Both the position numbers and the translations under genes were made by a program. The notes under the pieces are model-generated. The model had not been told where the DNA came from and searched no databases. It was given only the letters and a program-made list of their open reading frames with translations. Shown one piece after another: positions 1 through 64,000 of a DNA stretch of 64,000 nucleotides (position 1 is its first letter; every line of letters starts with the position of its first letter). Source of the DNA: an uncultured bacterium (lineage in GTDB: Bacteria > Cyanobacteriota > Vampirovibrionia > Gastranaerophilales > Gastranaerophilaceae); contig CACYVN010000001.1 in assembly GCA_902777855.1 (NCBI GenBank), positions 248,001 through 312,000 of the forward strand. The letters run 5' to 3'.

Positions 1-10
1 AAACTATTTT

Positions 11-34
11 TTCTGTAATGTATATATTACAGAA
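11..34. repeat. Perfect 9-bp inverted repeat near the window edge
   Basis: The arms TTCTGTAAT and ATTACAGAA flank a 6-base spacer. Neither strand has a T-tract directly after the stem, so it does not look like an intrinsic terminator for the minus-strand gene that ends at 103. It could be an operator or a weak mRNA 3' hairpin. Nothing else is visible between bases 1 and 102. Confidence 0.4.
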
Positions 35-102
35 ATATAACATTATACCTATGTGGGTAAAGTTTGGGGTATAAAATGTAATATGTGGGAATTAAAATCA
101 AA

Positions 103-1275
103 TTATAATTTGGAATTTACAATTTTTCTTCTCTTAATTAAGTCTGCAAAGGCTTCAATTCTTGTGATGTTCCCGGCTTTACCCGTTTGTTCATCAAGCA
201 CAAGTTCAAGTATGGGGATGTTTTCCTGTCTGCTGACTTTCGGCAAAATATTTTGAGCCACGATTTCCGGCATACAGGAAAATGGCATTATATGTATTAT
301 ACCATCAATACCGTTTTTTGCAGCAAATACGCTGTCGCCTACTGTTTCCAAGCATTCCCCGCCTATTGCGCGTTTCATATAATCTTTTGCAAAGCGTACG
401 CAGCGTTGACGATGAGATTCTTTTTTATAAAATATTGATGGCTGTAATACATGTTCTAACCAATCGGAGAAAAATATTTGCCTTTGGACTTCTATTCCGA
501 GTTCGCCCAATGTTTTTTCTATTTCCTGATTGGTATAAGGGTCTAATAAGACAAAAAATTCTCCCAAAAGATACACTGTCGGTACAATTTTATCTTTATC
601 TATCGGAATTTTTGCAAAATCTTCAATTACCCGTTGTTTCAGTTTTTTACATTCTCGAACGGATGTTGTTTCTCTTATGATTTCGTACCATTTTTTATAG
701 CATTTTTCGGCATCGCCTTTATTCAGTTCTCTCGGTCTTGTATAGAACATCAGTTTTTCGGCTTTATCTATTGCAAATGCCTTGTTAAATCCCGTACTAA
801 AGCCCTTGTAATATCTGTAAGGATTTAGGCATCTTGTAACATGCCAAAATGCTTCAAGTGTTTGTTTCATTTTACTCTGGTACATATCAAATACGCACAT
901 ATCAAATTTGTAACCGAGTTTTTTTAGAGTTTTTTGAGCCATTTTGGTATAATTGCCAAACCTGCAAGACCCCGGAGCCTGAAACATCATCAGAGTATTT
1001 GCACCATTTTCAAGCGCCATTATGTAGTTGGCAAGATTAAGTTTATACGGTAAACAAATTCCTTCAATACTGTTTTTAACTCCGATTTCAAGCGCTTTGT
1101 TTGTGTTTTGCGGAGGCATAACAATTTTTGCCCCCAAAGAACTGACTAATGCGCCCATAGACAAATCGATATTGCCCATTCTCGGCCAGGCTACAACTCT
1201 GTCTTTTGTCGCTATAGAGTGGTCTTGTTGAGCATAACGCTCTTTATAAAATTGTTTTTCTTTTGAATTCTTCAA
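103..1275 (-). CDS. 2-hydroxyacyl-CoA dehydratase D-component-like / CoA-activase-associated protein
   Basis: This 390-residue protein resembles the HGD-D-like C-terminal part of the large CoA-substrate-specific enzyme activases. Cysteines suitable for an iron-sulfur cluster lie in the contexts GICLPYK, PGSCRFGNY, GGECLE and PFSCMPE. The C-terminus (DEQTGKAGNITRIEAFADL) closely matches the end of the neighbour at 2323-3396, so the two are paralogous there. The start is TTG, four bases after the PHP gene stops, with GGAAG about eight bases upstream, so translation is probably coupled. In characterised systems this domain works with a BcrA/BadF-type ATPase; none is encoded here. The family call is fairly secure, but the substrate is unknown and a true dehydratase subunit cannot be excluded. 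Confidence 0.7.
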   Translation of the reverse strand: MKNSKEKQFYKERYAQQDHSIATKDRVVAWPRMGNIDLSMGALVSSLGAKIVMPPQNTNKALEIGVKNSIEGICLPYKLNLANYIMALENGANTLMMFQAPGSCRFGNYTKMAQKTLKKLGYKFDMCVFDMYQSKMKQTLEAFWHVTRCLNPYRYYKGFSTGFNKAFAIDKAEKLMFYTRPRELNKGDAEKCYKKWYEIIRETTSVRECKKLKQRVIEDFAKIPIDKDKIVPTVYLLGEFFVLLDPYTNQEIEKTLGELGIEVQRQIFFSDWLEHVLQPSIFYKKESHRQRCVRFAKDYMKRAIGGECLETVGDSVFAAKNGIDGIIHIMPFSCMPEIVAQNILPKVSRQENIPILELVLDEQTGKAGNITRIEAFADLIKRRKIVNSKL

Positions 1276-1278
1276 TGT

Positions 1279-2322
1279 TTAATCTTCCACTATTATCGGG
1301 TTTGAATAGGCAAAACCTTTGCCGTTTAATTCCGTTTCAACTCTGTACTTCCCGCTTTCGGAGAGTTTAAGTTTCAAATTTTTGGAATTTGTCGTGTTTA
1401 TTTTTGTACCGTCTTTAACTACTGTTATTTTTATTTTTCTTTTACATTCTACATTAATATATGTATCATTGTCCAATTTTAAAGTTTCTCCGCATTGTAC
1501 TTTTGAATTATTATTCAAAATGTAAATATTTGGGATTTTTTTGCACAGGGACAGATTTACAATAATGTTATTTCCGTTTTTTACCGCATTCAATATCTGT
1601 TCTTTTGCCTGTTTAAAATCTTTACTTAATGGTTTATTTAAATGAATTTGATTTAGTATGGTTTTAAAAGAATATGCATAAGACAGAATTTTTACGGGAA
1701 TTATATATTTTGTAATTTTTAATTCGTGGGCATCGCTTCCTGCTATTGCGGGAACAATTTTTGAGTTTTTGTTATTAAGCTCATCCCACCAATCCAGCGT
1801 CTTTTTGTATGGTTTAGTAATAAGATTTTGTTTAAACAAGTACGAATATGCAATTGTAAAAATATTACTATCGTTGTAATTATCGCCCCATTGCGAAAAC
1901 AAATTCCATATTTCCACACCGTCAGGAATGACATTCTTATCAGTCCATTTAAGAGGGCTGAATGAGTTATTACGAATCTCTGATTCGTCAGGATGCGCTG
2001 CAAACCCGAACCCACCTTTCGATTTTACTGCATAAATATTGTCCTGACAATTATCCGAATGGTCTATTAATTCATTTATACCAAGAGCAATATAATGATT
2101 TCCGTAGTCAGGAGAAATTTCTTCTCCTTTAATAACATATATTCCATTTATAATTCCCTCTTGCACATCAAAATTATTATGGTCAGTAATTATAACCCAG
2201 GATAAACCGGCTTTTTTTGCCGTTTTTGATATGGAGTTAATATCCCCTGTGCCATCTGAGTGCAAAGTATGAGCATGTATTGCTCCAAGGTATTTGCATT
2301 TATCTGTATTATTTTCCATCAT
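1279..2322 (-). CDS. PHP-domain metal-dependent phosphoesterase
   Basis: The N-terminal ~220 residues carry the PHP metal-ligand series: HAHTLHSDG near residues 16-23, ITDHNNFD, GEEIS, FAAHPDE and GSDAHE. This pattern fits trinuclear-metal phosphoesterases acting on phosphate esters or nucleotides. The C-terminal ~110 residues are beta-rich and lysine/asparagine-rich with no recognisable fold, similar to the Ig-like tails on some PHP proteins. The start codon abuts the stop of the upstream gene and no clear Shine-Dalgarno site is visible, suggesting translational coupling. Its place between two CoA-activase-like genes is unusual and gives no obvious substrate. Confidence is high for the PHP domain and low for a specific role. 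Confidence 0.8.
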   Translation of the reverse strand: MMENNTDKCKYLGAIHAHTLHSDGTGDINSISKTAKKAGLSWVIITDHNNFDVQEGIINGIYVIKGEEISPDYGNHYIALGINELIDHSDNCQDNIYAVKSKGGFGFAAHPDESEIRNNSFSPLKWTDKNVIPDGVEIWNLFSQWGDNYNDSNIFTIAYSYLFKQNLITKPYKKTLDWWDELNNKNSKIVPAIAGSDAHELKITKYIIPVKILSYAYSFKTILNQIHLNKPLSKDFKQAKEQILNAVKNGNNIIVNLSLCKKIPNIYILNNNSKVQCGETLKLDNDTYINVECKRKIKITVVKDGTKINTTNSKNLKLKLSESGKYRVETELNGKGFAYSNPIIVED

Positions 2323-3396
2323 TTATTTTACCGTAAGCAAAACTTTTTGCTTTTGGGGTTGAGAATTAACTTGTTCTTCAGATTCAATATATTTGAGTTT
2401 TTGCCTTTTCTTTCTTAAAAGCATATCTGCAAATGCTTCAAGTCTTGTTATAAAGCCTGCTTCCCCTGTATGTTCGTCTATATTAAGGTGAAGCAAAGGA
2501 ACATTGCAATCTTTTGCGTGATGTTCGATTTCGTCTATCATCAATGAATCAGGGCCGCAACCAAAAGCTGAAAGTGCAACTATACCATCAATTTTCTGTT
2601 TAATTAAATAATGCGCCGCAACTCCGGTTAAATCAAGCTCATTTGCCCAATATTGAGTTTCATCAAGTTCATTAAGCGCATCAATTGAGTCTTGTCTTGA
2701 AACATTTAAAGATGTATAGACTTTAATATCCATTTTTTCTAATTTTTTAATCAGATTTAAAGAAATTCTTTCATCAAAAAGGTTGTACCCATGAGCCATA
2801 ATAGCAACAGATATCGGTTTGACAAGCTGCATATTTTTCTTTTCGCAAATCCCGTTAATTGCATTGTTCAATGCTGTGGTATAGCCGATTCCGTTTTCAG
2901 TCATTTCCCTGAAATTATCATAACATTCCCAGCCCGTTTCGATTGCCTGCTTAATAAGTTTTTTGTCTGTAATGCCCAATGAATTAGCAGTATCAAGCCA
3001 AAAATCTTTAAATCCTATTTTTTCGGTTTTGTCAAATGTCGGTTCTATCATATTAAACGGTTTGTCTATAACATTTCGGATGATTTCGGGTAATCCTCTT
3101 ATTTTACTGCAATTATTAATTTTGTATCCTGTAGATTGAATTGACGGAATAAAAATATCTGTGATTCCTTTTTCAAGCAAATTTACAACATGTCCTACAA
3201 AAACTTTTATAGGCAGGCAGGTCTCAGATGCGACATATTTGTTGCCGTTTTTTATAATTTCTGCGGTCGTTTTATCAGACAATACAACTTCCACACCCAA
3301 CGCATTAAAAAATCCGTAGTAGAAAGGGTAGTTTGTATAATATGAAATCGCTCTTGGGATTCCTATTTTTTTTATTTTCCGGTTATCAAGTGTCAT
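2323..3396 (-). CDS. DUF2229-family acyl-CoA dehydratase activase-related protein
   Basis: This 357-residue protein begins with the DUF2229 signature (IGIPRAISYYTNYPFYYGFF), followed by a conserved SETCLPIK cysteine motif. FGCGPDSLMIDE and a C-terminal DEHTGEAGFITRLEAFAD block follow. In large activases this domain sits between ATPase repeats and the dehydratase-like part; here it is a separate gene. An AAAGGA ribosome site lies seven bases before the ATG, and it is the first gene of a three-gene minus-strand operon with near-zero spacing. The proteins probably assemble an iron-sulfur-dependent enzyme or activator, but the ATPase component is not in this window and no substrate can be named. 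Confidence 0.75.
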   Translation of the reverse strand: MTLDNRKIKKIGIPRAISYYTNYPFYYGFFNALGVEVVLSDKTTAEIIKNGNKYVASETCLPIKVFVGHVVNLLEKGITDIFIPSIQSTGYKINNCSKIRGLPEIIRNVIDKPFNMIEPTFDKTEKIGFKDFWLDTANSLGITDKKLIKQAIETGWECYDNFREMTENGIGYTTALNNAINGICEKKNMQLVKPISVAIMAHGYNLFDERISLNLIKKLEKMDIKVYTSLNVSRQDSIDALNELDETQYWANELDLTGVAAHYLIKQKIDGIVALSAFGCGPDSLMIDEIEHHAKDCNVPLLHLNIDEHTGEAGFITRLEAFADMLLRKKRQKLKYIESEEQVNSQPQKQKVLLTVK

Positions 3397-3472
3397 TTGG
3401 TATCCTTTAGAAAAATAAAAGTTTTAATATAACAATGTTACCATAAAAATAAAAAAGCAAAATCAATATTAT

Positions 3473-4102
3473 TTACATAAACTATATTATGTGAATATCT
3501 CACAGAGATATTTTCTTCTTGTTCACTTTTCTTTTTGATTGCAATGCAAAAAGAAAAGTAAACCAAAAGCGGATTGCAAGCCGAGTGCGGAGTGCCGCTG
3601 TGGGCTTGCGGGAACAAGACAAGCAGGGCACGACATCACGTTTAAGGCGAGCAACCAAGCAGAAAAACACGTCGAGGTACAATACCGCCTTTGGCGCTAT
3701 AAGACCACTGACGCGGTAATATGTGTTTTGCCTGAAAGGCAAAAATCTCTTAGCGCTCTTGTTCTCTCACATTAAGCGGCACCGTTCGCAATTAGGCAGA
3801 ATATTCATTACTGCCATAATTGCTCAACTGTCGCTACCACCCCTGCCTCTGCTCGCTCACGCTAAAAACTACGCCGTGCGCTTGTAAGATTATTATCAAA
3901 GGCGCCGTTTTTTAGGCGCCTGATTGATTTTTGTCCTGACGGACAAAAACGTATGAACGCTATAGACGTATAATTGGCGGGCGGAGCGATGCCGTCAGGC
4001 ATTGCAGTAATTCAGCGTATTTTCTCTTTCTTGGTTCGTTCTTTCTCTTTTCATCGCAAGAAAAGAGAAAGAATGAACATACCAATAATATAGTTTATGT
4101 AA
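3473..4102. mobile_element. 630-bp MITE-like element with 18-bp terminal inverted repeats, no coding capacity
   Basis: The ends TTACATAAACTATATTAT (3473-3490) and ATAATATAGTTTATGTAA (4085-4102) are perfect inverted repeats. Just inside each end is a polypurine/polypyrimidine hairpin: CTTTTCTTTTTG with CAAAAAGAAAAG on the left, and TTCTTTCTCTTTTC with GAAAAGAGAAAGAA on the right. The interior is visibly richer in G+C than its AT-rich flanks and holds further hairpins near 3898-3921, 3930-3950 and 3990-4005. The short open frames inside look like chance frames without ribosome sites. A clear target-site duplication could not be identified. It is probably a non-autonomous or decayed mobile element, and it fills most of the gap between the flanking genes. 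Confidence 0.6.
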
Positions 4103-4150
4103 TTTATTAAATCCAAAACTATATTATTTGATATTATTTGTTTAACAATT

Positions 4151-4178
4151 TTGACCAAAGAAGAAAAAATTGTACAAT
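4151..4178 (+). promoter_or_regulatory. Sigma-70-type promoter of the GH35 gene, possibly giving a leaderless mRNA
   Basis: TTGACC (4151-4156) and TACAAT (4173-4178) are separated by 16 bases. Transcription would start about seven bases downstream, essentially at the ATG at 4186, which has no good Shine-Dalgarno site. An in-frame TTG at 4138 would place this promoter inside the gene, and is disfavoured for that reason. Confidence 0.5.
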
Positions 4179-4185
4179 AGAAACA

Positions 4186-6600
4186 ATGGAGATTTCTTTT
4201 GACAAATATTCCTTAATGGTTGACGGAAAGCGCTTTTTTATAAAAAGCGGTGCATTTCATTATTTTCGCTGCCCAGGTGAAAAAATAGCACGTGACCGTT
4301 TTTTAAAAATGAAAGCAGGCGGTTACAATACCGTCGATATCTATTTTAACTGGAATTATCACAGCATAAAAGAAGGGGAGTACGATTTTAGCGGAATAAA
4401 AGATGTCAGGAAAGTTTTGCAGGCCGCAAAAGATGCAGGTTTATTTGTAATTGCACGCCCCGGGCCTTTTATCAATGCCGAAGTAAACGCAGGCGGCCTG
4501 CCGTTTTGGCTTTTGCGAAAAAAAGATGTTATACCCAGAAACCGTATCGGGACAGAATATAAATATTCCAATGAATATATGAAATACATTGCGCAGTGGT
4601 ATGACCAAATTATTCCGATAATAAACGAATTTGATAATGTAATCCTATTTCAGATAGAAAACGAATACGCAACAGACACTATGGAAGAAGATTACATGCG
4701 TGAGCTTTACAAAATGGCAAGAGAACGTGGGGTAAAATGTCCGATTTTTCACAATGATGCCTATTTTGCAGGATTGTGGGCTGATTGTGTTGATATCTAT
4801 GCACTTGATTTATACCCTTATATAAACCCTAATCAAAACTGGAAACAGGATAGTTACTGCTTTGATACTTTAGATAATGTCGAAGAAATTTTCAGAGGTG
4901 CAAAAGAAGATTCTCCTGCATTTATAGCAGAAATGCAGTCAGGCTGGTTCGATAAATGGGACGGATCGGGTTATGCAAAAATGAGAGAAGCATTAAGCGA
5001 TGAGCATATAAATATTATGACAAAAACCGCACTCTCACAAGGCATAACTCTGTTTAATCATTACATGACCTGCGGAGGCACAAACTGGGCGGATTTAGCG
5101 TGTGATGAGGTTTATACAAGCTACGAATTTTGCGCACCGATAGATGAATTCGGGTTGATGCAAAGTAATTATTTTAAAGCCAAAGAAATAAATTATTTTC
5201 TTGACTCTTTTGATTTCACAATGACCGAACCAAAAGATTTTGATTTTTATCAGGAAAATATTTATTCAAAATTGCGTCACGACCTGACAAATAAATGTGA
5301 CTGGCTATTTTTTAGAAATATGAACCCTGAAACAACTGAACTTGAACTCCCGAACGGTAAAAATGTCAAAATTAAGCCATATGATATGAAAATTTGTCCT
5401 GTTAAACTGAAACTCAAAGGCTGTGAAATTGAATTTTGTGATGTCGGAATCTTTGCAAGACTCCGAAGCGATAAAGAAGAAGCCATATTCTTTATCGCAG
5501 ATAAAGATGCCAATATTTATCTTTCAGACGGGCGAATAATTTCAGGAAATAAAAAAGATTATGAGCATATAACTTTTGAAAAGGACGGATACAGAACTCA
5601 ATTTGTATTTTTGACAAAACAACTGTCTGACAGAACTTGGTTTTTAAAAGATAAAATTATTTTTAATGCGGACTTTGTATTGCCAAACGGAGCTATTGCA
5701 CTTGAAAATAGTGCTGAAATTGCATATTTTGACCTCAAACACGGTTTTTCAAAAAAAACTTATGTTGTAAATAAACACGTAAATTACAAACCTGTAATTG
5801 CCCAAATTGACAATGTTGAATTTTGTTCCCCCGAAATAGATTACGGTTATGATTATTCATCTTGGCAGAAAATCACAGGTAAAACGGATTCATTGTCTTG
5901 CGGTCTTTATGACGAATTTGTATGGTACAAGGCGCAGATTCCCGACAATTTAACTGATATAACTTTGAGCGCAAGGCATCTTTTTGCTGTATATATAAAC
6001 GGCAAAGAAGTTTTAAATCGCAACAGTTATAAAATAGAAAAATTGCAGGATATTCCTGAAACAATCTCAATTCCGCTTGATAAAAACATTCTTAATAAAT
6101 CTAAAAATGAACTGACCATTCTTGTTCAAAATTTAGGATTTGATAAAGGTTTTTCAGGAGATACAAATAACCCCAGAGGGCTTGTCAGTTTTGAAACAAC
6201 TCCGCATACGGACATTGAATTTTCTGTTTGCGAAAAACTTTCGCTTCAACGCTTAGAAAAACACGAAAGCGATAATCCGTATCTTACAAAAATTACGGCA
6301 CACTTTAACTGTGACATAAATGAAAACGAATTTTTTGCAAAATACATATCATTTGAAGATTTTTATTGCAGACGGGCAACAATATTTTTAAATGGGGTAA
6401 AAATCGGCAGATACATCAAAAGAACTCACGTGCAGGATAAATTTTACCTCATTAATGAATTTTTAAAACCACATAATACTCTTGATGTCATCGTTTGGGA
6501 AAAAGACAGGAATATAAAATCTCCGTGGGGGTTTAAATCCGATATAAAAAATGTTAAAATATTAATAGGCACTCAGAAAATTTATGAAATTTTTAAATAA
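4186..6600 (+). CDS. Glycoside hydrolase family 35 beta-galactosidase
   Basis: The 804-residue protein has the GH35 TIM-barrel signatures: an N-terminal SGAFHYFRCP motif, the ARPGPFINAE strand, the acid/base glutamate in QIENEYA (about residue 160) and the nucleophile in IAEMQSGW (about residue 249). Roughly the last 450 residues are beta-sandwich-like, as in multidomain GH35 enzymes. No signal peptide is visible, so it should act in the cytoplasm on imported galactosides. The ATG at 4186 is preferred over an upstream in-frame TTG at 4138, because the homologous region starts right after it and a good promoter lies between them. A small unknown gene follows after 11 bases. The exact linkage specificity cannot be read from the sequence. 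Confidence 0.9.
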   Translation: MEISFDKYSLMVDGKRFFIKSGAFHYFRCPGEKIARDRFLKMKAGGYNTVDIYFNWNYHSIKEGEYDFSGIKDVRKVLQAAKDAGLFVIARPGPFINAEVNAGGLPFWLLRKKDVIPRNRIGTEYKYSNEYMKYIAQWYDQIIPIINEFDNVILFQIENEYATDTMEEDYMRELYKMARERGVKCPIFHNDAYFAGLWADCVDIYALDLYPYINPNQNWKQDSYCFDTLDNVEEIFRGAKEDSPAFIAEMQSGWFDKWDGSGYAKMREALSDEHINIMTKTALSQGITLFNHYMTCGGTNWADLACDEVYTSYEFCAPIDEFGLMQSNYFKAKEINYFLDSFDFTMTEPKDFDFYQENIYSKLRHDLTNKCDWLFFRNMNPETTELELPNGKNVKIKPYDMKICPVKLKLKGCEIEFCDVGIFARLRSDKEEAIFFIADKDANIYLSDGRIISGNKKDYEHITFEKDGYRTQFVFLTKQLSDRTWFLKDKIIFNADFVLPNGAIALENSAEIAYFDLKHGFSKKTYVVNKHVNYKPVIAQIDNVEFCSPEIDYGYDYSSWQKITGKTDSLSCGLYDEFVWYKAQIPDNLTDITLSARHLFAVYINGKEVLNRNSYKIEKLQDIPETISIPLDKNILNKSKNELTILVQNLGFDKGFSGDTNNPRGLVSFETTPHTDIEFSVCEKLSLQRLEKHESDNPYLTKITAHFNCDINENEFFAKYISFEDFYCRRATIFLNGVKIGRYIKRTHVQDKFYLINEFLKPHNTLDVIVWEKDRNIKSPWGFKSDIKNVKILIGTQKIYEIFK

Positions 6601-6611
6601 CGAGGTATGAA

Positions 6612-6977
6612 ATGGCTATTGTTCCTGAATTTTTAATCAAAAGAATTTACCAAAAAGGCTCTTTAAAAAAACTTGAAAACGGGGCAAGTATCGGTCTTAA
6701 AAATATCCTCGGTCCCGGGCTTATCAGCGGATTTAATTATGTAAAAATAAATGATGTAACTTTTACACAAGAGAATGTTACATTTACCACAAACGGGAAA
6801 GAATACGCAGGAACAGAAGTCAGTGAGGATAATCCTGTCGTATTCAGACTCGGACAATCGGGTGTGTTAACTATGAACGGACAAGATTGCGTTGTAGAAG
6901 GTAAAAATACAATAGTAATTGAAGCTCTGAATCCTGAAGCGGGAATCGTACGTTTGAATGCTGAAGATAACGTATAA
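6612..6977 (+). CDS. Small conserved-looking protein of unknown function
   Basis: This 121-residue protein has an ATG start with a GAGG ribosome site six bases upstream and sits 11 bases after the GH35 gene, so the two are probably co-transcribed. The sequence is regularly patterned with beta-strand-like stretches (VKINDVTFTQENVTFTTNGKEY and a GQSGVLTMNGQ turn), and there is no signal peptide or membrane segment. It may be a compact all-beta domain. I do not recognise a family and see no catalytic motif. It converges on the gene at 6985 with only seven bases between the stops. Confidence 0.7.
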   Translation: MAIVPEFLIKRIYQKGSLKKLENGASIGLKNILGPGLISGFNYVKINDVTFTQENVTFTTNGKEYAGTEVSEDNPVVFRLGQSGVLTMNGQDCVVEGKNTIVIEALNPEAGIVRLNAEDNV

Positions 6978-6984
6978 ATTTAAG

Positions 6985-8589
6985 CTATGGCGTTTTAGAA
7001 GTTTTCAGACTTTTTCGGAAATTATCAGCTACTACGCCAATTCGATTTAAAATTATACCGGATATAAAACCTAACATAAGAGATCTGCCGTTAGGTATGA
7101 GTTTTGTTGCAGAAATTGTTGTAGTTGCAACAGCACCGATTATCGGAATCCCGGATTTTAAAATTACCGATTTTCTTTCATCCGAATTTTTTGCTTTACT
7201 GAGCCCGAGTGAAATCATTAAAGAAGAAAAAATTAACGTTAAAACATCTGTCGGAGCAGAGCCAAGGTCCAAATCACGCAGCTTATCAAACAATACATCC
7301 GTTTCAAGTTTGACGGATTTATCAAAACTTTCTACCGATTTTTGAGCAATATCCAAAGCACCTGATTTTGAAAGTTCAAACGGTGCTAATTGACGGTAGA
7401 TATTCAACATATCCCCAAGTTCACCTTTATCCTCATCGTTTATCATATTGCGAATCATACTGATATTTGTATCGATATCTTTTAATCTGTTTTTGGATAT
7501 ATCACTATCCGATGACAATGTTTTGGAATATTTATCAAGTTTTTCAAGTTCTTCCATAAAATTTTCTTTGTTTGAAGTTAATGCTGAAGAATCCTGAATA
7601 TACCAATTCAGCCTTTTTAAAATATTTACACCCTCAATATCCTTGGCTGGAATCATACTGTCTATGTTTTTCAAATACCCTGAAATATATCCCGATTTTT
7701 CAGCCGGAGTATAAGAAAGCATATTTCTGGCAAATGCCACATTTTTTGCAAGATCCGTTTTATTAGATTTTATCTGTTCGGCTGCAATGAAAGTTTGCCA
7801 CATCTCCTTACGTTTAAATTTATTTTCTTTTGTACAGAAGCCCTTAAATGATACATCCCAGAAATTTGAATATAATGACGAAGTTGAGCCTTTAATAATA
7901 TCGTAATGTGCCTGCTGTGTAGGTTGTGCAATGAAAGAACTGACCACAAGTTTTATATTTTCCCTGCAACTTTTTGCCTTTTCAATCATTTGATTAAAAG
8001 TATATTCTTTATCTTTAAAAATATATGTCTTATTTGCAGGATTTTTCAAAAGATATTCGTCAAATTTGTCAAACACTTCATACATTTTGTCGAATTGTTT
8101 TTGAGTTTTTTTGTATGATTTTGTAACCGAATGCATTGAAATATTTTCAAATAATTTTGACACCGAAGAATGTACCCAGCGTGTAAATCCTGTTTTATAC
8201 ATTAATTTCATAAACAAAATATCTTTCAGTGAAATAATATTATTTAAACTTTCGGATTTCCTGATAAAAGAATCTATCTTTCTTGCAGTAAATGCATGAA
8301 TTTTTTTCTTTGGTTTATCATCAAGAAATGACTTGTCAAATTTCTTATCAATATATTTTTTTAATTTTACAAGAATTATTTTTGAATTTTTCTGAACTCC
8401 TTTTGAAAGCATCATAAGAGAAGCTGCCGCAATAATAAGTCCTGCAGCGGAAGTCTTTGACGGCTTATCCTGCAATTGTGCGAATGGGTCTTTTAGCCAC
8501 AAATATTTATTTGGGGTCTTTGAATTGGAAAATTGTTCGGGGAATTTATTGTGCCCGAAAGGATAATGTTCCACATTTATACTATTCAT
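6985..8589 (-). CDS. Unknown 534-residue protein with N- and C-terminal hydrophobic segments
   Basis: An apolar segment near residues 47-62 (SAAGLIIAAASLMMLS) and about three more in the last 90 residues (TDVLTLIFSSLMISLGL, GIPIIGAVATTTISA, LMLGFISGIILNRIG) flank a lysine-rich, mostly helical middle of about 350 residues. There is no cleavable signal peptide. The layout suggests a membrane-anchored helical protein, perhaps lineage-specific. No enzyme motif is visible. It stands alone on the minus strand between two plus-strand blocks; its ATG is preceded only by a weak GGAAT site. I do not recognise the family. Confidence 0.65.
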   Translation of the reverse strand: MNSINVEHYPFGHNKFPEQFSNSKTPNKYLWLKDPFAQLQDKPSKTSAAGLIIAAASLMMLSKGVQKNSKIILVKLKKYIDKKFDKSFLDDKPKKKIHAFTARKIDSFIRKSESLNNIISLKDILFMKLMYKTGFTRWVHSSVSKLFENISMHSVTKSYKKTQKQFDKMYEVFDKFDEYLLKNPANKTYIFKDKEYTFNQMIEKAKSCRENIKLVVSSFIAQPTQQAHYDIIKGSTSSLYSNFWDVSFKGFCTKENKFKRKEMWQTFIAAEQIKSNKTDLAKNVAFARNMLSYTPAEKSGYISGYLKNIDSMIPAKDIEGVNILKRLNWYIQDSSALTSNKENFMEELEKLDKYSKTLSSDSDISKNRLKDIDTNISMIRNMINDEDKGELGDMLNIYRQLAPFELSKSGALDIAQKSVESFDKSVKLETDVLFDKLRDLDLGSAPTDVLTLIFSSLMISLGLSKAKNSDERKSVILKSGIPIIGAVATTTISATKLIPNGRSLMLGFISGIILNRIGVVADNFRKSLKTSKTP

Positions 8590-8707
8590 TTAAATTATTC
8601 CGCTTATACAAATATCATACAATTTATTAAAACAGAAAATAACAATTTTTGATACCAAACAATTAAAACAACATAAAAATTAACATATAAGTACTCAAAA
8701 AATTTGT

Positions 8708-8785
8708 TCATGATATCATGATTACGAGGATAAATTTATCCGTTAGAAGTAAGTTAAGGTTATTTTTTCGGCAGATATAAATCTG
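8708..8785 (+). promoter_or_regulatory. Three consecutive palindromes in the leader of the LicD operon
   Basis: Perfect or near-perfect palindromes lie at 8708-8721 (TCATGATATCATGA), 8728-8741 (GGATAAATTTATCC) and 8772-8785 (CAGATATAAATCTG), all upstream of the first gene at 8807. They may be operator sites or hairpins in a transcribed leader. No known riboswitch was recognised and no convincing promoter could be fixed. The rest of the 8590-8806 gap is AT-rich and featureless. Confidence 0.35.
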
Positions 8786-8806
8786 TCCTGAAGTAGCGGG
8801 ATATTT

Positions 8807-9721
8807 ATGAGTAAGAGTGTATTTTCAAAGATTTTTTCGATTAATGATTATAATGAAACACACAAAATTATTTATATTTTGGGATTAAAAATTAAATTCC
8901 CGAAATCGGAATATGCAAAAAAACAAAAAGCAAATCCTTATGAATATTATAAAAAAAATAATATTGATATAACTCAAATCCCGCCTGCAACCGGACAAAT
9001 CCGGGATATACAGCTTGCAAATTTTGAGCTGTTAAAGGAACTTGACTATGTTTGCAAACAAAATAATCTGACATACTGGATTGATTTTGGAACACTTCTT
9101 GGGGCAGTAAGACACAAAGGATTTATACCCTGGGATGACGATATTGATACCGGTATGTTAAGACCGGATTATGAAAAACTTTTTGAAGTTTTTGATAAAA
9201 CAACAAGAAACCGGGATATAACAATAAAAATTCTTACCGATAACAAAAATAACACATTGTTAAAAGTATGTCATAAAAAATGTTCCCATCTTTTTGTGGA
9301 TATTTTCCCATATGATTATGCCCCGGATTTAGAAACGGATGAAGCCTTGAAAACTACGCAAAATATCCGAAAACTTGACCGAAATGATATTGCGGGCGCA
9401 AATACATTTGAAGAAATTGAAAACAAAGTCAAAGAAGCAACTGTGCAGCTTTACACAAGCGATAAAACAGCAATTGCTTACGGACTTGAATACTGCCATC
9501 AATATACAAATTGGTTTTATTCAAATAGCATAATTTTTCCGCTTAAAGAACTTGAATTTGAGGGATATAAATTCCCTGTATTTAATGACTATATCACATA
9601 TTTAGAACGAACTTTCGGAGATTACATGGCATATCCGCCAAAATTTGGGATGGGACACTCTATGTATCTGAATTTGTCAACAGAAGAAAACAACACAATA
9701 AAAGAATTGTTAAAGGAATAA
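8807..9721 (+). CDS. LicD-family phosphotransferase (copy 1)
   Basis: This 304-residue protein has the LicD hallmark: a helix ending in NNLTYWIDFGTLLGAVRHKG, then the acidic WDDDID motif at about residues 109-114, a nucleotidyltransferase-like metal site. LicD proteins transfer phosphocholine or similar phospho-groups from a CDP/CMP-activated donor to cell-surface glycans. The N-terminus carries a short hydrophobic IIYILGLKIKF motif shared with other proteins of this operon. It is the first of nine tightly packed plus-strand genes, and the next gene starts two bases after its stop. The ribosome site is weak. The donor head group is not deducible from this gene alone. Confidence 0.85.
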   Translation: MSKSVFSKIFSINDYNETHKIIYILGLKIKFPKSEYAKKQKANPYEYYKKNNIDITQIPPATGQIRDIQLANFELLKELDYVCKQNNLTYWIDFGTLLGAVRHKGFIPWDDDIDTGMLRPDYEKLFEVFDKTTRNRDITIKILTDNKNNTLLKVCHKKCSHLFVDIFPYDYAPDLETDEALKTTQNIRKLDRNDIAGANTFEEIENKVKEATVQLYTSDKTAIAYGLEYCHQYTNWFYSNSIIFPLKELEFEGYKFPVFNDYITYLERTFGDYMAYPPKFGMGHSMYLNLSTEENNTIKELLKE

Positions 9722-9723
9722 AT

Positions 9724-10638
9724 ATGAAATTATTTGGAAAAGAATATAACGAAAAAAATAAACATATTACATATCATATCTTCGGCTTTAAAATATCAAA
9801 AAAAGACAAACTTGCCATTGCACAGGAAGAAAATAATTATCTGCGCAGTGTAATAAATTACATTGGTACGGATAAAATCCCGCCGGCATCAGGAGAGCTC
9901 AGACAATGGCAGTTAGAACTTCTTGATTTGATGAAAGAATTTGACAAAGTTTGTCGGGATAACAATGTTCAATACTGGCTGGAATTTGGCACATTGCTTG
10001 GTGCAATACGCCATAAAGGTTTTATACCGTGGGATGATGATATTGATACGAGCATGATGAAATCAGATTCTGAAAAAATACTTCCAATCCTGAAAGAGCA
10101 CTTTAAAAACAGCGATTTTATAGTCAGAGAACGTGCTGTTACAATGAACAATTTTCAGATCAGGATAAGACACAAAGATTACAACATGGGTCTTGATATC
10201 TTTCAGGTTTACAATTACCCGCACAACGAATTTACACCTGAATTTAAAAATAATCTTACCAATAAAATTATAAATGCACGCAAAGTTTTCGATGATAACC
10301 ACAAAACAAAGTTTATGACCGAAGAAGAAATCAAACAGGCTCAGAAAGATATTTGCCGCCTGCACAATGAACTTATTGCACCTGTTGATTGCGAGAGTTC
10401 AAACATTTTAATTCATGGCATAGATTATCCTTATCTGAAAAGTGAATATGTTATAAATTCGGATTTAATTTTTCCGCTTAAAGAAGCCGAATTTGAGGGT
10501 TGCAATTTTTTAATTCCGAATAAACCGGAGGAATACGCCGCAACACTTTGGAAAAACTGGAAAGACATGCCGGCTACCACGATGAATTGTGAGCACTATT
10601 TTGAGAATTACAAAAGCACAGTCGGTGAAGAAAAATAA
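9724..10638 (+). CDS. LicD-family phosphotransferase (copy 2)
   Basis: The protein is 304 residues long with VQYWLEFGTLLGAIRHKG and WDDDID at about residues 103-108. It resembles the preceding LicD throughout the catalytic core but diverges in the C-terminal half, so the two probably act on different acceptor positions rather than being a recent duplication. The N-terminal HITYHIFGFKISK motif recurs in its neighbours. An AAGGAA ribosome site overlaps the end of copy 1. The role inferred from the family is transfer of a phospho-amino-alcohol or phosphonate group to a glycan or lipid at the cytoplasmic membrane face. Confidence 0.85.
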   Translation: MKLFGKEYNEKNKHITYHIFGFKISKKDKLAIAQEENNYLRSVINYIGTDKIPPASGELRQWQLELLDLMKEFDKVCRDNNVQYWLEFGTLLGAIRHKGFIPWDDDIDTSMMKSDSEKILPILKEHFKNSDFIVRERAVTMNNFQIRIRHKDYNMGLDIFQVYNYPHNEFTPEFKNNLTNKIINARKVFDDNHKTKFMTEEEIKQAQKDICRLHNELIAPVDCESSNILIHGIDYPYLKSEYVINSDLIFPLKEAEFEGCNFLIPNKPEEYAATLWKNWKDMPATTMNCEHYFENYKSTVGEEK

Positions 10639-10649
10639 AGGACTTAAAA

Positions 10650-11759
10650 ATGTCATTTAAAATAAAACATTTTCTTGATATTTCAAAAGAGCAATGGGAT
10701 GAATTTGTATATTCGAACTCAATGGGTTGGGCATATTTTTTGCATGATGTAATATGCATTCATAGATATAGTTACTATAAAAATGAATCTTTTGCGATAT
10801 TGAATGATAAAAATGAAATATTATTTATTATACAACTTCACCTTACCCCAGAAAGGAAATTAATCTCATCGAGAGGTTTTTGTGTAAAAGATAATTTGGC
10901 GCCTAAATTACTAAAAAAATTACAAAATTTTTTTATTGATTACATGGATTTTTATATTGAAAAACATAGAGTAAAAAAATTTGAAATAGAATTTTCAGCT
11001 TTAACAGAAGCAAATAAACCCGAAGTACATAACATGGTTAATCCTGCAATGTTTTTTGGGTTTGACCCTGGAGTATTTTATACATATGTTGTAGATTTGT
11101 CAAAACCTGATGACAGAATACTGGCGGATTGTGAAGAAACAACCCGTCAGGCAATCAGAAAAACAGAAAGTTCCGGCAAATATTCAGTTATAGAATCGGA
11201 TGGTTCAAAACAAGATTGTGAAAAATATATAAAACTGCATAAAGAAACATATACAAGAACAGGAGCAGCTGATGACATAATTGATGATGATTATCACAAT
11301 CATATATTTTCAAAACTCATTACAGAAGGTCACTGCAGAATATTCTTTCTCAAAGAAAATGATTCTGGAGAATATGTAGCATCTGTTATAACTCTTATTT
11401 ACAAAGACACGGCATATTACTGGTGGGGATGCTCAAAAAATGAAAAAGATGTCGGAATAAATAAATATCTGTTATACAAAGTTATTTGTGCTGTAAGAGA
11501 AAAATTTGGGAATTCCGGCTATTTTGAAACAGGACGTGCATATCCGTATTTAAGGAAAGGAAAATATAAAGGATTAAATGATTTTAAAAAATGCTTTGGA
11601 ACATTCATACATCCTTTTTATAACGGGTTATATAACATTGATTTTATTAAAAAACAAATTAAAATCTGTGGCATAAAAATAAGAACTAAAACATATACAA
11701 AGCCCAAAGAATTGTTTATAAAAAATGAACAAACAAAGGAAATAGTACTAAAAAAATAA
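10650..11759 (+). CDS. FemAB-like / GNAT-fold acyltransferase
   Basis: This 369-residue protein has the FemAB/BioF2-like arrangement of two GNAT-like domains: an N-terminal domain ending near AMFFGFDPGVFYTYVVDLS, then EETTRQAIRKTESSGKYSV, and a C-terminal domain with HCRIFFLKENDSGEYVASVI and TAYYWWGCSKN. Family members transfer amino acids from aminoacyl-tRNA, or acyl groups, to peptidoglycan precursors or surface sugars. The position inside a LicD operon argues for aminoacylation or acylation of the same surface polymer rather than peptidoglycan bridge synthesis. The C-terminus carries an IKICGIKIRTK motif like the N-termini of the LicD proteins. An AAAGGA site precedes the ATG. Confidence 0.7.
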   Translation: MSFKIKHFLDISKEQWDEFVYSNSMGWAYFLHDVICIHRYSYYKNESFAILNDKNEILFIIQLHLTPERKLISSRGFCVKDNLAPKLLKKLQNFFIDYMDFYIEKHRVKKFEIEFSALTEANKPEVHNMVNPAMFFGFDPGVFYTYVVDLSKPDDRILADCEETTRQAIRKTESSGKYSVIESDGSKQDCEKYIKLHKETYTRTGAADDIIDDDYHNHIFSKLITEGHCRIFFLKENDSGEYVASVITLIYKDTAYYWWGCSKNEKDVGINKYLLYKVICAVREKFGNSGYFETGRAYPYLRKGKYKGLNDFKKCFGTFIHPFYNGLYNIDFIKKQIKICGIKIRTKTYTKPKELFIKNEQTKEIVLKK

Positions 11760-11779
11760 TCATACAAAGGAAAAATATA

Positions 11780-12574
11780 GTGAAAAATATCAAAATTCCA
11801 TTTATGGAAAACCGTCTATTATATAAAAGAATAACCGGTCATAACAATAAAATACAGACAAACATAAAAGGAAAATGGTGTAGTATCAAAACAAAACATA
11901 CAGATTCGAATTTTTTGATAAAAGGTGATAATAACATCATAAATTTTCATTTTAAAACTACATCCATACCGAGAGGTTTAAATTTAACTATAAACGGTTC
12001 AAATAATATCATTAACATTTATAAAACTACTTTTAAAGATACATTTATAGAAATGTACAGAAATGATAATAAACTGGAAATCAAAGAACAGGATTGTCCG
12101 ATTGTAAAAGCTTATATATATGTTAGTTATGGTGGCTCAATGCTCATCGGAAAAGATTGTGAATTAAACAACGGGGGATTAGAACTTGCGGTAGCAGGAG
12201 ATTATATAGAAAAGCATAAAATGGTAATCGGAGATAATACTCACATTGCAAGGGATGTAATTATAAGGACCTCAGACGGGCAATCTTTAATTGACCCTGA
12301 AACCATGCTACCAACAAACCCGCCTGAAGATGTAATTATCGGGAATCATGTCTGGATAATGTCCAGATGCATAATACTAAAAGGGACACATCTGCCTGAC
12401 GGTTGCGCTGTTGCCGCAAATTCACTTGTTAATAAAAAATTTAATGAAGAAAATCTTTTGATAGGCGGAACTCCTGCCAAGATAATGAAACACAATATCA
12501 GATGGGGAGCGCCTTATGGAAAATATTTAGAAAAATTTTATAAAGAAAAACAGCAAGAACAGAGAAAGGGATAA
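11780..12574 (+). CDS. Left-handed beta-helix (hexapeptide) acyltransferase
   Basis: This 264-residue protein starts with GTG and has an AAAGG ribosome site ten bases upstream. The second half shows hexapeptide repeats (LIGKDCEL, VIGDNTHIARDVII, VIIGNHVWIMSRCIILKGTHLPDGCAVAANSLV) and the usual IGGTPAKIM ending of sugar O- or N-acetyltransferases. The N-terminal half is asparagine/isoleucine-rich with its own short beta repeats, probably an irregular extension of the helix. The enzyme should acetylate a sugar of the polymer built by this operon. The specific acceptor is unknown. Confidence 0.8.
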   Translation: MKNIKIPFMENRLLYKRITGHNNKIQTNIKGKWCSIKTKHTDSNFLIKGDNNIINFHFKTTSIPRGLNLTINGSNNIINIYKTTFKDTFIEMYRNDNKLEIKEQDCPIVKAYIYVSYGGSMLIGKDCELNNGGLELAVAGDYIEKHKMVIGDNTHIARDVIIRTSDGQSLIDPETMLPTNPPEDVIIGNHVWIMSRCIILKGTHLPDGCAVAANSLVNKKFNEENLLIGGTPAKIMKHNIRWGAPYGKYLEKFYKEKQQEQRKG

Positions 12575-12577
12575 AGT

Positions 12578-13039
12578 ATGATAGGAAATAAGACAGTAGT
12601 TTATACTTCAGGCACATTTGATATGCTTCATATTAATCATCTAAAAATGATTGAATATGCAAGAGCATTAGGAGATATTTTGATTGTCGGGGTAAATACA
12701 GATGAGCTTGTTGCAAGTTATAAATCTACGCCGATTATTCCGTTCGAAGAAAGAATCGCACTAATGAAAGCAATAAAAGGTCCTGATATCGTTATTCCCC
12801 AGCGTTCTTTAGACCATACAGATAAGGTCAAAAAACTTAATTTTGATATATTTGTTGTAGGTGACGATTGGGCAGGCAAATATGATTACCTGAAAGATAT
12901 GGGAGTAGATGTAGTATACTTCCCTTACGGAGCAGGAATTAGCTCATCAAGTTTGAAGAAGAAAATTTATAACAATTATAAAAAATTACAGGAAAAAGTT
13001 GATAATCACTTACCTGCAAATACCGAAATACGCAGTTAA
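12578..13039 (+). CDS. TagD/RfaE-type cytidylyltransferase-like protein
   Basis: This 153-residue protein opens with the nucleotidyltransferase motif TSGTFDMLHINHL (an HxxH variant of HIGH at about residues 18-21) and ends with GISSSSLKKKI, the counterpart of the ISST motif that binds the triphosphate. Length and motifs fit glycerol-3-phosphate, ethanolamine-phosphate or similar cytidylyltransferases. Domains of this kind are also found fused to phosphoenolpyruvate mutase in phosphonate pathways. It starts three bases after the preceding stop. In this operon it could activate a head group for one of the LicD enzymes. CTP specificity is assumed, not shown. Confidence 0.8.
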   Translation: MIGNKTVVYTSGTFDMLHINHLKMIEYARALGDILIVGVNTDELVASYKSTPIIPFEERIALMKAIKGPDIVIPQRSLDHTDKVKKLNFDIFVVGDDWAGKYDYLKDMGVDVVYFPYGAGISSSSLKKKIYNNYKKLQEKVDNHLPANTEIRS

Positions 13040-13069
13040 ATTTAAATATTATATAATCGGAGAATATTA

Positions 13070-14023
13070 ATGGATTTAAGAAAAAAATTATTTTCAATAG
13101 ACAAAAGCGGATATCACAGGGTTATCAGAATCTTTGGGATAAAATTTTCGTATCTTTCAAAATATTTGTTAAATCAAAAACTTGCAAGAATGAATTACAA
13201 CATTCAGTCTTTACACAAGTTGCTTGACTTTGCTGCAAATCCTTCCGATCTTCCTCCTGCAAAAGGAGAACTCAGACAAGGGCAATTGTTAAGCATAAGA
13301 CTTTTGAATGATATAAAAGGAATTTGTGATGGAAATAATCTCACATACTGGCTTGATTTCGGAACATTGCTCGGGGCTGTAAGACACGGAGGATATATTC
13401 CGTGGGACAGCGATATAGATATTTCCATGCTGAGAGAAGACTTCTATAAAATTATTCCTCTGCTGAAAGAAAAATATACAAATTCCGAAATTGAGGTAAG
13501 GGAATTTGGTTATAACAATCATTTTCAGGTTCGTATTCAGTCAAAAGATAACGATACATACGGAGTCGATATTTTCCCGATTGACAAATATTACAAATCG
13601 GACTTAACGGAAGAAGAAATAAAAAATATTAGTGAAGAAATTTCCCAAGCGGCACTGATTATGAAGAATAAATGCACTCATATCAGAAAATACCGTTATA
13701 ATGCCGAACTTTCAAGAAAAGAAATTAAAAAAATTACGAATAAATACATCTTGAAAAATAATAAACCATTAGAAGATAAACCGGCATTATTTTACGCTAT
13801 AGACTACCCCGTTCCGGATACAATAAAAATAAAAAATTACGATGTTATATTCCCGCTTAAAACAATTAAGTTTGAAGGTGGAGAATATTCATGCCCGAAT
13901 AAAACAGAAGAATTTTTGGCAAGTTTATTCAGCAAAAACTATATGCATTTCCCAAAATCATTTTCTTCTGACGGAGACAAAGTTGCTGAATACACAGCAA
14001 GTACGGAAAGTGAGGCATCTTGA
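13070..14023 (+). CDS. LicD-family phosphotransferase (copy 3)
   Basis: This 317-residue LicD paralogue has NLTYWLDFGTLLGAVRHGG and a slightly altered acidic motif, WDSDID, at about residues 112-117. The central aspartate of the usual DDD run is replaced by serine, while the flanking aspartates that should bind metal are kept. An N-terminal HRVIRIFGIKFSY motif matches the other operon members. GGAG lies upstream of the ATG. Its stop overlaps the next gene's ATG (TGATG), so it is coupled to the LicC/PntC-like enzyme, a plausible supplier of its CDP/CMP-activated donor. Confidence 0.85.
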   Translation: MDLRKKLFSIDKSGYHRVIRIFGIKFSYLSKYLLNQKLARMNYNIQSLHKLLDFAANPSDLPPAKGELRQGQLLSIRLLNDIKGICDGNNLTYWLDFGTLLGAVRHGGYIPWDSDIDISMLREDFYKIIPLLKEKYTNSEIEVREFGYNNHFQVRIQSKDNDTYGVDIFPIDKYYKSDLTEEEIKNISEEISQAALIMKNKCTHIRKYRYNAELSRKEIKKITNKYILKNNKPLEDKPALFYAIDYPVPDTIKIKNYDVIFPLKTIKFEGGEYSCPNKTEEFLASLFSKNYMHFPKSFSSDGDKVAEYTASTESEAS

Positions 14024-14721
14024 TGAAAGCTGTAATTTTAGCGGCAGGAAAAGGAACAAGAATGCGCCCGCTGACACTTGAAAAACCAAAATGTCTTATT
14101 GATATCTCAGGATCGTGTTTTATTGACAGGCAAATAAAAGTATTCAAAGATTGCGGCATAAACGATATTATTGTTGTTACCGGTTATAAGTCAGATATGA
14201 TAAAAGAACACCTTAAAGATTCCGTACAATATGTTTATAACCCGTTTTACGATACAACAAACAGTATAGTTTCTCTGTGGCTTGCAACGTTAAATATTGA
14301 AGATGATATTCTTATCACAAATTCGGATGTCATTTTTGACGAAGACCTGATAAAACGAATGATAGCTTGTAATGACAATATAAATATTGCCGTTTCAAAA
14401 ATCTGGTCGGAAGAACGGGGGTATAAAGCTCAAATTACCTCAGGGAAAGTAGTAGACATGGGAATGGATATTACGCTTGACAAAGTCGGCGGAGAATATG
14501 CAGGACTCATATTTATAAAAAAAGATGTTATGAACAAACTAAAAAATCAGTGCGAGAAATTACTCTCGCAGCAACAGTTCAACATCTGGTTTGAAGATAT
14601 GGTTGTTGAATTAATAAAAAACGGCAACAGTGCAACTTCAACTGATGTTGATAACGAAAAGTGGTATGAAATAGATAATATAGAGGAGTTAGAATATGCG
14701 AGAACTAAGTTCGGAAAGTAG
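14023..14721 (+). CDS. LicC/PntC-like sugar-nucleotide-fold cytidylyltransferase
   Basis: This 232-residue protein begins with the classic pyrophosphorylase signature LAAGKGTRMRPLT...KPKCL and has an NSDVIF metal-binding strand near residue 105. It matches small nucleotidyltransferases such as phosphocholine cytidylyltransferase LicC and 2-aminoethylphosphonate cytidylyltransferase PntC. The ATG at 14023 is chosen because GTGAGG lies about seven bases upstream; a TTG one codon earlier is less likely. It is followed by an overlapping class V aminotransferase, the same pairing (often a fusion) described for PntC systems. That favours an aminoethylphosphonate donor, but phosphocholine remains possible. 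Confidence 0.8.
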   Translation: MKAVILAAGKGTRMRPLTLEKPKCLIDISGSCFIDRQIKVFKDCGINDIIVVTGYKSDMIKEHLKDSVQYVYNPFYDTTNSIVSLWLATLNIEDDILITNSDVIFDEDLIKRMIACNDNINIAVSKIWSEERGYKAQITSGKVVDMGMDITLDKVGGEYAGLIFIKKDVMNKLKNQCEKLLSQQQFNIWFEDMVVELIKNGNSATSTDVDNEKWYEIDNIEELEYARTKFGK

Positions 14722-15790
14722 ATTAATGTTTGTCCTCGGACCAACTGAAATTGAAGAAGATATTTTAGAAATAGGCAAAAAACCGCAGGTTTATATGAGA
14801 ACCGCAGATTTTTCGGCAAAATTGGAAGGAATTTATAAAAATCTGCAATATTTGTTCCAGACAAAATATCCTGTTGTATTTTTTGCATCATCAGGAACCG
14901 GAGCCATGGAAGCAGCAGTTACAAACGTACTTTCAAGAGGAGATAAAGTTTTATACATAAACGGCGGCTCATTCGGTCACAGGTGGGGAGATATATGTTC
15001 AAAACATGGTGTTGAAGCCAAAGGATTAGAAGTTCCTTTCGGTGACAGCATAAATCCGGAAAGAATCCGAGAAGAACTTGATAAAAACAGTGGTATTAAA
15101 GCGGTATTTGCAACCTATGATGAAACATCTTCAGGGGCAAAAACAGATATTAAAGCCATTGGTGAAATTCTTAAAAATTATCCTGATACAATTTTTGTTG
15201 TAGATGCTGTATCAGCATTATTAACGGAAGAACTTAAAATGGATGAATGGGGAATTGATGTCGTAATTTCAAGTTCCCAAAAAGCACTTGCGCTTCCGCC
15301 GGGGCTCGGTTTTATGGCAATTAATGACAGAGCATTGGAATTTGCAAAGAATGCTGATTTAAGGACTTTTTATTTCGACATATTTGATTACATCGCAAAC
15401 TGGAAACGCAACCAGACTCCGTTTACACCTGCAGTCGGATTATTATTCCAGTTAGAACGGAGACTTGAAAAAATTAAGCAAGAAGGGCTGGATAATATTC
15501 AAAAAAAATACTGTGATTTGACTCAGTATTTAAGAAAGGGTTTAGCGGAAGTTAATTTTCATCCCGTTGCAAAAAATACAGTAAACTGCGTAACAGGAAT
15601 ATTTACCGCACCATATGATGCATCGGAAATCGTGAGAATTATGCGGGAAAAATATAACGTTGAAATTGCACCATCAGGCGGTGATATGAAAACAAAACTT
15701 ATAAGAGTCGGCAATTTCGGAGCCGTAGGGAAAGAAGAAATTGATTACTTTTTAAAATGTCTTAAAGCAACTCTTGAAGGAATGAAATAA
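14696..15790 (+). CDS. Class V aminotransferase, 2-aminoethylphosphonate-pyruvate transaminase-like
   Basis: This 364-residue PLP enzyme has SSGTGAMEAAV for phosphate binding, a VVDAVSAL aspartate strand and the Schiff-base lysine at about K196 in SSSQKALALPPG. It overlaps the preceding nucleotidyltransferase by 26 bases. The ATG at 14696 has a strong GAGGAG site seven bases upstream. An alternative ATG at 14726, with GGAAAG before it, would give the more typical MFVLGPTE start. Position next to a PntC/LicC-like gene and three LicD genes suggests it makes an amino head group such as aminoethylphosphonate. An alanine-glyoxylate-type activity is the main alternative. Confidence 0.75.
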   Translation: MRELSSESRLMFVLGPTEIEEDILEIGKKPQVYMRTADFSAKLEGIYKNLQYLFQTKYPVVFFASSGTGAMEAAVTNVLSRGDKVLYINGGSFGHRWGDICSKHGVEAKGLEVPFGDSINPERIREELDKNSGIKAVFATYDETSSGAKTDIKAIGEILKNYPDTIFVVDAVSALLTEELKMDEWGIDVVISSSQKALALPPGLGFMAINDRALEFAKNADLRTFYFDIFDYIANWKRNQTPFTPAVGLLFQLERRLEKIKQEGLDNIQKKYCDLTQYLRKGLAEVNFHPVAKNTVNCVTGIFTAPYDASEIVRIMREKYNVEIAPSGGDMKTKLIRVGNFGAVGKEEIDYFLKCLKATLEGMK

Positions 15791-15792
15791 AT

Positions 15793-17043
15793 ATGGAAAT
15801 TAAAAAAGCAATTATACTCGTTGCAGGTTATGAACCTAATTTGTCACCCTATACTGATCAAATGCATCAGTGCATGTTTAAGATAGGTAATGAAACCGTT
15901 TTGGAAAAATCACTTTCACATCTTTCAAATTGCGGAATTGAAAAAGTTGTTTTGATAGTCGGGCACAAATATGAAGTAATAAAAGAAAAAATCGGGGATA
16001 AATATAAAAATATTGATATAAAATACATAATCAACGAAAAATATCAATCTACTAATGTTTTATACTCCCTGTTTCTTGCCAAAGAAGAAACAAACGAGCC
16101 GTTTTTATTGATGGATGGCGATATGATTGTAGAAGAAGATTTTATCGCCGAAATGATTAAATATCCGCAGGAAAATGTTATGGCCGTGGATTTTTCTGAT
16201 CAGAATAAAGAAAATATCGTTGTTTCAAAAATTTTAAATAATAGCAAAATTGTTGAAATAGGCAAACATATAAAAAAACTTGATGACGAAAATTTTGCAA
16301 GATTTTTAGGAATAAGTAAATTCAGTAAGGATTTTGCTAATAAATTACTAACTCAAATTCAAATATTTATAAACGAAAATAAATTAAAAACAATTTATGA
16401 AGATGCCATAAACGAATTACTTAAAACAGAAACGGTAAATATTTTCAATTCAAGAAAATATAACTGGTTTGAAATTGATACCATAACCGAATTTGAAAAA
16501 GCAAAGAAAATATTTGGAGACACAGAAAATTTAAAAGCGAAAGCCTTTGAATTTGGGGCTGATGATGCATATATAATACTCCCTCAAGAACTTGTTTTTG
16601 ATGATCGTGTAATTTTGCAATGTTTTAATTGTAAAAATTTCGGGGTGAAACATACCTGTCCTCCGCATATTATGGACGTAGATTTTGAAAAAATGATAAA
16701 AAAATACAAAAAAGGACTGCTTGTACTTGTAAAATTTGACAGCAGTATAGATTTTGCAAAAGCAAGACTTGAATCTACAAATAAATTGCATAAAATACTA
16801 CTACAATTAGAAAAAGTAGCCTTCAGTCAGGATAACCATTTTACGACTTCATTTATAGGCGGTTCATGCAAACTCTGTCCGAACGGTTGTGCGGAAGGTT
16901 CATGCAGAAACACTGCGATGTCAAGAATACCTTTAGAATCAACAGGTGTTGATGTTGTTGAAACATTAAAAAAATTTGGAATTGAATTGAAATTTCCTGC
17001 TAAAGATCTGATTTACAGAGTAGGACTTTTGCTAATCGGCTAA
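15793..17043 (+). CDS. Degenerate nucleotidyltransferase fused to a DUF2284 metal-binding domain
   Basis: Residues 1-240 have the nucleotidyltransferase fold pattern (KAIILVAGYEPNLSPYT, LLMDGDMIVEEDF, NWFEIDTITEFEKAKKIFG). However, the glycine-rich GxGTR loop and the PK motif that bind the nucleotide are lost. Residues 250-416 form a DUF2284-like domain rich in cysteines: CFNCKNFGVKHTCPPH and GGSCKLCPNGCAEGSCR. It starts two bases after the aminotransferase stop and closes the nine-gene operon. The first half looks like a catalytically impaired paralogue of the LicC/PntC-like enzyme. The second may bind metal or an iron-sulfur cluster. The function is unknown and the fusion is unusual to me. 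Confidence 0.75.
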   Translation: MEIKKAIILVAGYEPNLSPYTDQMHQCMFKIGNETVLEKSLSHLSNCGIEKVVLIVGHKYEVIKEKIGDKYKNIDIKYIINEKYQSTNVLYSLFLAKEETNEPFLLMDGDMIVEEDFIAEMIKYPQENVMAVDFSDQNKENIVVSKILNNSKIVEIGKHIKKLDDENFARFLGISKFSKDFANKLLTQIQIFINENKLKTIYEDAINELLKTETVNIFNSRKYNWFEIDTITEFEKAKKIFGDTENLKAKAFEFGADDAYIILPQELVFDDRVILQCFNCKNFGVKHTCPPHIMDVDFEKMIKKYKKGLLVLVKFDSSIDFAKARLESTNKLHKILLQLEKVAFSQDNHFTTSFIGGSCKLCPNGCAEGSCRNTAMSRIPLESTGVDVVETLKKFGIELKFPAKDLIYRVGLLLIG

Positions 17044-17130
17044 AATCTTTAAATTTTATATTTCTTTCTTATTGTTATTTAATCTTTTTTTTGATTAAAT
17101 TAGAGCATATAACAGATAAGAAGGGATATT

Positions 17131-20100
17131 ATGAAGAAATTTTTTAAGATTTTAGGAATAATTTTTGCAATTATATTAGTCGGTCTTTATATATGTTTTT
17201 TGTTGGTAGTACCAAGAATTGTTGATATTACCCAATATAAAGAACAAATAAGACAAATTGTTAAAGAGCAAACAAATCTTGATATTGACTACAAAAACGA
17301 GCAAGTCGTAACGACTCCTATTTTGGGAATAGGCTTCAAAGCTGATGATATAACAGTAAATCTGCCCGACAAAACAACCGTCTTTTCTTCAGATAATATT
17401 AAAGCAACGGTATCTTTACCGCATCTGTTATTTTTAACTGTCAGAGTATCAGCAATTGATGTTCAAAATCCGTTTTTTAATGTTGAAATAATGAAAAACG
17501 GAGAAGATTATAAAATCGTCAAACATATTGAAGATTTGCTTAATGCACGCAAAGAAGCAACATTCGGTCAAAAACCTGTAGTTGAAGAAAAAGAAGGTTT
17601 CCAATTTAATCCTGAATGGATAAAAATTGTTATTCCTAATATAAGACTTCACAACTACAAAGTTTTGGTTTCCGATTTAGGGACAAATCATTATCTTGAT
17701 TTGCATGGCGATAAACTTATTTTTGGCTACTTCAACCGCAAAAACATAAGAGTAAGAACAATTGCGGACTTATACAGCGACAAAAATAAAAATGTTTCAC
17801 TAAATATTGATTTTGATACGTTTCTTCCTCCTCCATCCCCCGAACTTGACGAAGAAGACGATCCTGCGGAAAAAATTGATATTCCGTTTATTAATCCTGT
17901 CAAAACTTATCAGAATTATGATTTAAAAACCGATATTGATACTAAAATAAAAATAAGAAAAGGCAGAGACGGCGGATTTACTGCATTTGGTCATTTTAAT
18001 ATTGAAGATCTGACTTTGAGACTTTCTCAAATTCAACTTCCAAAAAGCTATTTAAGAATAAAAGCTTACGGTTCGGATGCTGATATTGATACAAATATCT
18101 ACACAACAAAAGACGAAAATATTAATCTTTTAGGGAGATTAAACTACTCAAAACACCCCGGACTTGATATGAATATCAAAACTTCCGATATAAAATTCCA
18201 AAACCTTCTTACTTTAGGCAAGGCATTTTTGGATTCACTTCAGATTCCAAACGAACTCCATCAATACAAGGCATCCGGGACTTTACTTGCAGATTGTTAC
18301 ATAAAAACAAATTTCAGAAAATTAAAATCAAGCGGATTTATAAACATTAAAGACGGTTCGCTTTCAGTCAGAGAAATAAATCAGGTTCTTTCTAAAGTAA
18401 ATCTTAATATAATTTTAGATAACAATATTTTAGATATCGTTGATTCAGGGTTATTGGTTGAAAATTCACCTGTAAAAATCAGCGGGGCAATAGACGAAAA
18501 ATCTTATACAAATGTCGATATCGAGACAGACTCTATTCCTTTGTCAAAACTTTTCAATGCTTTTGCACCTAAAGAATTGAGGAATGCGTTTAATCTGAAA
18601 TCCGGAGACTTATCTTCATCATTTAATATCAAAGGAAAAATGAAAGAGGCTGTTGCAAATGCTAATTTAAAACTCAATAATTTTGATTTTAGTGACAGAA
18701 AAAATACTTTTGATATCAAAAACGGAGAATTGAAATCGGAATTTACATACTATTCCAAAAATCAAAATCTTACAGGTGATATTAACAATAACGATTTTAA
18801 ATTTATATTTCCCAAAACATCTTCCGTTGTAGCAATACCAAAACTTGCAATAAAAGTTGCAGATAAAAATATAGCTATTGCACAAAATAATTTGCTTTTT
18901 AATAACAATTCAATAATAAAATACTCCGGTGAAATTACAGACTATGAATTACTTCAAAATATTGATTTTAAAGCAAAAGGTTCTGTTGACACCTCAGATT
19001 TAATAAAATTTTTAGGAAACGACTTAAAGCCGTATTTGCACTCTCAGGGAAAACTTCCTGTAGAAATGTCTTTTAACGGAGATTTCAAAAAGAAAACTTT
19101 GTTTGCACAGGCACTTGCTGACGGGAATAATTTTATAACCCCTGTTGATTTTGTCCGACTTCAGAATAAAAATACTTCATTGCAGGCTACTGCAGTATTT
19201 AAACCAAACAGAATTAAGATTAAAGACACGGGTTTGTTTACAAGAACAATATCCCAAGATGAAGAAGGTAATAAGAAAATTATCCTCGGCAAGATTTTTA
19301 ATCTTGACGGAACAGTAGAAAATAATCGTATAAACCTCATGAAATTTGATATTGAACAAGATTTAGAAGGAAAAATCCACTTGTTCCCACGTTCAAATTT
19401 TGTATTGCAAAAGGGTAAAATTTTTGCATTCGGAGGAATGATTAAACCGTTAATCCGGGGGGATTTAAATATAAATAAATTATTTATTCCTGAAATTTAT
19501 ACGGCATTAGACAATTTCAATATAAAAATCGGCGGAAGAGAATTAACTTTTAATATAAAAGATTTAATGCTCAAAAATTCAGATATAAGTGCAACCGGCA
19601 GATATTTGCTTGAACCGAATGAAAATATAGAAATAAACCATTTGAGAGTTAATTCAAAATATACTAATGTTGATGATTTAACTTCTGTTTTGGATGCCCT
19701 TAATCGTCACATGCCTGCCTCTACACCGGCTAAATCTACGAATGCAAGCACAAATATCCCTGTTATTATCCCTGACGGAAGAATTGATTTCAGAAAAATT
19801 GTAACAGGTAATATTGAACTTAACAACACAACATCTCAAATGGTATTAAGACAAAACATTTTACATATTGATAACCTTTTGACAAATATTTTCAAAGGTA
19901 ATGTTGCAGGAAAAATTAATATCGATTTAATCAAAATGCTTATTGATGTTGATTTAAGCGGACAAAATATTAATATCGAAAAAGCTCTGCTTGATGCAGC
20001 AGGAATGAAAGATGCATTGTCAGGAACAGCAGAATTTATCGCCAAGCTCAGAATTGATGGGAATGCAAAGACCCAGACAGAGCAAATAAAAGGAATTGAA

Positions 20101-20862
20101 GGTGAAATATCTTTTATTGCTAAAAACGGACACTTCGGACCATTTGGAAAACTTGAAAACATGATTCTTGCAGAAAACATACGGGAATCTCAATTCTTCC
20201 AGAGTGCACTCGGGGGAGTAATAAATAAAATATCCACAATTGATACTGCCCACTTTGAAGAACTTAAAGGTAAGTTGTTCCTAAAAGACGGGATTTGCAA
20301 TATTGAACATATAACCTCAAAAGGAAATGTAATGAATTTGCATATTTTAGGCAAGTTTGATGTCATTAAAAATTATGCGGATATGAAAGTTCGTGTAAAA
20401 ATAACTTCAATAATTTCAAATCTTTTAGGACCTATAAGTGCAATTAACCCTGTTAACCTTGTAAACAGCGCCGCAAGCATGAATGTGGTTACGGCAAAGG
20501 CTTTCTCTTTGTTCTGTGAAACCGTGCCGGAAAACGAATTTAAGGTTTTACCTGAATTTTCAAACAAATATGTTGATAATTCGGCAACAAAATTTCAGCT
20601 TGGAGTAAGAGGAGATGCCGCAAAGCCTTTAAAACTTATAAAATCTTTTAAATGGCTTGCTACAAAATCTGATGTTGAAAATGCTCAGGACTTTATAGAT
20701 TCCATACCTCCACAAGTTGAAGGAAGTACCGCCACAACAATTGCTGAAGTTATTGCGGAAGCAAAAGCCGCAGAAGAAGCAAAACAGGCAGCACTTGAAG
20801 CAGAAAAGAAAACTGTTAAATACAAATTAAAACACCTATTCAAAAAAGAGGCTGAAGATTAA
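17131..20862 (+). CDS. Giant AsmA/TamB-like envelope protein
   Basis: The 1243-residue protein has one N-terminal membrane anchor (about residues 5-28) followed by very long repetitive beta-strand sequence. The AsmA-type pattern is visible in VDITQYKEQIRQIVKEQTNLDI at the start and in the C-terminal region with GTAEFIAKLRIDGNAKT, FGPFGKLENMILAENI and NVMNLHILGKFDVI. Such proteins form lipid-conducting grooves between inner and outer membranes, which implies a diderm envelope. The last ~35 residues are an alanine/glutamate/lysine-rich helix. AGAAGG precedes the ATG. It follows the surface-decoration operon by 88 bases and may have its own promoter. Its stop overlaps the convergent gene by four bases. 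Confidence 0.75.
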   Translation: MKKFFKILGIIFAIILVGLYICFLLVVPRIVDITQYKEQIRQIVKEQTNLDIDYKNEQVVTTPILGIGFKADDITVNLPDKTTVFSSDNIKATVSLPHLLFLTVRVSAIDVQNPFFNVEIMKNGEDYKIVKHIEDLLNARKEATFGQKPVVEEKEGFQFNPEWIKIVIPNIRLHNYKVLVSDLGTNHYLDLHGDKLIFGYFNRKNIRVRTIADLYSDKNKNVSLNIDFDTFLPPPSPELDEEDDPAEKIDIPFINPVKTYQNYDLKTDIDTKIKIRKGRDGGFTAFGHFNIEDLTLRLSQIQLPKSYLRIKAYGSDADIDTNIYTTKDENINLLGRLNYSKHPGLDMNIKTSDIKFQNLLTLGKAFLDSLQIPNELHQYKASGTLLADCYIKTNFRKLKSSGFINIKDGSLSVREINQVLSKVNLNIILDNNILDIVDSGLLVENSPVKISGAIDEKSYTNVDIETDSIPLSKLFNAFAPKELRNAFNLKSGDLSSSFNIKGKMKEAVANANLKLNNFDFSDRKNTFDIKNGELKSEFTYYSKNQNLTGDINNNDFKFIFPKTSSVVAIPKLAIKVADKNIAIAQNNLLFNNNSIIKYSGEITDYELLQNIDFKAKGSVDTSDLIKFLGNDLKPYLHSQGKLPVEMSFNGDFKKKTLFAQALADGNNFITPVDFVRLQNKNTSLQATAVFKPNRIKIKDTGLFTRTISQDEEGNKKIILGKIFNLDGTVENNRINLMKFDIEQDLEGKIHLFPRSNFVLQKGKIFAFGGMIKPLIRGDLNINKLFIPEIYTALDNFNIKIGGRELTFNIKDLMLKNSDISATGRYLLEPNENIEINHLRVNSKYTNVDDLTSVLDALNRHMPASTPAKSTNASTNIPVIIPDGRIDFRKIVTGNIELNNTTSQMVLRQNILHIDNLLTNIFKGNVAGKINIDLIKMLIDVDLSGQNINIEKALLDAAGMKDALSGTAEFIAKLRIDGNAKTQTEQIKGIEGEISFIAKNGHFGPFGKLENMILAENIRESQFFQSALGGVINKISTIDTAHFEELKGKLFLKDGICNIEHITSKGNVMNLHILGKFDVIKNYADMKVRVKITSIISNLLGPISAINPVNLVNSAASMNVVTAKAFSLFCETVPENEFKVLPEFSNKYVDNSATKFQLGVRGDAAKPLKLIKSFKWLATKSDVENAQDFIDSIPPQVEGSTATTIAEVIAEAKAAEEAKQAALEAEKKTVKYKLKHLFKKEAED

Positions 20863-21494
20863 TCTCCGACCGCTTTTAAGATTTCCATAATAGCTAAATA
20901 ATGAGCAACTGCACCTGCAATTACAAACAGGTGCCAAATGCTGTGCATAAATTTCTTTTTTAATAAATAAAAAATACAACCTATTGAATAAAATAATCCC
21001 CCGCCTAATAGCCACCACAGAGCACTATGACTTGTGTTATTCCAAATAGCATAAGCTAAAAATAACGACAACCAGCCCATTACAAGATACAAGCCGGTTG
21101 AAAGATACTTAAATTTTAATGTCAAACATGAATAAATAATCCCCGTTATTGCAAGATACCATGTCATTGCAAGCAAAGCGACAGACAGAGGAAACGGAAC
21201 AACAATTAACAAAATAGGAGTGTAAGTTCCTGCAATCAGCATAAATATCGCACTATGGTCAATTTTCTGAAAAACTTTTTTTGCAGTTTGATTAACCATT
21301 GCATGATACAAAGCAGAAGACTGAAAAAGTATGAATAAAGTTGAACCAAATATTGCTGTCGAAGCAACCTCAAGCGCATTATGCGAACTGACAGCAAGCA
21401 TAACTATAGCATAAATTGAAATCAATGCACCTATTGAGTGTGTAAAGGCGTTTGCAAATTCTTCCGCCGGTGTATATTTTACTTCCTCTTTCAT
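20859..21494 (-). CDS. Hemolysin III / PAQR-family membrane protein (TrhA-like)
   Basis: This 211-residue protein has seven predicted membrane segments and the family's metal-site motifs: ANAFTHSIGAL at the N-terminus, SSALYHAM, KIDHSAIFMLIAGTYTPI and a C-terminal HSIWHLFVIAGAVAHYLA. In bacteria these proteins are linked to membrane-fluidity or lipid homeostasis; the hemolysin name is historical. The first M lies just before EEVKYTPAEEFANAFTHS, a normal start for the family. It is a single-gene minus-strand unit converging on the AsmA-like gene with a four-base overlap. Confidence 0.9.
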   Translation of the reverse strand: MKEEVKYTPAEEFANAFTHSIGALISIYAIVMLAVSSHNALEVASTAIFGSTLFILFQSSALYHAMVNQTAKKVFQKIDHSAIFMLIAGTYTPILLIVVPFPLSVALLAMTWYLAITGIIYSCLTLKFKYLSTGLYLVMGWLSLFLAYAIWNNTSHSALWWLLGGGLFYSIGCIFYLLKKKFMHSIWHLFVIAGAVAHYLAIMEILKAVGD

Positions 21495-21546
21495 AAAATG
21501 AAGTTTATCATGAATTTAGATTTATTACAATTATTTAGCATATTTA

Positions 21547-21575
21547 TTGAATGTAAGCTTAACTCGTGATAAAAT
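21547..21575 (+). promoter_or_regulatory. Sigma-70-type promoter of the serine-biosynthesis operon
   Basis: TTGAAT (21547-21552) and TAAAAT (21570-21575) are spaced by 17 bases in the gap between the divergent TrhA-like gene and the aminotransferase gene. A GGGGAG ribosome site follows just before the ATG at 21613. Confidence 0.5.
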
Positions 21576-21612
21576 AAACGCAGAGTTTTAGTTTAAATGG
21601 GGAGATGTGTAA

Positions 21613-22764
21613 ATGAAAGATAAAACTTTTTTAATGATTCCGGGACCGACACCCGTACCCGAAAGTGTAATGTTAGAAATTGCAAAGCACCCGATAGGAC
21701 ACAGAAGCAGTGAATTTTCAAAAATATTGGAGAGAGTTTACGCTAATTTAAAATACGTATTCAGAACCAAAAATGATGTATTTGTTTATACCTCATCAGG
21801 AACAGGGGCAATGTGCGCAGCATTAGAAAACCTTATCAATGAAGGAGATAAAGTTTTATCTTTAGTTTTAGGGAATTTCGGTAACCGCTGGGCAAAGATT
21901 GCTCAAAGCTGCGGAGCAGAAGTTGAAAAAATAGAAGTTGAAACAGGAGAAGTTATTGACCCTGAAGTTTTGCGCACACGCTTAGCACAGGATGTTAATA
22001 AAGAAATCAAAATCGTAACTTTAACTCATAGTGAAACTTCTACAGGAGCAGCAAACGATATTAAAACTCTTTGCTCAATAATCAGAGAGCACGGGGCTTT
22101 GTCAGTTGTTGACGGTGTTACATCAGTTTGTGCAATGGAATGTAAACCTGATGAATGGGGCATTGATGTTTTGGTTTCCGGTTCTCAAAAAGGATTTATG
22201 ATTCCGCCGGGGCTTGCTTTTTTGGTTGCAAATGAAAGAGCGTGGAAAGTTTACGAACAATGCAAACACCCGTCATTCTATTGGGATTGGGCTGCATACA
22301 GAAAATCGACACAGGCAAACTCAACACCATTCACTCCTGCGGTAAATCTTTTTGTAGGATTGGATAAAGCACTTGAAATGATTAAAGAGGAAGGGATTGA
22401 AAATATGAATTCCCGTCATGCCCGTCATTGCATTGCTTTAAGAAATGCTATCAGAGCAATCGGGTTAGAACTTGTTGTAAAAGAAGATAAGAATGCAAGT
22501 CATTCAATCACTTCGATTTATCCGCCTGAAGGGATAAGTGTTCCCGATATCAGAAAAACTATCACACAGGATTTTGATATCGTTGTAGCAAACGGTCAAA
22601 ACGCACTCAAAGACAAGATTTTCAGAATGGGTACATTAGGGTTTGTCTGCGACAGAGATCTAATCAGTGCAGTCGGAGCGTTAGAAGCAACATTATACAA
22701 ACTCGGCTACAAATTTGAACTCGGCTCAGGCGTAGCAGCGGTAATTAGAGAACTTGCTAAATAA
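21613..22764 (+). CDS. Class V aminotransferase, likely serving as phosphoserine or serine aminotransferase
   Basis: This 383-residue PLP enzyme of the alanine-glyoxylate/serine-pyruvate type has PGPTPVPE at the start, SSGTGAMCAAL, VVDGVTSV and the lysine at about K193 in SGSQKGFMIPPG. It is 13 bases upstream of serA, with serB following. The position matches that of phosphoserine aminotransferase, and class V enzymes of this sub-type replace SerC in some lineages, so this is inferred here. A serine-glyoxylate transaminase is the alternative. GGGGAG precedes the ATG. Confidence 0.85.
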   Translation: MKDKTFLMIPGPTPVPESVMLEIAKHPIGHRSSEFSKILERVYANLKYVFRTKNDVFVYTSSGTGAMCAALENLINEGDKVLSLVLGNFGNRWAKIAQSCGAEVEKIEVETGEVIDPEVLRTRLAQDVNKEIKIVTLTHSETSTGAANDIKTLCSIIREHGALSVVDGVTSVCAMECKPDEWGIDVLVSGSQKGFMIPPGLAFLVANERAWKVYEQCKHPSFYWDWAAYRKSTQANSTPFTPAVNLFVGLDKALEMIKEEGIENMNSRHARHCIALRNAIRAIGLELVVKEDKNASHSITSIYPPEGISVPDIRKTITQDFDIVVANGQNALKDKIFRMGTLGFVCDRDLISAVGALEATLYKLGYKFELGSGVAAVIRELAK

Positions 22765-22777
22765 TGAGGTGAAATAA

Positions 22778-24370
22778 ATGAAAGTATTAGTAACGGATAA
22801 AATAAACGAATCAGCTGGGAGAATTATTGAAAAAGCAGCACAGGTAGATTTTCTGCCGACAATGAGCGAAGATGAACTTATTAAAATAATTGGCGAATAC
22901 GATGCTTTAATGGTAAGAAGTCAGACAAAAGTAACCCCGAAAGTCATTGAGGCAGGGAAAAATCTAAAGATTATCGGCAGAGCGGGAGTTGGTGTTGATA
23001 ATATTGACTTAGACAGCGCAACTCAGCATGGGATAATTGTAGTTAATTCGCCTGATGGCAACACTATGGCTGCAGCTGAACATACTTTAGCTCTGATGCT
23101 TGCTATGGCAAGAAATATCGCACCTGCTGCAACCTCTACAAAAGAAGGGAAATGGGACAGGAGTAAATTTACCGGAACAGAACTTTACAAAAAGACCCTT
23201 GGGATTATCGGATTTGGTAAAATCGGTTCTCATGTTGGTGAAGTTGCATTGGCTCTCGGTATGAAAGTTGTTGTTTATGACCCGTTCACATCAAAAGCAG
23301 TTGTTGAAAAATTTGGAGGAGAATACGTTGAAGATTTAGACGAATTTTGGGGCAAATGCGATTTTATTACCGTTCATGTGCCAAAAACAAAAGATACTGT
23401 TAATATGATTAACAAAAGCACTATCGCAAAAATGAAAGATGGTGTAAGACTTGTAAACTGTGCAAGAGGCGGAATTATAAACGAAAACGATTTAAAAGAA
23501 GCCATCGATAGCGGAAAAGTTGCATCAGCAGCCATTGACGTTTACGAAAACGAACCAAATATAGCAGAATGTCCGCTCATTAATTGCAAAGGCAATATCG
23601 TTTTGACTCCGCATCTTGGTGCAAGCACTCAGGAAGCGCAAATGAATGTTGCAATTGATGTTGCAGAACAAATTAAAGAAGTTTTATCCGGAGGCAGTGC
23701 ATCGTCTGCGGTTAACATTCCTTCATTAAGACCTGATAAATTAGAGCCTGTAAAAGACTATATGCAGATAGCGGAAAACACAGGCGAACTTGCCGTTCAA
23801 TTATCAAGTGGTGCTGTTCAAACAATTGAAATTAGCGCTGACGGAGATTTAGCCGACTTAGATATTCAACCGTTAGAAGTTGCAGTATTAAAAGGGATTT
23901 TATCTTCAAGACTTGAGGGGGTAAATTACGTTAATGCTCCGTTAATCGCTAAAAAACGAGGAATTAGTATTATATCAACACATTCTAAAGTAACAAGCAG
24001 TTTTGCCGGAAGAATTACTGTCCGACTGACAACTGATAAAGAAACCACCGTTGTTGCAGGAGCATTGATTACAAAAGACGTGCCGAGAATCGTTAAAATA
24101 AATTATTACCAGACAAGCATCAGACCTGAAAAACATGTTCTTATTGTTCCGCATGTTAATAAACCGTCGATGATTGCAAAAGTTGCACAGGTTATCGGTG
24201 AAAAGGGTATCAACATTGGCTCAATGAACGTTGTACAAAAAAATGACAGACATGAAACAGAATCAATAATGGTTATTAACATTGATTCAAGTGTCAGTGA
24301 TGACGTGTTAAAAGAAATCGCCAAAATAGATGGCGTTAACAACCCTAAGTATGTTAATTTAACGGTGTAA
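22778..24370 (+). CDS. serA: D-3-phosphoglycerate dehydrogenase
   Basis: This 530-residue enzyme of the long SerA type oxidises 3-phosphoglycerate to 3-phosphohydroxypyruvate using NAD. The Rossmann motif GIIGFGKIGSHVG lies near residue 145, the catalytic arginine is in NCARGGIINE, and the histidine is in LTPHLGAST. Residues 315-450 form the intervening allosteric-substrate-binding domain, and a C-terminal ACT domain (HVLIVPHVNKPSMIAKVAQV, IMVINIDSSVSDD) suggests serine feedback. GAGGTG precedes the ATG. It is the middle gene of a three-gene operon and complete in length. Confidence 0.95.
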   Translation: MKVLVTDKINESAGRIIEKAAQVDFLPTMSEDELIKIIGEYDALMVRSQTKVTPKVIEAGKNLKIIGRAGVGVDNIDLDSATQHGIIVVNSPDGNTMAAAEHTLALMLAMARNIAPAATSTKEGKWDRSKFTGTELYKKTLGIIGFGKIGSHVGEVALALGMKVVVYDPFTSKAVVEKFGGEYVEDLDEFWGKCDFITVHVPKTKDTVNMINKSTIAKMKDGVRLVNCARGGIINENDLKEAIDSGKVASAAIDVYENEPNIAECPLINCKGNIVLTPHLGASTQEAQMNVAIDVAEQIKEVLSGGSASSAVNIPSLRPDKLEPVKDYMQIAENTGELAVQLSSGAVQTIEISADGDLADLDIQPLEVAVLKGILSSRLEGVNYVNAPLIAKKRGISIISTHSKVTSSFAGRITVRLTTDKETTVVAGALITKDVPRIVKINYYQTSIRPEKHVLIVPHVNKPSMIAKVAQVIGEKGINIGSMNVVQKNDRHETESIMVINIDSSVSDDVLKEIAKIDGVNNPKYVNLTV

Positions 24371-24371
24371 A

Positions 24372-24995
24372 ATGAACAAACTTGCAGTATTCGATTTTGA
24401 CTCAACACTAATGGACGGGGAAACGTTGGAGTTCTTCGCCCGTGAAATAGGCATCGGCGAAAAAATTAAAGCGATAACCGACAGAGCCATGCAGGGCGAA
24501 CTCGATTTTTTTGAAAGCTTGACTGAACGTGTGTCATTCTTAAAAGGTTTCTCTGTAAACCGTATAAATGAAATCTGTGCAAATTTACCTGTTATGAACG
24601 GAGCTTATGAAGTTGTTTCAGGTTTAAAAGAAAAGGGTTATAAGGTTATTTGTTTTTCGGGCGGATTTAGAAATGCCACAACATTATTTGCCGATAAACT
24701 CGGTTTGGACGGAGAATTTGCAAATATCCTGCACTCAAAAGACGGAGTTTTGACAGGTCTTGTCGGCGGGGAGATGATGTTTAACGATTCTAAAGGGCAA
24801 ATGTTACAAAGACTGCAAAAAATTCTTGATGTAACTCCGGGAAATACTATTGCTGTCGGCGACGGTGCAAATGATTTAAGTATGTTTAAATATGCGGGGA
24901 CAAGAATTGCATTTTGTGCAAAACCAATTTTAAAAGAAAACGCAAATATTATTATTAATAATAAAGATTTGAATGAAGTTTTGAAATATATATAA
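24372..24995 (+). CDS. serB: Phosphoserine phosphatase (HAD family)
   Basis: This 207-residue HAD-IB phosphatase has the nucleophile motif DFDSTLMDGE at residues 8-17, the second-motif serine in CFSGGF, and the GDGANDLSMF acid pair near residue 163. These match phosphoserine phosphatase without extra ACT domains, as in short bacterial SerB proteins. It starts one base after serA stops, so it would complete the last step of serine synthesis. A strong intrinsic terminator follows at 25041. Specificity for phosphoserine is inferred mainly from operon context. Confidence 0.9.
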   Translation: MNKLAVFDFDSTLMDGETLEFFAREIGIGEKIKAITDRAMQGELDFFESLTERVSFLKGFSVNRINEICANLPVMNGAYEVVSGLKEKGYKVICFSGGFRNATTLFADKLGLDGEFANILHSKDGVLTGLVGGEMMFNDSKGQMLQRLQKILDVTPGNTIAVGDGANDLSMFKYAGTRIAFCAKPILKENANIIINNKDLNEVLKYI

Positions 24996-25040
24996 TTACA
25001 TAAATTTTATTTTTGTTTTTTAATTGTAAACAATTGTAAC

Positions 25041-25083
25041 AAATCGGAAAGCATGTGAAATTAAGGCTTTCCGATTTTTTTTA
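25041..25083 (+). terminator. Intrinsic terminator after serB
   Basis: A perfect 12-bp stem (AAATCGGAAAGC with GCTTTCCGATTT) around a 13-base loop is followed by a T-run. It separates the serine operon from the coiled-coil gene. Confidence 0.85.
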
Positions 25084-25116
25084 TATTCATGAGAGCAAAA
25101 ATAAAGAGAGCTAATT

Positions 25117-26835
25117 ATGAGTATGAACGCCATACGACAACTGAATAGTGGCGGTCTGAAGTTACAGTCTAACTTCAGTGCTAAATCTGTGGCTGCAAAT
25201 ATTACGGCTAACAGAGGGGCTGCTGCTGCCATGGTCAAAGGCAATAATACTTTTGGGACTAACTCTCTGTTCACTCCGGCAAGGCGTATGGGTGGAACGC
25301 CAAAATATATGAACGCTTCACAACTCAGCAGAGCAATGAACCGTCAGAACATGAGATTTGTAAGTGGAGGCGGAATACCGACTTCTTCGGGTGTAAGTTA
25401 TAAACAAAACGTTAACATGGGCACCTCTAATGCATACAATGCAGGCATGGGTGTCGGAAGCATGATAAACCTTGGTTTATCTGCATTGAAGCAGTTAAGC
25501 GATATGGGAATCATCGGAGGTAAGAAAGATGTAACACCACAAGGTGCAGGCGATAAGTTATTAGATAAAACAAATTTAAGTAATACTGCAACAACAATAA
25601 CAAGCGGCAACTTTACAAGTTCTCTTTCGGGAGCAAAATCATTTGCAGAAGTCAATAAAATTGAAAATGAAATAAAGCAAAAGAAAGCAACCCTTAATAC
25701 TGATTATAAAGAAGTCGGGACAAAAGCAACTGCAAATGTTGATGAAATTCTCGGCGGAGAAGGTGTTTCTGATGGCATGAAACTTGCCGGAGTTGAAATA
25801 GATAAATCTGCCTTTACTTTATCAGAATTAAATCCTGAAGATTTAGAAGGCAGTTCAAAAACAATCGAACAAGATATCCAAAAATTAGGAGATTTTAAAA
25901 CAAAAGATTTAGTACAGGCAAAAGCAAAAATTTCAGAAAAATCCGGTCAAATATCAGGTACTCTTACAGTTAAAAAAGGTGATTTAGAGAGATCTAAAGC
26001 AGAATTAAGTACATTAGAAAGTACAAATAGTGATGGTAGCAAAACATCACAAATCAACGAATTAAAAGGAAAAATCGAAAAACTTGAAAAAGAAGTTAAA
26101 GAATTAGAAAATCAGAAAAAACAAATAGAATCAGCTGAAAAAGCAGTTGAACAAATATCAACAGAAGCACAAAATACAATTGATAGTTTGAAAGCTAAGA
26201 AAACTGAAATTGAGGATATGAAAAAAGCCGAAGACGGCATGAAAGATAAAAAATATGATTTGGCAAAATCTCAAGATGAAGAATTAGGCAAGACTATGCA
26301 AAAACTTGAGAAATTGAACAAAGAAATAAATGAATTAATGCAATCTGACAAGAGTCCTGATAAATTTGACAAAAAAGATGAAAAGCGTGCAAATAAATTG
26401 AGCGGACTAATGGCAAAGCGTACAGGATTATATACTCAATTAGGGCAATTGGTATCTTCATTGTCAAGTGCAGGAGAAACTACATTTAAAAATAGCAAAA
26501 ATCAATCTTATACAATTAAAAATCTTGAAAAAGCAAACAACATGCTTTCAAATCAACCAACAGAAACATCCGGAGGCGGAACAATAAAACCTGAAGCAAA
26601 TATCTTAACAGATTCACATTCGACCAATAGTGCACCGATAGTAAAAGGTCAGGATGAACCGATAAACGGCGGAGCAATTAAAGAAGTAAAAGTCACAGGA
26701 AAAATGAAAGACTTGTCAAAAGTGTCTGATCAATATTTACAAAATGCACTTGAAGGAGCACAAAGTTTAGGAGATTCAGAGCAAATAGAAAAAATTCAAG
26801 CAGAGATTAGCAGACGTGCAAAATTAGATAATTAA
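25117..26835 (+). CDS. Unknown 572-residue coiled-coil protein
   Basis: The N-terminal ~110 residues are rich in Ser, Asn, Gly and Met (for example GGTPKYMNASQLSRAMN) and look disordered. A short hydrophobic stretch near GMGVGSMINLGLSALKQL follows, and residues about 260-400 form a long charged coiled coil (INELKGKIEKLEKEVKELE). The C-terminal ~100 residues are polar, ending in short helices. No signal peptide, membrane anchor or enzyme motif is present. It is a monocistronic gene between two terminators, with GAGAG upstream of the ATG. It may be structural or secreted by a non-classical route. I do not recognise a family. Confidence 0.7.
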   Translation: MSMNAIRQLNSGGLKLQSNFSAKSVAANITANRGAAAAMVKGNNTFGTNSLFTPARRMGGTPKYMNASQLSRAMNRQNMRFVSGGGIPTSSGVSYKQNVNMGTSNAYNAGMGVGSMINLGLSALKQLSDMGIIGGKKDVTPQGAGDKLLDKTNLSNTATTITSGNFTSSLSGAKSFAEVNKIENEIKQKKATLNTDYKEVGTKATANVDEILGGEGVSDGMKLAGVEIDKSAFTLSELNPEDLEGSSKTIEQDIQKLGDFKTKDLVQAKAKISEKSGQISGTLTVKKGDLERSKAELSTLESTNSDGSKTSQINELKGKIEKLEKEVKELENQKKQIESAEKAVEQISTEAQNTIDSLKAKKTEIEDMKKAEDGMKDKKYDLAKSQDEELGKTMQKLEKLNKEINELMQSDKSPDKFDKKDEKRANKLSGLMAKRTGLYTQLGQLVSSLSSAGETTFKNSKNQSYTIKNLEKANNMLSNQPTETSGGGTIKPEANILTDSHSTNSAPIVKGQDEPINGGAIKEVKVTGKMKDLSKVSDQYLQNALEGAQSLGDSEQIEKIQAEISRRAKLDN

Positions 26836-26860
26836 GACAAAGTAATAAATAATTTATACA

Positions 26861-26894
26861 AAAAAAGGAGAGATTTATTATCTCTCCTTTTTTT
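26861..26894. terminator. Bidirectional intrinsic terminator
   Basis: AAAAAAGGAGAGA and TCTCTCCTTTTTTT form a stem around a seven-base loop. A-rich and T-rich flanks on both sides allow it to end both the plus-strand coiled-coil gene and the minus-strand run ending in secF. Confidence 0.85.
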
Positions 26895-26906
26895 ATTTTT
26901 GGTTAA

Positions 26907-27887
26907 TTAATCCGTAATAGCAGGTTTTTTCGGCGCGTTTGCTCTTTCCGTCCAGAAATCAACAAGCATTGAACAGAAGAAAATACTTGAATATGTACCA
27001 ATTAGTACACCAAGCATCATAGCCAAAACAAAATCTTTTGTCGTAACACCACCAAAGAAATACAATGCACCAAGAGCCAAGAATGTAGTCATTGATGTAT
27101 TTATACTTCTTGTGATTGTCTGTTGTACAGAAGCATCAACAATTTCGCCGAATGACATTTTCTTTCCGTTATAGCGCAGGTTCTCTCTGATACGGTCGTA
27201 GGTTACAATTGTGTCGTTGACAGAATAACCTATAACCGTAAGCATTGCGGTCAAGAACAATCCGTCAACTTCTACGTTAAAGAACAAACCCAAAAGTGAA
27301 AATGCACCCATTACAAAGCAAACATCATGGATTAAACCTAAGATTGCAGATACAGCATACTTAAATTCAAATCTGAATGAAATGTATGCAACAATCCCAA
27401 GTATTGCAACCAATAGTGCGATAAATGACATTCTGAAAAGTTCAGAACTCAACGTCGGACCAACAGATGTAAACTGCACCATATTAGCATCTTTATAGTC
27501 TTTTTTGATTACATCTGCAATTTTATCTGCCATATCAGAACCTTCATCAATAAACTTGGTTCTGACTGAAATCATAGAAGTTTCTTGTGCTTTCTCGTCT
27601 TTTGATGTACCTTTTAATACCTGCACATAAGCACTCGGAACTCCGGCTTTTGTTAAATTAGTCTGAATAGTACCGACATCTTTATGGTCAACATTTGCAC
27701 TTGTTTCATACTGCAAAATTGAACCGCCGGTATAATCAATACCGACTCTTACAGGTGAATGGGTCGGATAATTCATCATTGAATAAATCATTGCAACAAT
27801 GCCCGGCAAGAGTAATACGGCTGATAAACACATCCATAGAACTCTGTACTTGACAACATGTATTCCGTTCTTATTAAAATTAAACAT
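26907..27887 (-). CDS. secF: Protein translocase subunit SecF
   Basis: This 326-residue inner-membrane protein has an N-terminal segment, then the SecF head motif RVGIDYTGGSILQYE, a periplasmic loop, and five clustered membrane segments with the conserved VGPTLSSEL and GYSVNDTIVTYDRIREN. SecDF uses ion flow to pull secreted proteins through SecYEG. GAGGT lies upstream of the ATG. It follows secD by 19 bases and is the last gene before a terminator. The length is normal for a separate, non-fused SecF. Confidence 0.95.
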   Translation of the reverse strand: MFNFNKNGIHVVKYRVLWMCLSAVLLLPGIVAMIYSMMNYPTHSPVRVGIDYTGGSILQYETSANVDHKDVGTIQTNLTKAGVPSAYVQVLKGTSKDEKAQETSMISVRTKFIDEGSDMADKIADVIKKDYKDANMVQFTSVGPTLSSELFRMSFIALLVAILGIVAYISFRFEFKYAVSAILGLIHDVCFVMGAFSLLGLFFNVEVDGLFLTAMLTVIGYSVNDTIVTYDRIRENLRYNGKKMSFGEIVDASVQQTITRSINTSMTTFLALGALYFFGGVTTKDFVLAMMLGVLIGTYSSIFFCSMLVDFWTERANAPKKPAITD

Positions 27888-27906
27888 TTTTATCTACCTC
27901 TTACTC

Positions 27907-29259
27907 TTAATCTAATATACCAAAACGTGCTTTTTCTCTTTTTGTTTCCTCAAACACCGCAGCCTGACCAATTTCTTCTTTCTTCAAACCGAATAAGCCC
28001 GGATACTTGAGTTCACCGGTACCAAATATCAGGTGCATAAAGTTTCTGGTAACCGTAATTGCAGTAAACAGTGAAACAATAATACCGATAAACAGTGTCA
28101 GAGCAAAACCTTTAACAACGCTTGTACCCAAGAAATACAAGATGACACATGTCAACATTGTTGTCATGTTTGAATCGATAATACTTGTCCAGGCTCTGTC
28201 AAAACCTGAATTTATAGCAGTAAACAGGTTTCTGCCCGCTCTCAATTCTTCTTTCGTTCGTTCAAATATAAGAATATTGGCATCAACCGCCATACCTATA
28301 CTCAATACAAAACCTGCTATGCCGGCAAGCGTAAGCACAACCCCGAACGCCTTAAACAGTGCAAACAGGATTAGACCGTAAATTATTAACGCTATATCAG
28401 CAATAACACCGGGTAAACGGTACATCAAAAGCATAAATATCATAACGAGCGCAATGCCAATTATACTTGCCGTTTTTGATTTTTCGATACTGACAGCACC
28501 TAATGTAGGTCCGACAGTGTTTTCTTGAATGATTTGTGAAGGAACAGGTAATGCACCAGCTTTTAACAAATCAACCATTTCTTTTGCTTCTTCAGGAGAA
28601 AAACCTGATTCACCCCCACCTGAAATTTCAGCTTTACCGCCGTAGATAGGCTCATTAATAACAGGAGCTGATATTTCTTCACCGTCAAAATATATTGCCA
28701 TAGGTTTGCCAACCCATTTTTCCGTTAATTCACCGAATTTTTGCGCACCTTTAGCGTTAAATTCCAATGATACAGTCCATTGACCTGCCTGATTTGTACC
28801 GATATTCGCATCTTTTAAATCTTCACCGGTCAAACTGTCACCTTCGCTTGTTTTTGCACTTTCCCATACCGGTGCATGCGTTTTCGGATCACGAGCCTGA
28901 ATATTTCCATCCATTACAGGCTGTTTAAATTCTAATTGTGCGGTTTTACCAAGAATTTTTTCCGCTTCTTTAGAATTCATAACACCCGGAATTTCAATTA
29001 ATAATCTTTTGTCCCCAACCTGAGCAACACTTGTTTCCGATACCCCGAGTTTGTTTACACGCTTTTCAATAGCAGTTTGTAAACGATTCATTGTATCGGG
29101 TGTAATTTTTCTGATTGAATTTGTTGTCTGTGCTTCAAGAACGATTCTTGAACCGCCGACCAAATCAAGTCCGAGTTTTGTAGGCATCTTGCAAACAGTA
29201 ATTATTGAAGCAATTACAATTGCAACAATTACCCAGAACATAATTAGTTTGTTTTTCAA
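27907..29259 (-). CDS. secD: Protein translocase subunit SecD
   Basis: This 450-residue protein has an N-terminal membrane segment, the GLDLVGGSRIVLEAQ motif, a P1-type periplasmic domain (LLIEIPGV, AQLEFK, SGGGESGFSPEEA), and six C-terminal segments with GMAVDANILIFERTKEEL. It partners SecF. The start codon is TTG, supported by an AGGG ribosome site about seven bases upstream and by the normal distance to the first membrane segment. The protein is shorter than E. coli SecD but similar to those of many anaerobes. It lies directly after dapA on the same strand. Confidence 0.95.
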   Translation of the reverse strand: MKNKLIMFWVIVAIVIASIITVCKMPTKLGLDLVGGSRIVLEAQTTNSIRKITPDTMNRLQTAIEKRVNKLGVSETSVAQVGDKRLLIEIPGVMNSKEAEKILGKTAQLEFKQPVMDGNIQARDPKTHAPVWESAKTSEGDSLTGEDLKDANIGTNQAGQWTVSLEFNAKGAQKFGELTEKWVGKPMAIYFDGEEISAPVINEPIYGGKAEISGGGESGFSPEEAKEMVDLLKAGALPVPSQIIQENTVGPTLGAVSIEKSKTASIIGIALVMIFMLLMYRLPGVIADIALIIYGLILFALFKAFGVVLTLAGIAGFVLSIGMAVDANILIFERTKEELRAGRNLFTAINSGFDRAWTSIIDSNMTTMLTCVILYFLGTSVVKGFALTLFIGIIVSLFTAITVTRNFMHLIFGTGELKYPGLFGLKKEEIGQAAVFEETKREKARFGILD

Positions 29260-29306
29260 TTTTCTACCCTCTTATATGTATTTACTATATTAAATTACGT
29301 TTAAAC

Positions 29307-30212
29307 TTATTCTCCGTTTTCAAGCTCTTGTTTAACCTGATCAATTACCCTGAAAAGAACGATTTTTTCGTCATCGTTCAGTGTAACTAACGGACTTCTG
29401 ACATATTCCTCAATCAGCCCTTTGTATTTCAAAGCTGCTTTGACAGGAATCGGATTAGGAGCCATAAATAACTGTCTGAATACAGGATAAAGCTTTTTGT
29501 GCATATTTCTTGCAACAAGAATATCACCTGATTTAAAATTCCTAATCATTGATTTAATTTCCGTTCCGAACAAGTGAGAAGCTACGGAAATTACCCCTCT
29601 TGCCCCCAATGAAAGCATCGGCAGTGTCAGACTGTCATCGCCTGAATAAATTGCAAAACTGTCAGGGCAAAAACTTCTGATTTCGGTTACTTTGTCCATA
29701 TCACCAAGACTTTGCTTTATACCGACAATATTTTCATAAGTTGAAGCAAGATAAGCAACCGTTGACGGCTCAATACTAATACCTGTTCTTGACGGAATAT
29801 TATAAAGAATTATCGGCAAATCAGTTGATTTTGCAATTGTTTCAAAATGATTTAACAAGCCTAACTGGTTTGGTTTATTGTAATAAGGGACGACCGATAA
29901 AATTGCATCCGCTTCTTCTTTTTGAGCATTTTTGGAAAACTCAACCGCTGTTTTTGTCGAGTTTGAACCTGCGCTTAAAATAATTTTTGCTTTATTTGCG
30001 ACTGCATGTTTTACGGTACTGACAAGCTCTCTTTCTTCTTCATTTGTAAGTGTTGGAGATTCACCCGTAGTTCCTGCCACAAGTATGGCATCACTGCCGT
30101 TTTCAACTAAATATTTGGCAAGTTTTTCGACTCCGTCATAATCAATTTCTCCCTTTGCATTCATAGGAGTAACCATAGCCGTTATAACTTCACCGCAATC
30201 AAATCTTGTCAT
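29307..30212 (-). CDS. dapA: 4-hydroxy-tetrahydrodipicolinate synthase
   Basis: This protein of about 301 residues condenses pyruvate with aspartate semialdehyde in lysine/diaminopimelate synthesis. It has the GTTGESPTL motif, the tyrosine in VVPYYNKPNQ, the Schiff-base lysine in IVGIKQSLGD and the YSGDDSLTLP substrate loop. The ATG at 30212 (protein begins MTRFDCGEVITAM) is preferred to one ten codons upstream, because GAGG sits eight bases before it and the length then matches the family. It belongs to the minus-strand run pilT-recO-dapA-secD-secF. Confidence 0.95.
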   Translation of the reverse strand: MTRFDCGEVITAMVTPMNAKGEIDYDGVEKLAKYLVENGSDAILVAGTTGESPTLTNEEERELVSTVKHAVANKAKIILSAGSNSTKTAVEFSKNAQKEEADAILSVVPYYNKPNQLGLLNHFETIAKSTDLPIILYNIPSRTGISIEPSTVAYLASTYENIVGIKQSLGDMDKVTEIRSFCPDSFAIYSGDDSLTLPMLSLGARGVISVASHLFGTEIKSMIRNFKSGDILVARNMHKKLYPVFRQLFMAPNPIPVKAALKYKGLIEEYVRSPLVTLNDDEKIVLFRVIDQVKQELENGE

Positions 30213-30297
30213 CCTTTGTCCCTCGTCTTTAAAATAATACATGATAATTATATTACAAAGACAGCCAAATAGACAATTATTAAGATAATTTTAATAA

Positions 30298-31068
30298 TTA
30301 TGCGGGGAGCTCTGACAAAACCTGAGAGGTTTTTATTCTTTTAGGGCATTTTTTTTCAATATATTCTTTTAAAACACCAAAAGTCACTTCGCAAACCTTA
30401 TCATTTGCCTTCTGTTCAAATTCCCCGGTGCAATCAAAGTCATTTACCGCCATTTGCTTAAAAAATTCGCACAATTTGGGATGCATTTTTTTCTTTGAAT
30501 AAGGGACAGAATTTGCACAATCAGAGCATATAATTCCACCGAGTTCGGGAACAAAATATACCGTTTGATTTTTTGTATCATGCCTGCAGTTCAGACAGGT
30601 ATCAAATTCCAGCGAAAACCCTGATTCAGACATCATTTTTAACTGAAATTTTATAACAGCAATAAAAATCTCAACTTTTGTTTGTGCCTCTGAAATTTTA
30701 CCTAAAGCTTTATAAAGAAGATTATAAACTTCATTTGATGACGGATCATCTTCAAGTCCAAAATTATTTACGACTTCAGCTATATACATAGAATAAAATA
30801 TTTTATCCAAATCAGTTCTTGTCTGCTTAAAAGTATTTAAGCATTCTGCCTGACAAATTGTGCTGAAATTTCTGCCTTTTCGCAGCATCACAGTATTTGC
30901 GACAAGACAATCCATCCTTGCACCCAATTTGCTTTTTGGTTTTTTAACACCTTTTGCTATTCCTTTTATAAGCCCTTTTTCTTTTGAATACATAACAATA
31001 ATTTTGTCTGATTCACTCAAATTGTAAGACTTTAAATTAATAGCATCCGTAACATAACTATTATCCAT
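30298..31068 (-). CDS. recO: DNA repair protein RecO
   Basis: The 256-residue protein has the N-terminal OB-fold pattern (AINLKSYNLSESDKIIVMYSKEKGLIKG, VKKPKSKLGARM), a helical middle and the zinc finger CLNCRHD...CSDCA near residues 155-180. RecO mediates loading of RecA onto SSB-coated DNA together with RecR and RecF. GGGAAG precedes the ATG. It follows the pilT-like gene by 29 bases and precedes dapA, all in one likely transcript. Confidence 0.9.
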   Translation of the reverse strand: MDNSYVTDAINLKSYNLSESDKIIVMYSKEKGLIKGIAKGVKKPKSKLGARMDCLVANTVMLRKGRNFSTICQAECLNTFKQTRTDLDKIFYSMYIAEVVNNFGLEDDPSSNEVYNLLYKALGKISEAQTKVEIFIAVIKFQLKMMSESGFSLEFDTCLNCRHDTKNQTVYFVPELGGIICSDCANSVPYSKKKMHPKLCEFFKQMAVNDFDCTGEFEQKANDKVCEVTFGVLKEYIEKKCPKRIKTSQVLSELPA

Positions 31069-31097
31069 TATCTTCCCAAGTTTAGCGGAGATTAAGT

Positions 31098-32195
31098 TTA
31101 ATTATTAACCCCCGTACCATGATACACCCCTCTTATCATCTGTTCAAGTTCAGATTTTGAGTCAGAATAATAAAGGGCTGTTTCTTTTGTAATTTTGCCT
31201 TCTTCATACAAGCGGTACAATGACATATTCATTGTAACCATGTTATTGTAAGAGCCCTGTTTTACAAGCTCATATACTCTTTCAAGTTCGTCTTTTGCAA
31301 TAAAATCAATTACAGGAGGAGTAACAACAAGAACTTCAGGAGCAGGGAGCCTTGAATCTCCGTCAACAGTCGGAACAAGTTTTTGAGCTATCGTCCCTCT
31401 TAATGTATTTGACAATTGCTGCCTAACGAAACTCCTTTCATTCGGCTCAAAGAAGTTTACAATTCTGTTAACCGTCTGAACCGCATCATTTGTGTGAATT
31501 GTTGATACTACCATATGACCTGTTTCTGCAGCATTTAGTGCCGCCTCGACAGTTTCTCTGTCCCTGATTTCTCCTATAAATATAACATCAGGGTCCTGTC
31601 TTAATGCATATTTAATACCATCTGTAAAAGACGGAGTATCTATAAGCAATTGTCTTTGAGATACTATAGATTTTTTATTTGTATAAATAAACTCTACAGG
31701 ATCTTCAATAGTTACAATATGTTTTGCATATTTTTCATTTATAAAATCTATCAAGGACGCAATGGTAGTCGATTTTCCCGAACCCGTCGGACCTGTAATC
31801 AAAACTATACCGTTATTAAAATCTGCAAAATCCTCTATTGTTTTGGGTAAATTAAGTTCCTCAAACGATTTTATATAATAAGGAATAACCCTGAAAACTA
31901 TCGCACTTTTGGCAAGCTGATGGCTTAAATTTACCCTGAATCTCGAAAATTGAGGAATTTCGTAAGAAAAATCTATATCAAAAAACCTTGAAATTCTGTC
32001 TTTCAAATGTTCCGGAGCAATTGTTTTTATTGTTAAATCTAAATCTTCTTCAGTCAAAGGCGGAAGATTAATTCTCATAATCTGCCCTGCAACTCTGATA
32101 GCCGGGCGTTCACCTACACCCAAGTGAATATCTGAAGCTCCGACAGTAACAGCCTGTCTTAAAAAATCATCTATAAAAAAAGGTGTATCAGCCAC
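31098..32195 (-). CDS. pilT: Type IV pilus retraction ATPase PilT-like
   Basis: This is a secretion-superfamily ATPase of 365 residues from the preferred start. Walker A GPTGSGKST lies at about residues 135-143, the aspartate box in TIEDPVEFI, Walker B in DVIFIGEIRD and the histidine box in TGHMVVSTIHT. The N-terminal ASDIHLGVGERPAIRVAG module is typical of PilT/PilU. The start is set at GTG 32195 because AGGAG sits eight bases upstream. The upstream in-frame ATG at 32258 adds a 21-residue hydrophobic stretch with no ribosome site. PilT depolymerises pili for twitching or DNA uptake. PilU is the alternative. Confidence 0.85.
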   Translation of the reverse strand: MADTPFFIDDFLRQAVTVGASDIHLGVGERPAIRVAGQIMRINLPPLTEEDLDLTIKTIAPEHLKDRISRFFDIDFSYEIPQFSRFRVNLSHQLAKSAIVFRVIPYYIKSFEELNLPKTIEDFADFNNGIVLITGPTGSGKSTTIASLIDFINEKYAKHIVTIEDPVEFIYTNKKSIVSQRQLLIDTPSFTDGIKYALRQDPDVIFIGEIRDRETVEAALNAAETGHMVVSTIHTNDAVQTVNRIVNFFEPNERSFVRQQLSNTLRGTIAQKLVPTVDGDSRLPAPEVLVVTPPVIDFIAKDELERVYELVKQGSYNNMVTMNMSLYRLYEEGKITKETALYYSDSKSELEQMIRGVYHGTGVNN

Positions 32196-32292
32196 TAAAT
32201 CCTCTCCTATTAAATTTATATTTAATATATTTATAACATTTTTTTCGATTTTATACAAGATTATTTTATGATATTATTCATTTGTCGGAATT

Positions 32293-34698
32293 ATGTTAGA
32301 CAGGGATAAAATAAGAGATTATCTGCAAAACAGAAATTTTGTAATGTGCATAACTTCGCTGTTTTTTATGTGCGGAATTTTGTCCTGCTTTTCAGGGAAA
32401 GAATTTATCAGTGCAATTGCCGTTACAATAATTCTTTCTGTCCTGTTAATAACAAAAATTTTTGATATCAAACGTGTACTGATTCTTGCTTTTGTATTTT
32501 ATTTCGGATTTATTTTGACATTTTTCAAAGTAAAAAATTCAGACGAACTTGTCAGTCTTGCGCCTGTTAATACTGATTTTTACGGTCAGATTGTAAGTAT
32601 TCCTAACAGTGCAGAAAAAGGGAAGGCAAAATTTTTCTTTGAAGTCGAAAAAGCCGGAAATAAAGAAGTTAAAGGGAAAACACTTTTAACAGTCAGCGCA
32701 GAAGAAAAAGAAATTGCAAAACTTAATATCGGACAAAAAATTACAATCCACGGGAATTTAAGACAACCATTCAGGTCAACAAATCCGTCACAATTTGATT
32801 ACAGTAATTATCTTAAAAATTTCGGAGTATTTACCGTTATATACTCTCAGGATAATAAATTTAAAATTCATAACAGTAAAATGAGTCCGAAATGGGAATT
32901 TCTGTATAAACTAAACAATGTAAGAAATTCCGTACTCAAAACACATTCTAAATATTTAAAAAGCCCGAATCTTGAAATTTTAGGCGGAATTGTATTTGGC
33001 GATGATGCGGTTGCCCCTCCCGATTATATAAAAAATTCTTTTATAAATTCCGGATTACTGCATATTCTTGCCGCATCAGGAATGAATGTCGGGTTTATAT
33101 TTTCTTTCTGGTTTTTCATAATGACGTTTTTGCGGATGCCGTATAAACCGAGAGTGATAACAGGCATGTTGCTTGTTATCGTATATACTTTAATGACAGG
33201 GCTCGGAGCTTCGGTTGTACGAGCATCACTAATGCTATTATTCGTTCTTGCAGGAAAACTCATTAACAGAGATACACATTCCATTTCGCTTTTATCTTTT
33301 GTTGCGGTGCTTATGCTGTTGTACAATCCCGCATATATTAATGATGTCGGATTCCAGCTTTCTTTTCTGGTCACTTTCGGACTTTTGACAACCGCAAATA
33401 TTATTATGAAAAAAACTGATAAAATTCCGGATAAACTAACCGCAATCATACTCATTCCGGTTGTTGCACAAATCTGGGTTGCACCGGTTCAAATGTTTTA
33501 TTTTAACACTTTCAGCCTGTATTCAATTCTTGCTAATATAGCATCTTCGGTACTTTTAATTGTAATAAGTTTTACGGGATTTATAAGTTCAGTTCTTGCA
33601 ATTTTTCAGCCGATTGCAGATTTTGTCTGCACGGGTTCCGATTTTATAAACAATCACCTTATAAATGTCCTTGTTATAATTTCTGATTTCTTCGGCTCTC
33701 TTCCACACAGTCTTATTCAGACCACACACCCAAATATCATTCAAATTTCCGTTTATTATCTTATGCTCATTTGCACATCTGTTCTTATTAAATACAATGA
33801 ATACAAAAAGGCTTTTATAACAATCGTTTCAGTTTCTTTTATTTTGCTTTTATCAACAATAAATATCCCTGATAAAAATCTTGAAATAATCGCTTTTGAT
33901 GTCGGAAATGCTGACAGTTTTATGATTAAAACACCGCAAAACAAATATTTTTTCATTGATACGGGTAAAATGCCGTATCAAAGCGGAAATTCTCAGGCAA
34001 AAATTATTATGCTCAAATACCTCAAAGACCACGGCATTAAAGACCTTGAAGGAGTCATCGTAACACACTTTGATAATGATCACTCGGGCGGAACAACGGA
34101 ATTTATCCAAAACACAAAGATAAAAACTCTGTATCTTAACAGCACAAAAACAGAAACTCAAACCGCCGTTAATATATTCAAAACTGCAAAAGAAAATAAT
34201 CAGAAATGGAAAATTGCCCAAAATAATAAACTGATATACAAAGAACCTGATTTGAAAATCTATACATATAAAGCAAATATCAAAGGAAAAGATGAAAGCA
34301 ACGGTTGTTCAATTATCACACTATTATCCTACAAGAATTTTGATATGCTTTTTATGGGCGATGCAGGAATTGATGCTTTTGAGCAGGTCAAACAAAATCT
34401 TGCGCACAATATTGAGGTATTAAAAGTCGGACATCACGGCGGACCGAATGTTGTGAATCAGAAAATGACCGAACATCTTAATAATAAAATTTCTCTTATT
34501 TCAACAGGGATAAATACTTTCGGGCATCCGAATAAAGGGACTCTTGATGTTTTGCGCAAAACTGAAATTTTAAGAACAGATTTGCTCAATTCAATCAAAA
34601 TTACTTCGGATGGGAATGAATACAAAATTTATTCTTATGACACGAATGACAAAAAGTATAAAATTAAACAGAGTTTTTATGCATTAAAGAACAGATAA
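32293..34698 (+). CDS. comEC: ComEC/Rec2-family DNA uptake channel
   Basis: This 801-residue protein has three parts. First comes an N-terminal membrane pair and OB-like DUF4131 region. Then the competence domain with many membrane segments (HILAASGMNVGFIFSF, MTGLGASVVRASLMLL, DVGFQLSFLVTFGLL) follows. Last is a C-terminal metallo-beta-lactamase-like nuclease domain with VTHFDNDHSGG and LKVGHHGG. It moves single-stranded DNA across the inner membrane during transformation and probably degrades the other strand. It is divergent from pilT, and both fit a DNA-uptake system using pili. The full domain set is intact. Confidence 0.9.
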   Translation: MLDRDKIRDYLQNRNFVMCITSLFFMCGILSCFSGKEFISAIAVTIILSVLLITKIFDIKRVLILAFVFYFGFILTFFKVKNSDELVSLAPVNTDFYGQIVSIPNSAEKGKAKFFFEVEKAGNKEVKGKTLLTVSAEEKEIAKLNIGQKITIHGNLRQPFRSTNPSQFDYSNYLKNFGVFTVIYSQDNKFKIHNSKMSPKWEFLYKLNNVRNSVLKTHSKYLKSPNLEILGGIVFGDDAVAPPDYIKNSFINSGLLHILAASGMNVGFIFSFWFFIMTFLRMPYKPRVITGMLLVIVYTLMTGLGASVVRASLMLLFVLAGKLINRDTHSISLLSFVAVLMLLYNPAYINDVGFQLSFLVTFGLLTTANIIMKKTDKIPDKLTAIILIPVVAQIWVAPVQMFYFNTFSLYSILANIASSVLLIVISFTGFISSVLAIFQPIADFVCTGSDFINNHLINVLVIISDFFGSLPHSLIQTTHPNIIQISVYYLMLICTSVLIKYNEYKKAFITIVSVSFILLLSTINIPDKNLEIIAFDVGNADSFMIKTPQNKYFFIDTGKMPYQSGNSQAKIIMLKYLKDHGIKDLEGVIVTHFDNDHSGGTTEFIQNTKIKTLYLNSTKTETQTAVNIFKTAKENNQKWKIAQNNKLIYKEPDLKIYTYKANIKGKDESNGCSIITLLSYKNFDMLFMGDAGIDAFEQVKQNLAHNIEVLKVGHHGGPNVVNQKMTEHLNNKISLISTGINTFGHPNKGTLDVLRKTEILRTDLLNSIKITSDGNEYKIYSYDTNDKKYKIKQSFYALKNR

Positions 34699-34718
34699 TA
34701 GCATTATGAACATGCAGT

Positions 34719-34735
34719 GTGCAATTCTTTGCACC
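34719..34735. repeat. GTGCAA-type palindrome (dispersed family, copy 1)
   Basis: GTGCAATTCTTTGCACC is an imperfect palindrome of the same type as copies at 35794-35812, 35846-35863 and 36067-36087. It lies just after the comEC stop. Confidence 0.5.
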
Positions 34736-34758
34736 TTACTCACGGGTGACACACAAAA

Positions 34759-34786
34759 AATAAGGTGCGAAATTTCGCACCTTATT
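34759..34786. terminator. Bidirectional hairpin between comEC and the lytic transglycosylase gene
   Basis: AATAAGGTGCGAAATTTCGCACCTTATT is a 28-base continuous palindrome between two convergent genes. T-tracts are short, so it is a moderate terminator candidate for both strands. Confidence 0.5.
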
Positions 34787-34807
34787 AAACTGAATTTTAA
34801 ATGTCTG

Positions 34808-35524
34808 TTAAATATCCGCATCCATAGCGGCATCTAAAATATCGCTTTGCCCTACATTTTTGGCACTTTCCATCGGAACAGGTGCTTTTTTGTTTGCAGG
34901 AGCCGTTGCCACAAATTGCGGTACTATATCAATTTTAGGTATTTCTGCAGCAGGAGCGCTCTGTGGCACCTGTGCAACATGTGTAGTTTGTGCCGGCGCA
35001 GGTTTTTGAGCCTGTACCTTAGCCTTTGTCTTTTGTAACTTGTTGTATGCGACTACAGCAGGATCTGTATGAGCCTTAAGGTAGTAATAATCAGACATTA
35101 TTTGAGATACAAATCTTTTTGTTTCTCTGTACGGAGGGACTGCGTTATATTTTTTTACATTTGCAGGCCCTGCATTGTAAGCGGCGATTGCCAGTTCCAT
35201 TGAACCGAACATTTTATACATGGATTTGTAATACATAATCCCTGCCTTGATGTTGTCATCAAGCGAGTAGGGATTCAAACCCATTCTTCTTGCCGTTGAC
35301 GGCAAAAGCTGAAACACTCCGACTGCACCGTGAGCACTTCTGGCTTCGTGTCTGAAACCTGATTCTGTTTTTGCGATGCTGAGTGTAATTGCGGGATCAA
35401 CTCCCATTTCGACAGAATACTTGACTATTGCCGCTTTCACCGTATCCACACTGGCTGCATTTGCCTGAGAAAATAACATCATAACCAATGCTACGGCTAA
35501 GAGTAATAATTTTTTTAAAGTCAA
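34808..35524 (-). CDS. Secreted lytic transglycosylase (SLT domain)
   Basis: This 238-residue protein has a signal peptide of about 23 residues ending in SQANA. Residues 40-150 form a transglycosylase domain with the catalytic glutamate in IAKTESGF, GAVGVFQLLPSTARRMG, and AIAAYNAGPANVKKY. A proline/alanine/glutamine-rich tail follows. It should cleave peptidoglycan in the periplasm, possibly to let envelope-spanning machinery through. The start is TTG with GAGG eight bases upstream. A well-formed promoter lies at 35624-35651. Confidence 0.85.
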   Translation of the reverse strand: MTLKKLLLLAVALVMMLFSQANAASVDTVKAAIVKYSVEMGVDPAITLSIAKTESGFRHEARSAHGAVGVFQLLPSTARRMGLNPYSLDDNIKAGIMYYKSMYKMFGSMELAIAAYNAGPANVKKYNAVPPYRETKRFVSQIMSDYYYLKAHTDPAVVAYNKLQKTKAKVQAQKPAPAQTTHVAQVPQSAPAAEIPKIDIVPQFVATAPANKKAPVPMESAKNVGQSDILDAAMDADI

Positions 35525-35623
35525 AATAAAATCCTCAAAGTTGTAAATTGAAAATTCTCCAAGAGCTACTTTTTGTGTCTAAATCAATAAACTTTTCACT
35601 CTTTTTGAATAAGTTATGCAACT

Positions 35624-35651
35624 ATTATATTACAAAAATTTAAAATTTCAA
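35624..35651 (-). promoter_or_regulatory. Sigma-70 promoter of the lytic transglycosylase gene
   Basis: Read on the minus strand, TTGAAA (35646-35651) and TATAAT (35624-35629) are separated by 16 bases. This gives a leader of about 90 bases before the TTG start. Confidence 0.6.
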
Positions 35652-36158
35652 GTCTTTTTTGTAAACTGCCCGTTGTGTACATTGCCAAAACCCTTACGCA
35701 GAGCCACTTTACGCTATGTACAATTAGTGTATTTTTTACGCTAATTGTGTCAATATTCAGAGTTTGCTAAAGTCTGACCTGCAAGAATTTTTTGGTGCAA
35801 AGAATTGCATCCTACAAGCTCGCAATGACATGATGGCAATAAGAAGGTGCAAATAATTGCACCCTACACGCTGACAGATTCCGAAACACTGTAAGGTAGA
35901 CTAAAGTCTACCCTACATGCTACGGCACTTCGTGCCTCGTAATGACAATGAACTCATAATGGCATTAATGATGGGATTGCCACGCCCTGACGGGCTCGCA
36001 ATGACATGAGGTAAAAGGAGGGTCGTAATGATATGAAAATAAAGAAGCTCGCAATGACAAAAATGCAGGGTGCAAGAATTGCACCCTGTCAGAATTTTAT
36101 CAGGTACCAGGCTAAAGCCTGACCTACAAGCTTTAGCCTGACCTACAATCCTACAAGT
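35652..36158. repeat. Non-coding region packed with short dispersed palindromes
   Basis: This 500-base stretch has no gene. It contains GGTGCAA-AATTGCACC palindromes at 35794-35812, 35846-35863 and 36067-36087. Five variants of CTCGCAATGACA occur (near 35819, 35936, 35995, 36023 and 36048), and there are hairpins such as GGTAGACTAAAGTCTACC and GGCACTTCGTGCC (35902-35936). An AGGCTAAAGC/GCTTTAGCCT pair lies at 36109-36139. The composition resembles clusters of REP-like intergenic repeats. One hairpin may terminate the giant gene. Confidence 0.5.
36059..36088 (-). terminator. Candidate terminator of the giant cysteine-rich gene
   Basis: On the minus strand the perfect stem CAGGGTGCAA/TTGCACCCTG with a three-base loop is followed by CATTTTTG. 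It lies 71 bases after the stop at 36159. It also belongs to the dispersed palindrome family, so the terminator role is tentative. Confidence 0.4.
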
Positions 36159-39100
36159 TTACCAGCATGCTGTACACGATCCGGAACTTATTGTACCTGA
36201 GTGTGTAGTTCCATTAGACTCCGATATAGAACATGATGATATAGAATCCAATCCAACGACTTCTAAATATCCGGGTGCCTGAATTGAAGCCCCAGCAGCA
36301 CAACCAAGTTCCGAGTGGCTGGCACAACCACAGTTCCACCCGACTTGTGATGACCACTGACCGGAAGAAGTGTAAGCGTTGGTATAACGTGAGCCGCCAC
36401 CAGGATAATCATTAGGATTACAACCCATTTGGAATGAATAAACACGTACATTGACAGTTACATAGCTTGGGCATCCTGAACCGGAAACTGTACATCTGGA
36501 CTTTGTACAAGACACAGTACACTTACTACACCCTCCTCCGCCATAATACGGATCTGAACCCGTATTGGTATAGCACCAGTCGCCGGAACCGGAGTGGTTT
36601 GCTTTGAAGGTAGAGTTACCACAGCAGGTTGTTTTATTTGAAGTATAACCTTGTGATTTATAGTATTCACAACAAACGTTATCAGATTTACCTGAAGACC
36701 CGCAACAAGCAGATTTATGAGAGTTTTTCCAAGAAGTTCCGCAACAAGAACTTAACCCGCTTGAACAACCACTGCAACTGCTTGAATTATAGTAATTACA
36801 ACAAGTGGTATCTGTATGACCTGACTTGCCGCAACAAGTTGCCAGATTGTTAGATTTGAATGTAGAGTCATATATAGTGGGAGTACAACAATTAGTTAAA
36901 TAAGTGCCAGTTAATACACCCCAGGACTTGAGATTAGTGCAACAAGAATTCATTTCCGATGATGACGGAGTACTTCCGTTGCACCATCTCCATTCCTTAC
37001 AAGTATTACTTCCGCAATAGAATCCCTTACTTGAACATTTATAATCCGAACAAGTACTGTCGGTACCACTTGCAGGGCAAGAATTACCTGAGACTCCAAA
37101 ATTGCTTGGCTTATATCTGTATGCGCCATTATCAAGAATATAACTGCAGCATCCTGAGTAAGAAGATCCCGTGAAGTTCCATGATGAACCACTATATGTT
37201 CTGCAGCAGTATTTTGGCCATTCAGAATCTGATGCAACAATTCCTAAGTTGTTAGCACAACAATAGGCAGCAGAACCAGCTGTAGTCTTACTTGACTCCA
37301 TTTTACTCGTAGAAAAAGTACTTGTCTTGTTACAAGCCCCTTTACATTCTTCTATATATCCGCCTCTGTAGGATGAATAACCGTCTTCACGACCGCCTGT
37401 CAGAGCCGAGCAGCAATATGCAGTCGGAGTTCCGAATAAGTTACCCCATCCTGACGGTTTGTTATTATACAAGCTGTTACAACAAGCTTTTTTATTATCA
37501 CCGCTTGCTAAGTATACACCGCTTGTAGAACAGCAGGAATCTTTCCATTTTTCGGTACAGTTACATTGATTGGTATTATATGTACAACAGAAATTGGTAG
37601 ATCCGGCTGATGTATTTAACGGTGAATTATTTGAACAACAACTTGATGAATTATGACCATTAATCAATGCACCATAGCCGGTAGCACAATAACACGAAGC
37701 ATCACGATAGACAGGGTAAGCACAGCAGTAATTGTTGTTTTCACTTGTTGCACCACCCGTACAACATCTTGAGTTATAATTACCGTTGGTCAATTTACCG
37801 TTACCGTTGGCACAGGTACACTGACTGTCTCTATTGCCTGTTACACAACAATAATTGCTGTTTGCGTTTGTCGGACTTGAACCGGTACAACACAGTGTTG
37901 AAGTACCTGCGGAATATGTTGTCCCGACACCATCGGCACAACAAACCGAAGCAAAGGTACTGTTATTTAAGTTGCCCGTACTTGGACTGCCGCAACAATT
38001 GCGACGCCACCAAGCACCCTGTGTATTGTTTGCAGGGCTCATACCGTAAGCATTTGAAGTTACAGGACTACAAGCCGTACCACTGGATCTTGAACCATTG
38101 GTTTCTTTACAGCAAGCAGCAGACAGCGGCATTTGTTTTCTCAATTGCTCAGAACAGGTACATTGTGCAGTAGAGTAATTGTTACAACAATAGTTGCTGC
38201 CCGCACTTGTAACAGTAGAGCCGTTACAACATCTGGGGAACCAGTTGCCGTTGTATGCACTGCCGTCTTTGCCGTTTACACAGGCACACTGAGCGGAACT
38301 CTTATATTTACAACAATAATGGTCATTTGCGGTTGTAACAGTAGAACCGTTACAACATCTGGTGAACCAGTTGCCGTTATATGCACTGCCATCCTGACTG
38401 TTTATACAAGCGCACTGATTTGAACTCTTGTTTTTACAACAATAGTGGTCACCTGCAGTGGTTACTGTAGAGCCGTTACAACATCTGGTTGTCCAATTAC
38501 TGTTGTATGAACTGCCATCCTGACCGTTTATACAACGACACTGATCAGTATAACCCTGTTTACAGCACCAGTCGGATTTCGTGCCGTCTATTGCAGAGCC
38601 GTTACAACATCTTGTATATTGATGACTGCCATATGCATTACCATAGCTATCCAAACAACGGCACTGATTTGTATAGCCCTGAGTACAACAGTAATCTGAC
38701 CAGTTGCCAAGTACATTGTCACAACACAACGGAGATGAACCGCCTGACTTTGTTGAACCAGTTGTATTAGAACAACAATCAGATTTAAATTGAGCATCAG
38801 TTAAACCGCCGGTAGAAGGACTTGAACAACAGTTGCGCTGCCACCAAGCACCCTGTGTATTGTTTGCAGGATTCATACCGTAAGCATCTGATCTTACAGG
38901 ATTACAAGCCGTACTGCTTGTTCTTGAAGCTTTGGTTTCTTGACAGCAAGAAGCAGACAGCGGGATTTGTTTTCTCAAATTTTCAGAACAGGTACATTGT
39001 GCAGTAGAATAATTGTTACAACAATAGTTGCTGCCCGCACTTGTGACAGTAGAGCCGTCACAACATCTGGTGAACCAGTTACCGTTATATGCACTGCCAT

Positions 39101-41453
39101 CCTTACTGTTTACACAGGCACACTGAGCGGAACTCTTATATTTACAACAATAATGGTCATTTGCGGTTGTAACAGTAGAACCGTTACAACATCTGGTGAA
39201 CCAGTTACCGTTATATGCGCTGCCATCATAACTGTTTATACAAGCGCACTGAGATGAACTCTTATATTTACAACAATAATGGTCATTTGCGGTTGTAACA
39301 GTGGAGCCGTCACAACATCTTGTGAACCAGTTGTTGTTGTATGCACTGCCGTCTTTGCCGTTTACACAAGCACACTGATCTGCACTCTTATATTTACAAC
39401 AATAATGGTCATTTGCGGTTGTAACAGTAGAACCGTTACAACATCTGGTGAACCAGTTGCCATTGAATGCGCTGCCGTCTTTGCCGTTTACACAAGCGCA
39501 CTGATTAGAACTCTTATACTTACAACAATAATGGTCATTTGCGGTTGTAACAGTGGAGCCGTCACAACATCTTGTGAACCAGTTGCTGTTGTATGCACTG
39601 CCGTCTTTGCCGTTTACACAAGCGCACTGATCTGCACTCTTATTCTTACAACAATAGTGATCTCCGGCAGTGGTTACCGTAGTACCGTTACAACATCTTG
39701 TGAACCAGTTGCTGTTGTATGCGCTGCCATCTTTACCATCAACACAAGCACACTGATTTTTATTTACATTCTTACAACAATAATGATTGCCGGCTGTGGT
39801 AACTGTAGAACCGTCACAACATCTGTTGAACCAGTTGCCGTTATATGCGCTGCCATCCTTACTGTTTACACAAGCACACTGATTTTTATTTACATTCTTA
39901 CAACAATAATGATCGCCGGCTGTGGTAACTGTAGAACTGTCGCAGCATCTGTTGAACCAGTTGCCGTTATATGCGCTGCCATCCTTACTGTTTACACAAG
40001 CACACTGAGCGGAGCTCTTGTTTTTACAACAATAGTGGTCACCTGCGGTTGTAATAGTCGAACCGTCACAACATCTTGTGAACCAGTTGCTGTTGTATGC
40101 GCTGCCATCCTTACTGTTTACACAAGCACACTGATTTTTATTTACATTCTTACAACAATAATGATTGCCGGCTGTGGTAACTGTAGAACTGTCACAACAT
40201 CTGTTGAACCAGTTGCTGTTAATAGCGCTTCCATCTTTACCATCAACACAAGCACACTGATTTTTATCATAACTCTTACAACAATAATCAGTATTATCTC
40301 TTGTTATTGTAGAGCCGTCACAACAATGCGTTGTGGTACCTCCGCCTGTTGCACTGCCGTTCTTACCGTTTGTACAACAAGATGTTCTAAACTGGTCTCT
40401 TGTTAAACCACCCGGGTTACCGCTTGCACAACATTGAGATTTCCAGTGAGCATTTGTATATGAGCTTTTGGTTTCAGCACAACACTCTACAGGGCTGCGC
40501 ATTGTCATTGAATTTGCTAACCTGTATGCACAGGTACATTGATTATTTGAATAATTTTTACAACAATAGTTGTCATTATCTGCTGTTCTGTCTGAAGTAG
40601 AACCTGTACAACAATGTGTATTTGTACCTCCGCCTGTTGCACTGCCGTTTGTGCCGTTTGTACAACAAGACGTTCTAAATTCATCTCTTGATAAACCACC
40701 CGGGTTTGTACCGGCACAACACTGTGATTTCCAGTGAGCATTTTTATATGAGGCTTTGGTTTCTCCGCAACAATTTACCGGCGAAGTCAATGTCATTGAG
40801 TTGCTCAATCTGTATGCACAGGTACATTGATTATTTGAATAGTTTTTACAACAGAAATTGTCATTATCAGACAATCTGTCTGAAGATGAACCAGTACAAC
40901 AATATGTGGTTGTACCGCCGCCTGTTGCACTGCCGTCTTTGCCGTTTACACAACAAGATGCCCTGAACTGATCTCTTGATAAACCACCGGGGTTAGTTGA
41001 TGCACAACATTGAGATTTCCAGTGACCATTTGTGTATGATGCTTTGGTTTCAGCACAACACTCTACAGGGCTGCGCATTGCCATTGAATTTGCTAATCTG
41101 TATGCACAAGTACATTGATTGCTTGAGTAATTCTTACAACAATAATTATCGTTATCTGCTACTCTGTCAGATGTCGAACCGCTGCAACAATGAGTGTTCC
41201 ATCCGCCATCTTTTACATAACCTGTTTTGGGATTTGAACAACAATAAGTTCTGAATGTATCTCTGGCAACTCCACCAGGATTGGCTCCCTTACAACAAAC
41301 ACTTACAAAACTTGACTGTGTAGCAGAATTGCTTGCAATTCTTGATAATACCGTTGAATTTGTACAACATCCGACACCTCTGACATAATTATATGTGGTT
41401 GCTGCATTTACACAGGTACAATGAGTATCTTTATTTGCGGTGCCCATATTCAA
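36159..41453 (-). CDS. Giant Cys-Cys-repeat protein, third (C-terminal) segment of the prepilin-like reading unit
   Basis: This open frame of 1764 residues has more than 70 Cys-Cys doublets spaced about every 10-30 residues, and many Ser, Asn, Gly and Thr. Parts in order: three or so ~96-residue repeats (QCTCAYRLANSM, HWKSQCC, NPGGLSRDQF), ten tandem 42-residue repeats (HYCCK, QCACVNGKDGSAYN, NWFTRCC, GSTVTTA), mixed modules, and a final ~150 residues with single cysteines, a GGGG linker and no doublets. The frame has no signal peptide and no ribosome site at its TTG/ATG starts. The cysteine-rich reading continues upstream across a -1 frame change at 41512-41514. It is therefore probably the distal part of one gene with the two segments upstream. 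Confidence 0.75.
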   Translation of the reverse strand: MNMGTANKDTHCTCVNAATTYNYVRGVGCCTNSTVLSRIASNSATQSSFVSVCCKGANPGGVARDTFRTYCCSNPKTGYVKDGGWNTHCCSGSTSDRVADNDNYCCKNYSSNQCTCAYRLANSMAMRSPVECCAETKASYTNGHWKSQCCASTNPGGLSRDQFRASCCVNGKDGSATGGGTTTYCCTGSSSDRLSDNDNFCCKNYSNNQCTCAYRLSNSMTLTSPVNCCGETKASYKNAHWKSQCCAGTNPGGLSRDEFRTSCCTNGTNGSATGGGTNTHCCTGSTSDRTADNDNYCCKNYSNNQCTCAYRLANSMTMRSPVECCAETKSSYTNAHWKSQCCASGNPGGLTRDQFRTSCCTNGKNGSATGGGTTTHCCDGSTITRDNTDYCCKSYDKNQCACVDGKDGSAINSNWFNRCCDSSTVTTAGNHYCCKNVNKNQCACVNSKDGSAYNSNWFTRCCDGSTITTAGDHYCCKNKSSAQCACVNSKDGSAYNGNWFNRCCDSSTVTTAGDHYCCKNVNKNQCACVNSKDGSAYNGNWFNRCCDGSTVTTAGNHYCCKNVNKNQCACVDGKDGSAYNSNWFTRCCNGTTVTTAGDHYCCKNKSADQCACVNGKDGSAYNSNWFTRCCDGSTVTTANDHYCCKYKSSNQCACVNGKDGSAFNGNWFTRCCNGSTVTTANDHYCCKYKSADQCACVNGKDGSAYNNNWFTRCCDGSTVTTANDHYCCKYKSSSQCACINSYDGSAYNGNWFTRCCNGSTVTTANDHYCCKYKSSAQCACVNSKDGSAYNGNWFTRCCDGSTVTSAGSNYCCNNYSTAQCTCSENLRKQIPLSASCCQETKASRTSSTACNPVRSDAYGMNPANNTQGAWWQRNCCSSPSTGGLTDAQFKSDCCSNTTGSTKSGGSSPLCCDNVLGNWSDYCCTQGYTNQCRCLDSYGNAYGSHQYTRCCNGSAIDGTKSDWCCKQGYTDQCRCINGQDGSSYNSNWTTRCCNGSTVTTAGDHYCCKNKSSNQCACINSQDGSAYNGNWFTRCCNGSTVTTANDHYCCKYKSSAQCACVNGKDGSAYNGNWFPRCCNGSTVTSAGSNYCCNNYSTAQCTCSEQLRKQMPLSAACCKETNGSRSSGTACSPVTSNAYGMSPANNTQGAWWRRNCCGSPSTGNLNNSTFASVCCADGVGTTYSAGTSTLCCTGSSPTNANSNYCCVTGNRDSQCTCANGNGKLTNGNYNSRCCTGGATSENNNYCCAYPVYRDASCYCATGYGALINGHNSSSCCSNNSPLNTSAGSTNFCCTYNTNQCNCTEKWKDSCCSTSGVYLASGDNKKACCNSLYNNKPSGWGNLFGTPTAYCCSALTGGREDGYSSYRGGYIEECKGACNKTSTFSTSKMESSKTTAGSAAYCCANNLGIVASDSEWPKYCCRTYSGSSWNFTGSSYSGCCSYILDNGAYRYKPSNFGVSGNSCPASGTDSTCSDYKCSSKGFYCGSNTCKEWRWCNGSTPSSSEMNSCCTNLKSWGVLTGTYLTNCCTPTIYDSTFKSNNLATCCGKSGHTDTTCCNYYNSSSCSGCSSGLSSCCGTSWKNSHKSACCGSSGKSDNVCCEYYKSQGYTSNKTTCCGNSTFKANHSGSGDWCYTNTGSDPYYGGGGCSKCTVSCTKSRCTVSGSGCPSYVTVNVRVYSFQMGCNPNDYPGGGSRYTNAYTSSGQWSSQVGWNCGCASHSELGCAAGASIQAPGYLEVVGLDSISSCSISESNGTTHSGTISSGSCTACW
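38990..40310 (-). repeat. Ten tandem 126-bp (42-residue) repeats inside the giant gene
   Basis: On the plus strand the core CCGT(T/C)ACAACATCT(G/T)GTGAACCA recurs about every 126 bases, and on the minus strand each unit encodes a 42-residue Cys-rich repeat. Adjacent units are nearly identical at DNA level, indicating recent expansion by unequal recombination. Two or three further units lie near 38180-38480. Confidence 0.85.
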
Positions 41454-41545
41454 ACAACAATAATCAGTTTGCCAGTTGCCGCCTTTTGTACAACAACGTT
41501 TATCACTCTGACCCTTGTCGAACCGTCACAGCAGTTTGTCTGCCA
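41323..41545 (-). repeat. Duplicated block within the giant gene, copy B
   Basis: Bases 41323-41514 match 41988-42179 with about three mismatches in 192 bases. The match resumes as TTG(T/C)(C/T)GAACCGTCACAG to 41545 after a 36-base segment present only in the other copy. It includes the reading-frame change at 41512-41514. Confidence 0.8.
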
Positions 41546-42118
41546 TAAATTTGTGCCTTTATTGGTTGACTGCATTGTAGAATCAGTACAACAAGTCGGT
41601 AAATTCCATCTTGATGAATCGGATTTTGCCCTGATTGCACAACTTTCGCAGTAATCAGCACTCAAATTACAACAAGCAATCTTGAAGGATTCAGATGGAG
41701 CAGTACCACCGTTATTTTTCCATCCGTTATTCTTATATGCCGCACAACAAGTCGCATTCGCAACAGTAAATGTACAACATCTGCTGTCAGCCCCTGACGG
41801 GTATGCTACACCGTCATTTGCAGTAGAATAATCTGCACAACAAGTCTTTTGTACCCAATATGTATAGTTCTTATCAGGACAACAATATGATTTGTATCTG
41901 CTTCTTATAGGCTGAGATGAAGTATCTGTCGTGGAATCCATTACACTTGACTGGCTGCAGCATTTGCCTTTCCAATCACTCAAGGTCGCAGAATTGCTTG
42001 CAATTCTTGATAATACCGTTGAATTTGTACAACATCCGACTCCTCTGACATAATTATATGTGGTTGCCGCATTTACACACGTACAATGAGTATCTTTATT
42101 TGCGGTGCCCATATTCAA
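41450..42118 (-). CDS. Giant Cys-Cys-repeat protein, middle segment of the prepilin-like reading unit
   Basis: This open frame of 222 residues is bounded by the two duplicated blocks. It reads MGTANKDTHCTCVN and then repeats the module with NATCC, KNNGWKNN, CAIRAKS, WNLPTCC and WQTNCC seen several times in the segment upstream. In-frame cysteine-rich sequence (SDKRCCTKGGNWQTDYCC) lies before its first start codon, so it does not look like an independent gene. Its last 20 residues (RVINVVVQKAATGKLIIVV) are out-of-frame translation after a -1 shift and are identical to the last residues of the upstream segment. It has no signal peptide and no ribosome site. Confidence 0.65.
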   Translation of the reverse strand: MNMGTANKDTHCTCVNAATTYNYVRGVGCCTNSTVLSRIASNSATLSDWKGKCCSQSSVMDSTTDTSSQPIRSRYKSYCCPDKNYTYWVQKTCCADYSTANDGVAYPSGADSRCCTFTVANATCCAAYKNNGWKNNGGTAPSESFKIACCNLSADYCESCAIRAKSDSSRWNLPTCCTDSTMQSTNKGTNLWQTNCCDGSTRVRVINVVVQKAATGKLIIVV

Positions 42119-42246
42119 ACAACAATAATCAGTTTGCCAGTTGCCGCCTTTTGTACAACAACGTTTATCACTCTGACCCCTGCAGTGCTCAGGGAGTTTC
42201 TTGATGAGCTGCCGCTTGTTGAACCGTCACAGCAGTTTGTCTGCCA
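41988..42246 (-). repeat. Duplicated block within the giant gene, copy A
   Basis: This is the partner of 41323-41545, offset by 665 bases, with a 36-base (12-codon) extra segment between 42180 and 42216. It carries the first reading-frame change, at the CCCC run 42177-42180 (GGGG on the coding strand). Confidence 0.8.
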
Positions 42247-45200
42247 AGCGGATTCACTCTTGTGACGAGCCTGCATTCCGCCCTTGTTACAACAAGTCGG
42301 AAGATTATATCTTGAAGAAGAATCCGTTAAACTTCTGATACGGCAGTTTTCTTCATCGGTAGGATTACCGTCACATATATTGTATTGCTTACAACAGTAT
42401 ATTCTGTACGCTTCACTGATTGAATCGCCATCCCAGTTTTTCCATCCGTTTGCTTTAAATGCGGTACAACATGCAGAAGTCGGAGCTGATGCATCCGGAT
42501 TACAACAGAATTTAACATCGTTTTGTGAAGACGGGTTTTTAGTCGCATTTACACCATCACCATTACAACATCCTGCAGTAGAAGAACGATATGCAGCGTT
42601 TGAAGGATAATTTGTTCTGTATTTACAACAATCAGACTGCCAACGAGCTTTACCGTTATCAGTTCCTTTCATCGCATTACAGCAAGCATCACTGGTTGCC
42701 ATATTCTTGTCAAGTTTTGAACCGCAAGAACAATATTTGTCATTATTTATCTGATCACAACAAGATTTTTTGTAACCGGTATCTCTTGTAGCAGTTGTAT
42801 TATTCCAGCCTGCAGAACTCATTTTAGCATTACAACAGGTTTCTGTCGGATAACTTTCTAAATAATAACAACACTGTGTTACAGTTGTTACACCGCCCCA
42901 GTCAACACCTTCAGTTGACTTGCTTGCGGAAGAACTGGAGTTTGTTTTACAACAAGTAGAATTTAACCAAGTTGCTTTATCAACATAAGCTCCGCCATTA
43001 TTACAACAATATGTATAATGTCTGTCTCTTACGGTATTATTTGCAGGGGATGTGTGAACATTCGATCTGGTACAGCATTTTGACTGCCAATCCGCACGTG
43101 TGGTTGCATCCTTTGTAATACTCTTTGAGGCATTGGTTAATACATCCGAATTTACACAACAATCACCATAATTCTGGTTGACAACCTGCCATGTATTTGC
43201 ACCAGTAGTACAGTTACAGTGATATCCGATATTTGTTAAATCACTTCTACCGGACGGCTCATAAGAACAGCAATATTGATTGTTTAATTTAGTTCCGCCA
43301 TCAGCACTCTTACAACAACGTTTATCCTGCGTTCCTGATTTTAATGTAGCATCAGATGTGCCGGCACTTGAACAACAGTAATTTCTGTAATCAGAAATAC
43401 TTAATGTATTCAAACTTGAGGTTCCTCCTGTACCGCCGTCACAACAAGCACTGCGCCATACTTTATCGGAATCTTTGTAGTGTTGAGTTTGCATTGTTGA
43501 GTCTTTACAACAAGTCGGCAAGTTATACATTGAAGAGTTCCAAGTATTACTTCTTATTCTGCAGGCATCTGCACCTTCAGGACATACACCGTGTAATTTA
43601 CAACAAGCAGTCTTATAGGCATCGTTTATAGTTTCGCCATCATGGCTCTTCCACGCACCTGTCTTTGATGTATCATAAGCCTTGAACGCTTCGCAACAAG
43701 CTTTGGACGGAGCAATACCTGATACTGCACCTGTTGAAGTATTTACACTGACGGCATTTGGAATACAACAACTGATACTATTTTGATTTGCACCATCGTT
43801 TGTATCCTTAAATGTTTGTTCTGTATTCGGTTTACAACAACCGCTTCTGTAATCAGCATAACTTGCATATCCATCTGATGTTCTTATGCCTGTATAACGA
43901 CAACAGTGAGCTTTCCAGAAATCTTTTGTCTTACCGTATTTGGAATCATTGCCGTTTGCAAGTCGTTTACAACAACTTGAGAAGTTATATTTACCATTAT
44001 TACCTGCGGATGCATGATTTGCGCTGACATCTGAAGCCGCAAGTCCGGTTCTCCAACGAATAGGACAACTGTCATAACATTTATCTCGTAAAATACAACA
44101 AGCAAGTTTATAAGCTTCATTTATTGTATTACCGTCATGGTCTTTCCAATCCTGAGTACCATCACCTGACTTAGTTCCTGCATGAGCATTAAATGCATCA
44201 CAACATGCCGCAGTCGGGGCAATACCTGATACCGCACCGGACGAAGATACTGTTGCCTGGTTTGGAATACAACAATTAATATTATTCTGAGATGAACCGC
44301 TGTTACCGGATTTGAAAGTTTGGTCGGTTGACGGATTACAACAACCGCTTCTGTAATCAGCATAACTTGCATATCCGGCGGTATTATTACCTGCAGGATT
44401 TACAGGAGAGTATGCACAACAATTATCTTTCCAAATTGCTTTTGTTCTGTTTACTGCAGTACTTGAATTAACAGGACTGCTGTTTGTTGCAAGCGCTCTG
44501 TCTGTACAACATCTTGAGAAATCATAGTTAATACTTGCCTTAGATTCCGGAGTATTCCATCTGATTGCACAAGTATCAGGGCAATAGTTTGTTGCAGTAT
44601 TTGAACCGGCAGCAGTACTCTTGTTGCAGCAGTATGTCATATAATCATTGCTTAAAGTGTTTCCGTCCCAATCTTTCCATGTATTTACATTTCCTTTTGA
44701 ACGGAATAATTTACAACATTCTGTATTAGGATTTGTAGAATTAGGGAAACAACAGTATTCAACATTTGTTGAAGTATCACCTTCACCTTTTCTTTGCCTG
44801 TCAGAAGCTGCACCCTGGCAACAGAATTGACGGTACGCAGCATTTTTACCTGTTACATTTGACTGATAATATGCAGGATTATCACAACATCCGTTTTTCC
44901 AAGCTGAAGTAGGAATATCTTCATTCGCTTTTATAAGCGACCAATTTATACAACATCCGTTTGCTATTTCGGAACTCAATTTTGATGGAGTTACACCGTA
45001 ACCGTATCTTGCACCGCACATCCATAATTCTTCGCAGTTCAAACCGTCTTTGTTACCATACGCCTGACAACAAGCCGCTTTATAATATTTAGAAAGCGCA
45101 CCTCCATCGTTGTTCTTCCACTCCCTGCCCATGAAATAATCACAACATTCTTTTTTCGGAGTATTTGTTGAACCCCATGTGAATTTGTTATTATTATCGG

Positions 45201-47658
45201 TTATAGAAGGATTGTCTGCCATATCAGGGTCACAGCAGTATTGCTGATTTGAACTGTTATTTACGTTAGCAGCATTTTTTGAGTTAGGATTATCGGCATT
45301 ATCACTGTTTCTTGTATAATCCGTATCAGTATTCTTTGCTTTGCTGTTAGAAGTATTGTCATCATAACAGCAGAATTTTCTGTATTCTACGTTATTAGAA
45401 TACTGTTTAGGCAAACTACAACAATTCTTTTTCCATTTTTCATCAGTAGTATCAAGACCGGATTTTGTACAACATCCTTCAGTCCAGTTTCCGTTAAGTT
45501 TACAACATTTTGATTCTTCTTCATAATATTTATGATTTGTTGCTAAATTACCGCCTTTGAAACCATAACAACAATGTGACTGCCAAAAATCGTCACGGCT
45601 CTTATTGTACTGATTATCTATTGTTTCACAGCATTCATTCTTTGTTTGATTGAAATACTGCCATGAATCTCTGTTCGCACCTTTCGCAGCCGCATTCGAA
45701 TTACAACATGCTGCGTTATATGTTGCATCTGAAGGATATTTTGCTCTGGTCAAACTACAGCAGTTTTTCTGCCATTGACCTTCCGTATTTGCCTTATGCC
45801 CGTTATAGGTATTATCACCGTATGAACAACAACCTTCCCAACGTTTGTTATTCCAAAATGCATTATTTTCTCCTGTAGCACTCGGCACATCAAAACAACA
45901 TTTTATATCAGGAGTTACATTTTTATTATATATGCTGTTTGGCATACAACATACAGATGAATATGTAGTATCGTACGCAAAAACACCATCCGTTGAATTA
46001 CTGCAGCATTGAGGATATTTTACTGAATCTTTCTTAAAAATAGTATATTTACAACATCTTCTTAAAGCTTGGCCATGAAGAAGTTTATCTTTCCCGACTT
46101 TTGCCTGCTCGATTAAGTATTCACAACAAGCCTCATCTTCAGTTGCATCAGATTGCTCTGCATTAATAGTACAACAACGTTTTAAAACTTCTAAACTTTT
46201 TGCATCCGTCTTACCTTTTGCATATTTAATACCTCTGACATTACCGTGACAACAACCGTCGAATGTTCCGGAATCGACATTATAGTCGTGTTTCGCATAA
46301 TAATCAAGCGTGGTATTGATGTGTTCATATTTCCATTTACAACATTGATCAGAGTTATTTTTAGGTAAACGACAACAGTATTTGTTATATGCGTTGTTTT
46401 CGCCCTGTGCATCCAACCCGTTAACGGCTTCGTACATACAACAAGCATCATCAGGGTTTCTTATTTCGTTTCTTCTTGAAACGGTATTACAACATTGTTC
46501 GCTGTTATTATTTTGTTCACAGGCAGGTTTACAAGCAGAATATTCCTGATAAATTGCAGGATATTTCGTACAACAGTTACTGTCTGCAGTTAATTTTAAT
46601 TTACCGCTGTCAATATTTTTCTTACAACAACCCTCAGTTTCAGGGTGAACAGAACAACAATAATCACTCGTATCATTCGGAGCACAACACATCGGATCAT
46701 TCTTGCCCTGTGATGCTAAGATAGCACAACATTCATCTGCCGGACCGGTTATTGCATGATTTGAACATTCATCTATCTTACAATTCGGATCTGTTTCAGG
46801 ATCACAACCCGGAGATAAAGGATAACAAATATTATGGTTTGCTCCCGTAGAGCCATCTCTATACCACGGACAACACATATCATCCGGACCAGATGCAACA
46901 AAGCCGTCACGTTTACAACATTCTTCGCCTCGAGGATTAACTTTACAAGGATCTTTTTCTATTTCACCACAATTCTCTCCCTCACAAGGTGGTTTCGGGT
47001 CAACAATGATGACTTTTGTAGGCTCTTCTTCAGTAAATACCGCTTTTTGTTTTAAATTAATCGCAAAAGTTCTTAAATCACGTCCGTATATATTTGGTCC
47101 CTTAGGGCCGTTTAAATCAATCCATCCCTGGATTTCTTCCTGCCCGCCGGAATTTTTTACCTGGGGTTTTAAGCAGATACTTACACCGTTTTTAAGAAGC
47201 GCACAAGCACCTTTTACATCCTTTATATCAAATTCTACTCTGTCATTATCTTTGTATTCATAATACTTTCTGCCAAAACAATCTCCCGGTTCATTTCCGC
47301 AGTATTTTACAACTTTCATATATTTATTAATATATGCCCCGGCATTATTTGCATAATTTCCGTTATCACTTTCAACATACATCATTGTACCGGCTATGTC
47401 TTCTTTATTCTCGTTTAAAGGCAAGCCTTCCAATGAATTTAACATCTGTTTGACTTCTGATTCATAGGACAGTGCAAAAGATTTATTTTGGGCTCTTGTT
47501 GTAATTACAGGCAATATCAAAACCGCAATGACAGCGACTACTCCCAATGCAATTAATACTTCCGTAATTGTAAAACCGTGTTTGTTCCCCTTCAGTTTAT
47601 TGCTCAATGCAGTTAAAAATCCACCCATAAGCGGAAATAACCCCTTTTTATGCGGCAT
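42115..47658 (-). CDS. Giant type IV prepilin-like cysteine-rich surface protein, N-terminal segment
   Basis: This open frame of 1847 residues begins with a prepilin leader ending KHG, then FTITEVLIALGVVAVIAVL with glutamate at +5, so it should be processed by prepilin peptidase and assembled or anchored through type IV pilus machinery. Residues ~53-215 resemble a pilin head domain (GRDLRTFAINLKQ). From ~225 onward the sequence is modules with frequent Cys-Cys doublets, including a ~150-residue module repeated four or more times (ACC.AF, KDHDGNTIN, C.IR, SYADYRSGCC). GAGG precedes the ATG. The last 20 residues are out of frame; cysteine-rich coding continues in the -1 frame. Disulfide-stabilised stalk or adhesin is an inference. 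Confidence 0.85.
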   Translation of the reverse strand: MPHKKGLFPLMGGFLTALSNKLKGNKHGFTITEVLIALGVVAVIAVLILPVITTRAQNKSFALSYESEVKQMLNSLEGLPLNENKEDIAGTMMYVESDNGNYANNAGAYINKYMKVVKYCGNEPGDCFGRKYYEYKDNDRVEFDIKDVKGACALLKNGVSICLKPQVKNSGGQEEIQGWIDLNGPKGPNIYGRDLRTFAINLKQKAVFTEEEPTKVIIVDPKPPCEGENCGEIEKDPCKVNPRGEECCKRDGFVASGPDDMCCPWYRDGSTGANHNICYPLSPGCDPETDPNCKIDECSNHAITGPADECCAILASQGKNDPMCCAPNDTSDYCCSVHPETEGCCKKNIDSGKLKLTADSNCCTKYPAIYQEYSACKPACEQNNNSEQCCNTVSRRNEIRNPDDACCMYEAVNGLDAQGENNAYNKYCCRLPKNNSDQCCKWKYEHINTTLDYYAKHDYNVDSGTFDGCCHGNVRGIKYAKGKTDAKSLEVLKRCCTINAEQSDATEDEACCEYLIEQAKVGKDKLLHGQALRRCCKYTIFKKDSVKYPQCCSNSTDGVFAYDTTYSSVCCMPNSIYNKNVTPDIKCCFDVPSATGENNAFWNNKRWEGCCSYGDNTYNGHKANTEGQWQKNCCSLTRAKYPSDATYNAACCNSNAAAKGANRDSWQYFNQTKNECCETIDNQYNKSRDDFWQSHCCYGFKGGNLATNHKYYEEESKCCKLNGNWTEGCCTKSGLDTTDEKWKKNCCSLPKQYSNNVEYRKFCCYDDNTSNSKAKNTDTDYTRNSDNADNPNSKNAANVNNSSNQQYCCDPDMADNPSITDNNNKFTWGSTNTPKKECCDYFMGREWKNNDGGALSKYYKAACCQAYGNKDGLNCEELWMCGARYGYGVTPSKLSSEIANGCCINWSLIKANEDIPTSAWKNGCCDNPAYYQSNVTGKNAAYRQFCCQGAASDRQRKGEGDTSTNVEYCCFPNSTNPNTECCKLFRSKGNVNTWKDWDGNTLSNDYMTYCCNKSTAAGSNTATNYCPDTCAIRWNTPESKASINYDFSRCCTDRALATNSSPVNSSTAVNRTKAIWKDNCCAYSPVNPAGNNTAGYASYADYRSGCCNPSTDQTFKSGNSGSSQNNINCCIPNQATVSSSGAVSGIAPTAACCDAFNAHAGTKSGDGTQDWKDHDGNTINEAYKLACCILRDKCYDSCPIRWRTGLAASDVSANHASAGNNGKYNFSSCCKRLANGNDSKYGKTKDFWKAHCCRYTGIRTSDGYASYADYRSGCCKPNTEQTFKDTNDGANQNSISCCIPNAVSVNTSTGAVSGIAPSKACCEAFKAYDTSKTGAWKSHDGETINDAYKTACCKLHGVCPEGADACRIRSNTWNSSMYNLPTCCKDSTMQTQHYKDSDKVWRSACCDGGTGGTSSLNTLSISDYRNYCCSSAGTSDATLKSGTQDKRCCKSADGGTKLNNQYCCSYEPSGRSDLTNIGYHCNCTTGANTWQVVNQNYGDCCVNSDVLTNASKSITKDATTRADWQSKCCTRSNVHTSPANNTVRDRHYTYCCNNGGAYVDKATWLNSTCCKTNSSSSASKSTEGVDWGGVTTVTQCCYYLESYPTETCCNAKMSSAGWNNTTATRDTGYKKSCCDQINNDKYCSCGSKLDKNMATSDACCNAMKGTDNGKARWQSDCCKYRTNYPSNAAYRSSTAGCCNGDGVNATKNPSSQNDVKFCCNPDASAPTSACCTAFKANGWKNWDGDSISEAYRIYCCKQYNICDGNPTDEENCRIRSLTDSSSRYNLPTCCNKGGMQARHKSESAWQTNCCDGSTSGSSSRNSLSTAGVRVINVVVQKAATGKLIIVV

Positions 47659-47693
47659 TAGTTTTTTTTCCTCGCGATTCTTAAATTTTAGTC

Positions 47694-47705
47694 ATACGTA
47701 CGTAT
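47694..47705. promoter_or_regulatory. Palindromic operator-like site at the giant gene's start point
   Basis: ATACGTACGTAT is a perfect 12-base palindrome at the predicted transcription start. Another TACGTA lies at 47751-47756, upstream of the -35. Such flanking copies suggest a repressor or regulator site. Confidence 0.35.
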
Positions 47706-47709
47706 ATTA

Positions 47710-47739
47710 ATTATACCATCAGACCATGCCCTATGTCAA
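47710..47739 (-). promoter_or_regulatory. Consensus sigma-70 promoter of the giant prepilin-like gene
   Basis: On the minus strand TTGACA (47734-47739) and TATAAT (47710-47715) both match consensus, with an 18-base spacer. The predicted leader is about 45 bases before the ATG at 47658. Confidence 0.75.
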
Positions 47740-47845
47740 TTAAAATATTATACGTAAGTCAATGTTTTTACATTTATTAACGATTGTTTAAAAGTGCATT
47801 TTTAGATATTTTCAAGTACTTATAAAATACTATTTCAACCATAAA

Positions 47846-47873
47846 TTGCCAAAAAAAATTTTCATGTGATAAT
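47846..47873 (+). promoter_or_regulatory. Extended -10 promoter of the hydrogenase operon
   Basis: TTGCCA (47846-47851), a 16-base spacer and GATAAT (47868-47873) preceded by TGT form an extended -10 promoter. It is about 35 bases before the ATG at 47908 and divergent from the promoter of the giant gene. Confidence 0.55.
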
Positions 47874-47907
47874 TGAAATAGTGTAAGAGTAGCAAAAGGA
47901 TATAAAT

Positions 47908-49374
47908 ATGAGCATAAACACCCCGAACAAACAGACTTCACATTTAAAACGTGAAATTCTTGTCAGACTTATAAGAGCATATTTAGGTGAAAATTATGCT
48001 GAAGATGTTCGCTTAATACCATATAATATGCGTCCGCAAGGAAGTGATGTTCTATTTAGATGCTGTATTCACAAGGAACGGGCAATATTAAGAGACAGAG
48101 TTATCGCCGGTTTAGGGTTTGATATTGAAGAAGTGAAAGATTATGAACTGTTGTCAAATTTGGCGGATAAAGCAACCACAAGAGAAAAACCTGAAAAAAA
48201 TCCGCTGACACTTTTACAAACGGCATGTAATGAATGCGTTCCTGCAAGAATTCACGTTACTGATTTGTGCCAGGGTTGCGTGGCAAGGCCTTGCGAAAGC
48301 GCTTGTAAGTTCGGAGCTATAAAAGTTGTTGACGGGAAATCAAAAATTGATCAATCAAAGTGTAAAAGTTGCGGGCTTTGCGCTCAGGTTTGTCCTTTTC
48401 AGGCTATTACAAAAATTATTGTACCCTGCGAAAATGCCTGTCCGGTCGGTGCTATTGCGAAAGACGAAGACGGTTTAACAAAAATTGATTTTAATAAATG
48501 TATATCATGCGGAAAATGTGTAAGTGCGTGTCCTTTTGGTGCAGTTCATAAAAAAAGCCAAATTATTGATATTTTAAAAAATATTAAAAGTGGTAAAAAA
48601 GTTGTTGCGATGCTTGCACCTGCAATTATGGGGCAATTACCCTGCACCCCTGAACAATTGAAACAGGCAATTATGGAACTTGGTTTTACAGACGTTATAG
48701 AGGTTGCGCAAGGTGCGGATATCACAACTAAAAATGAATCTGAGGAATTTAAAGAAAGAGTAGTTGACGGCAAAGCTCCGTTTATGACTACTTCCTGCTG
48801 CGCCGCTTATAACGAACTTGTTGATAAGCATATACCGGAAATTGATAAATATCGTTCGACAACCAAAACTCCTGCATATTACGCTGCAGAAATAGTTAAA
48901 AAAGAACATCCGGATTATTTAACCGTATTTTTCAGCCCTTGCGTTGCAAAAAGAACTGAAGCAAGCAAAAACCCGAATATTGATTATGTATTGAGCTTTG
49001 AAGAACTCGGAGCGTGGTTTGTAGCACGCAACATACAGGTAGCGGAATGCAAAGGTTCAAACTTTAAAACCGAATCATCAGCTCAGGCAAGAAACTTTGC
49101 AGTAACAGGCGGAGTGGCACAAGCTGTAAATTCACTATTAGATGATAAACACAAAGCAACACCTTATGTAATTAACGGACTTGATAAAGCAAGCATAAGA
49201 GATTTGAAAAAATTCGCCAAAAACGGGAAATGCGAACTTGGGAATCTTATTGAAGTTATGGCCTGTCCGGGTGGATGTTTGGGAGGTTCAAACACCATTA
49301 ACTCATATAAACAGGCTACAAAACAATTAGGGGCTTACGTAGAACAAAGCCCTGAAATTAAAGATATAATCTAA
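47908..49374 (+). CDS. hydA: Monomeric [FeFe] hydrogenase, catalytic type
   Basis: This 488-residue enzyme should interconvert protons and H2 using reduced ferredoxin. Several cysteine groups, including CKSCGLCAQVCP and CISCGKCVSACP, bind [4Fe-4S] clusters within residues 107-210. The H-cluster domain has all three signature loops: TTSCCAAY (about 294-301), SPCVAK (343-348) and EVMACPGGCLGG (449-460). It retains the proton-relay cysteine. The arrangement fits group B monomeric [FeFe] hydrogenases. It is the first gene of a five-gene operon; AAAGGA precedes the ATG. The HydEFG maturases needed for its cofactor are not in this window. Confidence 0.85.
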   Translation: MSINTPNKQTSHLKREILVRLIRAYLGENYAEDVRLIPYNMRPQGSDVLFRCCIHKERAILRDRVIAGLGFDIEEVKDYELLSNLADKATTREKPEKNPLTLLQTACNECVPARIHVTDLCQGCVARPCESACKFGAIKVVDGKSKIDQSKCKSCGLCAQVCPFQAITKIIVPCENACPVGAIAKDEDGLTKIDFNKCISCGKCVSACPFGAVHKKSQIIDILKNIKSGKKVVAMLAPAIMGQLPCTPEQLKQAIMELGFTDVIEVAQGADITTKNESEEFKERVVDGKAPFMTTSCCAAYNELVDKHIPEIDKYRSTTKTPAYYAAEIVKKEHPDYLTVFFSPCVAKRTEASKNPNIDYVLSFEELGAWFVARNIQVAECKGSNFKTESSAQARNFAVTGGVAQAVNSLLDDKHKATPYVINGLDKASIRDLKKFAKNGKCELGNLIEVMACPGGCLGGSNTINSYKQATKQLGAYVEQSPEIKDII

Positions 49375-49392
49375 AGAAAAACAGAGGAAAAT

Positions 49393-49629
49393 ATGCAACA
49401 CGAAATAAAAGTATGTATGGGAAGCTCATGTTTCGCAAGAGGAAACATGAATAACCTTGAGTTTATAGAAAATTACATAAACGAGAATCATCTCGAAGCA
49501 ACATTAGATTTAGTCGGCTCACATTGCCGGAATAAATGCGAAAACGGACCGCATATATTCATCGACGGAACGGATTACGACGAAATAGATGAAGATAAAT
49601 TAAAAGAGATATTGGATAAAATAAAATAA
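49393..49629 (+). CDS. Thioredoxin-like [2Fe-2S] ferredoxin (NuoE/HymA-like), copy 1
   Basis: This 78-residue protein has the four-cysteine pattern of thioredoxin-fold [2Fe-2S] ferredoxins: CMGSSCFARGN near the start and GSHCRNKCENGP in the middle, with a D/E-rich end. It lacks the N-terminal helical part of full NuoE. It sits 18 bases after the hydrogenase gene with AGAGGA before its ATG, so it is a likely electron-transfer partner of that hydrogenase or of the sensory one downstream. Confidence 0.85.
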   Translation: MQHEIKVCMGSSCFARGNMNNLEFIENYINENHLEATLDLVGSHCRNKCENGPHIFIDGTDYDEIDEDKLKEILDKIK

Positions 49630-49637
49630 TTATTCCG

Positions 49638-49702
49638 TCATTCCGAGGCGACAAAAGTGGATTCTTCGCTAAATCTCGGAATGATGTACAAGCCGAAGAA
49701 TC
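49638..49702 (+). repeat. Two interleaved inverted repeats between hydrogenase-operon genes
   Basis: TCATTCCGAG (49638-49647) pairs with CTCGGAATGA (49675-49684), and GATTCTTCG (49660-49668) pairs with CGAAGAATC (49694-49702). The arms alternate, so the RNA could form a pseudoknot or two mutually exclusive hairpins. The text also resembles dispersed intergenic repeats seen in many genomes, so it could be an insertion rather than a dedicated regulator. Confidence 0.5.
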
Positions 49703-49732
49703 ACAAATATTATTTAGAATTTAGGGGAAATT

Positions 49733-51457
49733 ATGACAAAACAAATACAGCATCCGGTTTATACGCTGACAAATGAATGTAAAGACTGCTATAAGTGTGT
49801 CAGACATTGTCCTGTTAAAGCGATTAAAATAGAAAACGACCACGCATCCGTCATTCCGGAAAAATGCATTTCCTGCGGACGCTGCGTTCAGGTTTGTCCG
49901 ACAAATGCAAAATGTGTAAGGACTGATATTGAAAAGATAAAAAATCTTTTTATAGCCAAGAAGGATATTTATGTATCTCTTGCACCATCGTGGCGTTCTG
50001 TCTTTGAAAATTCCGCAAAAAAAATGATTGCAGTATTAAAAAAGTTAGGATTTAAAGAAGTCTCGGAAACAGCTCTCGGGGCGCAGGAAGTTTCTATTCA
50101 CGATGCAGAAATTTTAAACAACATGAATAAAGGCCTTTTAATTTCCAGCGCATGTCCGGTAATTGTAGATTATATAAGACTTTATAAACCTGAGTTTTCA
50201 AAATACATTACACCTATAGGCTCTCCTGCAAAAACACATGCAAGAATGCTCAAAAATACTTATGGAAATGATATTGCCGTTGTATTTATCGGACCTTGCA
50301 TAGGCAAGAAAAATGAAGCAGATGAAGATGACGGATTGATAGATGTATCAATAACTTTTGAAGAATTAAAATACTGGATAGCTGATGAAATCGGAGATAT
50401 TTCGGAAATTAAAAAAGAAAATGACTACGAATTTGTACCATATAGTGCACACGAAGGAACACTATATCCGATAAATGGCGGAATGAACGAAACTATCCGA
50501 AAAGTAGGAATAAAACCTGAAATTCAATTAATGGAAATCTGCACAATTTCAGCATTTGAAAAAGCACTTGAAAATCTCAATCCGGATAAACTTTCTTCAC
50601 CCGTATTTGTTGAGGCTTTAGCCTGTGAATCAGGATGCATAACGGGTCCTTGTATTGCATCAAACAAGGCAAGTATCAGTTCTATTTCCGATGTTATGAA
50701 TAAGGTTAAAGTACGCAATGAAATTCCGCAAAAAGCAACTACTGTTGTAAAATGTGATTACAGCCCGAAAGCTGTCAGTTCATCAAAATATTCTTTGGAT
50801 GCAATCCAGTCTGCCCTGAAAAAGATAGGTAAACACACCGAAGAAGACGAATTAAACTGCGGCGGATGCGGATATTCTTCCTGCAGAGAACTTGCCGTGG
50901 CACTTTTAGACGGAGTTGCAGAAACTTCAATGTGCGTTTCATATATGAGGAAAATCGCAATGCGAAAAGCGGCAGCAATGTTGCGTTGTATGCCATCAGC
51001 TATAGTTATGGTTGATAATAACATGAGAATATTAGAAGCAAACGACAGTTTTATGAAAATGTTTGCCGGAGAGATGTACGATGTCTTTCATTCCCGTCCT
51101 GACGGAATGACAGGAGCATCCATAGACAGAATTGTTGATTTTTCGGATATTTTCTCTACTATTCTAAAAACAGGCAAAGACCTGCATAAAGAACATTATC
51201 CGGTCAAAGACAGACTATATGATATAAGTGCATTTACAATTGAAGAAAATGAAATTGTCGGTGCGGTCATAACCGATGTAACTCAGACTGAAACTACAAG
51301 AGAAAAAATTTCGGAAAAAGCAAGGGAAGTTATTTCCAAGAACATTTCAATAGTTCAGGAAATCGCCTGTCTCTTAGGGGAACATATGGTTGAAACCGAA
51401 ACACTTCTTAACTCCATTGCAAATGATTACGACGATAAATCTGAGGGCGAAAAATAA
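49733..51457 (+). CDS. Sensory [FeFe] hydrogenase with iron-sulfur and PAS domains (HydS/group C-like)
   Basis: This 574-residue protein is ordered as a two-cluster ferredoxin domain (CKDCYKCVRHCP, CISCGRCVQVCP; residues 16-55), an H-cluster domain (about 80-310), an Fe4S-type CGGCGYSSC motif (376-384) and a PAS domain (about 415-520). A helical tail follows. The first loop reads SSACPV: the proton-relay cysteine of catalytic enzymes is alanine at about residue 140, as in the sensory HydS of Thermotoga. The other loops, GPCIGK and ALACESGC, keep the cluster cysteines. It probably senses H2 or redox state and signals to the PP2C phosphatase whose ATG overlaps its stop. Confidence 0.85.
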   Translation: MTKQIQHPVYTLTNECKDCYKCVRHCPVKAIKIENDHASVIPEKCISCGRCVQVCPTNAKCVRTDIEKIKNLFIAKKDIYVSLAPSWRSVFENSAKKMIAVLKKLGFKEVSETALGAQEVSIHDAEILNNMNKGLLISSACPVIVDYIRLYKPEFSKYITPIGSPAKTHARMLKNTYGNDIAVVFIGPCIGKKNEADEDDGLIDVSITFEELKYWIADEIGDISEIKKENDYEFVPYSAHEGTLYPINGGMNETIRKVGIKPEIQLMEICTISAFEKALENLNPDKLSSPVFVEALACESGCITGPCIASNKASISSISDVMNKVKVRNEIPQKATTVVKCDYSPKAVSSSKYSLDAIQSALKKIGKHTEEDELNCGGCGYSSCRELAVALLDGVAETSMCVSYMRKIAMRKAAAMLRCMPSAIVMVDNNMRILEANDSFMKMFAGEMYDVFHSRPDGMTGASIDRIVDFSDIFSTILKTGKDLHKEHYPVKDRLYDISAFTIEENEIVGAVITDVTQTETTREKISEKAREVISKNISIVQEIACLLGEHMVETETLLNSIANDYDDKSEGEK

Positions 51458-52620
51458 TGTTTATCGATATTGACTGCCATCAGATAAAAAAGTATAACCA
51501 AAACGCATTCGGAGATTATTTTGTATCAAAAAGATATCCTGATGAAGCACGGCTTGTTGCAGTTTTATCCGACGGTTTGGGCTCCGGTATTAAAGCAAAC
51601 ATTCTGTCTTGCATGACAGCAACAATGCTTTTGCGATTTGTTGAGGGAGATCAAATACCAATTAGGGATGCCGCGGAAATCGTTATGAATTCACTTCCTG
51701 TATGTCAGGTAAGAAAGATAAGTTATTCAACGTTTTCAATTATTGATGTTAATGATGAAGGTCACGCAAAAATCGTCGAAGAAGGTAATCCTGATTTTAT
51801 ATGGATTCACAACGGCGAAGTTATGAAACCTCAATTTGAATCAATTCCGTCAAAAAATCATAAAAACCGTTGTATGAAAAGTTATAAAATTAAACTTGAA
51901 CTTGGAGACAGACTGATATTTTGTTCCGACGGAATTACTCAGTGCGGTTTGGGAAACGAAAAATTAAAACTCGGTCTGCGAAGAAGCGGACTGATAAATT
52001 TAGTTTTTGATAAACTTAAACAAGACCCTGAAATTTCGAGTTCGGAACTTTCTTCATACCTTGTAAAACAGGCAAGAAATATTGAAACAGACCGGAACCC
52101 GAAAGACGATATGTCAGCACTTGTTCTGTATTGCAGGGAACCGAGAAAATCACTCGTATTTACAGGACCTCCGTTTAATCAGAAAAATGATGCACAATAT
52201 GCCCAAATCTTTATGGATTTTAAAGGTAAAAAGGCTATTGCAGGAGGAACAACGGCAAATCTTTTATCGAGGGAACTTAATATTCCGATTGCAATGGATA
52301 CAACAATCAGTATCGGGAAACTTCCGTCCTGCTCATATATGGATGGGGTTGATTTGGTTACAGAAGGAATTTTAACTCTAACCCAGACCCTTGAATATTT
52401 AGAAAACGGAGATTGGGATATTGACAATGCGGCAGGGAAGTTGGTAAAATTTTTACTGGATAGCGATTGTATATATTTCATGGTCGGGGCAAAACTCAAT
52501 CAGGCGCATTACAATCCGAATATGCCGATTGAAATCGAAATCCGTAAAAACATAATCAAAAAAATGAAAAATGTTTTGCAGGATAAATACTATAAGAAAG
52601 TTAGTGTACAGTATATATAG
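51457..52620 (+). CDS. SpoIIE-like PP2C serine/threonine phosphatase
   Basis: This 387-residue protein has PP2C-SpoIIE motifs: an aspartate in VLSDGLGSGIKAN near residue 39, LIFCSDGITQCG with a metal aspartate, and RNPKDDMSALVLY. The last ~150 residues (KKAIAGGTTANLLSREL onward) are a conserved extension in hydrogenase-linked phosphatases of this kind. The ATG overlaps the stop of the sensory hydrogenase by one base, so the products are likely made together. The inferred role is to dephosphorylate a regulatory protein in response to H2. No anti-sigma or STAS partner is encoded nearby. Confidence 0.85.
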   Translation: MFIDIDCHQIKKYNQNAFGDYFVSKRYPDEARLVAVLSDGLGSGIKANILSCMTATMLLRFVEGDQIPIRDAAEIVMNSLPVCQVRKISYSTFSIIDVNDEGHAKIVEEGNPDFIWIHNGEVMKPQFESIPSKNHKNRCMKSYKIKLELGDRLIFCSDGITQCGLGNEKLKLGLRRSGLINLVFDKLKQDPEISSSELSSYLVKQARNIETDRNPKDDMSALVLYCREPRKSLVFTGPPFNQKNDAQYAQIFMDFKGKKAIAGGTTANLLSRELNIPIAMDTTISIGKLPSCSYMDGVDLVTEGILTLTQTLEYLENGDWDIDNAAGKLVKFLLDSDCIYFMVGAKLNQAHYNPNMPIEIEIRKNIIKKMKNVLQDKYYKKVSVQYI

Positions 52621-52631
52621 GAGTGCAGAAA

Positions 52632-52886
52632 ATGGCTAAAGTTAATGTGAAAGTGTGTTTGGGGACAACTTGTTTTGTAATGGGTTCATCAAATTTACAG
52701 GAATTACTGGATTTGGTGCCTAAAAAATACGGTGACGATGTAGATGTTGCAGGTTCCCCTTGTTTAGGTTTATGTTCAATTGACTGGGAATTTTCAAAAG
52801 CTCCTTATGTAAAAGTCAATGACGAAGTAATAAAAGAAGCAACCGTTGAAAAAGTTCTTGCAGCAATAGACAGAGAACTGAAATAA
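52632..52886 (+). CDS. Thioredoxin-like [2Fe-2S] ferredoxin (NuoE/HymA-like), copy 2
   Basis: This 84-residue protein has CLGTTCFVMGSS and GSPCLGLCSIDW, the four-cysteine thioredoxin-like ferredoxin pattern also seen at 49393. ATG 52632 is chosen because GGAG (52620-52623) lies eight bases before it; an upstream GTG overlaps that ribosome site and is unlikely. It ends the hydrogenase operon. It may deliver electrons to, or read them from, the sensory hydrogenase. Confidence 0.85.
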   Translation: MAKVNVKVCLGTTCFVMGSSNLQELLDLVPKKYGDDVDVAGSPCLGLCSIDWEFSKAPYVKVNDEVIKEATVEKVLAAIDRELK

Positions 52887-52899
52887 CTCGAATTATCAT

Positions 52900-52917
52900 C
52901 CTGAACCCGATTCAGGG
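52900..52917. repeat. Short hairpin resembling a dispersed intergenic repeat
   Basis: TCCTGAACCCGATTCAGGG holds CCTGAA and TTCAGG arms around a five-base loop, preceded by TCAT. It lies directly after the last hydrogenase-operon gene and upstream of the real terminator. Confidence 0.4.
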
Positions 52918-52932
52918 GAGCATATACAAAAT

Positions 52933-52969
52933 AAAAACAGAAAGAAAATTTTTAACTTTCTGTTTTTTT
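52933..52969 (+). terminator. Intrinsic terminator of the hydrogenase operon
   Basis: AAAAACAGAAAG and CTTTCTGTTTTTTT form a stem with an AT-only loop and a seven-base T-tract, about 50 bases after the stop at 52886. Confidence 0.8.
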
Positions 52970-53030
52970 ATAGCAAATTTTATTTTTACAAGTATTAAAA
53001 CATTATTATTGAAATCATGGAGAATATCAT

Positions 53031-53456
53031 ATGGAAATAGAATTAGGGCCATTCCCGAAATATGAAGATGTAAGATACAATGCGTTCTGGACAAGAGCAC
53101 ATATTGATACAAGATTAAGAGTAGATGAAGACGATATAAAGACATACAAAGCTCATCTGCAGGATTGCAGAGAAAATCCGACAGTCGGACTGCTTGCCGG
53201 GAAAAAATACATAACAGGAAAACCTATGAACTACCCGACATATGCAAGACGTAATCTTAGGTATTTAGAAAGACAACCGGAAATAGATACCTTAAAAAAG
53301 AGTTTAAAAAATGATATAGATAAATTATATTCAAAAACAAAATATGCAAGAGAATACATTGTAGATAATAAAAGAGTTGTACTTGATTATGTTGAAAAAA
53401 GCAAAAAATATACAACATTTGATAAAATGATGATATTTTTCAGAAGATTTTTATAA
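53031..53456 (+). CDS. Unknown 141-residue basic protein
   Basis: This protein is rich in Tyr, Lys and Arg, mostly helical by appearance (TLKKSLKNDIDKLYSKTKYAREYI), with no signal peptide, membrane segment or cysteine motif. GGAG lies about eight bases before the ATG. It is flanked by terminators on both sides, so it is a single-gene unit. I do not recognise a family and can offer no function. Confidence 0.65.
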   Translation: MEIELGPFPKYEDVRYNAFWTRAHIDTRLRVDEDDIKTYKAHLQDCRENPTVGLLAGKKYITGKPMNYPTYARRNLRYLERQPEIDTLKKSLKNDIDKLYSKTKYAREYIVDNKRVVLDYVEKSKKYTTFDKMMIFFRRFL

Positions 53457-53482
53457 GAAAAGCTCAAACATATAAAAAAGTG

Positions 53483-53519
53483 TAACAAAAAACTTTACCT
53501 ACAGTAAAGTTTTTTGTTA
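53483..53519 (+). terminator. Intrinsic terminator upstream of gyrB
   Basis: TAACAAAAAACTTTAC and GTAAAGTTTTTTGTTA form a 16-bp stem with a five-base loop; the T-rich 3' arm supplies the tract. It ends the transcript of the 141-residue gene. Confidence 0.75.
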
Positions 53520-53534
53520 TATTGCTTATTTTTG

Positions 53535-56153
<2,619 letters not shown>

Positions 56154-56157
56154 AGAA

Positions 56158-56188
56158 AAAAGACCGAACAATTAAATGTTCGGTCTTT
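56158..56188 (+). terminator. Intrinsic terminator after gyrB
   Basis: AAAGACCGAACA and TGTTCGGTCTTT form a 12-bp stem around a five- to seven-base AT loop, ending in TTTATAT, five bases after the gyrB stop. Confidence 0.85.
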
Positions 56189-56230
56189 ATATAGATTAGT
56201 GAATTTATTTATAAACATACAGAATATTTG

Positions 56231-56239
56231 TGTTAGAAT
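56231..56239 (+). promoter_or_regulatory. Extended -10 element of mscL
   Basis: TGTTAGAAT (TGn followed by TAGAAT) lies about 30 bases before the mscL ATG, with no strong -35, the same architecture as at gyrB. Confidence 0.4.
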
Positions 56240-56267
56240 GGAGCAGTAAAGAAAAGGAGAAATTTAT

Positions 56268-56774
56268 ATGTTAGAGTTTATGAAAAGACAACTGAACGAA
56301 TTTAAAGCATTCGCAGTCAGAGGCAACGTAATCGACATGGCAGTAGGTATCATTATAGGTGCTGCATTCGGTAAAATTGTTGATTCAATGGTAAACGATG
56401 TTATTATGCCTCCGTTAGGTTGGTTAATGGGCAAAGTTGATTTTACAAATCTTTATTTAACTATGCCTACAAAATTGGATGATTTAGGCAATATGCCACA
56501 TTATGATTCATTATCAGCTGCAAAAGCAGCAGGTGCGGTAACAATTAATTATGGAGTATTTATTAATACCTTGATTAGTTTCTTATTAGTTGCATTTGCA
56601 GTATTTTTATTAATCAAGGGTATCAACAAATTACAGGCAGCCGCAAAAAAAGAAGAAGCAACAGAATCTGCGGCGACTCAAAAAGCTTGCCCATACTGCT
56701 TTACACAAATCGATATTCGTGCAACAAAATGTCCGCATTGTACATCTGAAATTCCGGCAGAAGCTCAGCAGTAA
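56268..56774 (+). CDS. mscL: Large-conductance mechanosensitive channel with C-terminal zinc ribbon
   Basis: This 168-residue protein has MscL features: an N-terminal amphipathic helix ([31 protein letters not shown]), a first membrane helix, a periplasmic loop, and a second helix [20 protein letters not shown]. After the usual cytoplasmic helix it has an added zinc ribbon, [18 protein letters not shown], with two CxxC pairs. MscL opens under osmotic downshock to release solutes. AAAGGAG precedes the ATG. Monocistronic, with a terminator right after. Confidence 0.92.
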
Positions 56775-56790
56775 AAAATATTTATTAAAT

Positions 56791-56819
56791 AAAAGCCCGC
56801 CGTTTCACGGCGGGCTTTT
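56791..56819. terminator. Strong bidirectional terminator
   Basis: AAAAGCCCGCCG and CGGCGGGCTTTT form a GC-rich stem with a five-base loop, flanked by A and T runs. It can end both mscL and the small minus-strand gene at 56826. Confidence 0.9.
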
Positions 56820-56825
56820 ATACTG

Positions 56826-56954
56826 CTAATTACCGAAAAAGTGAGATATTATTGCCATTAAAATTGTAGCGATTATTCCGAACATTAACGGGAATATAGC
56901 ATCATTTCCTTCGGATGTATGGATTTCTTTTCTGTTTTTATCATTTTTACTCAT
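56826..56954 (-). CDS. 42-residue single-pass membrane peptide
   Basis: The minus-strand frame encodes a charged N-terminus (MSKNDKNRKEIHTSEGND) and one hydrophobic helix (IFPLMFGIIATILMAIIS), ending HFFGN. A perfect AAAGGAG ribosome site lies six bases before the ATG, and a strong terminator lies seven bases after the stop. Together these argue that it is a real gene despite its size. The function is unknown; small single-pass proteins often modulate larger membrane complexes. Confidence 0.65.
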   Translation of the reverse strand: MSKNDKNRKEIHTSEGNDAIFPLMFGIIATILMAIISHFFGN

Positions 56955-56984
56955 TATTTTCTCCTTTGCTAAACTAAACAACTC

Positions 56985-57050
56985 TACATTCCTCCCTATG
57001 GAGGAGGTTAGGTTGGAATATATACAGGTGTAGGCATATTACATGCCTAA
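56985..57050. repeat. Two short hairpins in an intergenic region
   Basis: CCTCCCTATGGAGG (about 56990-57004) and TAGGCATATTACATGCCTA (about 57031-57049) lie between the small membrane peptide gene and the 122-residue secreted protein gene. Both resemble dispersed intergenic repeat text; the second could serve as a weak terminator for the gene ending at 57053. Confidence 0.35.
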
Positions 57051-57052
57051 AA

Positions 57053-57421
57053 TTACGGAGCTCGGGTAAAAATTAAATTCTTTAAATAAGAAATGCTGTT
57101 ATATTTCGTTAAATCGGAAGTTTTTATGACGTTTTTATCAAAATTATTTTTAAAATCGCAATTCAAAAAGCCGATAAAATATCCGTCAATATCATGAGAA
57201 TTTCTTTGTGCTGATATTTCTTGCGATTTAGAATTTACAGATATTAAGGCGTTTTCATAACTTTTAAAATCTATACTTATCTGTTTTTGCGGAGCTGTTT
57301 TCGAAGAAATATATTCAACTTGATTATTTATTTTTGGTGCAGAATAATTTATTTCTTCCGCATTTGTACCGGTGAGAAATATCTGAATAAGTAATAAAAA
57401 TATTATTAAAAATTTACGCAT
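57053..57421 (-). CDS. Unknown secreted protein of 122 residues
   Basis: A signal peptide of about 20 residues (MRKFLIIFLLLIQIFLTGTNA) is followed by about 100 polar residues with one cysteine. The middle is Ser/Lys/Gln-rich and may be disordered; the end contains YFIGFLNCDFKNNF and YLKNLIFTR. No family is recognised. It is a single-gene minus-strand unit and probably exported. Confidence 0.6.
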   Translation of the reverse strand: MRKFLIIFLLLIQIFLTGTNAEEINYSAPKINNQVEYISSKTAPQKQISIDFKSYENALISVNSKSQEISAQRNSHDIDGYFIGFLNCDFKNNFDKNVIKTSDLTKYNSISYLKNLIFTRAP

Positions 57422-57550
57422 ATATAAATTATAGCATTAGAAAAATGTTAAGGGATGTTAAATATATTTAATATTTGTTCATTACTAATCAATTTTATAA
57501 TTTGAAAAAACTTTATAAAATTATACGGGGATTAATTTTTAGGGGAATTT

Positions 57551-59062
57551 ATGAGTAAAGACTTTATAAGTATTAATGGGAATGATTATGCTGAGCAGTA
57601 CAGACAATTTGGGGAAAGAACACTTGAACAATGTCGCCACAGATTACAAAGTTTGAATATTTCAATATGGCAAAATGAAAAAGATAAAAAATCAGATGAA
57701 CCGGAACAAAAAACTGAAACAACAGACAATGAAAATTATGTAAATAACAAACAACGTAACTCGTTTACACAAATAAGTAATCCTGCGAACAATGCGTATA
57801 CACATTTTTTGAAAAAAGGCAATAGGAGCATAAGCCGTTCAGACAGTATGCGTAATACCATAATGAATTCAGGCAGACTTACTTACGCAATGGAAACAAT
57901 AGATAACCGTCAAAAACAGAATTTGAAATTCTTGGATAAATCCGTATCTGAAGGCGGGAATATCTCAGGTTCATTAAATTGTTATTATGAAAATGGCTCA
58001 AATAGCAGTCAAACAACACTTTTTGGAGAAGTAAAGAACTCTTGGCAAAATAAAAAGAAAAATATTTATACTGAATTTAATGCTGCCGCAGGCTACAATA
58101 ATGAAACAAGGACAGATTCAGAAGAAAAAACAAAAAAAGTTGTCGGTAATGTTTCGTTTAACGCAAGATTAGACAAGGGAAACTTTAAATATGGAGCAGG
58201 TGCTAATTATTATTCGGATACAGATGTCGAAACATTAGATTTCAATATATCAGCAAGAGAAAAACGATTAGGCATAGGTGCCGATTTGACAAGACGTACT
58301 ACAATCACAAGAGATGAAGAAACAGGCGGCAAAAATGTTAAAAATGACATGAAGTTAAAAATTGACATTATAAGTAACAAAAACGATAATCCGAAAAATG
58401 ATGACTCTTCAAATCAGCAGATTAAATTTGAAACAAGAACAAGTGCACTGCCTTCGGAAGTTGAAGAAGTAAACACAAAAGCACAAGATTTGGCGTCAGT
58501 TTATATAAAACCTGAAAGAAAAAATGGTCCTGATGTGGATTTTGAATATAATAACAATCAATGCGGTGCTACATTTGAATTCAATCATAATGTTATCAAG
58601 AAGAACAACAGATTTTTGTCAATTGCACCTGTAGTTGGATTGCACGAATACACTGACCCGACACTTGACAATAATAATGAATCTTTTGAAATGACAGCAG
58701 GTGTTATCACGCAGTTCGGGAACAAATCTTCTAAGGGGCAAACATTCACAGGTACAGTTACTGCAATGGCTGACAGAATGGTTAAAAAAGGTTCTGATCC
58801 TTATGATACAACATATATACGCGCAAACGCCTACTATAATAATTCAAAAGCAAAATTCAGTGCGGCTGTTGATGCAGGGATGATTAAATCAGGAGATATT
58901 TCTCTTAAATATGCCAATTTAAGTGCAGAAAAACAATTCAGACATTCCGCTCTTGAATTAAGTGCCGGCATTTCAAAATACGATTATTCGGGTGAAAAAG
59001 AAAATTTATTCAATGTATTGGCAACATACAAGTATAATATTCCCTATAAAACCAAAAAATAA
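57551..59062 (+). CDS. Unknown 503-residue beta-strand-rich protein
   Basis: The first ~130 residues are polar and look disordered (an EPEQKTETTDNENY stretch). From about residue 135 to the end the sequence alternates short strands of aromatic and small residues (SGSLNCYYENG, YTEFNAAAGYNN, FKYGAGANYYSD, TYIRANAYYNNSKAKFSAAVDAGM), a pattern like outer-membrane or amyloid-like beta repeats. There is no signal peptide. GGGG precedes the ATG. It converges with the kinase-like gene, with one base between stops. I do not recognise a family. A beta-barrel remains speculative without an export signal. Confidence 0.6.
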   Translation: MSKDFISINGNDYAEQYRQFGERTLEQCRHRLQSLNISIWQNEKDKKSDEPEQKTETTDNENYVNNKQRNSFTQISNPANNAYTHFLKKGNRSISRSDSMRNTIMNSGRLTYAMETIDNRQKQNLKFLDKSVSEGGNISGSLNCYYENGSNSSQTTLFGEVKNSWQNKKKNIYTEFNAAAGYNNETRTDSEEKTKKVVGNVSFNARLDKGNFKYGAGANYYSDTDVETLDFNISAREKRLGIGADLTRRTTITRDEETGGKNVKNDMKLKIDIISNKNDNPKNDDSSNQQIKFETRTSALPSEVEEVNTKAQDLASVYIKPERKNGPDVDFEYNNNQCGATFEFNHNVIKKNNRFLSIAPVVGLHEYTDPTLDNNNESFEMTAGVITQFGNKSSKGQTFTGTVTAMADRMVKKGSDPYDTTYIRANAYYNNSKAKFSAAVDAGMIKSGDISLKYANLSAEKQFRHSALELSAGISKYDYSGEKENLFNVLATYKYNIPYKTKK

Positions 59063-59063
59063 T

Positions 59064-60044
59064 TTATAAACCGACAAATTCTTCAAGGTACTGTTTTACA
59101 ATCTCGACACGTTGCTTAGGTTTGCCGTATAAGCGAACAATTTTATCTATATCGGATGTCACAACTCCAACATCAATTTCATTCATTCCCAAAACATCTT
59201 GAAATGTTTTTGACCACGTTACCAAATCCAAGCCATTATAACACATCGGAACTTTGTGTCTTGCACCTGCAAGGATAAGTTTTTTTGTCAGTTCCTTTCT
59301 TAAAGTAAGTAATTTTTCATCAAATACAGAATCATTATCTAAATCCATTTTATTTAAAAAAACTTCAAGCATATCAGTAACACAATTTCTTGTAGGTTTT
59401 TCATACTCGTTAACATCGTCAAGAATACGCAAAGTTTTTCCGCAAAGAACAAAATTATTAGGATTCAAAAAATCAAAAAAGTAAGATTTATTTTTTGTGC
59501 ACATTTTGTTGAGTTGAGCAAAATCTTTTGCTATTCCGTCGAAACTTCTTTGCGGAAGTTTTGCAAATTTGGGTAAATAGATTTTACTGTAATATTCATA
59601 ACATTCTTCTTTTGTATGCGTTTTTGAAAATTCAACAGGTACTCCGACAGGAATGGATTTTCCCTTTGAATATACATTTTTTAAGATTGCCATATCTTCA
59701 CCAATATTATTGTAAATTTTTGCAATTGCTTCTCCGAAATAATGTTTTAAATGCCCAAATTTTCTCCTGCGCACAAGTTCAATTCCGCCAAATTCAGGCT
59801 CTAAATACTCATTCCCCCTTTTGAGGACATAGCAGTCATCAATTTTATAAACCGAACCATAAAAACCTGAACCGATTTTGGAATTTAAACATACTTTTTG
59901 CCCATACATTTCAGCAAAATCATCTAAAAGTCTGCTTGCGCTCTGACGGGTTGTCCGCCTTGTCGATAGTGCTTTTTCAAGTTTTTTACCAAATGCGGAT
60001 TTATACCCCGTAAATGTAGTTGAATATGACGATTGAATTTCCAT
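59064..60044 (-). CDS. Degenerate protein-kinase-like protein
   Basis: This ~326-residue protein has a glycine-rich loop IGSGFYGSVYKI (about residues 57-68) and a lysine in CYVLKRGN (about K75). A later block FFDFLNPNNFVL...LRILDDVN resembles the catalytic loop (D-x4-N) and the metal-binding aspartate of kinases. Spacing and missing HRD/DFG text make it divergent. The N-terminus (SSYSTTFTGYKSAFGKKLEKAL) is polar. The ATG at 60044 is preferred over a TTG seven codons upstream. It could phosphorylate a protein or a small molecule, or be a pseudokinase. No partner gene is evident. Confidence 0.55.
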   Translation of the reverse strand: MEIQSSYSTTFTGYKSAFGKKLEKALSTRRTTRQSASRLLDDFAEMYGQKVCLNSKIGSGFYGSVYKIDDCYVLKRGNEYLEPEFGGIELVRRRKFGHLKHYFGEAIAKIYNNIGEDMAILKNVYSKGKSIPVGVPVEFSKTHTKEECYEYYSKIYLPKFAKLPQRSFDGIAKDFAQLNKMCTKNKSYFFDFLNPNNFVLCGKTLRILDDVNEYEKPTRNCVTDMLEVFLNKMDLDNDSVFDEKLLTLRKELTKKLILAGARHKVPMCYNGLDLVTWSKTFQDVLGMNEIDVGVVTSDIDKIVRLYGKPKQRVEIVKQYLEEFVGL

Positions 60045-60233
60045 ATTTGTATTAAATCCGCTCAAAAAAAATTTTGCTTACTTATTGCCCTGGTGCGTTA
60101 TAGACTTATTAATTTGGTTCATATATAATTTTTATAAAAATAACCCTCACCAGTATTCCGAAGAATTTAAAATTCAAGAACTGTTCCCTTTCAAAAATAG
60201 CGAAGATTGGCGAGGAGGAAAGTGGGTGCGAAA

Positions 60234-62819
60234 ATGAAAAAAACTTTACTTATAACAGCCATTTTATTATGTGCAAATATGGTTTGGGGTGCCGGAGCAA
60301 AGGTTTTTAAACTTGATAACGGTCAAACCGTTATTATCCAGGAAGTAAGAAATAATCCTATTGTTACTATTGATACCTGGATAAAAACCGGTTCAATTGA
60401 TGAAGATGATTCTAATAACGGGGTCGCACATTTCCTTGAACATCTGTTTTTCAAAGGTACAAAAAATCATGCTCCTGGAGAATTTGACAAAATTCTTGAA
60501 ACTAAAGGAGCAATTACGAATGCTGCGACGAGTAAAGATTTTACACACTATTACATTACAATTCCGTCAAAAGATTTCGATTTGGCCATGGAACTCCATG
60601 CAGATATGCTTTTAAATCCAATGATACCGCGAAACGAAATGGAAAAAGAGCGTAAGGTCGTATTAGAGGAAATTAACAAAGATTCAAATTCTCCGCAAAA
60701 AAAATTATATGAAAGCATTGATTCAATGCTTTATACTAATCATCCTTACAAAAGGCGTGTAATCGGCAGAAGCGACGTGATTGAAACAATTACAAGAGAA
60801 AAAGTTTTAGAATTTTATAATGCACATTATTCTCCATCAAATATGGTTACGCTTGTTGTCGGGGATGTTGATACAAACTGTGCTCTGAGTAAAATCAAAG
60901 AGGTTTTTAAAGGTGATGTAAAAAAATCGGAAAAGAATGTTTACCCGAAAGAAAAACAATTAACCGAACAAAAAAAACATGTTGAATACGGTAGCGAGCA
61001 ATCAGGGTATATGCTTATCGGCTTTAGAGGTACATCAATTTCAGACAAAGATTCCTATGCAATGGATATTTTGGCAACGATACTGGGAGAAGGACGTTCA
61101 TCAGTTTTAAATCAGGTTTTGAAAGAAAAGAAACGTCTTGCATTTTCTGTAGATGCAGGTAATTTAACATATAAGGATGACGGGATTTTTTATATCAGTG
61201 CAAATTTTGAGCCGGATAAATGCAAATCGGTTCAGGATGTAATATTTGATGAAATAAAAAAAATTCAGGATAAAGGAGTAACAAATGAACAGTTAAGTCT
61301 TGCCAAAAATTTGATTGAAAGAACAACATATTATTCAAGAGAATCTGTTTCGAATATATCAAATGAAATCGGTTATACCGTTGCATTAACCGGGGATATA
61401 AAATTTTATGATAACTATCTGCAAAATATAAAAAATGTTTCGGCAGAAGAAGTCAAACGTGTTGCAAATAAATATTTGGGTGTGAATAAAAGTGCCCTTT
61501 CAATACTTTTACCTGATGATAAAAAAGATATTCCGGTTGCGAATAAAAAGATTGAAAATAATACTTCGGCAAATTTTGTCAGTGAAAATTCTCAAACACA
61601 GAAATATAATCTTTCAAATGGTTCAACTCTTTTATACACAAAGAATGATTTTAACGACATAATTGCAATCAGCATAAGTGCAAAAGGAGGTCAGCTTCTT
61701 GAGAATAAGGCCGGAGTAGCACTTGTTACAGGGAACTCACTGATTAAAGGAACAAAGACTTATTCTCCTGTTGAACTGTCTCTGATACTTGAAGATAACG
61801 GGATAAAAATTGTTCCGTCAGTTAGTGCTGATGCGTTTTCAATTTCAGTCCTTACAACAAAAGACGAATATGAAAAAACAATAGAAATGCTTAATGAAAT
61901 AATAAATAATCCTGCATTTGACGAAGTGGAAATCGGAAAAATAAAATCGGATAATCTTAATCAAATTAAGGCAAATAAAGATATTCCGCTAAAAGTTGTG
62001 CTTGAAAAATACAGAGAATTGATATTCCAAAACAGTCCATACACAATTTCGTCTAATGTACTTGAAAAAAATCTGCCTGATATATCAAGAGATGATGTAA
62101 TCAGCTACTATAACAAGATTTTTGAACCCCAAAATATTATAATTTCGGTCAACGGAAATGTTGATAAAGACCGAATTGTAAATGATTTTGGTAAAATATT
62201 TGATAAACCAAACACAGGTAAAAAATTTGAATATAAAGGTTTTGACAAACTGATTTCAAAACCAACCGCACCAAGAATTGCAACACAACATGCGGATACG
62301 GAAACTGCGTGGATAATGTTAGGGTGGCAAACCGACGGAATCGACAATCCTAAAGATTATGCAGTTTTGCAGATTATGGACTCAATATTAGGCGGCGGTA
62401 TGAGTTCAAGATTGTTTAAAGACCTGAGAGAAAAAGAGGGGCTGGCTTATCAGTTGGGTTCCGGATTATCCCAGCATGTTTTAAGAGGCAGTTTTGTACT
62501 TTATATAGGCACAAATCCTGCGACTTTAGAAAAAGCAAAAAAAGGTCTGTTTGAAGAAATTAACAGATTAAAAACCGAATATGTCGGGGATAAAGAGCTT
62601 AGAGATGCAAAAGAAAAACTCATAGGTAACTATGTCATAGGGCTTGAAACGAATCTTGAAAAAGCCGCAATGATAGGCAAATACGAAACAATGGGCTTAG
62701 GCTATGAATTTAAAGATACGTATATTGACCTGATAAACAGTGTAACAGATACAGACATAATTGAAGTCGCAAATAAGTATTTTGACGATAACTATATTTT
62801 GTCAGTTGTTACAAAATAA
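60234..62819 (+). CDS. Two-domain M16 (pitrilysin/processing peptidase-like) metalloprotease
   Basis: The ~861-residue protein has a signal peptide (MKKTLLITAILLCANMVWGA) and two M16 halves. The first has the inverted zinc motif HFLEH (about residues 66-70) with the third ligand region EKERKVVLEEI. The second half (from about residue 420) has the fold pattern but no HxxEH, as in fused M16 enzymes where it completes the chamber, with DLREKEGLAYQLGSG near the end. It likely degrades peptides in the periplasm. ATG 60234 is chosen because it begins the signal peptide. GAGGAGG lies rather far upstream (about 15 bases), so the GTG at 60222 or TTG at 60207 cannot be fully excluded. Confidence 0.85.
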   Translation: MKKTLLITAILLCANMVWGAGAKVFKLDNGQTVIIQEVRNNPIVTIDTWIKTGSIDEDDSNNGVAHFLEHLFFKGTKNHAPGEFDKILETKGAITNAATSKDFTHYYITIPSKDFDLAMELHADMLLNPMIPRNEMEKERKVVLEEINKDSNSPQKKLYESIDSMLYTNHPYKRRVIGRSDVIETITREKVLEFYNAHYSPSNMVTLVVGDVDTNCALSKIKEVFKGDVKKSEKNVYPKEKQLTEQKKHVEYGSEQSGYMLIGFRGTSISDKDSYAMDILATILGEGRSSVLNQVLKEKKRLAFSVDAGNLTYKDDGIFYISANFEPDKCKSVQDVIFDEIKKIQDKGVTNEQLSLAKNLIERTTYYSRESVSNISNEIGYTVALTGDIKFYDNYLQNIKNVSAEEVKRVANKYLGVNKSALSILLPDDKKDIPVANKKIENNTSANFVSENSQTQKYNLSNGSTLLYTKNDFNDIIAISISAKGGQLLENKAGVALVTGNSLIKGTKTYSPVELSLILEDNGIKIVPSVSADAFSISVLTTKDEYEKTIEMLNEIINNPAFDEVEIGKIKSDNLNQIKANKDIPLKVVLEKYRELIFQNSPYTISSNVLEKNLPDISRDDVISYYNKIFEPQNIIISVNGNVDKDRIVNDFGKIFDKPNTGKKFEYKGFDKLISKPTAPRIATQHADTETAWIMLGWQTDGIDNPKDYAVLQIMDSILGGGMSSRLFKDLREKEGLAYQLGSGLSQHVLRGSFVLYIGTNPATLEKAKKGLFEEINRLKTEYVGDKELRDAKEKLIGNYVIGLETNLEKAAMIGKYETMGLGYEFKDTYIDLINSVTDTDIIEVANKYFDDNYILSVVTK

Positions 62820-62822
62820 AAT

Positions 62823-63335
62823 TTATTTATTATCTTTACCGACATCACTTGCTTTGACTGTAATTTCAGACGGTTTGCAAATAAACGGATTGTTCTGATA
62901 CTTTGCCCAGACTACATAAGCTCTGTTGCCTTTAATTTCTGTTGAGCCATTCTTAACGTATTCAACTTCTCCTGTTTTGGGGTTGGTTTTCTCAGCATAA
63001 ATATCAAGCGTATATTTATCAGCTTTTTTTGAACGATCTTTCATTGCTTCATACAAATCATCCAGCTGAACATCTGTAAATCCGCAGTCCAGTTTATATG
63101 CACCCTGTGCAGATGTTATTGTTTCCGAGTATTTGCAAAAACCGTTTTTCCAGCCATGAATTTTTCTGATTGTTTTAAATTCCATATCTTCATATTGAGA
63201 ATTAATTGTTTCTTGATAAGCATCGCAATCTCTTATGTGTCTTATAAATTTTCTTGAAAATTTAGTGTACTCGGATGCCAAAACAGTCGTTCCTGCAATT
63301 AATAAAGCCAATGTTATCGCTAATACTTTTTTCAT
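62823..63335 (-). CDS. Unknown secreted protein of 170 residues
   Basis: A signal peptide of about 20 residues (MKKVLAITLALLIAGTTVLA) is followed by a compact domain with four cysteines (RDCDAY, NGFCKYS, KLDCGF, FICKPS), which could form two disulfides in the periplasm. A family was not recognised. ATG 63335 is chosen because GAGGAA lies five bases before it; another ATG lies five codons upstream. It converges on the M16 peptidase gene with a three-base gap. Confidence 0.65.
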   Translation of the reverse strand: MKKVLAITLALLIAGTTVLASEYTKFSRKFIRHIRDCDAYQETINSQYEDMEFKTIRKIHGWKNGFCKYSETITSAQGAYKLDCGFTDVQLDDLYEAMKDRSKKADKYTLDIYAEKTNPKTGEVEYVKNGSTEIKGNRAYVVWAKYQNNPFICKPSEITVKASDVGKDNK

Positions 63336-63491
63336 TTGTTCCTCTTTCATTTATATACCATTATTATATCAAATTTGATTTTCTTTGCAAAATTTTAAAA
63401 TCTCATCAGTTTGTATGATTTCAAAAAAAAATAAAATGATAACATAACAATATACTCCTTAGAGACTAAGATACACATATCCCTAATCAAC

Positions 63492-63525
63492 AGCAATGCA
63501 CCTCATGTACATTGCTTTTTTTTGT
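63492..63525 (+). terminator. Orphan intrinsic terminator, possible small RNA end
   Basis: AGCAATG and CATTGCT form a stem around an 11-base spacer, followed by a T-run. No plus-strand gene lies directly upstream (the previous one ends at 62819 with an opposite gene between), so it may end a small transcript starting near 63400-63460. The rest of 63336-63635 shows nothing else. Confidence 0.5.
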
Positions 63526-63635
63526 TTAAATTCCCACTGTTTGTACCATTTTAGTCAATATTTATTGAAATTTTTGGTTTAAAGTTGTATAATGGCAAAG
63601 TTATACTACATTTGTTACAAGAGAGGATTTAATAT

Positions 63636-64000
63636 ATGAAACTCCACATGCAGATACTTATTGCGTTAGGTCTTGGAATTAAGAGAAACTGGCACATATT
63701 TTTCGGTATTATAGCCGGGATATTTGTCGGAATATTTTTATATTCTCACTCGGGCAATGTAGGGGCTTCGGTATTAAATTTTCTGACCTTCATCGGTCAG
63801 GTATTTATAAGACTTATCCAGATGGTAGTTATTCCTCTTGTAGTTTCCGCAATTATTATCGGTATAACAAGTGTCGGGGATAACAAACAACTTGGTAAAT
63901 TCGGGGCAAAAATGATAATTTATTTCGGCATTTTGACAACTATAGCAGTTACAATCGGAAGTGCTTTAGCTTTAATCTTCAAACCCGGTGCAGGCGCAAA
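63636..64000 (+). CDS. Dicarboxylate/amino acid:cation symporter, 3'-truncated by the window
   Basis: The first ~121 residues are visible. They have the DAACS-family N-terminus: HIFFGIIAGIFVGIFL, then GQVFIRLIQMVVIPLVVSAIIIGITSVGD, the hallmark second and third membrane region of GltP/SdcS/DctA-type transporters, and the start of the next helix. GAGAGG lies nine bases before the ATG. It would import glutamate, aspartate or C4-dicarboxylates with sodium or protons. The substrate-binding part is beyond the window end. Confidence 0.85.
   Translation, partial: MKLHMQILIALGLGIKRNWHIFFGIIAGIFVGIFLYSHSGNVGASVLNFLTFIGQVFIRLIQMVVIPLVVSAIIIGITSVGDNKQLGKFGAKMIIYFGILTTIAVTIGSALALIFKPGAGA

Follow-up and report, generated by a model that had tools for sequence, protein, structure and literature searches.

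On the minus strand of the window (the whole stretch of DNA analysed, 64,000 nucleotides), the interval 36159-47658 is occupied by three open reading frames (ORFs) in three different frames, all of them rich in Cys-Cys (CC) doublets. The preliminary description had treated this interval as a single gene of 11.5 kb; its coordinates in fact span three ORFs with two -1 junctions between them. The features of the three ORFs are listed below.

42115-47658, minus strand: ORF A, 1847 aa, with the leader, the pilin domain and the first CC stalk (68 CC); it ends in the out-of-frame tail VRVINVVVQKAATGKLIIVV
47575-47658, minus strand: class III (prepilin) leader of 28 residues ending in KHG, with predicted cleavage before F29 and Glu at +5
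47014-47574, minus strand: mature pilin-like domain of ~190 aa (alpha-1 helix plus ~155 aa), with 4 Cys
42178-46956, minus strand: first part of the CC stalk, made of diverse modules
41450-42118, minus strand: ORF B, 222 aa counted from the first TTG, with 9 CC and without a signal peptide
42178-41453, minus strand: CC frame proper of ORF B
36159-41453, minus strand: ORF C, 1764 aa, with the second CC stalk and the C-terminal domain (76-78 CC)
40320-41195, minus strand: three tandem CC units of 96 aa (288 nt) in ORF C
38056-40323, minus strand: CC units of 42 aa (126 nt) in two blocks, 39016-40323 and 38056-38607
36159-36542, minus strand: Gly-rich linker and C-terminal domain of ~120 aa, without CC doublets

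When the three frames are joined and both shifts are ignored, 3,833 codons with 416 Cys and 157 CC doublets are obtained, at a Cys content of ~11%; the earlier estimate of a stalk protein of ~3,800 residues thus holds for the number of codons and not for an intact protein, of which there is none in the assembly. ORF A, which has 159 Cys after residue 220, contains its 68 doublets against 15.6 expected and a maximum of 25 in 2000 shuffles, and for ORF C the values are 77 against 28.5 expected and a shuffle maximum of 37. These counts, far beyond the shuffled expectation, bear out the dominance of Cys-Cys doublets that had been noted previously, and the figure of more than 70 doublets given there for the last segment agrees with the count for ORF C. 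An antisense ORF of 375 aa at 39279-40406 was dismissed as a shadow of the repeats.

The doublets of the stalk recur every 10-45 aa, with Trp enriched 7-14 fold and Tyr up to 4 fold at position -4 relative to the doublet, and among 11 relatives no column other than those of Cys is invariant. The 42-aa unit follows the pattern CC-x12-CC-x7-CxC, giving six Cys per unit. When compared by eye, the C-terminal ~120 aa are unlike their counterparts in the related genomes G016, G015 and G035 and vary by species, a divergence that an adhesin tip might show. Neither the stalk nor the C-terminus scored above the cut-off of any Pfam or NCBIfam family, and a PDB sequence search with the 42-aa array gave no match. 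A DNA-level scan of the order for the TGTTGT triplet was non-discriminating, its other matches being Val-rich or CRISPR repeats; among these chance matches was a repeat array of TTTAATACCTATATTAAATTTCTACTGTTGTAGAT resembling Cas12a-type CRISPR (G122:C32:59154-59979).

The sequence across the predicted cleavage site, KHG followed by FTITEVLIALG, combines the leader Gly, a hydrophobic alpha-1 segment and Glu at +5, as expected of the class III signal peptide of a type IV prepilin and as read in the preliminary description. The window copy scores 22.6 bits against NCBIfam TIGR02532 (cut-off 16.3) and falls slightly short for Pfam N_methyl (19.2, cut-off 21.2), the latter cut-off being exceeded in G015, in the own-genome paralogue L010 and in L019 and L022. 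Homologues of the pilin domain were found in 28 of 60 relatives (E<=1e-20), and PDB sequence matches to the N-terminus were confined to the pilin helix. An AF2 model of the pilin domain placed a helix at residues 31-77 followed by six strands, at low confidence (mean pLDDT 38), and the other AlphaFold model was likewise poor (pLDDT 48); both were too weak for a fold search and therefore demonstrate neither a pilin fold nor a pattern of disulfides. A pilin domain and an extra module in one polypeptide, the defining arrangement of modular pilins, occur in intact form in G016, G015 and G035, and in the window itself are continuous only in the 1,847 aa of ORF A.

Promoter, gene neighbourhood and relatives

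The region upstream of ORF A contains the following features.

47710-47739, minus strand: promoter TTGACA-N18-TATAAT with a conserved GGCATGG spacer element
47694-47705, minus strand: 12-bp perfect palindrome ATACGTACGTAT, just past the -10 box
47908-49374, plus strand: [FeFe]-hydrogenase-like ORF of 488 aa, with the CC gene on one side and the sensory hydrogenase pair on the other
49733-52620, plus strand: [FeFe]-hydrogenase with FeS and PAS domains and an overlapping SpoIIE-type phosphatase gene, a sensor-like pair

The consensus promoter proposed earlier is indeed present and is kept before the orthologues. Searching the 46 genomes of the genus with the pattern TTGACAN{2,5}GCATGN{6,11}TATAAT returned nine matches, seven of them directly upstream of genes for giant CC proteins (G000, G002, G012, G016, G017, G031 and G063), and the reversed-pattern control gave no match in the same genomes. 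The spacer is N17 or N18 across the giants, and G064 has the same promoter element with TAAAAT as its -10 box. The palindrome ATACGTACGTAT follows the promoter in G000, G016 and G002 and is partly retained in G064 and G063, so that it may be regarded as a possible candidate operator. In six species the CC gene is divergent to the sensory-type [FeFe]-hydrogenase/PAS gene and the SpoIIE phosphatase gene. However, this pair is absent from the locus in G063, where the CC gene and its promoter are present, and the link between the two is consequently positional at most. The 488-aa hydrogenase-like ORF is absent at the syntenic position in G016, G012, G031, G002 and G064. Elsewhere in the window, ORFs of 1243, 572, 503 and 333 aa (17131-20862, 25117-26835, 57551-59062 and 59064-60065, respectively) had no Pfam match at 1e-3.

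The clearest relative is a single intact ORF of 2,481 aa in G016, with a prepilin leader and a CC stalk of 97 doublets, to which ORF A aligns over its full length (48% identity overall, 84% in the N-terminal 214 aa) and residues 1280-1644 of ORF C align at positions 1906-2285 (36%). Further intact versions occur in G015 (1,556 aa, 40 CC) and G035 (1,101 aa, 25 CC). In G012, G031 and G064 the frame is still open at the contig ends, in G002 the gene begins at a contig end, and in G063 the frame is open for 2,110 aa, with 80 CC, until a masked stretch; an apparent ORF of 26,118 aa in the last genome is an artefact of this 72-kb stretch of masked N. G033 has a partial copy, and G012 and G017 each have a second, divergent copy; the end of one G017 frame after 911 aa (G017a) was attributed to a chimeric contig and the break in the other (G017b) to an N gap. 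The absence of any homologue sharing the prepilin-plus-CC architecture had been named as a finding that would speak against the original proposal; some ten sister species share this architecture, so that the proposal is not refuted on this count.

A profile of the CC region matched 11 of 383 genomes of the order, all within one of its 52 genera. The pilin domain is more widespread in the family, where it is almost always found in short frames. Many species of the genus also have shorter relatives in which the same pilin domain is accompanied by few doublets or none (0-7 CC); these form a graded series with 0, 2, 5 and 7 CC behind a prepilin leader, and one of them, the paralogue L010 (495 aa, 5 CC), lies with its own prepilin leader in the same genome as the window. 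Together with the giants, the series from 0 to more than 150 doublets within one genus represents a natural experiment in the growth of a stalk from a normal pilin. Two of the genomes, G007 and G008, have at least 10 and at least 7 short pilin relatives, respectively, a strong paralogue expansion, and in G032 (L053, contig C5) a related pilin gene is split by a frame change exactly between the pilin domain and the CC region. No description of such a protein was found in the open-access literature, and its size, its CC module and its restriction to one genus are new relative to the family and structure libraries searched.

Frame changes at a 198-nt repeat

Both frame changes coincide with copies of a direct repeat.

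41985-42182, minus strand: 198-nt direct repeat, copy 1, at junction 1 (ORF A to ORF B, -1 frame), with 55 nt missing
41320-41517, minus strand: 198-nt direct repeat, copy 2, at junction 2 (ORF B to ORF C, -1 frame), with 91 nt missing

The copies are 97% identical and lie 665 nt apart. The junctions are at 42178 (A to B) and 41513 (B to C), both at the start of the duplicated segment that begins with GGGTCAGAGTGATAAACG, and the missing nucleotides, the lengths of which were judged by alignment to an intact unit further upstream in the gene and to G016, would sit directly before GGGTCAGAGTGATAAACG; both losses equal 1 modulo 3. The junctions contain no N runs and no homopolymeric tract of at least 6 G/C or at least 7 A/T, and inspection of the overlaps revealed no canonical slippery heptamer. 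Phase variation by homopolymer slippage was therefore dismissed, and a loop-out between the repeat copies (665 nt, 2 modulo 3) would be expected to leave the frame unrestored.

The pattern of substitution indicates that the sequence on both sides of the junctions has been maintained as protein. The two repeat copies differ at five positions over 195 nt, all five synonymous in the CC frame. The fourteen 42-aa units of ORF C give a dS of 1.01 and a dN of 0.23; for its three 96-aa units, the values are 1.0 and 0.18; and in the measurable blocks of the alignment between ORF A and G016, dS is 1.2-2.1 and dN 0.12-0.31. With dN/dS at ~0.1-0.25 on either side of both shifts, the CC frames flanking the junctions are, as judged by these ratios, under purifying selection, and the synonymous repeat differences and low dN mark the part downstream of the breaks as alive, until recently at least. 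The breaks are consequently either assembly faults at the repeat edge or very recent damage.

If the breaks are real, the gene has recently been inactivated, and only the first 1,847 aa (the pilin domain and 68 CC) can be made, or the locus is a young pseudogene. The losses of 55 and 91 nt are clean and free of N runs, they lie in a repeat-rich gene of a kind that recombines, and other assemblies, such as that of G032, also contain copies that are truncated or split. Set against this, the frames beyond the breaks have stayed open throughout and show purifying selection, and some of the other split copies are plain assembly faults (the N gap of G017b and the chimeric contig of G017a). For two deletions to have arisen independently and yet share an end point would also take a coincidence, whereas an assembly fault at the repeat edge needs none and would explain the right end common to both losses. 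We think an assembly error somewhat more likely than recent inactivation, which we view as possible yet doubtful.

Pilus machinery and the state of the cysteines

A prepilin peptidase and pilus assembly machinery are both encoded in the genome.

C3:64151: prepilin peptidase (Peptidase_A24)
C9:44737: T2SSF (PilC-type) protein
C9:41868: secretin
31098-32258 of the window: PilT-like ATPase (T2SSE)

The PilT-like ATPase gene is divergently adjacent to a ComEC-like gene (31098-34698 of the window), a pairing that by its gene content points to competence or pilus functions. The genome also encodes VKOR and DsbA domains in one ORF of 413 aa, with the motifs CPIC and CVMC, so that both the peptidase and the oxidative folding route that the preliminary description had suggested looking for were found. 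Two paired pilin-like genes lie ~3 kb away from this fusion gene (L060, C5:30000-42000). A dedicated link between VKOR and the giant was dismissed because VKOR is genus-wide, occurring in 44 of 46 genomes whether the giant is present or not.

The presence of this machinery bears on the suggestion that the protein is a prepilin-anchored fibre that never reaches the outside, being tethered to the inner membrane in the periplasm or forming a pseudopilin-type structure such as a type II-like pseudopilus. The leader is the only family-defining part of the protein and the NCBIfam matches below cut-off include pseudopilins, both in keeping with such a fibre. The secretin, PilC-type protein and PilT-like ATPase argue for a pilus instead, and a stalk of such length, if extended, would not fit into the narrow periplasm; we therefore consider a purely periplasmic fibre unlikely.

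Whether the cysteines serve as disulfides or as thiolates can be judged from their number and spacing. Of 30 complete pilin-type proteins, 27 have an even mature Cys count (P=4e-6), as do 17 of the 19 bearing CC (P=4e-4), the chimeric G017a frame being excluded; these values treat the proteins as independent, and their relatedness inflates the test. ORFs A and C contain no CxxCH, the motif expected of a multihaem cytochrome, and no CxxCxxC, as a metallothionein or metal site might show, and Trp or Tyr precedes the doublets instead. Even parity and the lack of these motifs favour disulfides over metal binding. Of the two roles proposed earlier for the cysteines, oxidative folding thus gains support from their even number and the VKOR-DsbA route, and metal binding finds no metal or haem motif. 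A metal-binding or redox-active sheath, in which the cysteines would hold metals or carry electrons, could draw on the ~11% Cys content and on the divergent hydrogenase/phosphatase pair. However, this pair is missing in G063, VKOR-DsbA is present, and the doublets, at intervals of 10-45 aa with an aromatic residue at -4, are unlike those of metallothioneins, making such a sheath very improbable. Metallothioneins and keratin-associated proteins are likewise Cys-rich with CC motifs, but their spacing is short, their CC is not preceded by an aromatic residue, and they have neither a prepilin leader nor a giant length.

Interpretation and comparison with known systems

Our current working hypothesis, to which we assign a probability of about 0.6, is that this locus is, or was until very recently, the gene for a giant modular type IV (minor) pilin whose stalk is locked by disulfides, probably an adhesin-like fibre. 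Prepilin peptidase would remove the class III leader, and the alpha-1 helix and ~190-aa pilin domain would anchor the protein in the inner membrane, from which it would be taken up into a type IV pilus or pseudopilus to serve there as a minor subunit of the tip type. In the periplasm, the VKOR-DsbA fusion would oxidise the 40 to more than 150 CC-bearing modules to form a narrow, protease-resistant, disulfide-locked stalk ending in the Gly-rich linker and the divergent C-terminal domain, which would probably bind a ligand or surface; the length of the array may shift through unit duplication and recombination. In this scheme we infer the disulfides, incorporation into the pilus, the export route and the tip and adhesin functions. 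A programmed -1 frameshift at each of the two copies of a single site, or production of three proteins by re-initiation at TGA-AT-ATG, would account for the same site being used twice in the same direction with conserved downstream frames, but is hardly credible given that slippery heptamers (on inspection) and homopolymeric tracts are absent, the orthologues are unshifted, part of the sequence has been lost by comparison with the intact unit, and ORFs B and C lack an export signal.

More tentatively, the giant modular pilin may represent a genus-specific class of pilus-displayed fibres, with 40 to more than 150 CC forming a continuous disulfide-ladder stalk of a previously undescribed kind, a dedicated conserved promoter and a VKOR-DsbA oxidant in an anaerobe, and may include the largest pilin-type proteins known. 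If the main reading is correct, type IV pilin stalks can be several times longer than the most extreme case in a 2021 survey of modular pilins and can be built, in a presumed anaerobe, from a Cys-doublet repeat that has no described family. This would raise the questions of how more than 400 Cys per molecule are oxidised in an anaerobe and where VKOR passes its electrons, how the secretin lets a protein of this kind through, and which partner the divergent C-terminal domain recognises. Published genomes of gut Melainabacteria are without quinones (PMC3787301), which, if the Vampirovibrionia label of the present DNA is right, would leave the electron acceptor of VKOR unexplained.

In modular pilins, the pilin module carries grafted binding modules, for which exposure at the tip of the filament is presumed (PMC8179133). 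The closest parallels are PilB and PilC of Streptococcus sanguinis, which likewise combine a class III leader, an N-terminal pilin module and a large non-pilin module, and for which tip display and ligand binding have been proposed (PMC8179133); however, PilB has a mass of ~50 kDa and the fold of its vWA module is known (PMC8179133), in contrast to the Cys-doublet repeats described here. The most extreme multi-domain case named in the survey has 860 aa (PMC8179133), compared with 1,101-2,481 aa in the intact relatives and ~3,830 codons in the window. The large minor (pseudo)pilins CofB and GspK are similarly minor subunits with extra domains at the filament tip (PMC8179133), but are small and without a cysteine-doublet repeat stalk. 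TraA of Myxococcus is a polymorphic receptor with a variable domain on a cysteine-rich stalk (PMC12045341); it is not a pilin and is anchored in another way, and its resemblance to the giant CC pilins is functional at most.
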